Virus record (IMG/VR): IMGVR_UViG_3300042691_021411
Span: 1-34,556 of that record
Length of the DNA stretch: 34,556 nucleotides
Direction: 5' to 3' (one strand)
DNA from: a virus
Shown here: positions 1-34,556 of the stretch, one piece after another
Layout: every line of letters begins with the position of its first letter
Numbering within the stretch: position 1 is the stretch's first letter
Position numbers and translations under genes: made by a program
The notes under the pieces: generated by a model
What the model saw: the letters and a program-made list of their open reading frames with translations, nothing else
Told to the model about the DNA's origin: nothing
Databases searched by the model: none

Positions 1-1
1 T

Positions 2-151
2 TATGATAGTCAAGGTAGAATGGTAATGACAGAAGAGTATCACAAAAGACGAGGTAGATGTTGTGGTAACGGATGTTTACATTGTCCATACGAACCAAGA
101 CACGAAAGAGGAAATACAAACCTACAAGAAAAATCACTGAGCAATCAGTGA
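2..151 (+). CDS. DUF5522-like Cys-motif protein (3' end only)
   Basis: Partial gene: the reading frame is open from the window's first bases and stops with TGA at 149-151, giving the last 49 residues. The key stretch is RGRCCGNGCLHCPY (about residues 18-30 of the visible part), preceded by DSQGRMVMTEEYH. This combination of a 'G-x-M-V-x-T-E-x-Y/F-H' lead and a CCxNGCxHCPY core is the signature of the small DUF5522 family, common in Bacteroidota. The four cysteines and the histidine could bind a metal, but I know of no established biochemical role. Its stop codon lies inside the terminator hairpin at 131-159, so it ends its own transcription unit, separate from the baseplate genes. A host-type gene directly beside phage baseplate genes is unusual. 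The family call is fairly sure; the function is unknown. Confidence 0.7.
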   Translation, partial: YDSQGRMVMTEEYHKRRGRCCGNGCLHCPYEPRHERGNTNLQEKSLSNQ

Positions 152-159
152 TTTTTTTT
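131..159 (+). terminator. Intrinsic terminator with GCAA tetraloop
   Basis: A perfect 10-bp stem, AAATCACTGA (131-140) with TCAGTGATTT (145-154), is closed by a GCAA (GNRA-type) tetraloop and followed by a T-run through 159. The upstream gene's TGA stop (149-151) lies in the 3' arm. This is the clearest terminator in the window and separates the DUF5522-like gene from the late structural block. Confidence 0.88.
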
Positions 160-166
160 ATTTATA
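159..166 (+). promoter_or_regulatory. TATTTATA octamer, candidate late promoter element
   Basis: This exact octamer occurs just after the terminator and 30 nt before the gp25-like start codon. It is one of eight exact copies in short intergenic gaps of this window. Promoter function is inferred from this recurrence. Confidence 0.45.
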
Positions 167-196
167 TAAAATTATACCACATTATATTTATTAGAT

Positions 197-739
197 ATGG
201 CAGATGGTATTACTTATGGTGTTAATTTTCCCTTTGGGGTTAGTCCGCAAGGATATTATGTTTCTCTTTCTCAAACAACTGACGAAGAAATAAGATCAAG
301 TTTATTACATTTGATACTAACTAGAAAAGGTACTAGGTTTTTTTTACCTGATTTTGGTACAAGAATATATGAGTTTATTTTTGATCCATTGGATGGAGAA
401 ACATTTGAAGGTATAAAATCAGAAATACAAGAGCAGGTCGAGAAGTATATACCTAATCTTATTATAAATGACATAACTGTTACACCTTATTTAGAATCGG
501 AAATAGAAAATGAAGATTCACAAGAAATAGATAATACTTTTAATGTATCCTATAATAGAGGTAGTATAACAACAATATTACCTTCTGATGGTTTTGGTCA
601 ACAACCAAGTTACGCAAATGAAGACATTTTTAGAGTACCTGGTGCAAACACACAAGAGTATACCGCTAAACTAAGAATTGATTACGTTAATAATAATAAT
701 GCTTTTGGCTCAAGGGAGTTTATAATAATTAATATATAA
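197..739 (+). CDS. gp25-like baseplate wedge / sheath-initiator protein
   Basis: A 180-residue protein whose first ~100 residues match the GPW/gp25 family (T4 gp25, P2 gpW, TssE). Telltale segments are 'LLHLILTRKGTRFFLPDFGT' (about residues 36-55), then IYEFIFDPLD, and an amphipathic helix ending near IPNLIINDI. In T4 this protein sits at the wedge core and starts sheath polymerisation. It is longer than T4 gp25 (132 aa). The extra C-terminal part (about 110-180) has a beta-rich look with an NNNN run and no recognisable family. The ATG is 30 nt after a TATTTATA element, and the next gene begins 1 nt after its stop. The following gene is gp6-like, so the pair keeps the order expected of a T4-type baseplate. 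Confidence 0.85.
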   Translation: MADGITYGVNFPFGVSPQGYYVSLSQTTDEEIRSSLLHLILTRKGTRFFLPDFGTRIYEFIFDPLDGETFEGIKSEIQEQVEKYIPNLIINDITVTPYLESEIENEDSQEIDNTFNVSYNRGSITTILPSDGFGQQPSYANEDIFRVPGANTQEYTAKLRIDYVNNNNAFGSREFIIINI

Positions 740-740
740 T

Positions 741-2579
741 ATGGCAACAAATAAGATAAATTATACTAGTAGAGACTTCGAAAGTTTAAGACAAGATCTA
801 ATTAATTATACCCAACAGTATTATCCGGAGGTAATACAAAACTTTAATGACGCATCTATATTTTCAGTTTTAATGGATTTAAATGCAGCAATAGGTGATA
901 ACTTACACTACCATATTGATAGGAGTATACAAGAAACTGTCTTACAGTATGCACAACAAAGGTCTTCTATTTATAATATTGCAAGAACATATGGGTTGAA
1001 AGTTCCCGGTTTCAGACCTTCAGTTGCATTGGCGGACATTTCAATTATTGTCCCTGCATTAGGTGATAGTGAAGATACTAGATATTTAGGACTGTTAAGG
1101 GCAGGATCACAATTTAATGGTGGAGGTGCAACTTTTGAAACTGTATATGATGTAGATTTTTCTACGCAATATAATAACGAGGGAGTTGTAAATAGAACAA
1201 AAATACCAAACTTTGATACTAATAATAACATTATAAATTACACAATTACTAAGAGAGAGGTTGTTGTTAATGGTGTAACTAAAGTTTTTAAAAGAGTCAT
1301 AAACACACAGGACGTTGTACCATTTTTTAATTTCTTTTTACCTGAAAAAAATGTATTAGGTGTTACCGCAATAATACAAAAAGACGGTACCGAATACCAA
1401 TCAACACCAAACTCCACAGAATTTATTACATCCCAAAATAAATGGTATGAGGTAGACGCATTGGCCGAAGATACTGTATTTATTGAAGACCCGACCAAAC
1501 CAATAGACAAGGCTGGTGTTAAAGTTGGGAAATATCTTAAAACAGATAATAGATTTATTACTGAATATACACCTGAAGGTTATATGAAAATCCAATTTGG
1601 TGGAGGGACAACAACACCAAACCAACAATTACAACAATTTGCAAGAAACGGAACACCATTGAATATACAAAAATATCAAAACAACATAGGTTTAGGATTA
1701 ACAGTCACACCAAACACAACGATTTTTGTACAATATAGAGTTGGTGGTGGTACGGTCGCTAACGTCGGCGTTGGGGTTATAAATCAAATAGGTACTGTAA
1801 ACTTTGCTGTTAATGGGCCTTCAGATAATGTAAACACTAACGTAGTTAAGTCATTAAAAGTTAATAATGTTACAGCAGCAGTTGGAGGAGCCAACCCACC
1901 AACAACTGAAGAAGTTAGGAACATGGTTTCATTTAATTTTGCAGCACAAAAAAGAGCGGTAACGGTAAATGATTATAAATCTTTAATTGATACAATGCCG
2001 GGTAAGTTTGGTGCACCAGCTAAAGTTGCTATAACTGAAAATAATAATAAAGTTACAGTTCAAATACTTTCATATGATGCTGACGGAAATTTAACACAAG
2101 TGGTTCCTGATAGTTTAAAATCAAATTTAGCTACGTACCTTTCTAAATACAGAATGGTTAATGATTATATATCTATTGATATTGCAAAAGTAGTTGATTT
2201 AGAATTTGAAATATCCATAGTAATTGAAAACAATACCTCACAAAGTGAAATAATTACTGATGTTATTGATCAAATATCAACCTATATGAAACCAGGTAAT
2301 AGAGATTTAGGTCAAAATGTTAACGTATCTGACATTAGAAAGTTAATTCAAAATACTGCAGGTGTTGTTACACTAGCAGATTTAAAAGTTTATAATAGAG
2401 TCGGTGGTTTATATTCATCATCAGAAACTTCACAAAGATATTCAGATAAAGAAACAAAAGAAATAGAATTAGTGGACGACACTATTTTTGCTGAACCTGA
2501 TCAAATATATCAGATAAGATTTGATAGTAGAGATATTAACATTAGGGTTAAACAACTTCAAAATACCGACTTTTCTTAA
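741..2579 (+). CDS. gp6-like (baseplate J family) wedge protein
   Basis: A 612-residue protein starting 1 nt after the gp25-like gene. The N-terminus (INYTSRDFESLRQDLINY, a few residues later FNDASIFSVLMDLNAAIGDN, then the helix with 'ETVLQYAQQRSS') is the hallmark of T4 gp6-like wedge proteins in T4-type phages. The central part (about 320-440, with the VGGGTVANVGVG segment and 'RAVTVNDYKSLI') fits the baseplate_J fold shared by P2 gpJ and TssF. The C-terminal part (about 480-570, 'MVNDYISIDIAKVVDLEFEI' and 'VNVSDIRKLIQNTAGV') is the usual terminal alpha/beta domain. Length is close to T4 gp6 (660 aa). It should form the inner wedge dimer ring around the hub with gp25 and a gp7-type partner. 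Confidence 0.85.
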   Translation: MATNKINYTSRDFESLRQDLINYTQQYYPEVIQNFNDASIFSVLMDLNAAIGDNLHYHIDRSIQETVLQYAQQRSSIYNIARTYGLKVPGFRPSVALADISIIVPALGDSEDTRYLGLLRAGSQFNGGGATFETVYDVDFSTQYNNEGVVNRTKIPNFDTNNNIINYTITKREVVVNGVTKVFKRVINTQDVVPFFNFFLPEKNVLGVTAIIQKDGTEYQSTPNSTEFITSQNKWYEVDALAEDTVFIEDPTKPIDKAGVKVGKYLKTDNRFITEYTPEGYMKIQFGGGTTTPNQQLQQFARNGTPLNIQKYQNNIGLGLTVTPNTTIFVQYRVGGGTVANVGVGVINQIGTVNFAVNGPSDNVNTNVVKSLKVNNVTAAVGGANPPTTEEVRNMVSFNFAAQKRAVTVNDYKSLIDTMPGKFGAPAKVAITENNNKVTVQILSYDADGNLTQVVPDSLKSNLATYLSKYRMVNDYISIDIAKVVDLEFEISIVIENNTSQSEIITDVIDQISTYMKPGNRDLGQNVNVSDIRKLIQNTAGVVTLADLKVYNRVGGLYSSSETSQRYSDKETKEIELVDDTIFAEPDQIYQIRFDSRDINIRVKQLQNTDFS

Positions 2580-2605
2580 ATCCCTTTATTTTATATTAAT
2601 TGAGG

Positions 2606-2628
2606 TTTAGTTTTGTAAAAAGACTAAA
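2606..2628 (+). other. Intergenic hairpin upstream of the 1645-aa gene
   Basis: TTTAGTTTT (2606-2614) can pair with AAGACTAAA (2620-2628) as a 9-bp stem with one G-U pair and a GTAAA loop. It lies in the 74-nt gap between the gp6-like gene and the next start. No T-run follows, so it is not a typical terminator. It could be an mRNA stability or processing structure. Confidence 0.35.
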
Positions 2629-2633
2629 TTAAC

Positions 2634-2641
2634 TATTTATT
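2634..2641 (+). promoter_or_regulatory. TATTTATT octamer (one-mismatch variant)
   Basis: One base different from the TATTTATA element found upstream of other genes. It ends 12 nt before the ATG of the 1645-aa gene. Weaker candidate because of the mismatch. Confidence 0.3.
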
Positions 2642-2653
2642 TTAAAAGAAATA

Positions 2654-5600
2654 ATGACTAAAACATATAGAATAAGAACAACACCTGGTGATGATAAAAA
2701 TATAAGAATCAATATTAACCAGGATTTCGATTTTTTAGAAATACTTTCTTTAAAACTTAGACAAGACGACGTTTATACAAGGTTTTGTGCCGACTACGGA
2801 GTTGTTGTTGGTAGAGTTATTACAAACGGAGGTTATGGTATACCTAATGCTAATGTATCGATATTTGTTCCATTATCTGCGGAAGACGAAACGGATCCTG
2901 TAATTTCAACATTATATCCATACAAACGTATTGAACAAAAAAATGAAGATGGTTATAGATATAATCTATTACCATATGTACAAGAATATCAAGGACATAC
3001 ACCGACAGGTACTTTTCCAGATAGAGAAGACGTTTTAACAAGAAAAGAAGTTCTTGAGGTTTATGAAAAATATTATAAGTACACTGTAAAAACAAACGAA
3101 AGTGGTGACTTTATGATTATAGGAGTACCATTAGGTATTCAGACAATCATGATGGACTTAGATTTATCAAACATTGGTTGTTTTTCATTAGGTCCTGCAG
3201 ATTTGATTAGATTAGGTAGAGGTGCTCCAGGTCAATTTAACGGCAATAGATTTAAATCGTCGACAGACTTAGATTCGTTACCACAAATAGTTAATCAAAA
3301 AAAAGATATTAATGTTTCATCTTTTTGGGGTGAACAAGAAATATGTGATATAGGTATCACAAGAGTTGATTTCGATTTAAGAGATTTAGGTATCGAAATC
3401 AAACCACAAGCAATATTCATGGGGTCCGTCGTATCTTCAACAGAAGAAGACTTTTTAAAGGCTAATTGTAAACCTAAAAAGAATACAGGTAACCTTTGTG
3501 ACATGACAACCTCATCAGGTAAAATTTTAGCATTAAGACAAACTATTAACTATGACACAACAGGAAGACCAATACTTGAAAGATTCTCACTACCTGAAGG
3601 TGGAAATGTGATTGATGATGACGGAACATGGTTAGTAGAAGTACCAATGAATTTAGATTATGTTGTTACTGATGAGTTCGGAAATCAAGTAATATCTAAT
3701 GACCCAAGTGTCGGTATACCAACAAAAGGTAAGTATAGATTTAGAATACAATACCAAAATGAAGACGGAATTAATAATGATATTTTAAGAGCCGATTATT
3801 TGGTACCAAACATCAGAGAATATGGTTGGACAAGTGCTGGTGTTTTTTCTTCAGTTAACCAAGTACAGCAATTAAAATCTTATGCGTTTAGTTTAGATTG
3901 GAATGATTATGCAGACCCACAAGCGGCAATAAATTGTGAGGATTCTTTTTATGAATTTACATATAATAAGGTATATACTATTGCAAATTTTATAGATAGA
4001 TGGAAATGGGGTAAAAATAGAAGTAGACATTTAGGTATTAAAGAAATAACAGATAGGGCATGTACAACCACAAATAATAGGTTTCCTGTAAATGATGGTG
4101 TGAAAAATTTTGATTTTATATTTTTCCTATTCAATTTAATGATAACCATATTTACACCTGTATTCATAGTATTAATACCTGTAGTACACATTTTAGCATT
4201 TTTACTACCGATATTAAAATTCTTTTTAATTGTTGTAGTTCCGGTATTATTTGGTTTTCTAACTTATGGTTACTTTCAGGATGCGATAACCGCTTTGGGT
4301 ACTATTGCCCCAGCACCTGGTTTTATTGCTTGGTCATTTGCAAAGGCGATATTGATGGGACTTTTAACTATAGGGTACACAATTTTAGTTATTGTTAAGT
4401 TTAAAGATATTGTTGGATTTAAATTTAAAGGTATTAATTTACCAATGATGTCTTATCCTGACTGTGAATCATGTCCATGTGATAGTCCAGATTTAGATAC
4501 ACCTGATATAAAAGGTAGTTTAATTTCTAACCAAGGAAGTAACTCACAATCAACAATTGGTTCATACACGGTTAATAATAGGTCTAACGGTTCATTTTTG
4601 GCTGACACTAACAGTGGGCCAACATGGGGAGCACTTTCAGGTCCAATAAATGGTGCACAACCTTCACAATTAAACCCTGATGATTATCAAGGTAATGAAG
4701 CAACAAGACAATCTAAATATCAAGCCGATTTAAATGGATATCGATATTCAATTGCTGGGTACCCAACGAGTCCAGAATTTGGAGCTCCTGTGACTTATAT
4801 TTTTTCTAATAATTCTAGTAATATATTTTTACCTGCTAGAGATGTAACATATTCACAATCATTAAATTTAGCCAATGTAAGGGCTAGATACTTTGACGGA
4901 ACTAACGTTATTAAAACAACAGTTAATAATGGAAACACACCCTCAATTCCATTTGAAGATAATATGTTGATATTACTTTGTGATCCTGGTACCATAAATC
5001 AATATACTACAGGTTCTTTATTAAGTTTTGTTGACCCTAATAATATTTCCGATAATAATTTGAACGGAGCAATAGAAAATCAATTTGGGAATAACTCAAT
5101 AACAGGAACAACCCAAACCGCAGTAACAGTTAATTCACAATATATAAATACTAATGGAAATACAGTTCCATATACTCTTTATTTAACTGCAAGTACAAAT
5201 GAAAGAGAGTATAAATATAAAGCTGGTAACGAATATTTTCAAGTTGTAACTGGTATGACCGCAGGAGATGTTAACGGTATGATTACTTCAAACACTAATG
5301 GATTGTTGTATAAATATTTTATTAATAAAGTTCAAAGAACCTACTACCAACCATCCACCGGAGGAAATCCTATTTTGTTGTCAATTAATAATTTAAAATC
5401 AACTGGAACAGATATATGGCCAAAATTTGAAATTTTATTTTTAGTAAGAGGTGTTGATCCTTACACTGAAAAACAAAATATTAAATATGATTTATCAAAA
5501 CTATTTGGTCATTCTTCTTTTGGTAGTGGACCAATAATTGAAGGTAGTTATTTTTTAAATGTACCAATACAACCAAACACAACAAATGGTGGTTCTTGGT

Positions 5601-7591
5601 ATCACGACTTTAAATCTCCTGAAGACCACACAAACAATTTAAATTCTAAAATATATTATAACCCATTTAACTTTAATGTTGATACTACAAGTTTTTCTTC
5701 AGTGACATCTCCTGTAATAAGATATTACTCATCTTTAGATAAATCTAAATCATTATTTGTACCTGCTGGTGGACAACCTTTAAGTTTTTATTTTGGTACT
5801 GCTGCGGTTTCTGAAAATGGTAACAATAGTCTTTATTTTGAAGGATCCACCTACCAAAACAATGTTGAAGGGGGTTCATTTATTGGGTGTTCTAATAATG
5901 CGGGATCAATAAATGGGCCGTTCAGTTCATATAATGGTAGAGTTTACGCACCAACATATTCGTCATCACTTTCAGTCACAATAACATCGACAAACCCAAA
6001 ATTAATTTTACGGTCAGATAGGTTACCAACATCAGATAAAATACAAACATACGGTAATAACTCATTATCCTTACATATGAATGATAGTTTTGCTGCATAT
6101 ATTTTAGACGATTCGTCCTCATCTTCAAATCCACCTGAAGGAAATACCGCAACAGACACGTCAAATAATTCTGCTGACTTTTCTGGCGACGCTCCTAGTT
6201 TTTCCGATGCAGTATTAGATTCTTTTAGTTGTGAATCTATGGTTCCTTTAAGATGTTACAATAGTACAACCGATAGTAACGGAGACCCAACAATAACAGT
6301 TTTAGATCCATGTGATAAAAATGAAGATCCGGTTAGAGTTAAAAATGGTTGCTACCAGTTAATTAAAAAACCATATGTTATAAATGTTGGAAAAGATATC
6401 CAAAACTTTTTGGAGTGGAAAACTAGGTTCAGATTTATGTTTGGCGCGTGTAGAGGTATTTTTTCACATGTGTTTCAAAATAATTGGGTCAATGGTACTC
6501 TTTATATGTTTTCATTTAAAAAACAAACAATATTTAGTATTACTGGACAACCAAAAAAATATAAGTTTTGCGGTACTTTAGATAACATCTATAGAGAAGG
6601 TCAAGGACCTGTATATTACACCGAAACAACAACTAATTCATTTTTTTATAGATCATCACCTTACGATGGTAACAACTTTGTTGGACAAGTACCACAGAAA
6701 TCAACATATAGTAACCCTAACACATATACTAATGTGAATGCTGAATTTGGGGGGTTAAACGACAGAAATTTATTTTTTCCAACAACAATTATGGATATGG
6801 GACCAAGAGACGAATTTTTAAAAGAAATATGTAATAATAGTTCATTTCAAGGTTATATTGTCGATACAATAAAATCAACATCATTTAATGAAACTGCCGA
6901 CATTTTACAATTAGCAATTGTTTCTAGATTAATGAATAGTAACTGGTTAGGGGCGTTATTTAATGCCGGTGACGCGTCAATTAATAAAATGTTTTCAAGA
7001 ACTGAAGATAGGTTAGACGGAGATATCACACAGTTATTTAGTATAAATTCAGAATACGGTGTACAACCATTTGGTGATGATAATTATGATGACCAAGACT
7101 TATATGTAAATGTTAACGGACCTGCAACTGTAGGTATTTTCTTTTCATCTGACACTGTAAATCGAAAGTTAATAAGTCCGGGAACTGTAACCTTTTCTAT
7201 TTCACCATCATTAAACTTTTATTACGGTTTCCCTAAATCTCAAGAAGTTCCTGTTTATAAATGGAAATGGGCAACACAAACATCAATATTCGGTTCTGAA
7301 CTAAATGATTGGTACACTGCAGCACCTTATTACTCACAAAAATATCAATCATTTAATTTTACAACACAAACACCACCAGGTGTTTCACCTTATTTTAACA
7401 CAACTAACACAGGTCAGTTAGGTTACATTTATAATTCAGATTCTAACGGAGATACACTTTCTACTTGGTCTTCGGCCTTCATGGATAAAAATGTTGTAGG
7501 AGCTCCTTACCATTTTTACTTTGGTTTAAGAAAAGGAAAAAGTGCAATAAACAGATATATCACAAGATACATATTAAATCAAGATGTCTAA
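2654..7591 (+). CDS. Giant baseplate-region protein with membrane-like segment
   Basis: A 1645-residue protein placed where T4 has wedge gene 7, but not recognisable as gp7 by sequence. Residues 50-72 (VVVGRVITNGGYGIPNANV) and 143-170 (TVKTNESGDFMIIGVPLGIQ) together match a carboxypeptidase-regulatory-like beta-sandwich, with about 70 residues inserted between the two halves. Residues about 485-588 are extremely hydrophobic, enough for roughly three membrane helices (FIFFLFNLMITIF..., ...ILKFFLIVVVPVLFGF, ...AILMGLLTIGYTILVIV). Just after comes a Cys cluster, DCESCPCD (about 602-609). The remaining ~1000 residues are Asn/Ser/Thr-rich, beta-type and virion-like. A possible C-terminal anchor is KSAINRYITRYI. 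It overlaps the next gene by 8 nt. A baseplate or tail structural role is inferred from position; the function of the hydrophobic part is unknown. Confidence 0.6.
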   Translation: MTKTYRIRTTPGDDKNIRININQDFDFLEILSLKLRQDDVYTRFCADYGVVVGRVITNGGYGIPNANVSIFVPLSAEDETDPVISTLYPYKRIEQKNEDGYRYNLLPYVQEYQGHTPTGTFPDREDVLTRKEVLEVYEKYYKYTVKTNESGDFMIIGVPLGIQTIMMDLDLSNIGCFSLGPADLIRLGRGAPGQFNGNRFKSSTDLDSLPQIVNQKKDINVSSFWGEQEICDIGITRVDFDLRDLGIEIKPQAIFMGSVVSSTEEDFLKANCKPKKNTGNLCDMTTSSGKILALRQTINYDTTGRPILERFSLPEGGNVIDDDGTWLVEVPMNLDYVVTDEFGNQVISNDPSVGIPTKGKYRFRIQYQNEDGINNDILRADYLVPNIREYGWTSAGVFSSVNQVQQLKSYAFSLDWNDYADPQAAINCEDSFYEFTYNKVYTIANFIDRWKWGKNRSRHLGIKEITDRACTTTNNRFPVNDGVKNFDFIFFLFNLMITIFTPVFIVLIPVVHILAFLLPILKFFLIVVVPVLFGFLTYGYFQDAITALGTIAPAPGFIAWSFAKAILMGLLTIGYTILVIVKFKDIVGFKFKGINLPMMSYPDCESCPCDSPDLDTPDIKGSLISNQGSNSQSTIGSYTVNNRSNGSFLADTNSGPTWGALSGPINGAQPSQLNPDDYQGNEATRQSKYQADLNGYRYSIAGYPTSPEFGAPVTYIFSNNSSNIFLPARDVTYSQSLNLANVRARYFDGTNVIKTTVNNGNTPSIPFEDNMLILLCDPGTINQYTTGSLLSFVDPNNISDNNLNGAIENQFGNNSITGTTQTAVTVNSQYINTNGNTVPYTLYLTASTNEREYKYKAGNEYFQVVTGMTAGDVNGMITSNTNGLLYKYFINKVQRTYYQPSTGGNPILLSINNLKSTGTDIWPKFEILFLVRGVDPYTEKQNIKYDLSKLFGHSSFGSGPIIEGSYFLNVPIQPNTTNGGSWYHDFKSPEDHTNNLNSKIYYNPFNFNVDTTSFSSVTSPVIRYYSSLDKSKSLFVPAGGQPLSFYFGTAAVSENGNNSLYFEGSTYQNNVEGGSFIGCSNNAGSINGPFSSYNGRVYAPTYSSSLSVTITSTNPKLILRSDRLPTSDKIQTYGNNSLSLHMNDSFAAYILDDSSSSSNPPEGNTATDTSNNSADFSGDAPSFSDAVLDSFSCESMVPLRCYNSTTDSNGDPTITVLDPCDKNEDPVRVKNGCYQLIKKPYVINVGKDIQNFLEWKTRFRFMFGACRGIFSHVFQNNWVNGTLYMFSFKKQTIFSITGQPKKYKFCGTLDNIYREGQGPVYYTETTTNSFFYRSSPYDGNNFVGQVPQKSTYSNPNTYTNVNAEFGGLNDRNLFFPTTIMDMGPRDEFLKEICNNSSFQGYIVDTIKSTSFNETADILQLAIVSRLMNSNWLGALFNAGDASINKMFSRTEDRLDGDITQLFSINSEYGVQPFGDDNYDDQDLYVNVNGPATVGIFFSSDTVNRKLISPGTVTFSISPSLNFYYGFPKSQEVPVYKWKWATQTSIFGSELNDWYTAAPYYSQKYQSFNFTTQTPPGVSPYFNTTNTGQLGYIYNSDSNGDTLSTWSSAFMDKNVVGAPYHFYFGLRKGKSAINRYITRYILNQDV

Positions 7592-9311
7592 TCCGAGTGA
7601 AATAAGAATAGTATTAGGTTCTCTTAGATACGCGTCTAATAACAACCAAGGTGTATGGGTACAACCACCACTATTTGGTAGTAATAGAGAATATGTTGAA
7701 GGTGATAGAACTATACTTGTGGATCAACAAGTCATATTTGATAATGAAAGACAGGCTAGTGATAAATTTAGAATTGCTGGAAAAATTGTTAATGTAATAA
7801 ATAATGAAGTTTCGGGTAAAACATCATATTCACCTTATAAAAATAATTTATATTACACTAACCCGATTAATAATGCGATTTCATCATTATCTAACCCATC
7901 GTATGCTTGGGAGGGGTACCCACAATTTAATGAATTTACGATAAGTAGAAATGAAGGAATACCTGGTCACATACCATTTGTAAATAAAAGCGCCTCTTCA
8001 TATAATTGGTCATTTTATATTACTTATGCGTTTTCAAGTACTACCGCACAGACTATGTCATACACTAATGAACAGTTTAACGTCACAAATAGTAACTTTG
8101 TTTGTGGTGATGGTGTACCATATGTATTAACAACAGGCACCCTTAATGGTAAAAGTTTAATTTATTTTTATTGTGGTACAAAACACAATTTAAATGTTGG
8201 AGAATCAATAGAATTATCAGTACCAATTAATAATCAAACAGTATTCACGGTATATTCTTTAGGTGATGGAGCATATAATTCAGAAGAAAATGTATTTACA
8301 ATTTATGATTTAAAATTTAACCCAAACGATGTTCAAACAGGAACATACGGAACATTAAAACGAATTTCAAACATAATAAATTCGGGGGAGACTAAATCAA
8401 TTTATTATGTAAGACTTCATAAAATAATAAAAACACCAAATGAGTGTAATATATCAAGAGCTGGTTTTGAAAATAACCCATTTTTTGTCAAGAAAAAAGT
8501 TGAGTATGCAGAGATAACCCCAAACCAAACAGAAAGATTATCAGTAAAAGATGGTACACAAACTTACTCATTTACATTTGATACCGATGTTTCTATTGCC
8601 GGATTAGTCGACAATAATGGAAAACCTATTACTGAATTATTTGTTACTGCGGTACAAAGAGGTTATATGGGTTGGTTTAATAAACCTTTTTTTAATCAAA
8701 ACACACAATTAACAGGTTTAGAGGTTGGTTGGGGTTTTAATTTCTTAAAAAATAGTATTGATAACTGGTGGGATAAAAACTCAGCAGTAAATAAAGATAA
8801 TATACCTGTTGGTTCTTATAATACAAACGGACAAACTTTTTATTATAACGAACACTTAAATGTAGGTGATGTGGTGAAAGGGGATTTCTGTGAATTTAAT
8901 TATTTAGAGCAGAAAGAATATGTTTTATCTAAAATGTATCATAAATATTCATTTAATGATTTATATTTCTCAGATAACTCAACACCTAATCTACCTTCAG
9001 GATATCTTTATGAACCACACACACCAATACAAATAAGAACTTTTAGTGATTATTTAGAATTTGGGTCAAAAGAATATACAGACAATGTACCTGGTTATGC
9101 TTGGTTCAGTGAATTTGAAGATACGTGGTATTGGAGAGATTTATATACTTATGGTTTTATTGATAATGACGGAATTGGAGTTGATTACCCATTTTTAAAT
9201 GGAGCCCATTACCCATTTAAAGACATTTTATTTTTACAATACCCAATACAAAGAGATAATAATGTTCAGGCGAATCTAATAAACAGAATAACAAATGACG
9301 ATTGTGAATAA
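7584..9311 (+). CDS. Virion structural protein, baseplate block, unrecognised
   Basis: A 575-residue protein whose ATG lies 8 nt inside the end of the preceding giant gene, suggesting translational coupling. It starts MSNPSEIRIVLGSLRYASNN and is rich in Asn, Tyr and aromatic residues, with no signal peptide or membrane segment. A region around 340-380 ('FVTAVQRGYMGWFNKPFF') and one around 480-530 ('HTPIQIRTFSDYLEFGSKE') stand out but match no family I can name. Its position after the gp25-like, gp6-like and giant genes corresponds to T4 gp8, but this is order-based inference only. It overlaps the following gene by 17 nt. Confidence 0.5.
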   Translation: MSNPSEIRIVLGSLRYASNNNQGVWVQPPLFGSNREYVEGDRTILVDQQVIFDNERQASDKFRIAGKIVNVINNEVSGKTSYSPYKNNLYYTNPINNAISSLSNPSYAWEGYPQFNEFTISRNEGIPGHIPFVNKSASSYNWSFYITYAFSSTTAQTMSYTNEQFNVTNSNFVCGDGVPYVLTTGTLNGKSLIYFYCGTKHNLNVGESIELSVPINNQTVFTVYSLGDGAYNSEENVFTIYDLKFNPNDVQTGTYGTLKRISNIINSGETKSIYYVRLHKIIKTPNECNISRAGFENNPFFVKKKVEYAEITPNQTERLSVKDGTQTYSFTFDTDVSIAGLVDNNGKPITELFVTAVQRGYMGWFNKPFFNQNTQLTGLEVGWGFNFLKNSIDNWWDKNSAVNKDNIPVGSYNTNGQTFYYNEHLNVGDVVKGDFCEFNYLEQKEYVLSKMYHKYSFNDLYFSDNSTPNLPSGYLYEPHTPIQIRTFSDYLEFGSKEYTDNVPGYAWFSEFEDTWYWRDLYTYGFIDNDGIGVDYPFLNGAHYPFKDILFLQYPIQRDNNVQANLINRITNDDCE

Positions 9312-10134
9312 TAATTATTTTAGATATGCGGTTTCACCAAACGACAGGGCCTTTAATATCCCTGTTAATATTACTTTTGATAATTTAGGAAGGGAAGAAG
9401 GTATTGTTGAGTTTGAAAATGAAGTTTTAAAAGATTTAATAAATGGGATTAACGACTTTGAAACAACAAAGTTTGCAAATTCAACTTACCCATTACAACC
9501 TAATAGTACGGATATTAATTATATCTTTTCTTTTTTTGATCCGTCTAACACGATACTAAGTGCCCCATCTACTGCTTGGTCAGACAATTATAATAATACT
9601 GGGTTTTTTGATAATGAGATATATTATTTTGCAAATTCGTTTAAAAATAGTTTTTTCAAATTAGATTTGTACGACACAAAAACAAACGAAAATCAAAGAG
9701 CATTTATAAGTATAGTAATACCTACACAACAAGGTTTAAAAAAACAAGGAACCATCGGGTTTACTAATGTTCAAGTAAATAAACCATCGTTTGTTTTAGA
9801 TTATATTGGTGCTGATAAAGAAGGTTTTTTTATATATTGGTTAAAAGAAAGAGACTACATTGACATTTCTGAATTTTATATGACAGCAAAATTCTTTAAT
9901 GGTAAAACAGGTCAATTCATAAGATTTATGAATGAACCACAATCGACATTCAACGGAAACGATAAATTTAATTTCGACAAAAGCCAATACTTTTATTATA
10001 AAGTTATTTTAGACTACAGTAATTACGAGTATGGAATATATAAAGAACAACCACAATTGAATCAACCACCATCTCTTGTTAGAGTTGGTGACTCGGCTAA
10101 CCCCATAAAATGGTATGAATATGTTAACCCATAA
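9295..10134 (+). CDS. Virion structural protein, baseplate block, unrecognised
   Basis: A 279-residue protein that begins 17 nt before the stop of the upstream gene and ends in a TAATG overlap with the next, so translation is probably coupled at both ends. The sequence is beta-rich and aromatic, with acidic and Asn-rich stretches such as NNYFRYAVSPNDRAFNIPVN at the start and a Tyr-rich end (YFYYKVILDYSNYEYGIY). No domain, signal or membrane helix is recognised. It is counted as structural because it is embedded in the baseplate operon. Confidence 0.5.
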   Translation: MTIVNNNYFRYAVSPNDRAFNIPVNITFDNLGREEGIVEFENEVLKDLINGINDFETTKFANSTYPLQPNSTDINYIFSFFDPSNTILSAPSTAWSDNYNNTGFFDNEIYYFANSFKNSFFKLDLYDTKTNENQRAFISIVIPTQQGLKKQGTIGFTNVQVNKPSFVLDYIGADKEGFFIYWLKERDYIDISEFYMTAKFFNGKTGQFIRFMNEPQSTFNGNDKFNFDKSQYFYYKVILDYSNYEYGIYKEQPQLNQPPSLVRVGDSANPIKWYEYVNP

Positions 10135-11222
10135 TGGATGAAATAAGATATAGTATTGTAATATCACCTGAAAATTTAAAAAGTGATATTTTTACAGAAA
10201 CATATAATAGTGACCACGGTACTAACATATTTGGTATTTTTTCAGGTATGTCTTATGTTTTAAGTGGGGGTACAAATGGTCAATCACTACTTACGGGTTT
10301 AACTATACCTATATTTTTTACTCAAACAATAAATGATTTAGGTGTTTATACGGAGTTTGATGGTGATTTATTACAAAAAGATACATTAACTAACTTTTTA
10401 TATAGTGCCGACACAAATTCACCATATGACGTTTATGTTTACAATACGTCAGGAGATTTAACGGTTTCGTTCCTTTCTTTTTCTAAATTTTTTGTTAATT
10501 GGGGTGATGGTTCCCCAACACAACAAATATCAAATCAACCACTATTACATAGCTATATAAATTCACCTGATAGTTATACAATTTCATTTTCAGGTATTAA
10601 TACTTGGGGTACTACTGTAATACAAAAAGAAATATTTTTACCATATAATAGTGCGACTATTTCTAATTTACAAGGTACCGTAACATTTACACCACAAACA
10701 GGGAATTGGTCAGGAATACCTACAACCTATAACTTTAACTTTACAGGTGATTCACAAAATAATTACCCAGCTCAGGTTTCAAGTACATATACAAATGTTC
10801 CTTTTGTGGTTAGTGGTTATACAACATCTAAACTTACTGATTTAAAAAGATACGGACCGACTAAGTATTCAATTGGTTATCAGTTTATAAAAAATAATCA
10901 AGTATTTGGACAAGTCGATGACATAAATCCTGATTTTACAGAATACACAATTAATGGAATTAAGTATTATGATTTTCCTGATGGAAAAACTTTATTTTTT
11001 GTATTTAGTTCAGGGTTTACTCAGGATAATATTACATTATCGGCTATTACAAAAAATGAGAGACTTTTAGATTTTGTTATGGATCCTGAAGTACAATCAA
11101 ATGTTTATATAGAAAGAGGTAAATATTCGGCATTTGAACCACTACAAAGATTAGGAGAAGTTGATAATATTGGTGACTTAACAAGGTATGGTTACAACTA
11201 TTATAAAATTAATACTGCTTAA
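10134..11222 (+). CDS. Virion protein with PKD-like domain
   Basis: A 362-residue protein starting in a TAATG overlap with the previous gene. About residues 105-168 resemble a PKD/Ig-like beta-sandwich: the diagnostic FFVNWGDGSPT (119-129, WGDGS at 123-127) is followed by LLHSYINSPDSYTISFSG and a TVIQKEIFL strand. PKD domains are protein-protein or glycan-contact modules in secreted bacterial proteins and some phage tail proteins. The N-terminal ~100 residues (a Gly/Ser-rich LSGGTNGQSLLTGLTIP segment) and the C-terminal third (ending near YGYNYYKINTA) match nothing I know. Position suggests a baseplate-peripheral or fibre-attachment protein. Confidence 0.5.
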   Translation: MDEIRYSIVISPENLKSDIFTETYNSDHGTNIFGIFSGMSYVLSGGTNGQSLLTGLTIPIFFTQTINDLGVYTEFDGDLLQKDTLTNFLYSADTNSPYDVYVYNTSGDLTVSFLSFSKFFVNWGDGSPTQQISNQPLLHSYINSPDSYTISFSGINTWGTTVIQKEIFLPYNSATISNLQGTVTFTPQTGNWSGIPTTYNFNFTGDSQNNYPAQVSSTYTNVPFVVSGYTTSKLTDLKRYGPTKYSIGYQFIKNNQVFGQVDDINPDFTEYTINGIKYYDFPDGKTLFFVFSSGFTQDNITLSAITKNERLLDFVMDPEVQSNVYIERGKYSAFEPLQRLGEVDNIGDLTRYGYNYYKINTA

Positions 11223-11237
11223 AAAAAGCACATAAAC

Positions 11238-11245
11238 TATTTATA
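11238..11245 (+). promoter_or_regulatory. TATTTATA octamer, candidate late promoter element
   Basis: An exact copy of the recurring intergenic octamer, in the 32-nt gap before the 302-aa gene. It ends 9 nt before the ATG. If it is a -10-type element, the transcript leader would be very short. Confidence 0.45.
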
Positions 11246-11254
11246 AAATAAAAA

Positions 11255-12163
11255 ATGGCACTTGGAACATATGGTATTGTAAGACCCGCAGATGTATCAC
11301 CAGAAGATGTTGATATATATTTACATTATACGGAATCTAGAGATGTTACAAACAACTTTACATTAAAAAAATTAAATGCTTCAAATATATTAACACCATA
11401 TTTTCATAATGCAAACACAGGTGGTAATGCGGATTTAGAAATTCTTGGTGGATTATACAATTTAAAACTACCTGTCACTGAATTTACAAGAAAGGGTATT
11501 TACACTTTAATGATAAGACCCGCAGAGATAAGAACAACAATTTTAGATTGTGGGGTTTTATCCGCACTACCAAATGTAAAAGGACTTATTGTTGATATAA
11601 ACCAAGTACCTAGCCAGTTTAGAAATAAATTCGTTAATCAAGGGTTAGTTGGGTTTAGAGTTGAATATCTTAATGATAATGGAACAAAAATTACTAATTT
11701 TTATAGAATTGTAACATCATCTTTTTACTGTGAACCTGTAATTAGCGATCAAACAAATACTTCACAAAAGGCAATACGATACCGATACGTAGATACTCCG
11801 ACAGATTTATTATTCTTAACTCTTTCACCTACATCTGCACCAACAAACAAACCAACAGCAACACCTTTTATTGGTCAACCTAACCAGAATATTATTATTA
11901 CAAATACCTTTTTCAACCCAATTACAATTGATATTCAAATGGCTGAACACGATATAGATACATTAGCAATTGCTCTTTACGGTAATCAAACTAAATCTAT
12001 GGAAGATGGTATCTACACTATGTACGACACTTCAGGTAACATCTATAAACAATACAACTTATTTGAAATTAGGGATAATTTCAATGAACTACTTTATGAG
12101 GTTAGACAAGATAGAGGAAGTAACATTGATTTTAGTAAAAACTTTACAAATATTATTAGTTAA
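11255..12163 (+). CDS. Virion structural protein, baseplate block, unrecognised
   Basis: A 302-residue protein preceded by AAAAA and a TATTTATA element, with no Shine-Dalgarno. It starts MALGTYGIVRPADVSPEDVD. A Thr/Pro-rich linker (SPTSAPTNKPTATP, about 190-203) splits it into an N-terminal beta-rich part and a C-terminal part containing a long DIDTLAIALYGNQTKSMEDG segment. It ends in a TAATG overlap with the 1235-aa gene, so the two are probably made in fixed proportion. No family recognised; a structural role is inferred from context. Confidence 0.5.
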   Translation: MALGTYGIVRPADVSPEDVDIYLHYTESRDVTNNFTLKKLNASNILTPYFHNANTGGNADLEILGGLYNLKLPVTEFTRKGIYTLMIRPAEIRTTILDCGVLSALPNVKGLIVDINQVPSQFRNKFVNQGLVGFRVEYLNDNGTKITNFYRIVTSSFYCEPVISDQTNTSQKAIRYRYVDTPTDLLFLTLSPTSAPTNKPTATPFIGQPNQNIIITNTFFNPITIDIQMAEHDIDTLAIALYGNQTKSMEDGIYTMYDTSGNIYKQYNLFEIRDNFNELLYEVRQDRGSNIDFSKNFTNIIS

Positions 12164-15100
12164 TGGCTAAAAAGAAATTTCAATATCCACCGGCACCTCC
12201 TGTAGGTAACGACACACCATTTGATAGTATTGTTGGTATACAACAAACAACAGGCGGTGGGTTAACTTTAGGTACTTTTGAATTTACTAGAGGCATATAC
12301 GAAAAGGTTAATAGAAAATTTGATCAAGGGATATTCTCTAAAAAATACAATTTAGAAAATTTAGAGATTACAGACGTTGCTGAGACCAAAAAGTTAATAC
12401 AAAAAAACTTTAAAGTTTATCCTAATTTCGATATATCGCAAGTAACAAGTTTTACTTTATACGGTTCATTACAAAAAAGAATATCAACATCAGTAACAAA
12501 AATAATTAACTATTTTCCTGCAGCATTAGAAGTTTATAGTGCAACAACAAACTTAACAACAGGTCTTACCGTAACAAACATTGTCTATGACCCTATAGAA
12601 GATGAGACAGAATTAGAAGTAAACGCAGCATTTGCAAGAAACCCTTTTGAAATTGATTATAGTATTAATTCTGTGAGAAATATTGAAGTTAGACCGATGA
12701 AAGTTTCTAAGTATAGGGACTTAACTAACGAATTTACAAATTACTCTTTATGTGTCGGAAACGTAGATAATGAATTTCAAATACTTGAATTAGAACCAAC
12801 AGATAAAGTTGGAAGTGGTTATATTTTTATGGTAGTTAAAGGAAATCCATTTTCCGGACAAAACGATAGTACAGAAACTGTTATTATTAAACCAAATAAA
12901 ATGAAAACCCAAGAAATTTTAAAAAATGATTTCGATGAGGTTGAAAAATTTTTATTAAATACCGAAACATTCCCTAAATATACCGCATCTTTTAGTTATC
13001 CAGAATATTCTGATGACGGAGCTTATGTTACAAAAATAAGAAAAATAACTTGGACATTAGATGGTTTATGGAATTTAGATATTATATCATCAAACTTTGA
13101 AACGTATTTGGATTCACTTAATTTAGTTTGTGAAAATTTAGATGAATTTAAAACAAACTTAATTTCTAGATTCCTTATAACAGGATCGTTAAAGGAATTT
13201 GATACTTCTGACCAAAGAATGGAGAAGGTATTTCAAATTTATGGTAGAAGTTTTGATGAGGTAAAAAAGTTTATAGATGCTTTAGCCAATATGAATTCAG
13301 TAAATTATAAAGTTCAAAACGATATACCATCTGTTCTTTTAACTAATTTGGCTCAAACACTAGGGATGAATACTAACATCTCACCTATCAATAATGAAGA
13401 CTTATTAAATTCACTTTTTAAAGTACCCGATCAAAGCAGTTATCAAGGCCAATCACAAGATTCAACACCACAAGAACTTAATTATCAATATTATAGAAAT
13501 TTAATACTAAATTCTGCTTACATGTTCAAAACAAAAGGAACTAGACAGTCTTTAGAATATATAATGAGATTTATTGGGGCACCTGAAGCATTAACAGAAT
13601 TTAATGAGATTGTTTATTTGGCCGACACTAAAATTAACGTAGATGACTTTAAAGAAGAGTATGTTAATATAAGTGCTGGATCGGTCTATGTTGAAACACC
13701 AGTATTAGACCCAACAAATGTTTTTTCAATTCAAGGGGTTACATATACTGGATTTACAACTGATGGAGTAATAGAAAATAATTTATTTGGAGAAACAGAC
13801 TTTCCAATAGACGATAATGGTTATCCTAAAACACCAAGAACAACTGGTGATTATTTTTTTCAAAAAGGATCTGGATGGTTTGAACAAACACCAAAACATA
13901 GATCACCACAAGAAGTTGATTTAGAAAATTCAGAACTTAATCAAAACAACCCTTTAGTTATCACAAAACTAAAACCTTATAGTTTTGGACAAGAATTTTT
14001 AGATAGATATAGAAAGTTTCCTTTTTTAAATAAAGGTTATACAATAACAAAGATTTCAGATAACCAAAAGTCTTGGCCGTCAACTTCAACAGGAGTTAGA
14101 AAAAACGATGTAAACTTCAATGGTGTAAATTATACCGTACAAGATGACAGATTGGTAATCAACTCAAAAAACATAGAATTAAACGTAAATGTTGGACAAG
14201 GTTTGATATATGATGTTTGGGATATGTCTGTTAAATTTAATTACCCAATACCAAATTCAGGATTAACAAGTCCATACCCATATCCCGGAGCAATTGATTG
14301 GACATTTGTTAATCCAAAACCAAAAGAAAAAACGTTTTTTGAATTTGCTCAAACATTTTTTAATAATTTAATAAATGTAAGAAATAGACAATATATTAAT
14401 GATGGTAAAACGGGAGGTTATCCAGCATTACAATCAATATATTGGAAATACCTTCAATCTGAAGAAACCGTAGGTATACCATCAAATAAGTTTACTTATC
14501 AAAAAATGATTGATTATACTTTAGGTTTAGGAAATCATTGGCAAAGGCTTTTGGAACAAGTAGTCCCTGCAACTACGCTTTGGTTAACAGGTGCAAAATA
14601 CGAAAATTCAATTTTTCATAGACAAAAGTTTGTATATAGGAGACAGAGAGGTTGTGTATTTATACCTGTTGAATGTATACCTTGTGAATATAATGGTCAA
14701 GTATTTGCATATGACTGTATTGATCAAACCCTAACTTGTAATTTAAGTAATATAACATCATCAACAGGTGCGGTTGCTTTAAACTCCACATTACAAAACT
14801 TTTTACAGTCTCAGGGCGTTACTACTCAACAATGTGACACAAATAGTATTGTTTCAAATTGGTTTATTGATTGTAGATTAGATAATGATATATTAATACA
14901 AGAAAATTTTTATACAGGGTACGGACCTAACGGATATCCAACACAATCTGAAATAATTAACGCGATTAATGATAAGTTAGTTGGGCTTTATGATTACGGG
15001 CTAAATTATTATTTGGCGGGTAATACCCTGACTGTTAGTAATTCAACATGTTATGATGATTTTACAAATAAGACATTATATATAAACATAGGGGTTAACA

Positions 15101-15870
15101 TTGATATTAATTGTGATAACACGCCAACACCTACCCCAACACCAACTCCAACTCCAACATCTACACCTGTCCCTGGATCATATGTAACTAAATTCGCTCA
15201 ACCAGGATTAATCCAATTTGGTGGTGTTTGGCCCTTACCTAGAACATATTCATATACTTTTACACTTGTTGGTGCGCCAAATGATGTATTAACAATAGAA
15301 ATGAAAATGCCTTACACTTTTGGTTGGAACGTAACAACAGCTATAGATTCGGTTATATATCCACACGGAGTTACCACCACTTTTAACGTGACACTTAATT
15401 CGTCTGGAACTAAATCATTTGTATTAAGTGTTTCGGGAGACACAACTCAAGCATCAAGTACCGTTGGTCAGATAAATCATTTATTCAGAATAATATCATC
15501 AAGTTTAGGTACACCAATAAGTACGTCAGCATTTAGGGCTAATAGAAATACTTCAACCTCAGGAGGACCAATACCATCAGAAGCACATATTGGACTATTA
15601 AATATAAGTGCTACAACAAGTGGGGATTCTTGTAATAATTTTTTACCTGAAACAATTTATAGGATAAATACTAATAATATAAATGTGGGATCAAGAGTTT
15701 TTTCAGGTGCCACTGGAAATATGCCGGTTAATGGAAATAATAATTGGGTTTGTTTTGTTAGGTCTAACCAACCAAATAAACAAACAATTAGTGGAAATTT
15801 AATTTTTGAATCTAAAAGGGCTGTACAAATTGACAGTGCTGGGTATGTAATAAACGTCGTACCATGTTAA
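12163..15870 (+). CDS. Tail protein I-like (P2 gpI / gp7-type) with adhesin-like C-terminus
   Basis: A 1235-residue multidomain protein. Residues about 340-480 resemble the phage tail-protein-I family (P2 gpI; T4 gp7 and TssG are the functional equivalents). The segment LILNSAYMFKTKGTRQSLEY followed by IMRFIGAP (about 446-475) matches its helical 'KGT...L' motif. Residues about 855-985 form a Cys-containing region that closely resembles the C-terminal region of the next gene's product. A Pro-Thr tract (987-1004) then links to a ~230-residue C-terminal beta-rich domain. The likely reading is a wedge protein whose C-terminus projects outward as an adhesin. The gpI-like part is moderately supported; the fused C-terminal layout is seen directly. 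Confidence 0.6.
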   Translation: MAKKKFQYPPAPPVGNDTPFDSIVGIQQTTGGGLTLGTFEFTRGIYEKVNRKFDQGIFSKKYNLENLEITDVAETKKLIQKNFKVYPNFDISQVTSFTLYGSLQKRISTSVTKIINYFPAALEVYSATTNLTTGLTVTNIVYDPIEDETELEVNAAFARNPFEIDYSINSVRNIEVRPMKVSKYRDLTNEFTNYSLCVGNVDNEFQILELEPTDKVGSGYIFMVVKGNPFSGQNDSTETVIIKPNKMKTQEILKNDFDEVEKFLLNTETFPKYTASFSYPEYSDDGAYVTKIRKITWTLDGLWNLDIISSNFETYLDSLNLVCENLDEFKTNLISRFLITGSLKEFDTSDQRMEKVFQIYGRSFDEVKKFIDALANMNSVNYKVQNDIPSVLLTNLAQTLGMNTNISPINNEDLLNSLFKVPDQSSYQGQSQDSTPQELNYQYYRNLILNSAYMFKTKGTRQSLEYIMRFIGAPEALTEFNEIVYLADTKINVDDFKEEYVNISAGSVYVETPVLDPTNVFSIQGVTYTGFTTDGVIENNLFGETDFPIDDNGYPKTPRTTGDYFFQKGSGWFEQTPKHRSPQEVDLENSELNQNNPLVITKLKPYSFGQEFLDRYRKFPFLNKGYTITKISDNQKSWPSTSTGVRKNDVNFNGVNYTVQDDRLVINSKNIELNVNVGQGLIYDVWDMSVKFNYPIPNSGLTSPYPYPGAIDWTFVNPKPKEKTFFEFAQTFFNNLINVRNRQYINDGKTGGYPALQSIYWKYLQSEETVGIPSNKFTYQKMIDYTLGLGNHWQRLLEQVVPATTLWLTGAKYENSIFHRQKFVYRRQRGCVFIPVECIPCEYNGQVFAYDCIDQTLTCNLSNITSSTGAVALNSTLQNFLQSQGVTTQQCDTNSIVSNWFIDCRLDNDILIQENFYTGYGPNGYPTQSEIINAINDKLVGLYDYGLNYYLAGNTLTVSNSTCYDDFTNKTLYINIGVNIDINCDNTPTPTPTPTPTPTSTPVPGSYVTKFAQPGLIQFGGVWPLPRTYSYTFTLVGAPNDVLTIEMKMPYTFGWNVTTAIDSVIYPHGVTTTFNVTLNSSGTKSFVLSVSGDTTQASSTVGQINHLFRIISSSLGTPISTSAFRANRNTSTSGGPIPSEAHIGLLNISATTSGDSCNNFLPETIYRINTNNINVGSRVFSGATGNMPVNGNNNWVCFVRSNQPNKQTISGNLIFESKRAVQIDSAGYVINVVPC
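15121..15174 (+). repeat. Pro-Thr coding repeat tract 1
   Basis: A run of CCAACx/ACTCCA-type hexamers encodes alternating Thr-Pro (residues ~987-1004 of the 1235-aa protein). It separates the domain shared with the neighbouring gene from the terminal domain. Low-complexity DNA of this kind is prone to slippage, so tract length may vary between relatives. Confidence 0.8.
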
Positions 15871-15887
15871 TGACTAAATAAAATACT

Positions 15888-15921
15888 ATCAAAAAATAAT
15901 TTAATAAATTGAATTTTTGAT
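15888..15921 (+). other. Nested inverted repeat in leader of the SprB-repeat gene
   Basis: ATCAAAAA (15888-15895) pairs with TTTTTGAT (15914-15921). Inside it, AATTT (15898-15902) pairs with AAATT (15906-15910). It lies immediately before a TATTTATA element. The outer arms are not conserved in the related leader at 22654, so a conserved RNA function is doubtful. A weak terminator for the upstream gene is possible. Confidence 0.3.
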
Positions 15922-15954
15922 TATTTATATAATAAAGTAAATTTTTAAATGGCG
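15892..15954 (+). repeat. Duplicated gene leader, copy 1
   Basis: This leader and the one at 22654-22715 share a 17-nt block (15892-15908) and a 22-nt identical block (15919-15940) holding the TATTTATA element, then T-rich sequence and ATGGCG. It precedes the 808-aa SprB-repeat gene. The match is long enough to indicate duplication or recombination rather than chance A/T similarity. Confidence 0.75.
15922..15929 (+). promoter_or_regulatory. TATTTATA octamer, candidate late promoter element
   Basis: An exact copy of the recurring octamer inside duplicated leader copy 1, ending 19 nt before the ATG of the SprB-repeat gene. Conservation of the flanking bases with the leader at 22684 makes this one of the better-supported sites. 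Confidence 0.5.
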
Positions 15955-18375
15955 TATTGTATATCAGGTTTAACTAATGGTGTTTATTTATACACAGATT
16001 GTTGTGGAATATTACAAAGAGGGGCATCAGTTGGTGAAAGTGTTTGTATAGATAGTGCGTTTTCTGGCAGTGCTTCAGGTATTGTCATATATTCGGCAAT
16101 TACTTGTACTGAAAATTGTAATGGAGGACCATTAGGTTATAGTTTTACAGTTACAGGAACTTGTTACGCCGGTTCAGGAACTACAGTCATTGAAGTTTAT
16201 AATGGACAACCTGTTTACACCATTAATAATGTTATTCCCGGAACTTTAGGTTCACAAACCGGGTTTGGTCCATTCACTTTTAGTGGTTTAAGTGCCGGTA
16301 CATACACATATAGAATTAATGATTCGTCAGGAGGGGTTAATGAAGACATATACGTTAACGTAATTGTAAGTGATTGTTTTAGGACTTTTGCTTATGGTGC
16401 GTCAGGAACCACTTGTGGTTTAGATAATGGTTCTTTTTATGTTAATTGTGATAGTTCGGCGTCACCTTATACTTTTCTTTTGTATGATACTGTAAATTTA
16501 CTTAGGGTAGAAACATCAGCTACATTACCATATCAGTTCACTAATTTAAGTGCTGGAACTTACTATGTAACTGTAGTAAATTATGGTAATGTTTCTGCAT
16601 ACACTGGTACTGTAGTAATAATACCTAGCGTCGGTGTTGATTTTGGTTTTTGGAAAGTAGATACATCGACTTGTGTTGTTGATAAAGGAAAGCTCGCGGT
16701 CACAGGAGTAACCGGTACAGGTCCTTTCACATATTTATGGTCTAATGGTGAAACAACATCATTAATTACAGGATTAACACAAGGATCGTACACTTGTACT
16801 GTTACTGATAGTTTAGGTTGTCAAACAACAAAAAGTGAATTAATCGGTGTGGTAGAACCATTGGGTGTTGGGTTAGTCACATCTGTTGAACCATCATGTT
16901 TTGCTTCAGACGGTTCATTAACATATACTATAACAGGAGGTTCTAGACCTTTATATTTTTCAGCAAACACAGGACAAGTTGGATACACATTCGACGATAC
17001 AATTGTAATAAATAATTTGAGTAGTGGATCTTATATCACTACTGTTAGAGATGCCAATTTTTGTGAAATAGTTTTAAATGGGTTTGTTACACCACAAAAT
17101 GGGTTTACGGTCGTAGACACTATAATTACAAACTCTAATTGCAATCAACAAAATGGTAGTGTTAATGTGCAATTGGCAGGACAAAACGGATTTTATACTT
17201 ACGTTTTATCAGGTCAATCAAGCGGCACTATATTAACAAGTACGAGTCAAAATCAATCACACACATTTAATAATTTACCAAACGATAATTATATTTTAGC
17301 GATTTCAGGATCAGGTACAAATTGTTTTTATAATTCAACACTAACAATAAATTCAGAGCAAAAGTTTACTATTAGTGCAACAACTACAAATGCAACTTGT
17401 AATCAATATAATGGACAAATACAAGTTAATGTTTCTTCTGGTTATACGGCACCTTTAGATTACTTTTTAAGTGACGGTCAATCAAATATTAATAGCCCAT
17501 TTTCTGCGAATACTTTTTATAATCTTAATGCGGGTACCTACACTTTGAATGTTGTTGACGATTCTGGTTGCTCAGTTTCTGAAACAATAACAATCGCAAC
17601 AACTCAAGGAGTTGTATTTTCGGTAACAGAGACAAATTGTACTAATGGTAGTAATGGAGAGGCTTTAGTTACAATATATCAAGGATCTCCACCATATAGT
17701 TATTTTTGGTCAAATAACATACCTGACGATCAATCGGGGTTTCAAATACAAGGATTGAGTGCCGGTACATACACTGTTCAAGTAATTGACAACAATGGGT
17801 GCTCATCTACACAAACATTTCAAATTGTATGTAATGGGTTACTTTATACTGGTTATGAAATTTTTACAATCTGTAAAGATCAATTTACAACAACAACAGG
17901 GACTCAAAGAGGGTTTGATGAAATGTTAAACGAGGGTTATATGGACATTACATCAGGGTATACCGGATGTAGTTTTAATAGTGCTGAATTTATTGCTCAA
18001 ATAAATATAAATGGAACGGCATTTACCCAAAGTTTTTATACTGCAACCACTCTAAACGATGTGCCACAAGATAGTTTATGGCAATCAGCGATAGAAAGTA
18101 TGTTGTCGGGTATTACAGAAGTTGGTGAATATACTATTGATATACTAAATAACACATTAGAAATAAAGTCTAACTGTAGTGGGGACTTTGATCCTTTAGC
18201 TGACGCACCATTTAGTTTATCGTTACAAATAATTTATGATGTTACTTGTACTGAAAACGTTACACCGACTCCAACACCAACCGTTACGCCAACACCAACT
18301 CCAACCGTTACACCAACTCCGACACCAGTAATTTGCAATATGTCTGGATACACATTTGAAATAAACCAACCATAA
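15949..18375 (+). CDS. Tail adhesin with about seven SprB-type repeats
   Basis: An 808-residue protein made largely of tandem SprB-type repeats at roughly 85-138, 158-225, 250-293, 330-378, 408-465, 495-546 and 577-624. The clearest are GPFTYLWSNGETTSLITGL followed by GSYTCTVTDSLGC, and SPPYSYFWSN followed by GLSAGTYTVQVIDNNGCSS. SprB repeats are known from the flavobacterial gliding adhesin SprB and similar cell-surface proteins, so this is a phage surface protein using host-adhesin architecture. The N-terminus (GVYLYTDCCG) is a Cys-containing cap with no signal peptide. Residues about 660-765 match a region of the upstream 1235-aa protein. A Pro-Thr tract (772-794) and short tail CNMSGYTFEINQP follow. 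Likely a tail fibre or receptor-binding protein. Confidence 0.7.
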   Translation: MAYCISGLTNGVYLYTDCCGILQRGASVGESVCIDSAFSGSASGIVIYSAITCTENCNGGPLGYSFTVTGTCYAGSGTTVIEVYNGQPVYTINNVIPGTLGSQTGFGPFTFSGLSAGTYTYRINDSSGGVNEDIYVNVIVSDCFRTFAYGASGTTCGLDNGSFYVNCDSSASPYTFLLYDTVNLLRVETSATLPYQFTNLSAGTYYVTVVNYGNVSAYTGTVVIIPSVGVDFGFWKVDTSTCVVDKGKLAVTGVTGTGPFTYLWSNGETTSLITGLTQGSYTCTVTDSLGCQTTKSELIGVVEPLGVGLVTSVEPSCFASDGSLTYTITGGSRPLYFSANTGQVGYTFDDTIVINNLSSGSYITTVRDANFCEIVLNGFVTPQNGFTVVDTIITNSNCNQQNGSVNVQLAGQNGFYTYVLSGQSSGTILTSTSQNQSHTFNNLPNDNYILAISGSGTNCFYNSTLTINSEQKFTISATTTNATCNQYNGQIQVNVSSGYTAPLDYFLSDGQSNINSPFSANTFYNLNAGTYTLNVVDDSGCSVSETITIATTQGVVFSVTETNCTNGSNGEALVTIYQGSPPYSYFWSNNIPDDQSGFQIQGLSAGTYTVQVIDNNGCSSTQTFQIVCNGLLYTGYEIFTICKDQFTTTTGTQRGFDEMLNEGYMDITSGYTGCSFNSAEFIAQININGTAFTQSFYTATTLNDVPQDSLWQSAIESMLSGITEVGEYTIDILNNTLEIKSNCSGDFDPLADAPFSLSLQIIYDVTCTENVTPTPTPTVTPTPTPTVTPTPTPVICNMSGYTFEINQP
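18262..18330 (+). repeat. Pro-Thr coding repeat tract 2
   Basis: Encodes three Thr-Pro blocks separated by Thr-Val (TPTPTPTV pattern) near the C-terminus of the SprB-repeat protein. It follows the same domain that precedes tract 1 at 15121, so domain plus tract behave as one movable unit. Confidence 0.8.
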
Positions 18376-18383
18376 TTTATAAT

Positions 18384-20624
18384 ATGCCATTTTCAGCAGT
18401 AACATGTTTATCATATACAGGAACAACACCGTTAGGTGGAATAATTAATCTTTATAGTGATGTTGATAGTTTTGCAAGTGCATTTACAACTAATATAAAT
18501 TTATCAGCAATTACAGGAAACGAATGTCCTTATTATATTAATAATGTCCCTGATGGTACAACACAAATAAGGATTTTCGATATAGGTACTGGTTGTTATT
18601 GCGATTTACCTGTACAAGACAACAATTTATGTGTAACATGTGATTTAGATTTTAATACTTATAGTGCTACTAGTGTTGGTAGATTGGTTGCCGGTAATTT
18701 AACGGGATCTTGTCAGGCGAATATAACCGATTATAGAATATTTTGGTATGAAACAGGAGACACTACTAATCCTGTTTATATATCAGGATTTGGTTCTGAA
18801 TTTACACCATATTCTTTTACACATCCACTTACAGGTACTAGTGCTATATTTGCACAAGCAGGAACTTACATACCCGTTATAGATAAAGTTAAGATAAGTG
18901 GGTTGACTTTTTCACAAACTGGAGGTACCGGTACTATACCCGCCGAGTTAGAGTGTTTTACTTCAACAACCGTCACTGTTGACGCATTTACTTGTGATAA
19001 TGGAACAAGTGATGACCCAAATTATGAACATAGAGTTAGTTTTTCAGGTGCAGCAGCGGGGGTGGTACCACAAACATTGGAGAGTACTTTTTTATTAACT
19101 GGTACTACAAATTATTTCGCTTGGAAATTTAGAGGATTTTCAGTACCTGATAGATTAAGACTTACATATTACGGTTCAGTTTATTCTGAACCTTTATTAT
19201 TTGAAGATATTGTTGTTGGTACTGATTTGTCAGGTAATGATTTTAATTTGAATAAGGTACCCAAAAGTGCCGACACTTTATTTGATACATTTTTTATAAA
19301 AAAAGTAAGTTGTTTAACTGGTATAACACAAAATATAAATGACACAATAAGGTTAGAAGTAATACCAAACTCAGCTAATACCCAAACAAATTGGGATTTT
19401 TATTTTACGTGTTTGGATACATTTGATCAAGATAGTTGTATATTGAATAATGACCCATATAAAATATCAGCTTCTACTATAGTATCATCTACTGGTTTAT
19501 GTAACACCAATCAAATACAATTTTATGTTAGCGGGTGCCCAACTAATGTTGATGATTTTACAAAATATATAATTAATGATGAACTCAATAATAATATAAT
19601 GGTTGGTTACAACACTAACAGTTCATATCAAAACCCCCCAAGTTTAATTTTTAAACAAAGCCCTTTTTTATTTATAAATTCAATAGATGCTACATTTAAT
19701 TATCCAAAACTTGATTCATTAGTTTGCGCAACACCATCTACCAACGACATTACATATAAAAAATATGTAAGTGGTAGCACACAAGGGATAATAGATATGG
19801 AGTTTAGTAGTATAAATGACTTTAATACATATTATGATTCATATATAAATATTAGTACTAATTCAAGTTTTTTATGTCCCCCATTCACAACATTAGATCC
19901 ATGGAGCGGAACCCCATTTAATTCAGCAGACGTTAGGTATTACAGATTTTATGCATTGGCAATCCCCTCAAATACCGGTTCCACTAATTGTGGTGATGGT
20001 ACCACACTATTAGAATTTTTTATACATCCTTCCACTGTGGTTACGACTGGTACAACGGGACCAAATTATACTTTAAGGTTTACAATGCCAACAGTTGTAA
20101 ACAATTTAACATATGACCCACTATGTAACGTATCAGGTAATGTACAGACATTTATTGTTAACACAATAAATGACAGTTCAACCGGTACAACAAATAATTT
20201 TACTGGAACAACTTCAACAGGTAGTAAATATACTGATCCATTTTATGCTTTTAGAGTTATGTGTAGTGGTGTAACAACCTTTAGTGCTACAACTTTAGGG
20301 GGTAATGTTGCTTACCCAAAATATTTAAATGAAACTATAGTTTACACTGGAACAACACCAACAATAGTACCATCATTAAGTGCAAAAACTTTTAATTTTA
20401 ATTATACAAAATTTACAGAAGTTACCGTTCCTAATAATATGAATTATTATAATAAGTTTACATATTATTATTCTGTTAAATTAAATAATACCTCAGATTT
20501 TAGAGATTTTGAAATATATGCCCAATCATACACCGGCATCACGTTAGGTTCTGAAATATTAATTTATAGTTATACAGGATCTACAGGATTATCAACGCAA
20601 CATGACCCATCTTATTTTATATGA
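18384..20624 (+). CDS. Probable tail fibre / adhesin protein, unrecognised
   Basis: A 746-residue protein that starts 8 nt after the SprB-repeat gene. The N-terminal ~90 residues resemble a degenerate SprB-type module with Cys pairs (ECPYYINNVPDGTTQIRIFD, then TGCYCDLPV). The middle (about 190-330) is beta-rich and contains FAWKFRGFSVPDRLRLTYYG and a strand ending TNWDFYFTC, suggesting a jelly-roll or Ig-like domain that I cannot name. The rest is Ser/Thr/Asn-rich with scattered Cys. No signal peptide or membrane helix. It ends in an ATGA overlap with a one-module SprB-like gene. Fibre or adhesin role is inferred from composition and neighbours. Confidence 0.5.
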   Translation: MPFSAVTCLSYTGTTPLGGIINLYSDVDSFASAFTTNINLSAITGNECPYYINNVPDGTTQIRIFDIGTGCYCDLPVQDNNLCVTCDLDFNTYSATSVGRLVAGNLTGSCQANITDYRIFWYETGDTTNPVYISGFGSEFTPYSFTHPLTGTSAIFAQAGTYIPVIDKVKISGLTFSQTGGTGTIPAELECFTSTTVTVDAFTCDNGTSDDPNYEHRVSFSGAAAGVVPQTLESTFLLTGTTNYFAWKFRGFSVPDRLRLTYYGSVYSEPLLFEDIVVGTDLSGNDFNLNKVPKSADTLFDTFFIKKVSCLTGITQNINDTIRLEVIPNSANTQTNWDFYFTCLDTFDQDSCILNNDPYKISASTIVSSTGLCNTNQIQFYVSGCPTNVDDFTKYIINDELNNNIMVGYNTNSSYQNPPSLIFKQSPFLFINSIDATFNYPKLDSLVCATPSTNDITYKKYVSGSTQGIIDMEFSSINDFNTYYDSYINISTNSSFLCPPFTTLDPWSGTPFNSADVRYYRFYALAIPSNTGSTNCGDGTTLLEFFIHPSTVVTTGTTGPNYTLRFTMPTVVNNLTYDPLCNVSGNVQTFIVNTINDSSTGTTNNFTGTTSTGSKYTDPFYAFRVMCSGVTTFSATTLGGNVAYPKYLNETIVYTGTTPTIVPSLSAKTFNFNYTKFTEVTVPNNMNYYNKFTYYYSVKLNNTSDFRDFEIYAQSYTGITLGSEILIYSYTGSTGLSTQHDPSYFI

Positions 20625-20911
20625 GTACACAAGTTTTTACCATATCAGGAATTACAGGTGGAGTACCACCACTTACATTTTTTTTATGTGATGAAAATGG
20701 AGAGAACTGTTCATATTTAGGTAATACTGCTGGCACATACACCGCTTCCACGTTTTATAGTACTGCCACTAATTTTTTAATTAAAGTTGTTGATAGTAAT
20801 GGATGTTTTACATTTAAAACTGTAAACTGCCCACTTGAAACTTTCTTTATACTTACTGAGGATGAGTTTATATTATCAACAGAAGGTGGTGATGGATTGA
20901 TTTTTATGTAA
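20621..20911 (+). CDS. Mini-protein with a single SprB-like module (96 aa)
   Basis: A 96-residue protein whose ATG overlaps the upstream stop (ATGA). It begins with one SprB-like module: ISGITGGVPPLTFFLCDENG at the front and LIKVVDSNGCFTFKTVNCP at the end. An acidic, hydrophobic tail follows (FFILTEDEFILSTEGGDGLI). It is one of three stand-alone single-module proteins in this array, with those at 20929 and 24339. No signal peptide. It may be a small fibre-tip or decoration subunit; this is inference from the module and the position among tail genes. Confidence 0.55.
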   Translation: MSTQVFTISGITGGVPPLTFFLCDENGENCSYLGNTAGTYTASTFYSTATNFLIKVVDSNGCFTFKTVNCPLETFFILTEDEFILSTEGGDGLIFM

Positions 20912-20916
20912 ATTAA

Positions 20917-20924
20917 TATTTATT
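20917..20924 (+). promoter_or_regulatory. TATTTATT octamer (one-mismatch variant)
   Basis: A one-mismatch copy of TATTTATA in the 17-nt gap before the 147-aa gene, ending 4 nt before the ATG. If it is a promoter, the transcript would be almost leaderless. Confidence 0.3.
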
Positions 20925-20928
20925 AAAT

Positions 20929-21372
20929 ATGATAATAGAAATTTCAGGAGTTACTGGCGGACAATCACCATATGATATTTTTTTATGTACAACCGCAAAT
21001 ACGTCATGTTTTTTTATATCAGGTAATACGTTTATACCACCAAATATTGTTATAAATAGCGAATATTATTTTCCAAATGAGGAGGTACTACTTCTAAGAA
21101 TAATAGATTCTAATGGTTGTGTTTTTGACGAAGTACAAAATTGTTTACCACCTACAACCGCAACATGTGTTTGTAAAGAATATAAAGTAATATGGGGACA
21201 CCCGGGTTTAATTACATTTTCATATGATCCTTGTTGTCCTAGCGGGGTAACCACAACCACAACGATTAACTTCCCAACCGTATTTTCATTTTCATCCTCA
21301 ACAACACCAAACCTAATTGCTGGTTTTGGTGGAATAATAACACAAATAGGTGATTTATGTCCTTGTACTTAA
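20929..21372 (+). CDS. Mini-protein with a SprB-like module plus Cys-rich C-terminal domain (147 aa)
   Basis: A 147-residue protein that opens like its neighbour at 20621 (ISGVTGGQSPYDIFLCTTAN, then LLRIIDSNGCVFDEVQNCLP). It continues with a second ~70-residue Cys-containing domain (CVCKEYKVIWGHPGLITFSY, then DPCCPSG, ending GDLCPCT). The second domain is probably a small beta-sandwich tied by paired cysteines. No signal peptide or membrane helix. Its position between fibre genes and the glycosyltransferase supports a tail-associated role, but the function is unknown. Confidence 0.5.
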   Translation: MIIEISGVTGGQSPYDIFLCTTANTSCFFISGNTFIPPNIVINSEYYFPNEEVLLLRIIDSNGCVFDEVQNCLPPTTATCVCKEYKVIWGHPGLITFSYDPCCPSGVTTTTTINFPTVFSFSSSTTPNLIAGFGGIITQIGDLCPCT

Positions 21373-21376
21373 CCTT

Positions 21377-21384
21377 TATTTATA
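21377..21384 (+). promoter_or_regulatory. TATTTATA octamer, candidate late promoter element
   Basis: An exact copy in the 36-nt gap before the glycosyltransferase gene, ending 24 nt before its ATG. Its presence here puts the enzyme gene under the same presumed control as the fibre genes. Confidence 0.45.
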
Positions 21385-21408
21385 ATTAAGTAGAATTACA
21401 TTTTCATT

Positions 21409-22644
21409 ATGAAAATTTTTGTTCAAATAGCGTCTTACAGAGACCCTGAACTTGTACCAACAATTAAATCATGTATAGATAACGCAAAAAACCCAAACAA
21501 TTTAGTTTTTGGTATTTGTAGACAATTTAATAAAGATGATAAATTTGATGACCTTAGTGAATATGAAAATGATAAACGTTTTAGAATTATAAACATATCT
21601 TTTGAAAATGCTAAAGGAGTTTGTTGGGCAAGAAATAAAGTTCAACAATTATATAATGGTGAAGAGTATACTTTACAGATTGATTCCCATATGAGATTTG
21701 AAAAAAATTGGGATGAAGAGATGATAAATATGATTAAACAACTTCAAAAAAAAGGTTATAAAAAACCATTATTGACCGGTTATGTTTCATCATACAACCC
21801 TCAAAACGATCCAAACGGTAGAGTAAGGGTTCCTTGGCGTATGGTTTTTGATAAGTTTATACCTGAAGGTGCTGTATTCTTTTTACCCGAAATAATACCA
21901 AATTGGGAAACATTGAGTGAACCTGTACCTGCTAGATTTTACTCGGCACATTTCTGTTTTACGTTAGGTCAATTTTCAAAAGAAGTTCAACATAACCCTG
22001 ATTTTTATTTTCACGGGGAAGAGATATCGATAGCCGTAAGGGCATTTACTCACGGGTACGATTTATTCCACCCACATAAAGTTTTAATATGGCACGAGTA
22101 TACAAGAAATGGTAGAACAAAACACTGGGATGATCAAAAAGAATGGTGGAAATCAAATAATAGGGCACATGACTTGAATAGAAAATTATTCGGTATGGAT
22201 GGTAATGATTTAATGGATCAGGGGGTATATGGGTTTGGTAAAGAAAGATCATTAAGAGATTATGAAAAATATGCTGGTTTATTATTTTCTAAAAGGTTAG
22301 TACATCCTGAAACATTGCAAAAAAAATACCCACCAAATAGTGAATATAAAAATGAATTAGATTGGGAAAAAAGTTTTTTAAAAACTTTTGAATATGAAAT
22401 TAAATTAAAAAAAGAAGATATTACTGAAAATGAATATGATTTTTGGGCAGTAACATTTCATGATGAAACAGATAGGGAAATATTTAGAAAAGATGCTGAT
22501 AATAACGAAATCAATATCATATTAAAAAATCAAAATTTAAATATCAAAAGAAATTTTCCCGTAGATATAACCCCTAAATATTGGACCGTCTGGTTCCACT
22601 CAAAAAATAAAGGTTGGTTGAATAGAGTGACAGGTCAAATATAA
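21409..22644 (+). CDS. GT60-like (GlcNAc-type) polypeptide glycosyltransferase
   Basis: A 411-residue enzyme of the glycosyltransferase (GlcNAc) family (PF11397, CAZy GT60). Seen motifs are ASYRDPELVPTI (about 8-19), CWARN (72-76), LQIDSHMRF with the D92-S-H94 metal/nucleotide site typical of this family in place of DxD, HGEEISIAVRAFTHGYD (202-218), and WHEY (228-231). Known members transfer GlcNAc to protein Thr (trypanosome mucin type) or hydroxyproline (Dictyostelium Skp1). The last ~85 residues (from ITENEYDFWAVTFHDET) form an extra beta-rich domain of unknown role. The gene lies among tail-adhesin genes whose products carry long Thr-Pro tracts, which are plausible acceptors. Donor and acceptor are inferred; modification of host surface or a different sugar donor cannot be excluded. 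Confidence 0.78.
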   Translation: MKIFVQIASYRDPELVPTIKSCIDNAKNPNNLVFGICRQFNKDDKFDDLSEYENDKRFRIINISFENAKGVCWARNKVQQLYNGEEYTLQIDSHMRFEKNWDEEMINMIKQLQKKGYKKPLLTGYVSSYNPQNDPNGRVRVPWRMVFDKFIPEGAVFFLPEIIPNWETLSEPVPARFYSAHFCFTLGQFSKEVQHNPDFYFHGEEISIAVRAFTHGYDLFHPHKVLIWHEYTRNGRTKHWDDQKEWWKSNNRAHDLNRKLFGMDGNDLMDQGVYGFGKERSLRDYEKYAGLLFSKRLVHPETLQKKYPPNSEYKNELDWEKSFLKTFEYEIKLKKEDITENEYDFWAVTFHDETDREIFRKDADNNEINIILKNQNLNIKRNFPVDITPKYWTVWFHSKNKGWLNRVTGQI

Positions 22645-22653
22645 ATAAAACAT

Positions 22654-22715
22654 AAAAATAATTTAATAAAATAGATGTTCGATTATTTATATAATAAAGT
22701 AATTTTTAGATGGCG
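22654..22715 (+). repeat. Duplicated gene leader, copy 2
   Basis: Counterpart of the leader at 15892-15954: a 17-nt identical block at 22654-22670, then the 22-nt identical block at 22681-22702, ending in ATGGCG. The middle 10 nt differ. It precedes the 536-aa adhesin gene. Confidence 0.75.
22684..22691 (+). promoter_or_regulatory. TATTTATA octamer, candidate late promoter element
   Basis: An exact copy within duplicated leader copy 2, ending 18 nt before the ATG of the 536-aa adhesin gene. It sits at nearly the same spacing as in copy 1. Confidence 0.5.
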
Positions 22716-24320
22716 GATATTATATTAAGTAGTTGTTGTTATACGCAAATAGTTTATAGTGCAACCACTTGGGCCGGGTTAACAGCGCCAGGTACCGTAT
22801 TCAACATTACGGGTGATACAACAATTATTGATGGGTGCTATACTGTAGTTCTTGCTGGAACACCAACAACCACAACATCTTTAGTTGGTACTGCAACAAT
22901 AGTTTCTGGGTGTACACACCCTAGTTGTGAGATTTGTTGTGAAGAATCGGTTTGTGTGGATATACCTATTAATTCATATAGTGGATACAATGGAACATAT
23001 AGTTTAGTTGGAAGTTACAACGCAAAACCATATTGGACTGGAGGAACTGACGTAGGTTATATATTTTATGACTCAACAAAGTGGTGTATAGGAGATGGAT
23101 TAGGGGGTACTGTATATTTCTTTGGATCTTTTCCTACAAATAGTGTGTGTCCCGACTTTAGCTCAACAATTTATTACGAAGGTGTATGTACACCTCCGCC
23201 AACCACAACACCGGATCCTTGTAGTATATTAGATTTTGATGTTTTACTTGAATGTGAAATACCAACTCCGACACCAACTCCGACACCAACTCCGACACCA
23301 ACTCCAACTCCGACACCAACTCCAACTCCGGACCTTTGTTCAGCATTTACTGCCGATATAAGTTTTGTTGAGGTAACACCAACCCCTACACCAACACCAA
23401 CCCCTACACCAACACCAACCCCTACAACAGGTGTAACACCATCTGCTGATACTGTTACGTTTATAATTGACAGTGGTTATTTTGTTTGTTCGGCAGTTAA
23501 GGAATTGGTTGATTGTGAAACATCTGAAATTTATTATGTTGAAGATCCGTTAATTTATAATGGTTCAGGACTCACAACAGGAACGACATTCTTAGCTCAA
23601 TTAAATGACTTTAATTCAGATCAGATTCAATGTGTTACATATACACAAACACTTTCTAAACTTTCACCAACAAGAATTCTAAAACAAATATTTGATGTTT
23701 ATAGTGGTGGTTGTGGTGAATGTGTTGTACCTATTGTCGATCCTTGTTCGGCATTTACAGCATCAATAAGTAGTACTGAAATTATACCAACACCTATTAC
23801 TTACCCTCCAGGAACAACATTTATATTTACTTCATGCACAACTAACTCTATGGTTGTACAAACGGCATATCCTCCTACAAATATTGTTACAGAAGATATA
23901 TTGAAGAACACTTCAGGTCAATGTTACACATATATTGGAAACTTTATAAACTACATACCACCTGTTGGATTTATTATTGCAAATATCGATATGTTTACGG
24001 CAACAACACAAACAGTTTATAATGATTGTATAGATTGTTTAGCACCAACACCAATATTATTACCTTATGTTCAGTGGAGAGGTAAAGCGGAATATTCATT
24101 AGCTTGTCCTGTTTGTGAATTAACTGACTTTGGTGGTGATTATAGTTGGTATACCTCATCTGCAAGTACAACACTACAAACAGGAGTTTATGTTTATGAA
24201 GACTCTAATTTAACAATACCACTTTATGTTGATTACATAAAATACTTAAATAAAATATATGCTGTCGATTCACAAGGAAAAATTACAGAATATTGTACAG
24301 TAAATGGAAATTGTACATAA
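22710..24320 (+). CDS. Modular Cys-rich tail adhesin with two long Pro-Thr tracts
   Basis: A 536-residue protein built of small modules. A Cys module ending CEICC spans about 8-77. A beta-rich module ([16 protein letters not shown]..., about 92-165) follows. A short unit, D-x-C-S followed by PTP, recurs three times (starting at residues 169, 208 and 344). Pro-Thr tracts occupy about 185-207 and 223-240. Two more Cys modules end GCGECV (~340) and DCIDC (~443). A terminal domain contains [15 protein letters not shown]. No signal peptide or membrane segment. The architecture is that of an extended phage adhesin with stiff Pro-Thr spacers. The glycosyltransferase gene is directly upstream, making the Thr-rich spacers candidate glycosylation sites. 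Receptor-binding role inferred. Confidence 0.6.
23262..23331 (+). repeat. Pro-Thr coding repeat tract 3
   Basis: Tandem 12-mers (CCGACACCAACT and close variants) encode about 23 alternating Pro-Thr residues in the 536-aa adhesin. Near-perfect units suggest recent expansion by slippage or unequal recombination. Confidence 0.85.
23378..23428 (+). repeat. Pro-Thr coding repeat tract 4
   Basis: Tandem near-identical 18-mer units of CCTACA/CCAACA/CCAACC encode about 17 alternating Thr-Pro residues. Codon choice differs from tract 3 only 50 nt upstream (CCT/CCA with ACC/ACA here, against CCG/CCA with ACA/ACT there), so the two tracts expanded separately. Confidence 0.85.
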
Positions 24321-24326
24321 AATTAA

Positions 24327-24334
24327 TATTTATA
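24327..24334 (+). promoter_or_regulatory. TATTTATA octamer overlapping TATAAATA
   Basis: An exact TATTTATA at 24327-24334 overlaps an exact TATAAATA (T4 late-promoter consensus) at 24331-24338, directly before the ATG at 24339. This is the only site seen with both orientations together. The start codon is too close for a normal leader. Confidence 0.4.
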
Positions 24335-24338
24335 AATA

Positions 24339-24632
24339 ATGGCAATACAAATAACTATAAATTCAATAACATCAGGGTCAAGTCCCTTTAATCTTTATGT
24401 TTGCGACCAATGTTTTGGTGGTACATGTGAATACATTGACACTTTTTCGGCTAGCTCCTTACCTTACTCATTTAACTTACCAACCGCTTTTGAGACATAC
24501 CCTAATTATGTAGTAAAGTTAGAAGACAGTAACGGTTGTATTTATTGTGAGACATCCGCAGCATCTGCAAAACAATTCCAAGACGGAGAATATTTTGAAT
24601 TTATGGATGGTGGTGAATATGAATTTGAATAA
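24339..24632 (+). CDS. Mini-protein with a single SprB-like module (97 aa)
   Basis: A 97-residue protein, third of the stand-alone single-module group. The front, INSITSGSSPFNLYVCDQCF, and the strand YVVKLEDSNGCIYCETS match those at 20621 and 20929. The tail (FQDGEYFEFMDGGEYEFE) is a short acidic-aromatic pseudo-repeat of two 'DG(G)EY-F-E' units. No signal peptide. It lies between the 536-aa adhesin and the repeat fibre gene, so a small tail-tip role is plausible but unproven. Confidence 0.55.
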   Translation: MAIQITINSITSGSSPFNLYVCDQCFGGTCEYIDTFSASSLPYSFNLPTAFETYPNYVVKLEDSNGCIYCETSAASAKQFQDGEYFEFMDGGEYEFE

Positions 24633-24654
24633 ATAAAGAATAAAAAATAAAAAA

Positions 24655-26067
24655 ATGGCAAGATTAACAGACAAAACATTAGCCCAATCAACGGCAATAA
24701 CCCCAACAACTTTAATACATATTGTGTATACAGGAGATCCATCACAAAATCCGGCGGGGTCTTCTTATAAGGCAGAATTACAACAGTTGGGTAGTATATT
24801 TGCCGGAATCTCATTTAGTGGTGGTACCGTTAATGGTGCTAGTGTCTTTACAAATGGATTAAGTGCAAATACAATATCGGCAACAACATATCAGAATTTA
24901 CCAGTTAGTGGTTTAACTGAAGGAAGTAATATTAGTATTAGTGGAACAAATGGTAATTTTACTATATCTGTTACCGGTATAACAAGTGGAGGTGGAACTT
25001 TTTCCGGAGGAACTGTAAGTGGGTCAACATCATTTACAAATGGATTAACAGCAAATACAATATCAGCAACAACTTATCAGAATTTACCAATTTCAGGAAC
25101 ACATAACTATCTATCTAAATTTTCATCGGGATCAACAATATTAGTTGATAGTCAAATAATAGATGATGGAACATATGTATCAATAAATACTACACCTATA
25201 AGTACCCTTAGATTATATGTTCATTCATCTACTGAAAGTACCATTGGTGGCTTTACGCAGTCAAATGGATCTCAAGGGGTTTATGGTCAATCTTATGGTG
25301 TAGGTTTAGGTAAAAATACTGGTGTTTATGGAAGTGCATTTTTTGGACAACCAAGTGTTGGGGTTTATGGTACGGCAACAAGTGATATTGGGACTATTGC
25401 GTATGGAGGAGAATTCAACGCCGTTGGTGCGGGTACCAATTATTCATTAAAATTAACCGATGGAACTGAAGGTATCGGTAAAGTATTAACATGTATGACT
25501 TCAAACGGAGACGCAAATTGGCAAACATTACCATCCTCAACTTTTTCGGGAGGTACCATAACAGGAGCAACATCATTTACAAATGGATTATCTGCTAATA
25601 CAATATCTGCAACAACTTATCAGAATTTACCTGTTAGTGGGTTAACTGCTGGTACAAATATAGGTTTAACAAATAACGATGGAAATTATACAATATCGGT
25701 TACAGGTATTACCGGAGGTTCGTCAATAAATCCATTTAACGACATAGGGTCGACAACATCACCAATAGTTTGGAATGTTTCAGGTGTTAGTACAAATTAC
25801 GAAGCAACATTAACTGCAATAACAACAACTTTAAACCTTACAAATGTAAGAAATGGTGATTATGGTACCATAATATTAAAACAAGACGGTGTTGGAAGTA
25901 GAGTAATATCATTAGGTACCGTCAATGGAGGTGCTGGAACACATAGAGTAGCAAATAATAATTTAGGATTTTTGTTGCTAACATCAAATGCAAATGCAAT
26001 AGATATCGCAACTTTTACCTATAACGGTTCTGTCATGTATTGGACAGTCGCAAATGATTTTAGTTAA
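24655..26067 (+). CDS. Tail fibre protein with three fibre repeats
   Basis: A 470-residue protein with a T4-type fibre composition (Gly, Ser, Thr, Asn). A ~60-residue unit starting FSGGTVNGA and containing TNGLSANTISATTYQNLP occurs at about residues 54-113, 116-150 (short copy) and 297-355. Between copies two and three is an inserted domain (about 151-296) with GVYGQSYGVG, GVYGSAFFGQ and GVYGTATS repeats, reminiscent of a trimeric beta-helix. The C-terminal domain (about 360-470; NGDYGTIILKQDG, GVGSRVISLG, ANAIDIATFTYNGSVMYW) is a tip domain frequently seen in phage fibres and related proteins. No signal peptide. Likely a trimeric fibre; the exact receptor is unknown. Confidence 0.7.
   Translation: MARLTDKTLAQSTAITPTTLIHIVYTGDPSQNPAGSSYKAELQQLGSIFAGISFSGGTVNGASVFTNGLSANTISATTYQNLPVSGLTEGSNISISGTNGNFTISVTGITSGGGTFSGGTVSGSTSFTNGLTANTISATTYQNLPISGTHNYLSKFSSGSTILVDSQIIDDGTYVSINTTPISTLRLYVHSSTESTIGGFTQSNGSQGVYGQSYGVGLGKNTGVYGSAFFGQPSVGVYGTATSDIGTIAYGGEFNAVGAGTNYSLKLTDGTEGIGKVLTCMTSNGDANWQTLPSSTFSGGTITGATSFTNGLSANTISATTYQNLPVSGLTAGTNIGLTNNDGNYTISVTGITGGSSINPFNDIGSTTSPIVWNVSGVSTNYEATLTAITTTLNLTNVRNGDYGTIILKQDGVGSRVISLGTVNGGAGTHRVANNNLGFLLLTSNANAIDIATFTYNGSVMYWTVANDFS
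24814..24993 (+). repeat. Fibre repeat unit 1
   Basis: A coding repeat in the 470-aa fibre gene. The central part is about 85% identical at DNA level to unit 3 at 25543. It encodes FSGGTVNGA to the end of ISVTGIT. Confidence 0.7.
25000..25101 (+). repeat. Fibre repeat unit 2 (short)
   Basis: A shortened copy that stops after YQNLPISGT and lacks the second half (NISISG... strand) present in units 1 and 3. The inserted GVYG-rich domain follows. Confidence 0.65.
25543..25716 (+). repeat. Fibre repeat unit 3
   Basis: A full-length copy closely matching unit 1 (TNGLSANTISATTYQNLPVS identical in protein). It leads directly into the C-terminal tip domain. Confidence 0.7.
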
Positions 26068-26069
26068 AA

Positions 26070-27080
26070 ATGAGCAGACAACAATTTTATTCTAGTAATT
26101 CAGTTGAAACAGTAGTTTTTCAAAAAAGTGGTGCAACCTCATCTCCAAGCGCTAGTATAGTTAGTGGTGGTAGAAACGGTTTATGGAAAGTTTTTAATGG
26201 TTCAGAAACAAAGCTCATTAGACTAACATTAAACACATATACAGGATTTACAAGTGACACTAACATAAGAAATATTGAGTTTAAGACAAATACTTTAAAA
26301 ATAATAACCACAAATGTTGTCCTTAATAATATTTTTTATGGTAATATAGATTTAACAAAATTTAAAAAATTAAGTTTTTTACAAATGACTAACAATAATG
26401 AATTAACGGGTATTACGTTACCTTATTCAGATGAGGTAACTACCAATATTCTTATATCTGCAAATTCAAAAATAAAAACACTTGATTTGTCATCTTTAAG
26501 TAATCTTGCGGGGGCTGTGGATATTAGTAATAATGCGACATTAAGTGCGGTCACCAACCCTACTTCAAATCAATACGTAAATGAATATAGAATACATAAT
26601 AGTAATATAACCGGAACTTTAAATATGTCCACCTTTACCAATCTTGGTGCGTCAAGCTCAGGTGTTGCATACTCAATTTTTACTTGTTTTAATAACCCTA
26701 ATCTTACTAATGTTATTTTTCCAATAAGTACCAATTTTTTTAAAAATACGGGTGATAATCCATTTAGTTGTTGTTTTAGTTTGTTTGGTTGTAATTTAGA
26801 TTACGTGGACTTTACAAAACTTTCTGGTGCAACATTAGTGTCTGGGTTTAGTACGCCTAGAATAGAATTATATAATAACAACATGTCGGCAGATGATGTT
26901 AATCACATACTTGTTGATTTTAGTGGAAACGCCACATATAACCCAACGGGTTGGTCAGACGTTAGATTAAATATTGGTGGTACAAATGCGAATCCTGATT
27001 CATCAAGCGGTGGCTATAATGGTCTTGCGGCCATTTCATTTTTAACTGGTTCGCCATATAATTGGACAATAACATATTAG
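26070..27080 (+). CDS. Leucine-rich-repeat-like tail protein
   Basis: A 336-residue protein beginning 2 nt after the fibre gene. The middle (about 95-240) shows irregular LRR-like spacing: LSFLQMTNNNELTGITLP, IKTLDLSSLSNLAGAVDI with SNNATLSAV, and FTCFNNPNLTNVIFP, consistent with a solenoid of short strands and Asn-ladder turns. A further repeat-like piece is IELYNNNMSADDVNHIL. No signal peptide or membrane helix. Such LRR solenoids are common recognition surfaces in Bacteroidota proteins, and here the tail gene context suggests receptor contact. The repeat call is by eye, since the units are irregular. Confidence 0.5.
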   Translation: MSRQQFYSSNSVETVVFQKSGATSSPSASIVSGGRNGLWKVFNGSETKLIRLTLNTYTGFTSDTNIRNIEFKTNTLKIITTNVVLNNIFYGNIDLTKFKKLSFLQMTNNNELTGITLPYSDEVTTNILISANSKIKTLDLSSLSNLAGAVDISNNATLSAVTNPTSNQYVNEYRIHNSNITGTLNMSTFTNLGASSSGVAYSIFTCFNNPNLTNVIFPISTNFFKNTGDNPFSCCFSLFGCNLDYVDFTKLSGATLVSGFSTPRIELYNNNMSADDVNHILVDFSGNATYNPTGWSDVRLNIGGTNANPDSSSGGYNGLAAISFLTGSPYNWTITY

Positions 27081-27082
27081 AT

Positions 27083-27304
27083 ATGATTTGGAGATTAATT
27101 TATAACAACATAAACGTAGTACATTTGTTTGAAACTAATGATATTACTGTTACACCCCATCAAATTTTTGAAGGAAATACGCAAGAAGAGTGTTTTGATA
27201 AAATTGATGAATTAAAAATAACATATTACTACCCTTTAAATGAAAATGAAATATTATTATTCAGTGGAGGAACAAGAACGATAATAAATAAAGATGATAT
27301 TTGA
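27083..27304 (+). CDS. Small hypothetical protein (73 aa)
   Basis: A 73-residue protein. The start is taken at the ATG at 27083, 2 nt after the upstream stop, in preference to an in-frame TTG at 27062 that would overlap the previous gene by 19 nt. Sequence starts MIWRLIYNNINVVHLFETND and includes EGNTQEECFDKIDELKITY. No domain recognised, no signal peptide. Its stop overlaps the next gene's ATG (TGATG), so the two are probably translated together. It could be an accessory or assembly factor for the adjacent adhesin, but nothing in the sequence proves it. Confidence 0.5.
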   Translation: MIWRLIYNNINVVHLFETNDITVTPHQIFEGNTQEECFDKIDELKITYYYPLNENEILLFSGGTRTIINKDDI

Positions 27305-28905
27305 TGGGTTTATTAAGTGGAAATAGTTGCAATATAATAACAATCTTACCTATGGGTTTAGATTGTGATAGTATTGATGCATCAACACCAGAATCAACTA
27401 ATGGTTTTGTTGCATTATACATCACAGGAGGTACACCACCATATACGGTAACATGGGACAATGGACAACAAGGAACATTCCTCTCAAACTTATTACCTGG
27501 TGAATACACCGCAACTGTTGTTGATTATTATGGTGATTTTACTGCAACTACAACTTGTGTGGTCGGTTTTGAATCGTTTTATTTAGAAGAATTTGAAAAC
27601 TGTAAAGACTCATCAAAAGTTTATTATTTGGCCGATTTACCATCAACATTTGAAGTTGGTAAAATTTATGAATTAACTACACAGGCTGGTTGTTGGATAA
27701 GTAGTGGAATAACATTATATAACACACAAACATATATTAATAATTTTGCACAAGTAGAATCAGGTCCATATAATGGGTGTGAAGAATGTGATCCACCAAC
27801 ACCACCAATAGTTTACCCATCAAAATTATGTATAACATATGGTGACGGTAAAACTTTTGTTTCAATTGAGGCAAATTCAGGAAACACAATAAATGGTTAT
27901 CCGTCGTGGAGTGCGTCACCATCAAATCAAGTAATTTATTATAACACAGGCACAACAAGATGGGAAATATCAGGTTGGACCCAAAGCGGAGTTCCCGTAT
28001 TTAATAGCCCAACAGCACCCCCAGTTGGTTCATGGACAATTTTAGGTACATATTTTAAAACATTAACAATTATAGAAGGTGATTGTCCACCACCACCATT
28101 AAGTATGAGGATCTCAAACAATTCACCAACATGTTCAACAACAAACGACGGTAGTATTGTAGCATTTCCAATAGGAGGTACTCCACCATACACTTATTCC
28201 TTAGACGGAACAATCTATCAAATTAGTAACACATTTACAAATTTAATTGCAGGAACATATACACTATATGTGAAAGACTTTAATAATACTATATTATCGG
28301 AATCTACTGTATTGACACCGCAAGAAACATTTCAAAATTATACGATTAATTTAACACCAATATCACAAACAACAAACACTGTAAATACAACAGAAACAAG
28401 AACTTACACATTTAAAATTGAGGTAACACCGCAATTACCGGCAACAAAAACACTATCATTTGTTTTACCTATTAATATTTTAATTACTGGAAATACCACT
28501 ACAATATATTCACCAACAATACAAACCACACAAATAAGTTCTTTAACATTTTCAACAAATGGTACCGCAACTATGACAGGACCAAGTAGTACTAGTACAC
28601 CAATTACTAATAGTACCGCAAAACCATTACCATGTAGAAATACTAATATCAATACAAGTGCATACACCCAAAATTACCAAGGAACTATAACAGGTTCTGG
28701 AAATATTATTGGCACTCTTATTCAAGAGTTAAATACACCAACGGTAAGTTATGAAAAACATAGGTGTGGCTTAAATGCCGGTATTAAAAATGTAATTGGC
28801 ATAACCAATCAAAATTTAACACCATCAAGTTGTTCGTATTTAAATAGTGCAATACAACCTTTGACTTATGAATTTTATAAAACAGGAATAAGTGCAGATT
28901 CATAA
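27304..28905 (+). CDS. Modular tail adhesin with two SprB-type repeats
   Basis: A 533-residue protein. The start is taken at the ATG at 27304 in a TGATG overlap with the upstream stop, rather than an in-frame TTG one codon earlier. SprB-type repeats lie at about 38-85 (GGTPPYTVTWDNG... then LPGEYTATVVD) and 290-330 (GGTPPYTYSLDG... then LIAGTYTLYVKD). Between them are a Cys module at about 96-163 (NCKDSSKVYYLADLP to GCEECD) and a beta-rich module with RWEISGWTQSG at about 170-250. The C-terminal 180 residues are Thr/Ser-rich with a few Cys and match nothing known to me. It shares its module set with the 536-aa adhesin at 22710. Probable receptor-binding or fibre protein. Confidence 0.6.
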   Translation: MGLLSGNSCNIITILPMGLDCDSIDASTPESTNGFVALYITGGTPPYTVTWDNGQQGTFLSNLLPGEYTATVVDYYGDFTATTTCVVGFESFYLEEFENCKDSSKVYYLADLPSTFEVGKIYELTTQAGCWISSGITLYNTQTYINNFAQVESGPYNGCEECDPPTPPIVYPSKLCITYGDGKTFVSIEANSGNTINGYPSWSASPSNQVIYYNTGTTRWEISGWTQSGVPVFNSPTAPPVGSWTILGTYFKTLTIIEGDCPPPPLSMRISNNSPTCSTTNDGSIVAFPIGGTPPYTYSLDGTIYQISNTFTNLIAGTYTLYVKDFNNTILSESTVLTPQETFQNYTINLTPISQTTNTVNTTETRTYTFKIEVTPQLPATKTLSFVLPINILITGNTTTIYSPTIQTTQISSLTFSTNGTATMTGPSSTSTPITNSTAKPLPCRNTNINTSAYTQNYQGTITGSGNIIGTLIQELNTPTVSYEKHRCGLNAGIKNVIGITNQNLTPSSCSYLNSAIQPLTYEFYKTGISADS

Positions 28906-28919
28906 AATACCAATAATTA

Positions 28920-28927
28920 TATTTATA
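28920..28927 (+). promoter_or_regulatory. TATTTATA octamer, candidate late promoter element
   Basis: An exact copy in the 26-nt gap before the 735-aa gene, ending 4 nt before the ATG. Confidence 0.4.
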
Positions 28928-28931
28928 CTAT

Positions 28932-31139
28932 ATGTCTTACATAATTAAAAATACCGCAGCTTTAATAAACACTAAACTTACTGATGCAGCAAGAAAAAAA
29001 ATATCACAAGGCAGATTTGATATTTCTTATTTTCAAGTGGGTGATAGTGAAGTTTGTTATGATTGTGTAAATGGACTTAACTTAACAGATTTAAATGTTT
29101 TGATGCCACAGGATAATGGTCAAAATTTAGCACCGGCACCTGAAAAAAATAGGATGCATATAAAATATCCATTGTTTTTAGATTCAACATCTGGTGCAAC
29201 ATACGGTATACCATTTGATGCTTCTTATATTGATAATGTTTTTAATAGTGCTGCGCCAAGAGGATTTTTTAGTGGAGATAGTGTTTCAGGATTTACTCTA
29301 CTAACAACATCGGCATACACAATCAACCCGAATTTTTATGTGGACAATACAAGTCTTACATCAGGAACAACATTCACATTATCAGGAATAAGTATAAATC
29401 CAAGTGTTTCAGGAACAGTAAGTCCTGGAATGATATTAACAATTTTTAGTAGTAACTCAATAACACCTTTGAGTGGTGCTGCACCAATATACACATATGT
29501 TGTTGTTTCAGTAACAGGCGATTCATCAACAGCAACAACCATAACAATAGAAGTCGATAGAAACTTACCTAATTTCACAACATTAGGTTATACAGGTTCA
29601 AGTAGTGTTATGTTTTATCCATCAGGAATGACTGTACTTTATGATTCAATAACACCACAACCTTATTGGAATATAGATGCATTTAACTTTGAATCAAATT
29701 GTGATATTTCACAAACAGATGTAAAGGTTTGGAATATGAATAGTCCTTGGACTGAATCGCCGGCAGGAACATTAAATACAATTTATCAGGACTTTAATTA
29801 TTACCCATCTACAGGATATACGGGTACAAAAGAATATTTAGGGTATAAATCAGATGATGGGCAAAAAGATACTGATAGAGTTTATTACTATAATAGTTTT
29901 TCAGAAGAAATAACAGTTAAACCATCAGACCAAAAAGCAATTGCGATAGTACACTACACAAATCAAGCAATAGATAACTATTATGGAGAAAAGTTTGCAA
30001 TGCAAGACTATAACCCAAACAATCCTGGTAACACAGGACAAGCAAGGAATTTCAAACTTAGTATACCTTGGTTAATGTGGCATAAAAACCCAAATGGTAC
30101 AATTGGTGAGGATTTTTACACCGATCCATCAGGTTTTACATCGTTAAATCTTTTTGAGGTTCATTATATTAAAAGTAAAAAAGACATCCAATTTAACACG
30201 CCAGGTTTAAGATATTATCACCTTTGGGACACACACGCAAATACAAACGGGTACCCAAATAGAGTCGGTAAGGTGTTTCCTGACATGAAATTAATTGTTT
30301 TTGATGATGATGAAATTGTTGCAACACTTAATAGTAAATCAAATAGAAGTTGGACATTACCAGCACCAAAAGTAGGGTTAGTAACACCAAACACTTTTAG
30401 TGGTATTTTAGGTGGTGTACAAGGACTTTTAAGTGGTGACAGTGAAAGTTTATTTTTAACTTATAGATTAGATAGTACTGGTTTTACAAATTCACTTCAT
30501 TGTAATTATTACTCAAGAATTTCAGGAAACGATCAAAGTTTATTACCGGGAGCCTCAGATATAATTGTAAGATTTGGTAATGAGTTTCCGTTTTTAGTGT
30601 CAAACATAACAACAACACCATCAGGGTTTACGGCAAATAATTTTAAATTATTAGCTCAAAAAGTACCAAGTGGTACAACAAGACCATCCGTTACCCAATG
30701 GAGAGAAATTGACATGTTTAGTCAGATTTCAGCAACAACATTAAACGGTTATTTAACAATGGACAGTTTAACTGGTGTTACATATCAAATAACAAAAGAT
30801 TTATATGATAATGCACCTATCTATAATTTAAATGATTATATAAGTTTACCTGTTTTAAATCAGACCGGTCAAACATTTAACTTTGGTAGTGATTATTTCT
30901 TTTTTGGAAATATTCAAACAGATATCCAAGCAACAATTTATGTAATGAATTTCTTGGTTAATTTGGGTCAAACACAATTTTTTGATTCGGCAAACCCAAC
31001 GTGGAATAATACGGTTCCTCCATACATCACTGAAGTTGGACTTTACAATGCAGATAAAGAACTTATGGTTATTTCTAAGATACAGTCACCTCAAAAAAGA
31101 CAAGGTATACAACAGTATCCGATTAAATTAGATTTTTAA
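28932..31139 (+). CDS. Tail-collar-fibre-like virion protein
   Basis: A 735-residue protein. The N-terminus, ALINTKLTDAARKKISQGRF followed by ISYFQVGDSE (about 9-39), resembles the start of phage tail-collar fibre proteins (PF12571/DUF3751: a 'lT.aG...i.a....l....i.vGDG' pattern). The end, YITEVGLYNADKELMVISKI (about 698-717), resembles the 'REIGLfd.dG.LiAv' strand of the same family. The ~650 residues between are a very large insertion: a beta-rich Ser/Thr part (about 125-235) and a region with aromatic patches such as FKLSIPWLMWHKNPNG. No signal peptide or membrane helix. Likely joins fibres to the baseplate. The family call rests on the two short ends only. Confidence 0.5.
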   Translation: MSYIIKNTAALINTKLTDAARKKISQGRFDISYFQVGDSEVCYDCVNGLNLTDLNVLMPQDNGQNLAPAPEKNRMHIKYPLFLDSTSGATYGIPFDASYIDNVFNSAAPRGFFSGDSVSGFTLLTTSAYTINPNFYVDNTSLTSGTTFTLSGISINPSVSGTVSPGMILTIFSSNSITPLSGAAPIYTYVVVSVTGDSSTATTITIEVDRNLPNFTTLGYTGSSSVMFYPSGMTVLYDSITPQPYWNIDAFNFESNCDISQTDVKVWNMNSPWTESPAGTLNTIYQDFNYYPSTGYTGTKEYLGYKSDDGQKDTDRVYYYNSFSEEITVKPSDQKAIAIVHYTNQAIDNYYGEKFAMQDYNPNNPGNTGQARNFKLSIPWLMWHKNPNGTIGEDFYTDPSGFTSLNLFEVHYIKSKKDIQFNTPGLRYYHLWDTHANTNGYPNRVGKVFPDMKLIVFDDDEIVATLNSKSNRSWTLPAPKVGLVTPNTFSGILGGVQGLLSGDSESLFLTYRLDSTGFTNSLHCNYYSRISGNDQSLLPGASDIIVRFGNEFPFLVSNITTTPSGFTANNFKLLAQKVPSGTTRPSVTQWREIDMFSQISATTLNGYLTMDSLTGVTYQITKDLYDNAPIYNLNDYISLPVLNQTGQTFNFGSDYFFFGNIQTDIQATIYVMNFLVNLGQTQFFDSANPTWNNTVPPYITEVGLYNADKELMVISKIQSPQKRQGIQQYPIKLDF

Positions 31140-31144
31140 ATTTT

Positions 31145-31747
31145 ATGAACAAAACAGATCTTAAAAACTCACCTAAAGTGTTGGGTTTAGATATTTCAAC
31201 CAAAACAATTGGATGGAGTTTATTTGACATTAGAACTCAAGAACTTTTAGAACTAACACATTTTTCACCTGTTATAAAACCAAAACCAGAAGATAAAATT
31301 GAAGAACTTATTTTAAAAGTGAGGGCTTTTGAAGAAAAGTTAGAGGGATATAGAAATTTAGGAATAACAAAAGTAATAATTGAAGAGCCATTACTTAATT
31401 CAAATAACATATGGACAGTAGGTACTTTATTAAGGTACAATTCAATGATTACAAAATCAATATATGATATTTTAGATATTGTACCTTCATTTATTTCGAC
31501 ATATAATTCAAGAAAATTTGCATGGCCAGACTTTGTGCAACAAAACGATAAAGGAAAACACGTTTTATTTGGAGGACTACCAAAAGACATTGATAAAAAA
31601 GAATTAATTTGGAAAAAAGTTTCAGATAAAGAACCACAAATTACTTGGTTGTATACAAAAAATAATACACTTAAAAAAGAATGTTTTGATATGGCAGATT
31701 CATATACTTGTGTTTTAGGTTATATGAAACAAGAAAAAATTTGGTAA
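31145..31747 (+). CDS. RuvC-like Holliday junction resolvase
   Basis: A 200-residue RNase H-fold nuclease. Catalytic residues are visible at D16 (VLGLDIST), E80/E81 (VIIEEP), D182 and D185 (FDMADSYT). The last pair has the same D-x-x-D spacing as E. coli RuvC D138/D141. Length is slightly above bacterial RuvC (about 173 aa). The enzyme would cut four-way DNA junctions. It starts 5 nt after the last structural gene with no promoter element between, so it is probably expressed with late genes. That fits a role in debranching replicating DNA before packaging, as T4 gp49 does (a different fold). The ~20-residue lysine-rich stretch around KGKHVLFGGLPKDIDKKE is not part of the core fold I can assign. 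Confidence 0.8.
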   Translation: MNKTDLKNSPKVLGLDISTKTIGWSLFDIRTQELLELTHFSPVIKPKPEDKIEELILKVRAFEEKLEGYRNLGITKVIIEEPLLNSNNIWTVGTLLRYNSMITKSIYDILDIVPSFISTYNSRKFAWPDFVQQNDKGKHVLFGGLPKDIDKKELIWKKVSDKEPQITWLYTKNNTLKKECFDMADSYTCVLGYMKQEKIW

Positions 31748-31772
31748 TGTAAGTTTTTTTTTATTATTGATA

Positions 31773-31780
31773 TATTTATA
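31773..31780 (+). promoter_or_regulatory. TATTTATA octamer, candidate late promoter element
   Basis: An exact copy in the 60-nt gap before the 132-aa tagged-protein gene, ending 27 nt before its ATG. It is the last exact copy in the window; the primase region lacks it. Confidence 0.45.
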
Positions 31781-31807
31781 TGTAAATAATAAAAAATAAT
31801 TAACATT

Positions 31808-32206
31808 ATGAAAAATATACTATCAGAAATTACAGAACAAGAGAAGAATAGAATTCTTGAAATGCATAGAAAATCAACAAGTAGATTTTATTTAAATGAA
31901 CAAAATTCGTTTAATATAAATCAAACATCAGGTTCTGGTAAGGGCGCTACATTAGAAATAACCACAATGTTTAAAAATATCGGTCTAGGAGATACACATA
32001 CAAATCAAGTCTCAAAACAATATGCTGAAGAATTAAAGATTAAACCTGAATTAAAAAAAGATAAAATAGATACATTGATGACATTGTTAAACGATCTCAT
32101 AAAAAAAGAAAATGAAACTAGGGATCAAAAAGATAAAATTTCTAATTATGACATTAATGCTAATTTAAAACCAGCAGCAGAAGCTTTAATTGATAATTTT
32201 TCATAA
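31808..32206 (+). CDS. Small protein with N-terminal 'TE...RI...LNEQ' tag (132 aa)
   Basis: A 132-residue hydrophilic, Lys/Glu-rich protein. The first ~32 residues (MKNILSEITEQEKNRILEMH, ending YLNEQ) are an amphipathic helical leader that closely parallels the leader of the next gene (both T-E-x-x-x-x-R-I ... (L/I)-N-E-Q). The rest is a small, probably helical body (about 50-130) with no family match. (L/I)-x-E sites are what T4-type prohead proteases cut, so this may be a capsid-directed internal protein; this is inference. A TATTTATA element precedes it, suggesting late expression. No signal peptide or membrane helix. Confidence 0.5.
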   Translation: MKNILSEITEQEKNRILEMHRKSTSRFYLNEQNSFNINQTSGSGKGATLEITTMFKNIGLGDTHTNQVSKQYAEELKIKPELKKDKIDTLMTLLNDLIKKENETRDQKDKISNYDINANLKPAAEALIDNFS

Positions 32207-32288
32207 TTTTTTATTATTAAAAAAACACCACAACCAACCGCAAAAAACTAATATTATACAATAAAATACTATAGATAATTTTAAAAAA

Positions 32289-32804
32289 ATGAAAAGAATT
32301 ATAAGACTTACAGAATCAGATCTTGCAAGAATCGTAAGAAGAGTTATAAATGAACAAAAAATTAACCCTATTGCAGGTTTACCACAATTAACTGACTTAT
32401 ATAATGAAATTTTAGCAGAATTTATAAAAATTGTCCAACCAAAAATAAATTCAATTTTAGGTACTGATCAATTTATTTTAAAACCAATGAATGATGGAAC
32501 ACAAATATGGTTTAAAGTTGAAAATAAAAAAAATGTTTTTAAAAATAGAAATACTGCTCAGACAGAAGATAAATTTAAAATAGGTGATGCTACAAATGCG
32601 GTTTCAAATGTGACTAAATTTTTTAAATGGTTAGAAAATCAAGATGTTTATATTGAGAGCATAATAAAAGATACTGATAAATTGTTTCTTGGTAAGACAA
32701 GAAAATTAGAAGATTTTTGGTTACAAGATGATTGGTCTAACGCAGTAGACCAAGTAATGGGAAAAGGATATTTTGATAAGTCCTTTAGTTACCAAGAGAA
32801 ATAA
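32289..32804 (+). CDS. Small protein with N-terminal 'TE...RI...INEQ' tag (171 aa)
   Basis: A 171-residue protein opening MKRIIRLTESDLARIVRRVI followed by NEQ. This basic amphipathic leader matches that of the gene at 31808. The body (about 30-171) looks globular alpha/beta (GTDQFILKPMNDGTQIWFKV, later NAVDQVMGKGYFDKSF) and is not recognised. Start context is AAAAAAATG with no Shine-Dalgarno and, unlike most neighbours, no TATTTATA in the 82-nt gap upstream. It is followed by an intrinsic terminator. The leader would be removed if a prohead protease cut after INE. A packaged or injected protein is possible but unproven. Confidence 0.5.
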   Translation: MKRIIRLTESDLARIVRRVINEQKINPIAGLPQLTDLYNEILAEFIKIVQPKINSILGTDQFILKPMNDGTQIWFKVENKKNVFKNRNTAQTEDKFKIGDATNAVSNVTKFFKWLENQDVYIESIIKDTDKLFLGKTRKLEDFWLQDDWSNAVDQVMGKGYFDKSFSYQEK

Positions 32805-32810
32805 TACTAG

Positions 32811-32835
32811 CCCACCCCAAAAAGGTGGGTTTTTT
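32811..32835 (+). terminator. Intrinsic terminator
   Basis: CCCACC (32811-32816) pairs with GGTGGG (32824-32829) across a CCAAAAA loop and is followed by six T (32830-32835). It closes the transcription unit ending with the 171-aa tagged protein and separates it from the primase gene. Confidence 0.85.
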
Positions 32836-32874
32836 GTTGTTTGACTATTCCTCCTTATTTCTTATCTTTTATGT

Positions 32875-33795
32875 ATGAAAGAAGAGTCACTATTAGTTGA
32901 CCTTATTGAGAATATTTTTGGTGAACCTAAAAACGTAAATGAATATAGTGGTCAAATATCCGTTGACTGTCCCGTTTGTTCCTATGAGATAAAAGGTTTA
33001 TCAAAAACCGATGGTAAGGGAAATTTAGAAATAAATTATTTTAATCACATTTATAAATGTTGGAGCTGTTCTGAAACACACGACACTCACGGACATTTAG
33101 GTAGGTTAATTGAGCAATTTGGATCAAAAAAAGATAAAAAAACATATAATCTCATAAGACCCGATAAGTTAGAAAAAAAACAAAAAGAATATAAAAAACT
33201 TGAACTACCAAAAGAATATAAAAGGTTTGAAGAAATACATCCTTTACATTTACCAAGAAAAGAAGCTTGGAACTACCTTAAAAAAAGAGGTATAACACAA
33301 GAAACAATAGATAAGTATAAAATTGGTATTTGTATTGAAGGTGAATACGCTGGTCGAATTATTGTCCCATCATTTAATAAAAAAGGCGAATTAAACTTTT
33401 TTGTCTCAAGATCATGGAACCCAAGAGCAAAACTAAAATACAAAAATCCTGAAGCGGCTAAGGACTTTCTTATTTTTAATGAGAGTTTGATTGATTGGAA
33501 AAAAGACATTTATTTAGTTGAAGGTGTTTTTGATTCATTCTTTTTAGACAATTCAATTGCGTTACTTGGAAAGTACGTGAATGATAACTTATGGGAAAAA
33601 TTATACGAAAAGGCAAAGAAAGACATTATTGTTTGTCTTGATGGAGACGCTTTCACCGACGCAAAAAACATATACGACAAACTTAATGGAGGTACCTTAT
33701 ACGGTAGAATAAAACTTATGAAACTACCAAAAGATAAAGACGTTTGTGACCTTAGAGGTCAAATAAACGAATACATGATACAAGAAAAAGAATGA
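32875..33795 (+). CDS. DnaG-type DNA primase (zinc finger + TOPRIM)
   Basis: A 306-residue primase that makes RNA primers for lagging-strand replication. The N-terminal zinc ribbon uses C32-x-x-C35 and C62-x-x-C65 (CPVCSY, CWSCSE), followed by THGHLGRLIEQFG. The linker is highly charged (about 84-125). A DnaG-like core has KKRGITQETIDKYKIGI (136-152) and GRIIVPSFN. The TOPRIM site shows E216 (YLVEGVFDS) and D256-G-D258 (CLDGDA). Length is close to T4 gp61 (342 aa), and no helicase domain is fused. An out-of-frame ATG four bases upstream is ignored. The stop overlaps the nuclease start (ATGA), so the two are coupled. It follows a terminator and lacks TATTTATA, fitting an earlier expression class than the structural genes. 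Confidence 0.8.
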   Translation: MKEESLLVDLIENIFGEPKNVNEYSGQISVDCPVCSYEIKGLSKTDGKGNLEINYFNHIYKCWSCSETHDTHGHLGRLIEQFGSKKDKKTYNLIRPDKLEKKQKEYKKLELPKEYKRFEEIHPLHLPRKEAWNYLKKRGITQETIDKYKIGICIEGEYAGRIIVPSFNKKGELNFFVSRSWNPRAKLKYKNPEAAKDFLIFNESLIDWKKDIYLVEGVFDSFFLDNSIALLGKYVNDNLWEKLYEKAKKDIIVCLDGDAFTDAKNIYDKLNGGTLYGRIKLMKLPKDKDVCDLRGQINEYMIQEKE

Positions 33796-34556
33796 ATTTA
33801 AAAGAAGTTGCAAAAGAAATACGAGATATCTTATCAAAAAGACAAAAAGAGTTAGATTTAACTTTTGAAGAAGAAAAACATAGATACACCATGAAAGATG
33901 TTGATGGAAAAATCAGAGATGATTTCCCATCAGTATCAAAAGTAATGAAACTATTTTATGACGAGTTCCCAACAGAAGAAGCAGCAAGAAACGTAGCAAA
34001 AGGCGACCCTTATGTTATGCAAACCTTACTTGCTGAATGGGAAGAAGCTGGTAAAATATCAACAAATATGGGTAGTAGAGTTCACTACGAATTGGAGATT
34101 GAAACAATAAAAAGACACGGAATAAAAAAAGAGGTAAGACAACCAATCTATGAGTGTGATATGGAAATGATTATGAAAGGTGATCGTATGATTAAAGCCG
34201 GATATAGATTTTTGAAATTGATGGAGGAAAGAGGTGCTGTGTTATTAGATACCGAGATTGTTTTAGGGGACCCGGAACTTGGTTATACAGGGCAACCAGA
34301 TAAAGTTTGGTTAATGTTTAATAAACAAAGGACCGGATTTGGCATTGTAATTACTGATTGGAAAACAAACAAAAAGAAAAACATGGAAAGTAACGATTAT
34401 ACAAAACCAATGAGAGAACCGTTTAAGTTTTTACCAAATACCGCATTAGGGCACTACAATACACAATTACCATTATATGGTAAATTACTAATAAAAATGT
34501 TAAAAGGTAGTAAATACGAAAATATACCATTTTATGGTTGTGTTATTGTTCATTTA
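33792..34556 (+). CDS. RecB/Cas4-like PD-(D/E)XK exonuclease (5' part)
   Basis: Starts in an ATGA overlap with the primase gene and is still open at the window edge (255 residues seen). Nuclease motifs are in order: GSRVHYELE with H98, DTEIVL with E155, GYTGQPD with D170, TDWKT with D189 and K191, and the RecB-family QxxxY motif at Q225-L-P-L-Y229. This set is typical of the RecB/AddB/Cas4 PDDEXK nucleases. Members degrade or trim DNA ends in recombination and replication. Coupling to a primase suggests a phage replication/recombination role. An iron-sulphur Cys set, if any, would lie beyond the window; only C122 and C250 are seen. A Cas4 in a CRISPR locus is not suggested by the context. Confidence 0.78.
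   Translation, partial: MNLKEVAKEIRDILSKRQKELDLTFEEEKHRYTMKDVDGKIRDDFPSVSKVMKLFYDEFPTEEAARNVAKGDPYVMQTLLAEWEEAGKISTNMGSRVHYELEIETIKRHGIKKEVRQPIYECDMEMIMKGDRMIKAGYRFLKLMEERGAVLLDTEIVLGDPELGYTGQPDKVWLMFNKQRTGFGIVITDWKTNKKKNMESNDYTKPMREPFKFLPNTALGHYNTQLPLYGKLLIKMLKGSKYENIPFYGCVIVHL

Follow-up and report, generated by a model that had tools for sequence, protein, structure and literature searches.

How contractile phages bring their DNA across the inner membrane of the host is essentially unexplained, even for T4 (PMC11054660). The locus analysed here raises the question of whether a baseplate protein could carry a membrane-entering element of its own: in the window (i.e., the whole 34,556-nucleotide stretch of viral DNA under study), two baseplate wedge genes are followed by a gene encoding a 1645-residue protein, here called BIG, with an extremely hydrophobic segment. 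If this segment does enter the host membrane from the baseplate, the DNA-entry question would become testable with a defined 100-residue module, and a new route by which a phage tail grips or opens its host would be at hand. The three genes are as follows:

197..739, + strand: gp25-like baseplate wedge / sheath initiator gene (Pfam GPW_gp25 1.8e-10; phrog_261 4.9e-18)
741..2579, + strand: gp6 / gpJ-like baseplate wedge gene (phrog_219 1.6e-21; Baseplate_J 2.2e-6)
2654..7591, + strand: BIG, wedge-slot protein of 1645 aa (ORF call; family unnamed)

The initial annotation had located BIG in the baseplate region, and this was verified both by HMM comparison of gp25 and gp6 and by synteny: 65/65 loci checked have gp6 directly upstream of BIG, as a rule with 60-124 nt between the two genes, and the order gp25-gp6-BIG is strict across very diverged phages. 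An HMM of the gp25-like protein of the window's clade matched gp25-like proteins in phage records at 1e-17 to 1e-21, and the clade gp6 HMM recovered T4 gp6 at 3e-8 and gp6 from two cultured phages and one uncultured phage at 1e-64 to 1e-70, so that the wedge identity of BIG's neighbours is firm. BIG shares with the gp7/BW3 wedge type a gene position beside gp25 and gp6 within a cluster for a contractile tail.

BIG itself hit no named family in Pfam or PHROG scans, yet its unnamed family, which has no entry in either collection, comprises hundreds of uncultured relatives on viral contigs sampled in several habitats. A scan of IMG/VR with BIG returned about 197 relatives and scans with diverged members hundreds more, partly overlapping, and the sample series point to freshwater, marine and gut or rumen origins; a scan based on P0004 found no relatives. 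Some contigs bearing the family exceed 200-400 kb, and seven large relatives encode a T4 gp23-type capsid (5 of the 7), a sheath (6, of which two score above the Pfam cut-off) and a terminase (3), which identifies them as T4-like jumbo myophages. Homology of BIG to proteins of cultured phages was looked for and not detected. When seven family proteins were compared by tblastn with 50,697 phage records, there was no match, and sequence searches of the PDB gave nothing meaningful. The large post-gp6 proteins of the phages with the nearest cultured gp6 (Flavobacterium immuto and Microcystis Mel-JY01) have neither a hydrophobic segment nor a match to the family, and the same is true of the large protein after gp6 in a 484-kb uncultured phage. 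A match to phrog_5972 (9 members, best E 0.008) was not accepted as homology. The best match in BFVD, A0A8S5LA66 from Myoviridae sp. ctPuP5 (E 9e-45; 40% identical across 456 columns of the N-terminal model), is a relative and an uncharacterized, unstudied metagenomic protein.

Within BIG, residues about 488-581 are extremely hydrophobic, and the sequence YPDCESCPC then follows. The features of the protein are, from its N-terminus:

2792..3397, + strand: first beta-sandwich, carboxypeptidase-regulatory-like, residues 47-248 (duck carboxypeptidase D 1qmu, Z 6.5, rmsd 2.0, 80 residues; weak PF13620 in 47/66 members)
3410..4003, + strand: second beta-sandwich, transthyretin-like, residues 253-450 (many transthyretin chains, Z 5.7-6.3, about 95 residues, rmsd about 3)
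4061..4063, + strand: Cys470, just N-terminal to the helical hairpin (invariant in 85/85 of the window's clade)
4115..4300, + strand: hydrophobic helix 1, residues 488-549, with the polar stripe N494/T498/T501/H512/K522 (hydropathy, AlphaFold, helical moment)
4187..4189, + strand: His512, in the middle of the hydrophobic helix (invariant in 85/85 of the clade)
4316..4396, + strand: hydrophobic helix 2, the return helix, residues 555-581 (hydropathy, AlphaFold)
4460..4483, + strand: DCESCPCD with the CxxCxC motif (Cys604/607/609 invariant in 85/85 of the clade)
4535..6130, + strand: middle region, residues about 628-1159 (confident AlphaFold prediction, pLDDT mostly 85-98)

The 19-residue Kyte-Doolittle maximum (KD19) of the segment is 2.88 and its Wimley-White octanol value -17.3 kcal/mol, whereas KD19 reaches at most 1.5 elsewhere in BIG and at most 1.51 in all other ORFs of the window. 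Shuffling BIG (2000 shuffles) gave a mean maximum KD19 of 1.75 and a highest value of 2.95; a lone peak of 2.88 can thus be reached by shuffling, and the case is carried by the length of the segment and by its conservation, on the strength of which a chance artefact was rejected. The coordinates first given for the segment were correct to within one base (residues 485-588 correspond to 4106-4417, and DCESCPCD, residues 603-610, to 4460-4483). Of the "roughly three membrane helices" proposed there, three separate hydropathy peaks are present, but AlphaFold shows two helices; likewise the cysteine cluster does follow the segment, not "at once" but after a gap of about 14-20 residues.

Conservation in related phages had been proposed as a check, and it is extensive. 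Among 85 full-length members of the window's clade (below 85% identity), all retain the hydrophobic stretch (KD19 2.13-3.25) together with His512, Cys470 and CxxCxC. Across a superfamily set of 255 unique complete proteins having the BIG N-terminal domain, a hydrophobic peak stands at the equivalent place in 253, nine of them weaker (KD19 1.68-1.89). The exceptions are the two shortest homologues, L260 (747 aa) and L262 (728 aa), in which the N-terminal part is present and the hairpin is not, and the segment is therefore dispensable in some relatives. By comparison, of the remaining 1197 ORFs with 350 aa or more in these loci, only 3 have a KD19 of at least 2.0, and one of the three (1240 aa) matches in length the split BIG copy of L067. 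In that locus (5716-10613) BIG is divided into 347-aa and 1240-aa frames, which we attribute to a frameshift or an assembly error.

When the N-terminal-domain tree is rooted at its midpoint, L262 and the partial L263 branch deepest, L260 takes a nested position, and proteins of the CxxCxC form make up one clade within the hairpin-bearing group. From this topology the hairpin appears to predate the CxxCxC motif, and in L260 it may have been lost. The number of hydrophobic peaks varies within the clade (1, 2, 3 and 4 peaks in 7, 26, 41 and 11 of 85 members, respectively), helix 2 is reduced or absent among short-form relatives, and the minimal forms (L123, L105) leave space for about one membrane crossing; given this variable helix number, no single topology fits all members. 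In the subclade of L123, L189, L164 and their relatives, the N-terminal domain extends about 80-90 residues beyond its end point in the window protein.

AlphaFold models were built for two overlapping parts of BIG, residues 1-700 (mean pLDDT 76) and 446-1645 (mean 82), and both agree on a 62-residue helix (488-549) and a 27-residue return helix (555-581; pLDDT mostly 77-92), the hairpin being placed between beta-rich domains. The linkers that flank it are poorly defined in the first model (pLDDT 44-58), and in the second, short strands (481-484 and 594-597) flank it. Both models thus present the helices as a separate module, and the burial in a soluble bundle that the initial annotation had named as the outcome adverse to its proposal was not seen within BIG's own chain, as predicted for a single chain. 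The same annotation had suggested a carboxypeptidase-regulatory-like N-terminal domain; the fold is supported by the structure match and by weak PF13620 similarity (13.8 bits for the window protein, below the curated cut-off of 32.3; best E among relatives 1.5e-4), although there are actually two tandem sandwiches. With middling Z scores of 6-6.5 and rmsd of 2-3 over 80-97 residues, the N-terminal part would be a prealbumin-like sandwich by fold resemblance only. Structure searches with the C-terminal model returned unrelated helices only. We also considered BIG as a tape measure protein and rejected this, the predicted chain consisting mostly of beta-rich globular domains rather than of a long helical in-tube chain.

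The hairpin could face lipid, or it could be packed within the baseplate. The latter is a serious rival, if an unlikely one: the helices would be BIG's part of the baseplate core bundle (a helix-turn-helix with two gp6) or of another buried interface, and never lipid-exposed. Gp7-type wedge proteins do contribute a helix-turn-helix to the (gp6)2-gp7 core bundle in XM1 (PMC10457771) and Milano (PMC10811340), and the BIG gene occupies the gp7 slot. Like BIG, T4 gp7 (BW3) comes directly after gp6, is large and has a TM-like stretch (KD19 2.07), and in its record the C-terminus is annotated with a "predicted integral membrane domain". The premise that baseplate wedge proteins normally lack membrane helices was therefore too strong, and since gp7 is a virion wedge protein in spite of this entry, calling membrane segments in wedge proteins from sequence can be misleading.

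The T4 gp7 stretch is, however, unlike that of BIG in being about 20 residues long, near the C-terminus and highly conserved. The BIG segment has 2-5 times that length and a much higher hydrophobicity (KD40 about 2.5, against a maximum of 0.93 in T4 gp7), and it likewise exceeds P2 gpI and Mu gp48, both with KD19 < 1. Similarity to gp7 was not found by profile-profile comparison (hhalign probability 0.1 against 8 diverse gp7) or by HMM (E 0.23), although divergence could mask such similarity, and BIG is for this reason not filed as a gp7. A buried bundle also sits poorly with a Cys470-Cys604 spacing that ranges from 71 to 160 residues, and with the absence of the segment from two homologues. 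In T4 gp7 (L441 7061-10159), the stretch conserved across 8 diverse gp7 reads HPVGFGFIAITLLTMFINVG.

The pattern of substitution within the segment bears on the same choice. The helical moment of clade-mean hydropathy over residues 488-525 peaks at 100 degrees (0.85 vs. a permuted mean of 0.32, p = 0.001), with N494, T498, T501, H512 and K/R522 forming one polar stripe along an otherwise hydrophobic helix; judged from sequence, such a conserved polar face on a hydrophobic helix is the reverse of a soluble amphipathic helix. Identity at hydrophobic columns is 0.51 in the segment vs. 0.72 elsewhere (p = 3e-4 against the C-terminal and 2e-10 against the N-terminal part), as expected for lipid-facing residues, where any greasy residue would be acceptable. 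In the T4 gp7 control (eight diverse phages), by contrast, identity in the hydrophobic stretch is high (0.81 vs. 0.74 in the rest of gp7). BIG has long, charge-poor hydrophobic helices conserved as such, which is the sequence signature of alpha-helical membrane proteins, and the polar stripe, the low identity and the contrast with gp7 together favour, if indirectly, a membrane-facing module over a buried bundle.

It is thus tempting to propose that BIG is a baseplate-region structural protein in the T4 gp7 slot, whose shielded hairpin enters the host membrane when the baseplate opens, a reading to which we give about an even chance. The two N-terminal beta-sandwiches and the large C-terminal part would fix BIG in the baseplate, and the linkers (470-487 and 582-609), with their four invariant cysteines, would form the neck of each hairpin. 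In free virions they would pack against each other or be shielded, with perhaps one hairpin in each wedge; opening of the baseplate on the cell would release them into the host membrane and so anchor the baseplate, with the polar stripe and the invariant histidine turned toward other helices or a lumen, away from lipid. The outcome could be DNA passage or an anchor alone, and the hairpin is probably used for anchoring or opening the host envelope. The clade has many invariant cysteines, of which four (470, 604, 607 and 609) bracket the hairpin and represent a possible metal site or possible disulfides; phage Milano offers an example of a disulfide-linked baseplate. Some YP.C..C match is present in 15/94 other members, and related YPGCxC motifs occur among these.

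A hairpin of this kind might instead tether the growing baseplate to the inner membrane of the producing cell during assembly, with no role in DNA entry, which we regard as doubtful. Membrane segments do dock contractile systems: in the thylakoid-anchored contractile injection system (CIS) of Anabaena, Cis13 provides a TM helix and the baseplate protein Cis12 an extension (PMC8894136), and in the Streptomyces CIS, the membrane adaptor CisA, whose gene adjoins the baseplate genes, is required for firing (PMC12237407). The C-terminal flank of the hairpin is also mildly positive (mean charge +1.7 vs. -0.1 for the N-terminal flank), as with proteins inserted from the cytoplasm, but this is a modest difference, seen in just 64/85 members, and after release a phage would need to pull its baseplate out of the membrane. 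As both assembly anchoring and entry at infection would place the hairpin in a membrane, membrane entry at some stage is, taken together, rather likely. That BIG is a non-virion membrane protein of the infected cell, its gene merely located in the baseplate operon, is very improbable: homology to known virion proteins was not found and beta-sandwich folds in multi-domain chains are frequent in surface proteins, but the gp25-gp6-BIG order is strict, and BIG has no signal-peptide-like N-terminal stretch, its first strong hydrophobic segment coming only after 487 residues.

For entry into the host membrane from the baseplate, the thylakoid CIS offers a precedent, and BIG would in its working be most like the membrane-docking parts of the thylakoid CIS and CisA, which share with it a link to the baseplate of a contractile system and, in Cis12 and Cis13, membrane-contacting elements. 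These are bacterial systems, however, in which the Cis13 trimer resembles a fibre and has one TM helix, Cis12 lacks a TM segment and has only a putative amphipathic helix, and CisA is a separate single-pass protein rather than a section of a giant baseplate protein.

Some tape measure proteins also have TM segments. In TP901-1, the TM segments of the tape measure have reportedly been proposed to make a membrane pore after tail attachment. The diffocin tape measure CD1366 has hydrophobic segments to which a membrane pore after tail attachment is also ascribed (PMC10996793). Such proteins are carried in the tube lumen, whereas the putative tape-measure candidates of the jumbo relative G001 (2431 aa and roughly 2150 aa) have no hydrophobic helix; along the coding strand of some 58 kb that span the tail genes and their flanks in G001, no ORF of 120 aa or more other than BIG has a KD19 above 1.7. 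More speculatively, and with a low likelihood in our estimate, the membrane-opening role may have shifted from tape measure to baseplate in a major uncultured group of jumbo T4-like phages. Several copies of the polar-striped hairpin would then enter the membrane jointly as the baseplate opens, encircling the tube with a ring that serves as anchor or pore. In G001, the sheath is 1069 aa long with the sheath domain at its C-terminal end, and the sheath/tape-measure region is separated from the wedge genes by genes for ribonucleotide reductase, a DnaB-like helicase, a UvsX-like protein and an exonuclease (82-112 kb, L435-L437).

An alignment of the relatives' upstream regions revealed a further conserved feature:

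2631..2640, + strand: conserved AACTATTTAT element in the gp6-BIG gap (exact match)

The sequence AACTATTTATTTTTAAAAG is conserved immediately 5' of the BIG start among relatives, and an exact AACTATTTAT also occurs at 11235-11244, both copies standing shortly 5' of gene starts (2654 and 11255). With one mismatch allowed, the count of AACTATTTAT in the window is not above chance. The AACTATTTATTTTTAAAAG/AACTATTTAT element is possibly a promoter or translation signal.

Elsewhere in the window, a 536-aa ORF (22710-24320) without Pfam or PHROG match contains 5.2% cysteine, and the ORFs at 15949-18375, 18384-20624 and 27301-28905 are cysteine-rich too (2.4-3.3%). Two of these tail-region ORFs (15949-18375 and 27301-28905) contain SprB repeats, a domain type of gliding adhesins in Bacteroidota, which hints at a Bacteroidota host. 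Downstream of the wedge genes lies a GlcNAc-type glycosyltransferase gene (21409-22644; PF11397 5e-70, phrog_24687 3e-159).

What the first reader, a model, noticed from the sequence alone, without database searches (positions are those of the whole stretch)
21409..24320. GT60-like glycosyltransferase beside Thr-Pro mucin-like tracts: possible self-glycosylating tail
A PF11397/GT60-type enzyme gene lies inside the adhesin array, directly before a gene whose product has two long alternating Thr-Pro tracts, with two more tracts in genes upstream. Known GT60 enzymes add GlcNAc to protein Thr in mucin-like regions or to hydroxyproline. That suggests the phage decorates its own fibre linkers with sugars to stiffen them, protect them from proteases, or disguise them. 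I know of no described phage system with this pairing.
Basis: inference. Interest (0 to 1): 0.8.

Follow-up and report, generated by a model that had tools for sequence, protein, structure and literature searches.

The report
Phage tail mucin-type glycosylation locus
A family of large bacterial viruses carries, in the middle of its tail genes, a swappable set of sugar-attaching enzymes beside tail proteins with mucin-like Thr-Pro linkers, which suggests that these viruses sugar-coat their own tails in the way animals make mucus proteins.

Summary
In detail: a 411-aa PF11397/GT60-type glycosyltransferase (21409-22644) lies 65 bp before a 536-aa tail protein ("TPP", 22710-24320) with (TP)11 and (TP)8 tracts; two genes upstream carry shorter tracts. 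The pairing is not a one-off. In 68 TPP relatives from IMG/VR (44 after dereplication), every TPP has a TP tract and is directly preceded by a glycosyltransferase gene: GT60 in 64, a non-homologous GT29-like enzyme in the same slot in 4. The slot often gains further enzymes (HtrL_YibB, GT34, others). In other phage lineages the gene just upstream of GT60 is enriched for Thr/Ser/Pro-rich tracts (29/48 versus 32/112 other upstream genes). The predicted GT structure matches polypeptide GalNAc-transferases best. The isolated phage XacN1, with an orthologue beside a TP-tract tail-region protein, is reported to have virion glycoproteins. Best reading: cytoplasmic mucin-type O-glycosylation of tail linkers, by a locus that works like a serine-rich-repeat adhesin glycosylation locus. 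Shown: gene pairing, enzyme replacement, fold, disordered linkers. Inferred: donor sugar, acceptor residue, benefit. Novelty: new variant of a known kind.

The parts
21409..22644 (+). GT60/PF11397 glycosyltransferase (411 aa): soluble GT-A domain plus a C-terminal beta domain, no signal peptide or membrane segment evident
   Evidence: PF11397 E=5.2e-70; phrog_24687 E=2.8e-159; AF2 model pLDDT 91.6; best PDB folds are polypeptide GalNAc-transferases, E=3.3e-10
21682..21690 (+). codons of D92-S93-H94, the DxH-type metal/UDP motif; invariant in 50 homologues
   Evidence: alignment A4; sits just after strand 87-91 of the model; identity with the DxH motif of GalNAc-Ts is from general knowledge
22710..24320 (+). 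TPP: tail protein (536 aa, 28 Cys) of small beta domains joined by Thr-Pro linkers; proposed acceptor
   Evidence: AF2 pLDDT 74.5 with disordered linkers at 174-260 and 342-362
23262..23330 (+). TP tract 1, residues 185-207, proposed mucin-like glycosylation domain
   Evidence: position conserved in the 22 aligned TPPs, split by a domain insertion in L039
23376..23423 (+). TP tract 2, residues 223-238
15121..15156 (+). TP tract in the C-terminal part of the 1235-aa tail protein (12163-15870); possible second acceptor
   Evidence: TRF 15124-15167
18262..18327 (+). three short TP blocks near the C-terminus of the SprB-repeat adhesin (15949-18375); homologues carry longer tracts, up to 19 dipeptides
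20929..21372 (+). J147 gene directly before the GT; homologues in other phages carry TP tracts at this -1 position, the window copy has only T/S-rich stretches

Best explanation
The locus is a phage-encoded, cytoplasmic mucin-type O-glycosylation module of the tail. The GT60 enzyme, a relative in fold of the enzymes that start mucin O-glycans, attaches a HexNAc (most likely GlcNAc, alpha-linked) to Thr/Ser of the disordered Thr-Pro linkers of tail adhesins, first of all the TPP protein encoded next to it, before the tail is assembled. In many relatives further glycosyltransferases encoded in the same slot extend or cap the sugar, and in some a GT29-like transferase takes its place. The glycosylated linkers would be stiff, protease-resistant spacers, and the variable sugar coat would change how the virion is recognised. 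Shown: gene pairing and its conservation, enzyme replacement in a fixed slot, fold and invariant DSH motif, linker disorder, protein-level retention of Thr. Inferred: donor sugar, acceptor residue, timing, benefit.
For: 1) 68/68 TPP-anchored loci (44/44 after dereplication at 90%) have a TP tract and a GT gene directly before TPP: 64 GT60, 4 GT29-like (PF00777, E 1e-17 to 3e-22) on the other strand. 2) The enzyme is swapped while the slot stays: L033/L038 share 65-66% of TPP with the window but only 44% of GT60; L003 shares 52% of TPP but 71% of GT60; L030/L031 share 73-74% of TPP with GT29 instead. 3) The slot gains further GTs: YibB-type, GT34, others; other lineages add GT10, GT25, GT34 and methyltransferases. 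4) In ten large TPP contigs 28 of 31 (TP)5 tracts lie within 10 kb of GT60, 4.9 expected. 5) In 48 dereplicated non-TPP loci the gene before GT60 is T/S/P-rich in 29, against 32/112 other upstream genes, p=6e-7; still p=1e-3 at 78% dereplication. 6) The fold is closest to polypeptide GalNAc-Ts; known GT60 enzymes are polypeptide alpha-GlcNAc-transferases (PMC8724618; PMC9472816). 7) XacN1, with a 44% identical orthologue and TP tracts in the neighbouring 3314-aa ORF325, is reported to have at least two virion glycoproteins (PMC5852040). 8) The closest bacterial GT60 homologues (Saprospiraceae, Bacteroidia, Jiulongibacter) sit divergently beside probably exported proteins with T/S/P mucin-like domains.
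Against: No chemistry is known for any phage GT60; no sugar has been shown on any TP tract. About 40% of non-TPP GT60 loci lack a T/S/P-rich tract in the preceding gene and half lack a (TP)4-type tract within 8 kb. Three of five large non-TPP contigs (G011, G013, G016) have no (TP)5 tract at all, and in the two that do co-localisation is not significant (1 of 5, p=0.3). Across all bacterial homologues T/S/P tracts near GT60 are not significantly enriched (10/58 against 10/102, p=0.13). Conservation in TPP phages is partly shared ancestry. Which XacN1 proteins are glycosylated could not be read.
Confidence: 0.58

Rival explanations
1. The GTs glycosylate virion proteins, but at other sites (folded tail or capsid domains, collagen-like fibres), and the TP tracts are only plain extended linkers.
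For: GT60 also occurs beside tail genes without TP tracts, including a collagen-repeat protein in L023/L226; TP tracts are AF2-disordered linkers that need no sugar to act as spacers; mycobacteriophage virion glycans sit on capsid and tail-tube subunits (cited in PMC12619734).
Against: Enrichment of T/S/P tracts precisely in the gene before GT60; Thr, not just any residue, is retained before Pro; nearest fold family and known GT60 enzymes act on mucin-like Thr-rich peptides.
Confidence: 0.22
2. The enzymes remodel host surface glycans (O-antigen, capsule) during infection, for superinfection exclusion or release.
For: PHROGs files the family under moron/host takeover; some cassette enzymes belong to LPS-type families such as GT25.
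Against: Soluble enzyme without membrane part; no flippase or lipid-carrier transferase among the slot genes scanned; fixed position between two tail genes in 68/68 loci; fold closest to polypeptide transferases; virion glycoproteins reported in XacN1.
Confidence: 0.1
3. The enzymes glycosylate hypermodified phage DNA.
For: DNA glycosylation is the best-known job of phage GTs (PMC12619734); the YibB fusion has a weak match to a TET-associated GT (E=0.005).
Against: No Tet_JBP family member found in 16 large contigs, although nothing rang in the controls either; the locus sits among tail genes, not DNA-metabolism genes; the fold is closest to polypeptide transferases.
Confidence: 0.04
4. The slot is a hot spot for cargo genes; GTs and TP tracts are neighbours only because tail regions collect both.
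For: Gene content of the slot and of the flanking adhesin genes is variable.
Against: In 44/44 dereplicated loci the slot before TPP holds at least one recognisable glycosyltransferase; replacement by GT29 keeps the function class; the -1 gene effect is stronger than in other upstream genes of the same loci.
Confidence: 0.06

Closest known systems
CAZy GT60 polypeptide alpha-GlcNAc-transferases (Trypanosoma cruzi TcOGNT1, Dictyostelium Skp1 GlcNAc-transferase), Pfam PF11397
   Same: Same Pfam family (E=5e-70), soluble GT-A enzyme as in the Skp1 enzyme, related to mucin-type initiators; the T. cruzi enzyme makes GlcNAc-alpha-Thr in mucin-like proteins (PMC9472816, PMC8724618)
   Different: Phage-encoded, in a tail operon, extra C-terminal beta domain, activity and donor untested; no prolyl hydroxylase partner in most genomes
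Serine-rich repeat protein (SRRP) glycosylation loci of streptococci, staphylococci, lactobacilli (GtfA/GtfB plus variable extending GTs)
   Same: Priming GT plus a variable number of extending GTs encoded beside a low-complexity Ser/Thr-rich adhesin; GlcNAc first (PMC6973325)
   Different: GtfA/GtfB are unrelated enzymes acting as a two-protein complex; SRRPs are exported by accessory Sec, phage tails are assembled in the cytoplasm
Xanthomonas phage XacN1 glycosyltransferase ORF334 and virion glycoproteins (PMC5852040)
   Same: 44% identical GT, cassette with carbamoyltransferase and YibB-like enzyme next to baseplate genes and the TP-tract protein ORF325; at least two virion glycoproteins reported
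   Different: Different phage lineage and host; authors did not link enzyme, tract and glycoprotein; no TPP homologue found in the phage collection
Mycobacteriophage virion glycosylation (Freeman et al. 2023, cited in PMC12619734; paper itself not held)
   Same: Phage-encoded GTs sugar-coating virion proteins and altering immune recognition
   Different: Glycans on C-termini of capsid and tail-tube subunits, not on mucin-like linkers; enzymes not compared here
Moraphages, Bacteroidota jumbo phages with four core glycosyltransferase families (PMC12619734)
   Same: T4-like baseplate genes, aquatic, large genomes, GTs as core genes, predicted Bacteroidota hosts
   Different: No context, acceptor or TP tracts described there; membership of the window in that lineage was not tested

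Membership tests
GT60 / PF11397 glycosyltransferase | Significant match to the family profile over the catalytic domain | tested here: met
   E=5.2e-70, profile positions 95-349 plus an N-terminal piece
GT60 / PF11397 glycosyltransferase | GT-A fold with DxH-type metal motif conserved | tested here: met
   AF2 pLDDT 91.6; D92-S93-H94 invariant in 50 sequences; PDB top hits GalNAc-Ts
GT60 / PF11397 glycosyltransferase | Transfers GlcNAc from UDP-GlcNAc to Thr (or hydroxyproline) of a polypeptide | not testable with these tools
   needs an enzyme assay
Skp1-type hydroxyproline glycosylation pathway | Partner prolyl-4-hydroxylase | tested here: not met
   PF13640 found in 1 of 16 large relatives only; other hydroxylase families not searched, host enzymes possible
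Mucin-type polypeptide GalNAc-transferase (GT27) | Sequence homology to GT27 and C-terminal ricin-type lectin domain | tested here: not met
   Profile search of PDB sequences found no match up to E=10; similarity is of fold only; C-terminal beta domain not identified
SRRP-type adhesin glycosylation locus | Priming GT plus variable extending GTs adjacent to a Ser/Thr-rich repeat adhesin | tested here: met
   six slot architectures beside TPP
SRRP-type adhesin glycosylation locus | GtfA/GtfB pair and SecA2/SecY2 export genes | tested here: not met
   no such genes among the neighbours scanned; so it works like one but is not filed as a member
Phage virion glycosylation system | Glycan present on a virion protein and lost without the phage GT | not testable with these tools
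   only indirect: XacN1 virion glycoproteins reported (PMC5852040)
Phage DNA-glycosylation system | Base-oxidising partner (TET/JBP) in the genome | tested here: inconclusive
   no PF12851 in 16 contigs, but no control genome rang either

The most novel reading that the evidence does not exclude
GT60 plus a Thr/Ser/Pro-rich protein is a general prokaryotic and phage mucin-type O-glycosylation system in the cytoplasm, used on phage tails, on exported Tat-type mucin-like proteins of Bacteroidota and perhaps on contractile injection systems. The phage versions exchange the priming and extending enzymes at one fixed slot to vary the glycan of a fixed tail acceptor.
Probability: 0.3. Interest if true: 0.88.

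Novelty: new variant of a known kind. Interest (0 to 1): 0.72.

Why it matters
Glycosylation of phage virions is known in few cases, and mucin-type O-glycosylation is usually regarded as a eukaryotic trait. Here a widespread phage family (at least 576 GT60 matches in IMG/VR) keeps a glycosyltransferase locked to tail proteins with mucin-like linkers and swaps the enzyme for unrelated ones while the acceptor gene stays. If true it explains what Thr-Pro repeats in many phage tail proteins are for, gives a glycan-variation route to change virion recognition, adds a possible evolutionary relative of the eukaryotic mucin pathway, and offers enzymes for cytoplasmic O-glycosylation of Thr-Pro peptides in bacteria. 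It is directly testable, for instance on the isolated phage XacN1.

Tried and rejected
Hydroxyproline route (Skp1-like): only 1 of 16 large contigs has a PF13640 gene, so put aside. TET/JBP DNA modification: none found, but the control did not ring, so only weak evidence. Sequence search of the PDB with the GT profile gave no hit (one search gave only a chance match); the link to GalNAc-Ts is by fold alone. Bacterial GT60 loci as a whole: enrichment of T/S/P tracts not significant, so the claim is confined to phages and the closest bacterial homologues. Burkholderiaceae GT60 follows a MrkD-like fimbrial adhesin, but that adhesin has no T/S/P tract: adhesin association yes, tract association no. 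Isolated-phage collection: no relative of TPP or of the 735-aa tail protein. Literature: no held paper pairs PF11397/GT60 with phages or Thr-Pro tails with GTs. DNA slippage as sole cause of the tracts: rejected because synonymous codons vary while Thr is kept.
Full report
WHAT IS THERE. The window is a 34.6-kb virus record from a myovirus baseplate/adhesin region: gp25-like and gp6-like wedge proteins, then large tail proteins, one with SprB repeats. The GT gene 21409-22644 matches PF11397 (E=5.2e-70) and phrog_24687 over its whole length. It starts 36 bp after a small Cys-rich tail gene (J147) and ends 65 bp before the TPP gene. TPP has (TP)11 and (TP)8 tracts; two upstream genes have shorter ones.

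THE PAIRING IS A PROPERTY OF A PHAGE FAMILY. A search anchored on an upstream tail protein, with no reference to the GT, gave 48 relatives in which the order tail genes - J147 - GT - TPP recurs wherever the contig reaches far enough, with a few rearranged cases such as L062. A search anchored on TPP alone gave 68 loci. All 68 TPPs hold at least one tract of four or more dipeptides and all 68 have a GT gene directly upstream: 64 GT60 and 4 a 195-200-aa GT29-like gene on the opposite strand (PF00777 matches for three of them, the others by identity). After removal of TPPs more than 90% alike, 44 loci show six architectures: GT60 alone 13; GT60 plus a 265-aa unassigned gene with a GT-A-like EDD motif (by eye) 12; GT60 plus YibB 10; GT29 alone 4; GT60 plus DUF3431, two unassigned genes and YibB 3; GT60 plus GT34 2 (families). 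The GT29 contigs are 30-53 kb fragments, so a GT60 elsewhere in those genomes cannot be excluded. PF11397 was found in all 16 large (90-304 kb) relatives searched.

THE ENZYME IS SWAPPED, THE SLOT STAYS. Relative to the window, L033 and L038 have 65-66% identical TPP but only 44% identical GT60; L003 has 52% TPP and 71% GT60; L030 and L031 have 73-74% TPP and GT29. This discordance indicates repeated replacement of the enzyme at a fixed place. That is hard to explain by shared ancestry alone and points to a lasting need for a glycosyltransferase beside TPP (inference).

BEYOND THE TPP FAMILY. Among the best 80, those without TPP have GT60 at the head of a cassette with YibB, GT25, GT34, GT10, GT1, FkbM/CmcI methyltransferases or carbamoyltransferase, inside or beside tail genes. 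Half of these have no (TP/SP/VP)4 tract within 8 kb. With a broader mucin-like measure (20 residues with at least 14 T/S/P and 3 Pro), the gene directly before GT60 is positive in 29 of 48 dereplicated loci, against 32 of 112 other upstream genes and 23 of 295 downstream genes (Mann-Whitney p=6e-7); the effect holds at dereplication to 85%, 78% and 72% GT identity (p=1.5e-5, 1e-3, 1.2e-2). (TP)4 in the -1 gene: 13/48 against 7/112, Fisher p=6e-4. In ten large TPP contigs 28 of 31 (TP)5 tracts lie within 10 kb of GT60 where 4.9 are expected; in two non-TPP contigs 1 of 5, and three more non-TPP contigs have none.

ENZYME. The model of the GT (pLDDT 91.6) matches polypeptide GalNAc-transferases as the 18 best PDB folds (1xhb E=3.3e-10, structures with mucin peptides among them), ahead of TarS, chondroitin polymerase and RmlT. 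D92-S93-H94 is invariant in 50 homologues, as are H223, H229 and E230; GalNAc-transferases use a DxH motif plus a later His for the metal (general knowledge; not superposed here). No sequence similarity to any PDB chain was found. GT60 enzymes are described as polypeptide alpha-GlcNAc-transferases related to the mucin initiators but lacking the ricin domain, cytosolic on Skp1 in Dictyostelium (PMC8724618), and making GlcNAc-alpha-Thr in T. cruzi mucins (PMC9472816).

ACCEPTOR. In the TPP model the tracts are disordered (pLDDT below 50 at 174-260 and 342-362) between beta-rich domains: linkers. Thr precedes Pro in 89% of 1373 dipeptides while Thr codons vary at the third base. A pure spacer would tolerate Ala, Glu, Lys or Val; retention of Thr fits an O-glycosylation need (inference).

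INDEPENDENT SUPPORT. Three isolated phages hold orthologues: XacN1, CM1, RAS14. XacN1 has the GT60-carbamoyltransferase-YibB-like cassette facing a 3314-aa protein (ORF325) next to baseplate wedge genes (the YibB-like assignment of ORF330 is by eye); ORF325 carries SPSPTPTP, SPTPTPTP and [13 protein letters not shown]14's counterpart SPTPSPTP. The XacN1 authors report at least two virion glycoproteins and suggest the phage GTs make them (PMC5852040); the supplementary figure could not be opened, so the proteins are unknown here. Among bacteria, the three closest Bacteroidota homologues (L230, L231, L235) have, divergently beside GT60, a protein with a Tat-like RR signal (by eye) and a long T/S/P domain; in Jiulongibacter it lies between two family members. 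Over all bacteria the tract effect is not significant.

INTERPRETATION. Most likely: cytoplasmic mucin-type O-glycosylation of tail linkers, extended by lineage-specific enzymes; in logic like SRRP loci with a priming GT and a variable number of extending GTs (PMC6973325), though not a member of that family. Steps shown: pairing, replacement, fold, disorder, Thr retention. Steps inferred: donor, acceptor, timing, benefit. Rivals (other virion sites; host surface; DNA; chance neighbourhood) are kept with lower weights.

VERDICT. The chemical claim is untested. Interest 0.72; new variant of a known kind.

Noticed in passing
L235:7942-15142 (Jiulongibacter sediminis): T/S/P mucin-like protein with Tat-like signal between two PF11397-family genes, near nucleotide-sugar epimerase, UDP-glucose dehydrogenase, carbamoyltransferase and an FkbM-YibB fusion: a possible bacterial mucin-type glycosylation locus in an isolate.
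   Followed up: partly
L230:8504-11248 and L231:2684-4870: Same divergent pair (Tat-like signal, mucin-like domain, GT60) in Saprospiraceae and Bacteroidia MAGs; in L230 the C-terminus looks like a type IX sorting domain (by eye).
   Followed up: partly
L253:10001-15178 (Azospirillum lipoferum); L260:6388-9993 and L261:6387-10001 (Sphingomonas): GT60 near a tail sheath gene with a Thr/Pro-rich insert, and directly after baseplate-like proteins (by eye) with Pro/Thr tracts: contractile injection systems may use the same pairing.
   Followed up: partly
L268:8847-11365 and about ten similar loci (mostly Burkholderiaceae): GT60 directly after a MrkD-like fimbrial tip adhesin; no T/S/P tract in the adhesin.
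   Followed up: partly
L237:9488-9916 and L240:9155-9871 (Gemmatimonadota): Gene before GT60 looks like a PqqD-type domain with, in L240, a T/S/P-rich C-terminus.
   Followed up: no
L062 contig (G011:6137-8300): Two GT60 genes in tandem beyond the tail region of a phage whose usual slot is rearranged.
   Followed up: no
L023:12171-13439 and L226: GT60 with a GT4-FkbM fusion and a collagen-repeat protein, no Thr-Pro tract: a possible different acceptor.
   Followed up: no
window:24655-26067 and 26070-27304: Relatives of the 470-aa, 336-aa and 80-aa genes occur on either side of the GT-TPP pair in different relatives, so these adhesin genes are shuffled within the region.
   Followed up: no

Follow-up and report, generated by a model that had tools for sequence, protein, structure and literature searches.

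The two small proteins encoded between a RuvC-like gene and a primase gene of an uncultured virus begin with leaders that we interpret, with a probability of about 0.84, as capsid-targeting propeptides cut by the phage prohead protease. The window, i.e., the whole stretch of DNA analysed, is a linear virus record of 34,556 bp that is probably a fragment. We directly observed the leaders, their common end, the exchange of leaders between bodies, a T4-type head module with a matching capsid site, a cargo hotspot and an upstream element. By analogy with known systems, it is probable that these phages package many tagged proteins in the head and deliver them to bacteria by injection; none of packaging, cleavage and injection was observed. 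A preliminary description of this DNA had proposed capsid-targeting leaders, and this interpretation is supported by the recurrence of the tag, the gp21-type protease, the match to the capsid site, the leader exchange at the cut and the hotspot.

The left part of the window contains T4-like baseplate genes (gp25 and gp6 types) and long repetitive tail proteins. The genes of interest follow the order RuvC-like, ORF 1, ORF 2, primase, exonuclease. The RuvC-like gene (31145-31747, forward strand; phrog_159, 3.8e-05) and the DNA primase gene (32875-33795, forward; phrog_47, 2.7e-37) flank the hotspot on the left and right. ORF 1 (31808-32206, forward; 132 residues) consists of a type-B leader, MKNILSEITEQEKNRILEMHRKSTSRFYLNE then Q (31808-31900, forward), with a predicted cut after E31 (codon 31898-31900), and a 101-residue body. 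ORF 2 (32289-32804, forward; 171 residues) consists of a type-A leader, MKRIIRLTESDLARIVRRVINE then Q (32289-32354, forward), with a predicted cut after E22 (codon 32352-32354), and a 149-residue body. The preliminary description had reported two adjacent small proteins with matching N-terminal tags ending in LNE/Q and INE/Q. Both ORFs were recovered with these ends at E31 and E22, they share MK...(I/L)TE-xxxx-RI, and their remainders are unrelated (no BLASTP match between the two bodies at E<=10). The ORF 1 leader has 31 residues and that of ORF 2 has 22, a difference that the elastic motif of that description permits. Neither body has a Pfam or PHROG match, and no relatives of the ORF 1 body are known. 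A single-sequence structure prediction of ORF 2 reached a mean pLDDT of 52; the helix that it places at residues 9-23, with a loop after it, is no more than suggestive. Just after ORF 2, at 32810-32835, an inverted repeat followed by a T run (CCCACCCCAAAAAGGTGGGTTTTTTG) resembles, by eye, an intrinsic terminator.

The tags are widespread. Pattern scans of IMG/VR found RLTESDLxRI in at least 120 stretches and EKxRILxMH in at least 119, far above chance given that the DNA pattern of the ORF 2 leader is expected only 0.01 times in the window. We collected at least 307 distinct tagged ORFs, and 74 distinct type-B ORFs with the layout of ORF 1 are among the matches listed. The type-A consensus is M(K)(K/R)(I/V)(I/V)RLTESDLxRIV(K/R)RVIxE, and gut-type loci have a longer sister form (RLTESDLHRIVKESVxRILxE). 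The type-B consensus is MK..(I/L)(S/T)EEEKNRILEMHxxATKRxYLxE followed by Q, and a shorter variant ends in KKNVISE, then Q. Both types have (L/I)(S/T)E(S/E)(D/E)xxRI(V/L) in common. The expected recurrence within genomes was confirmed by a genome-wide leader search: all 20 leader-yielding records carry the type-A tag, in 2-27 copies each, and three near relatives of the window that contain the head module encode 8, 9 and 15 type-A tagged ORFs. None of 14 random contigs larger than 50 kb contains a type-A leader. Searches of named phages by tblastn with the leaders alone gave nothing useful, as expected for queries of 23-32 residues, and the leader strings do not occur in the open-access papers searched.

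Conservation in the leaders stops at their end. Type-A leaders finish in (I/L/V)-(N/K/S/R)-E, followed by Q, S, N or G, type-B leaders in (L/I)-x-E, followed by Q, and the commonest leader end is VINE. Counting one member per unrelated body family, (ILVMFT)xE stands at the canonical position in 161 of the 167 type-A families among the matches listed (at +16 in 128 and at +20 in 33), when about 2% would be expected by composition. The six other families among these matches lack the motif at both positions and count against the cleavage reading. In a set of 203 type-A entries pre-selected for having E, 176 have I or L as the P3 residue. Column information reaches 2.76 bits at the final E, then falls to 1.09, 0.42 and thereafter about 0.1. 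The C-terminal half of the leader (type-A residues 11-21) is strongly amphipathic when modelled as a helix (mean moment 0.91 versus 0.42 in shuffled sequences, 147 leaders) and basic (median pI 10.0), as would suit a docking or dimerisation helix that is retained on the protein and never cut, its partner being a phage compartment, the membrane or the RNA polymerase. We consider such a helix improbable, since it leaves unexplained the sharp stop in conservation after E, the x-E fixed in two leader types with different middles, and the recombination junctions at the E residue described below.

Cleavage would require a suitable protease. A gp21-type protease (PF03420, above the curated cut-off) is encoded in 15 of 20 large tagged records and in 4 of 14 random contigs larger than 50 kb, a contrast that is only indicative because the random contigs are smaller on average. 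The protease gene anticipated by the preliminary description was thus present in these 15 records and in three near relatives of the window; it was not seen in the window itself. No head gene at all was seen in this 34.6-kb fragment, head genes being present in relatives, and most of the nearest relatives are likewise fragments without a detected protease gene, which counts against the cleavage reading. The conserved head module consists of the protease, a terminase, a Gp20 portal (3.3e-72), a scaffold-like protein and a Gp23 capsid protein (4.6e-73), the scaffold being called from position and composition without a profile match. The propeptide of the gp23-type capsid protein ends mostly in HLINE or FLINE, then A (LISE, LIYE or LLTE in a few cases). 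Its P3-P1 residues in LINE are therefore identical to those of the commonest leader end, VINE, and the suggestion that the leaders carry a prohead protease site is indirectly supported by this common I-N-E. The three near relatives (primase 80-86% identical) have the full head module and a capsid end of SHLINE, then A. In L569, one of the three, the head cluster itself includes a tagged ORF (8884-9180), placed between the genes for protease and scaffold.

Several other features of the head genes were recorded. In the 335-kb record G002, the prohead protease (L154 7440-8594) has an intein-like insertion of about 145 residues (CYKPDALILTETGWKTLEEV...TSN, then YCNHP), as judged from the alignment. 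Some portal genes are far longer than the usual 600 aa, with 925-1340 aa (L151 10401, L152 2974, L570 3258), possibly through an insertion such as an intein. Conserved proteins encoded downstream of the capsid gene have short leaders, such as MKNLDRLIKQVLRE then D and MIERTIKNILKE then A (family F10, L147 14265-14732 and relatives; family F9, L571 3230-3949), and thereby suggest that the tag has a minimal form of 12-14 residues. When a profile of the second half of the leader was used, the scaffold protein was not singled out, which leaves the binding partner unidentified. We do not claim that the leader mimics the scaffold N-terminus (e.g., LVKESLNEQ), since the scaffold did not rank in that search.

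Leaders are exchanged between bodies. Thirteen body clusters among the matches listed (10 in an earlier, stricter set) occur with both leader types. A relative of the ORF 2 body, 93% identical, occurs in the sister contig IMGVR_UViG_3300008267_000224, where it stands behind a type-B leader. The blastn comparison of this contig with the window gives matching blocks at 27296-31899 and 32371-33773, and the block 31900-32370 of the window is absent from the sister contig. On the left, the junction coincides exactly with the predicted cut of ORF 1, within the codon for E31; on the right, it falls five residues past the predicted cut of ORF 2. The block almost matches the region singled out originally (31808-32370). 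Across relatives, we found 26 distinct RuvC-primase intervals. Five of them are empty, at 35-84 bp, and each of the 18 forward ORFs found in the others is tagged. These ORFs represent 12 body clusters, and 2 of the clusters occur with both leader types. A more distant group has genes on the reverse strand at this site instead. The RuvC-primase locus is thus a cargo hotspot, the place where cargo swaps at the predicted cleavage site. In several relatives it also contains, beside the tagged genes, a small protein resembling an HNH-type endonuclease, with paired CxxC motifs (MCKVCIICKIEKPLTEFHKHKRRKDGYREQCK; L518 3436-3723, L540 3451-3972, L542 3449-3970, L564 3449-3970), which may drive the cargo exchange. 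With leader exchange and block insertion so common, the shared 5' ends might be mere DNA cassettes spread by recombination, without a function of the protein. We give this very little credence: wherever leaders have an identical residue, different codons are used in 39% of comparisons, and codon position 3 shows the lowest identity, so conservation acts on the leader protein rather than on the DNA, and selection keeps its sequence.

An element upstream of ORF 1, TATTTATA (31773-31780, forward), lies 35 bp before the gene and is common to the head genes of relatives, which makes it a candidate late promoter. Of 238 tagged ORFs, 159 (67%) have TATTTAT no more than 60 bp before the start, compared with 600 of 1868 other ORFs (32%); the usual distance is about 20-25 bp. 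The element precedes 14 of 15 protease genes and 15 of 15 scaffold genes, and is wholly absent upstream of several other gene families in these loci. Within the window, ORF 1 and several tail genes have it; the primase and exonuclease genes do not. We infer that this element is a late promoter. Its presence before a third of the other ORFs fits a general late class and also counts against our reading of the leaders.

The proteins behind the leaders are diverse. The tagged ORFs, at least 307, fall into about 205 unrelated body clusters among the matches listed, with a median body length of 127 residues. When 148 family representatives were compared with Pfam, 9 families matched, once each; the matches include NUDIX, LysM, SLT, PG_binding_1, OmpA and some DUFs. 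PADLOC matches among the cargo are weak except one (PDC-S07, 1e-11), and we do not claim a defence function. One tagged protein is a NUDIX hydrolase (L004 7207-7971); in T4, the nudE gene is close to ipIII. The peptidoglycan-binding, LysM and SLT domains, the position of the hotspot next to a tail gene block and the TATTTAT elements before tail genes of the window would all suit leaders that deliver proteins elsewhere in the particle, for instance to the tail tube or baseplate, in the manner of the N-terminal signals of contractile injection systems, the (I/L/V)xE end then being incidental. That destination seems quite improbable to us: a tail signal needs no prohead-protease site, yet the leader end equals the capsid propeptide site and is kept in 161 of 167 families among the matches listed, and one tagged gene lies inside the head cluster.

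Delivery to the capsid has a precedent in T4, where gp21 cuts after L/I-x-E, targeting leaders have 10-19 residues, and the leaders of internal proteins bind the core until their removal frees the body (PMC9026906). The T4 internal proteins IpI-III have only the leader in common, and the type IV restriction enzymes that they inhibit differ from one protein to the next (PMC12373910). The tagged proteins described here likewise combine a short N-terminal leader, with an L/I-x-E type end, with unrelated small bodies, and there are several tagged genes per genome, in variable loci, along with a T4-type protease and capsid. Three tests for a T4-type capsid targeting sequence are met: one N-terminal leader on unrelated bodies, leaders ending in L/I-x-E (with V, M, F and T also allowed), and a gp21-type protease co-encoded with a gp23-type capsid protein in tagged records and near relatives. 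The homology test is not met, as leader profiles do not match the N-termini of T4 IpI-III; the tag may work like a T4 capsid targeting sequence and is not classed as homologous. The systems also differ in scale. T4 has three such proteins, and its leader sequence reads MKTYQEFIAE, whereas the leaders here have 22-31 residues and come in two interchangeable types, with 2-27 type-A copies per genome and at least about 205 body families. Our results fit T4-like capsid targeting with unrelated sequences and on a far larger scale, with binding, cleavage and packaging inferred by analogy.

Other phages offer partial parallels. The ejection proteins of phiKZ-like phages and of SPN3US, which are large phages too, undergo processing by the prohead protease; they have N-terminal propeptides cut after x-E, and include paralogues with identical N-termini, which we count as a likeness; the SPN3US proteins are cut at A-x-E and most of their propeptides exceed 100 residues, unlike the short leaders on unrelated proteins found here (PMC5694885). 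In P1, the N-terminal 30 residues of DarB are enough to send a foreign protein into the capsid, but this concerns one large defence protein in an HK97-like head pathway, with no tag shared by multiple proteins (PMC9024508). We also searched the whole records of four relatives with profiles. None of the nearest cultured relatives (Flavobacterium phage immuto, Microcystis phage Mel-JY01 and Rhodothermus phage RM378) matches the type-A leader profile, although all three have a T4-type capsid; this counts against the capsid reading. The capsid site is QIVSE then A in immuto and QLISE then A in Mel-JY01.

If the leaders are capsid-targeting propeptides, the tagged proteins would be made late in infection, together with the head proteins, and the short amphipathic leader would bring each of them into the prohead core, a binding step that we infer. 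The gp21-type protease would then take off the leader by a cut after (I/L/V)-x-E and leave the body in the head; cleavage and presence in virions are both inferences. The bodies would enter the next host along with the DNA, although injection is likewise only inferred, and could serve in counter-defence or take-over, a presumed role given that effector function has been shown for none of them. Beyond some model phages, few injected proteins have been described. A readable tag would turn metagenomes into a catalogue of probable injected proteins, with at least about 205 families, would make the content injected by these phages directly testable, and would supply short, exchangeable delivery signals.

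The tags also have 17 matches in bacterial genomes, nearly all of them Prevotella or other Bacteroidales and mostly with gut-type leaders; two of these are evidently phage contigs binned with bacteria. From these bacterial bins and the nearest cultured relatives, we infer that the hosts of the window's own freshwater group are Bacteroidota. In several Prevotella-type chromosomes and in the phage contig L119, a tagged ORF of the gut class (HRIVKES) abuts a convergent transposase, which we take to be IS1595-like, or overlaps it by a few bases. On the Prevotella chromosomes these tagged ORFs have no head genes in view, which counts against the capsid reading, and a simple scan found no terminal inverted repeats around the pair. 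The transposon and the tagged cargo seem to travel together. We put forward only as a speculation, more likely wrong than right, the broader picture in which two interchangeable, sequence-unrelated capsid tags allow uncultured T4-type phages, which probably infect Bacteroidota, to deliver hundreds of unknown effector families, some of whose members move with IS1595-like transposons between phage and host chromosomes; if true, a transposon-borne protein may be built for riding in phage heads. The pairs of tagged ORF and transposase lie at L477 6571-7898, L479 1342-2747, L480 3454-5022, L485 1278-2675 and L490 128-1527, and at 6973-8495 in L119.
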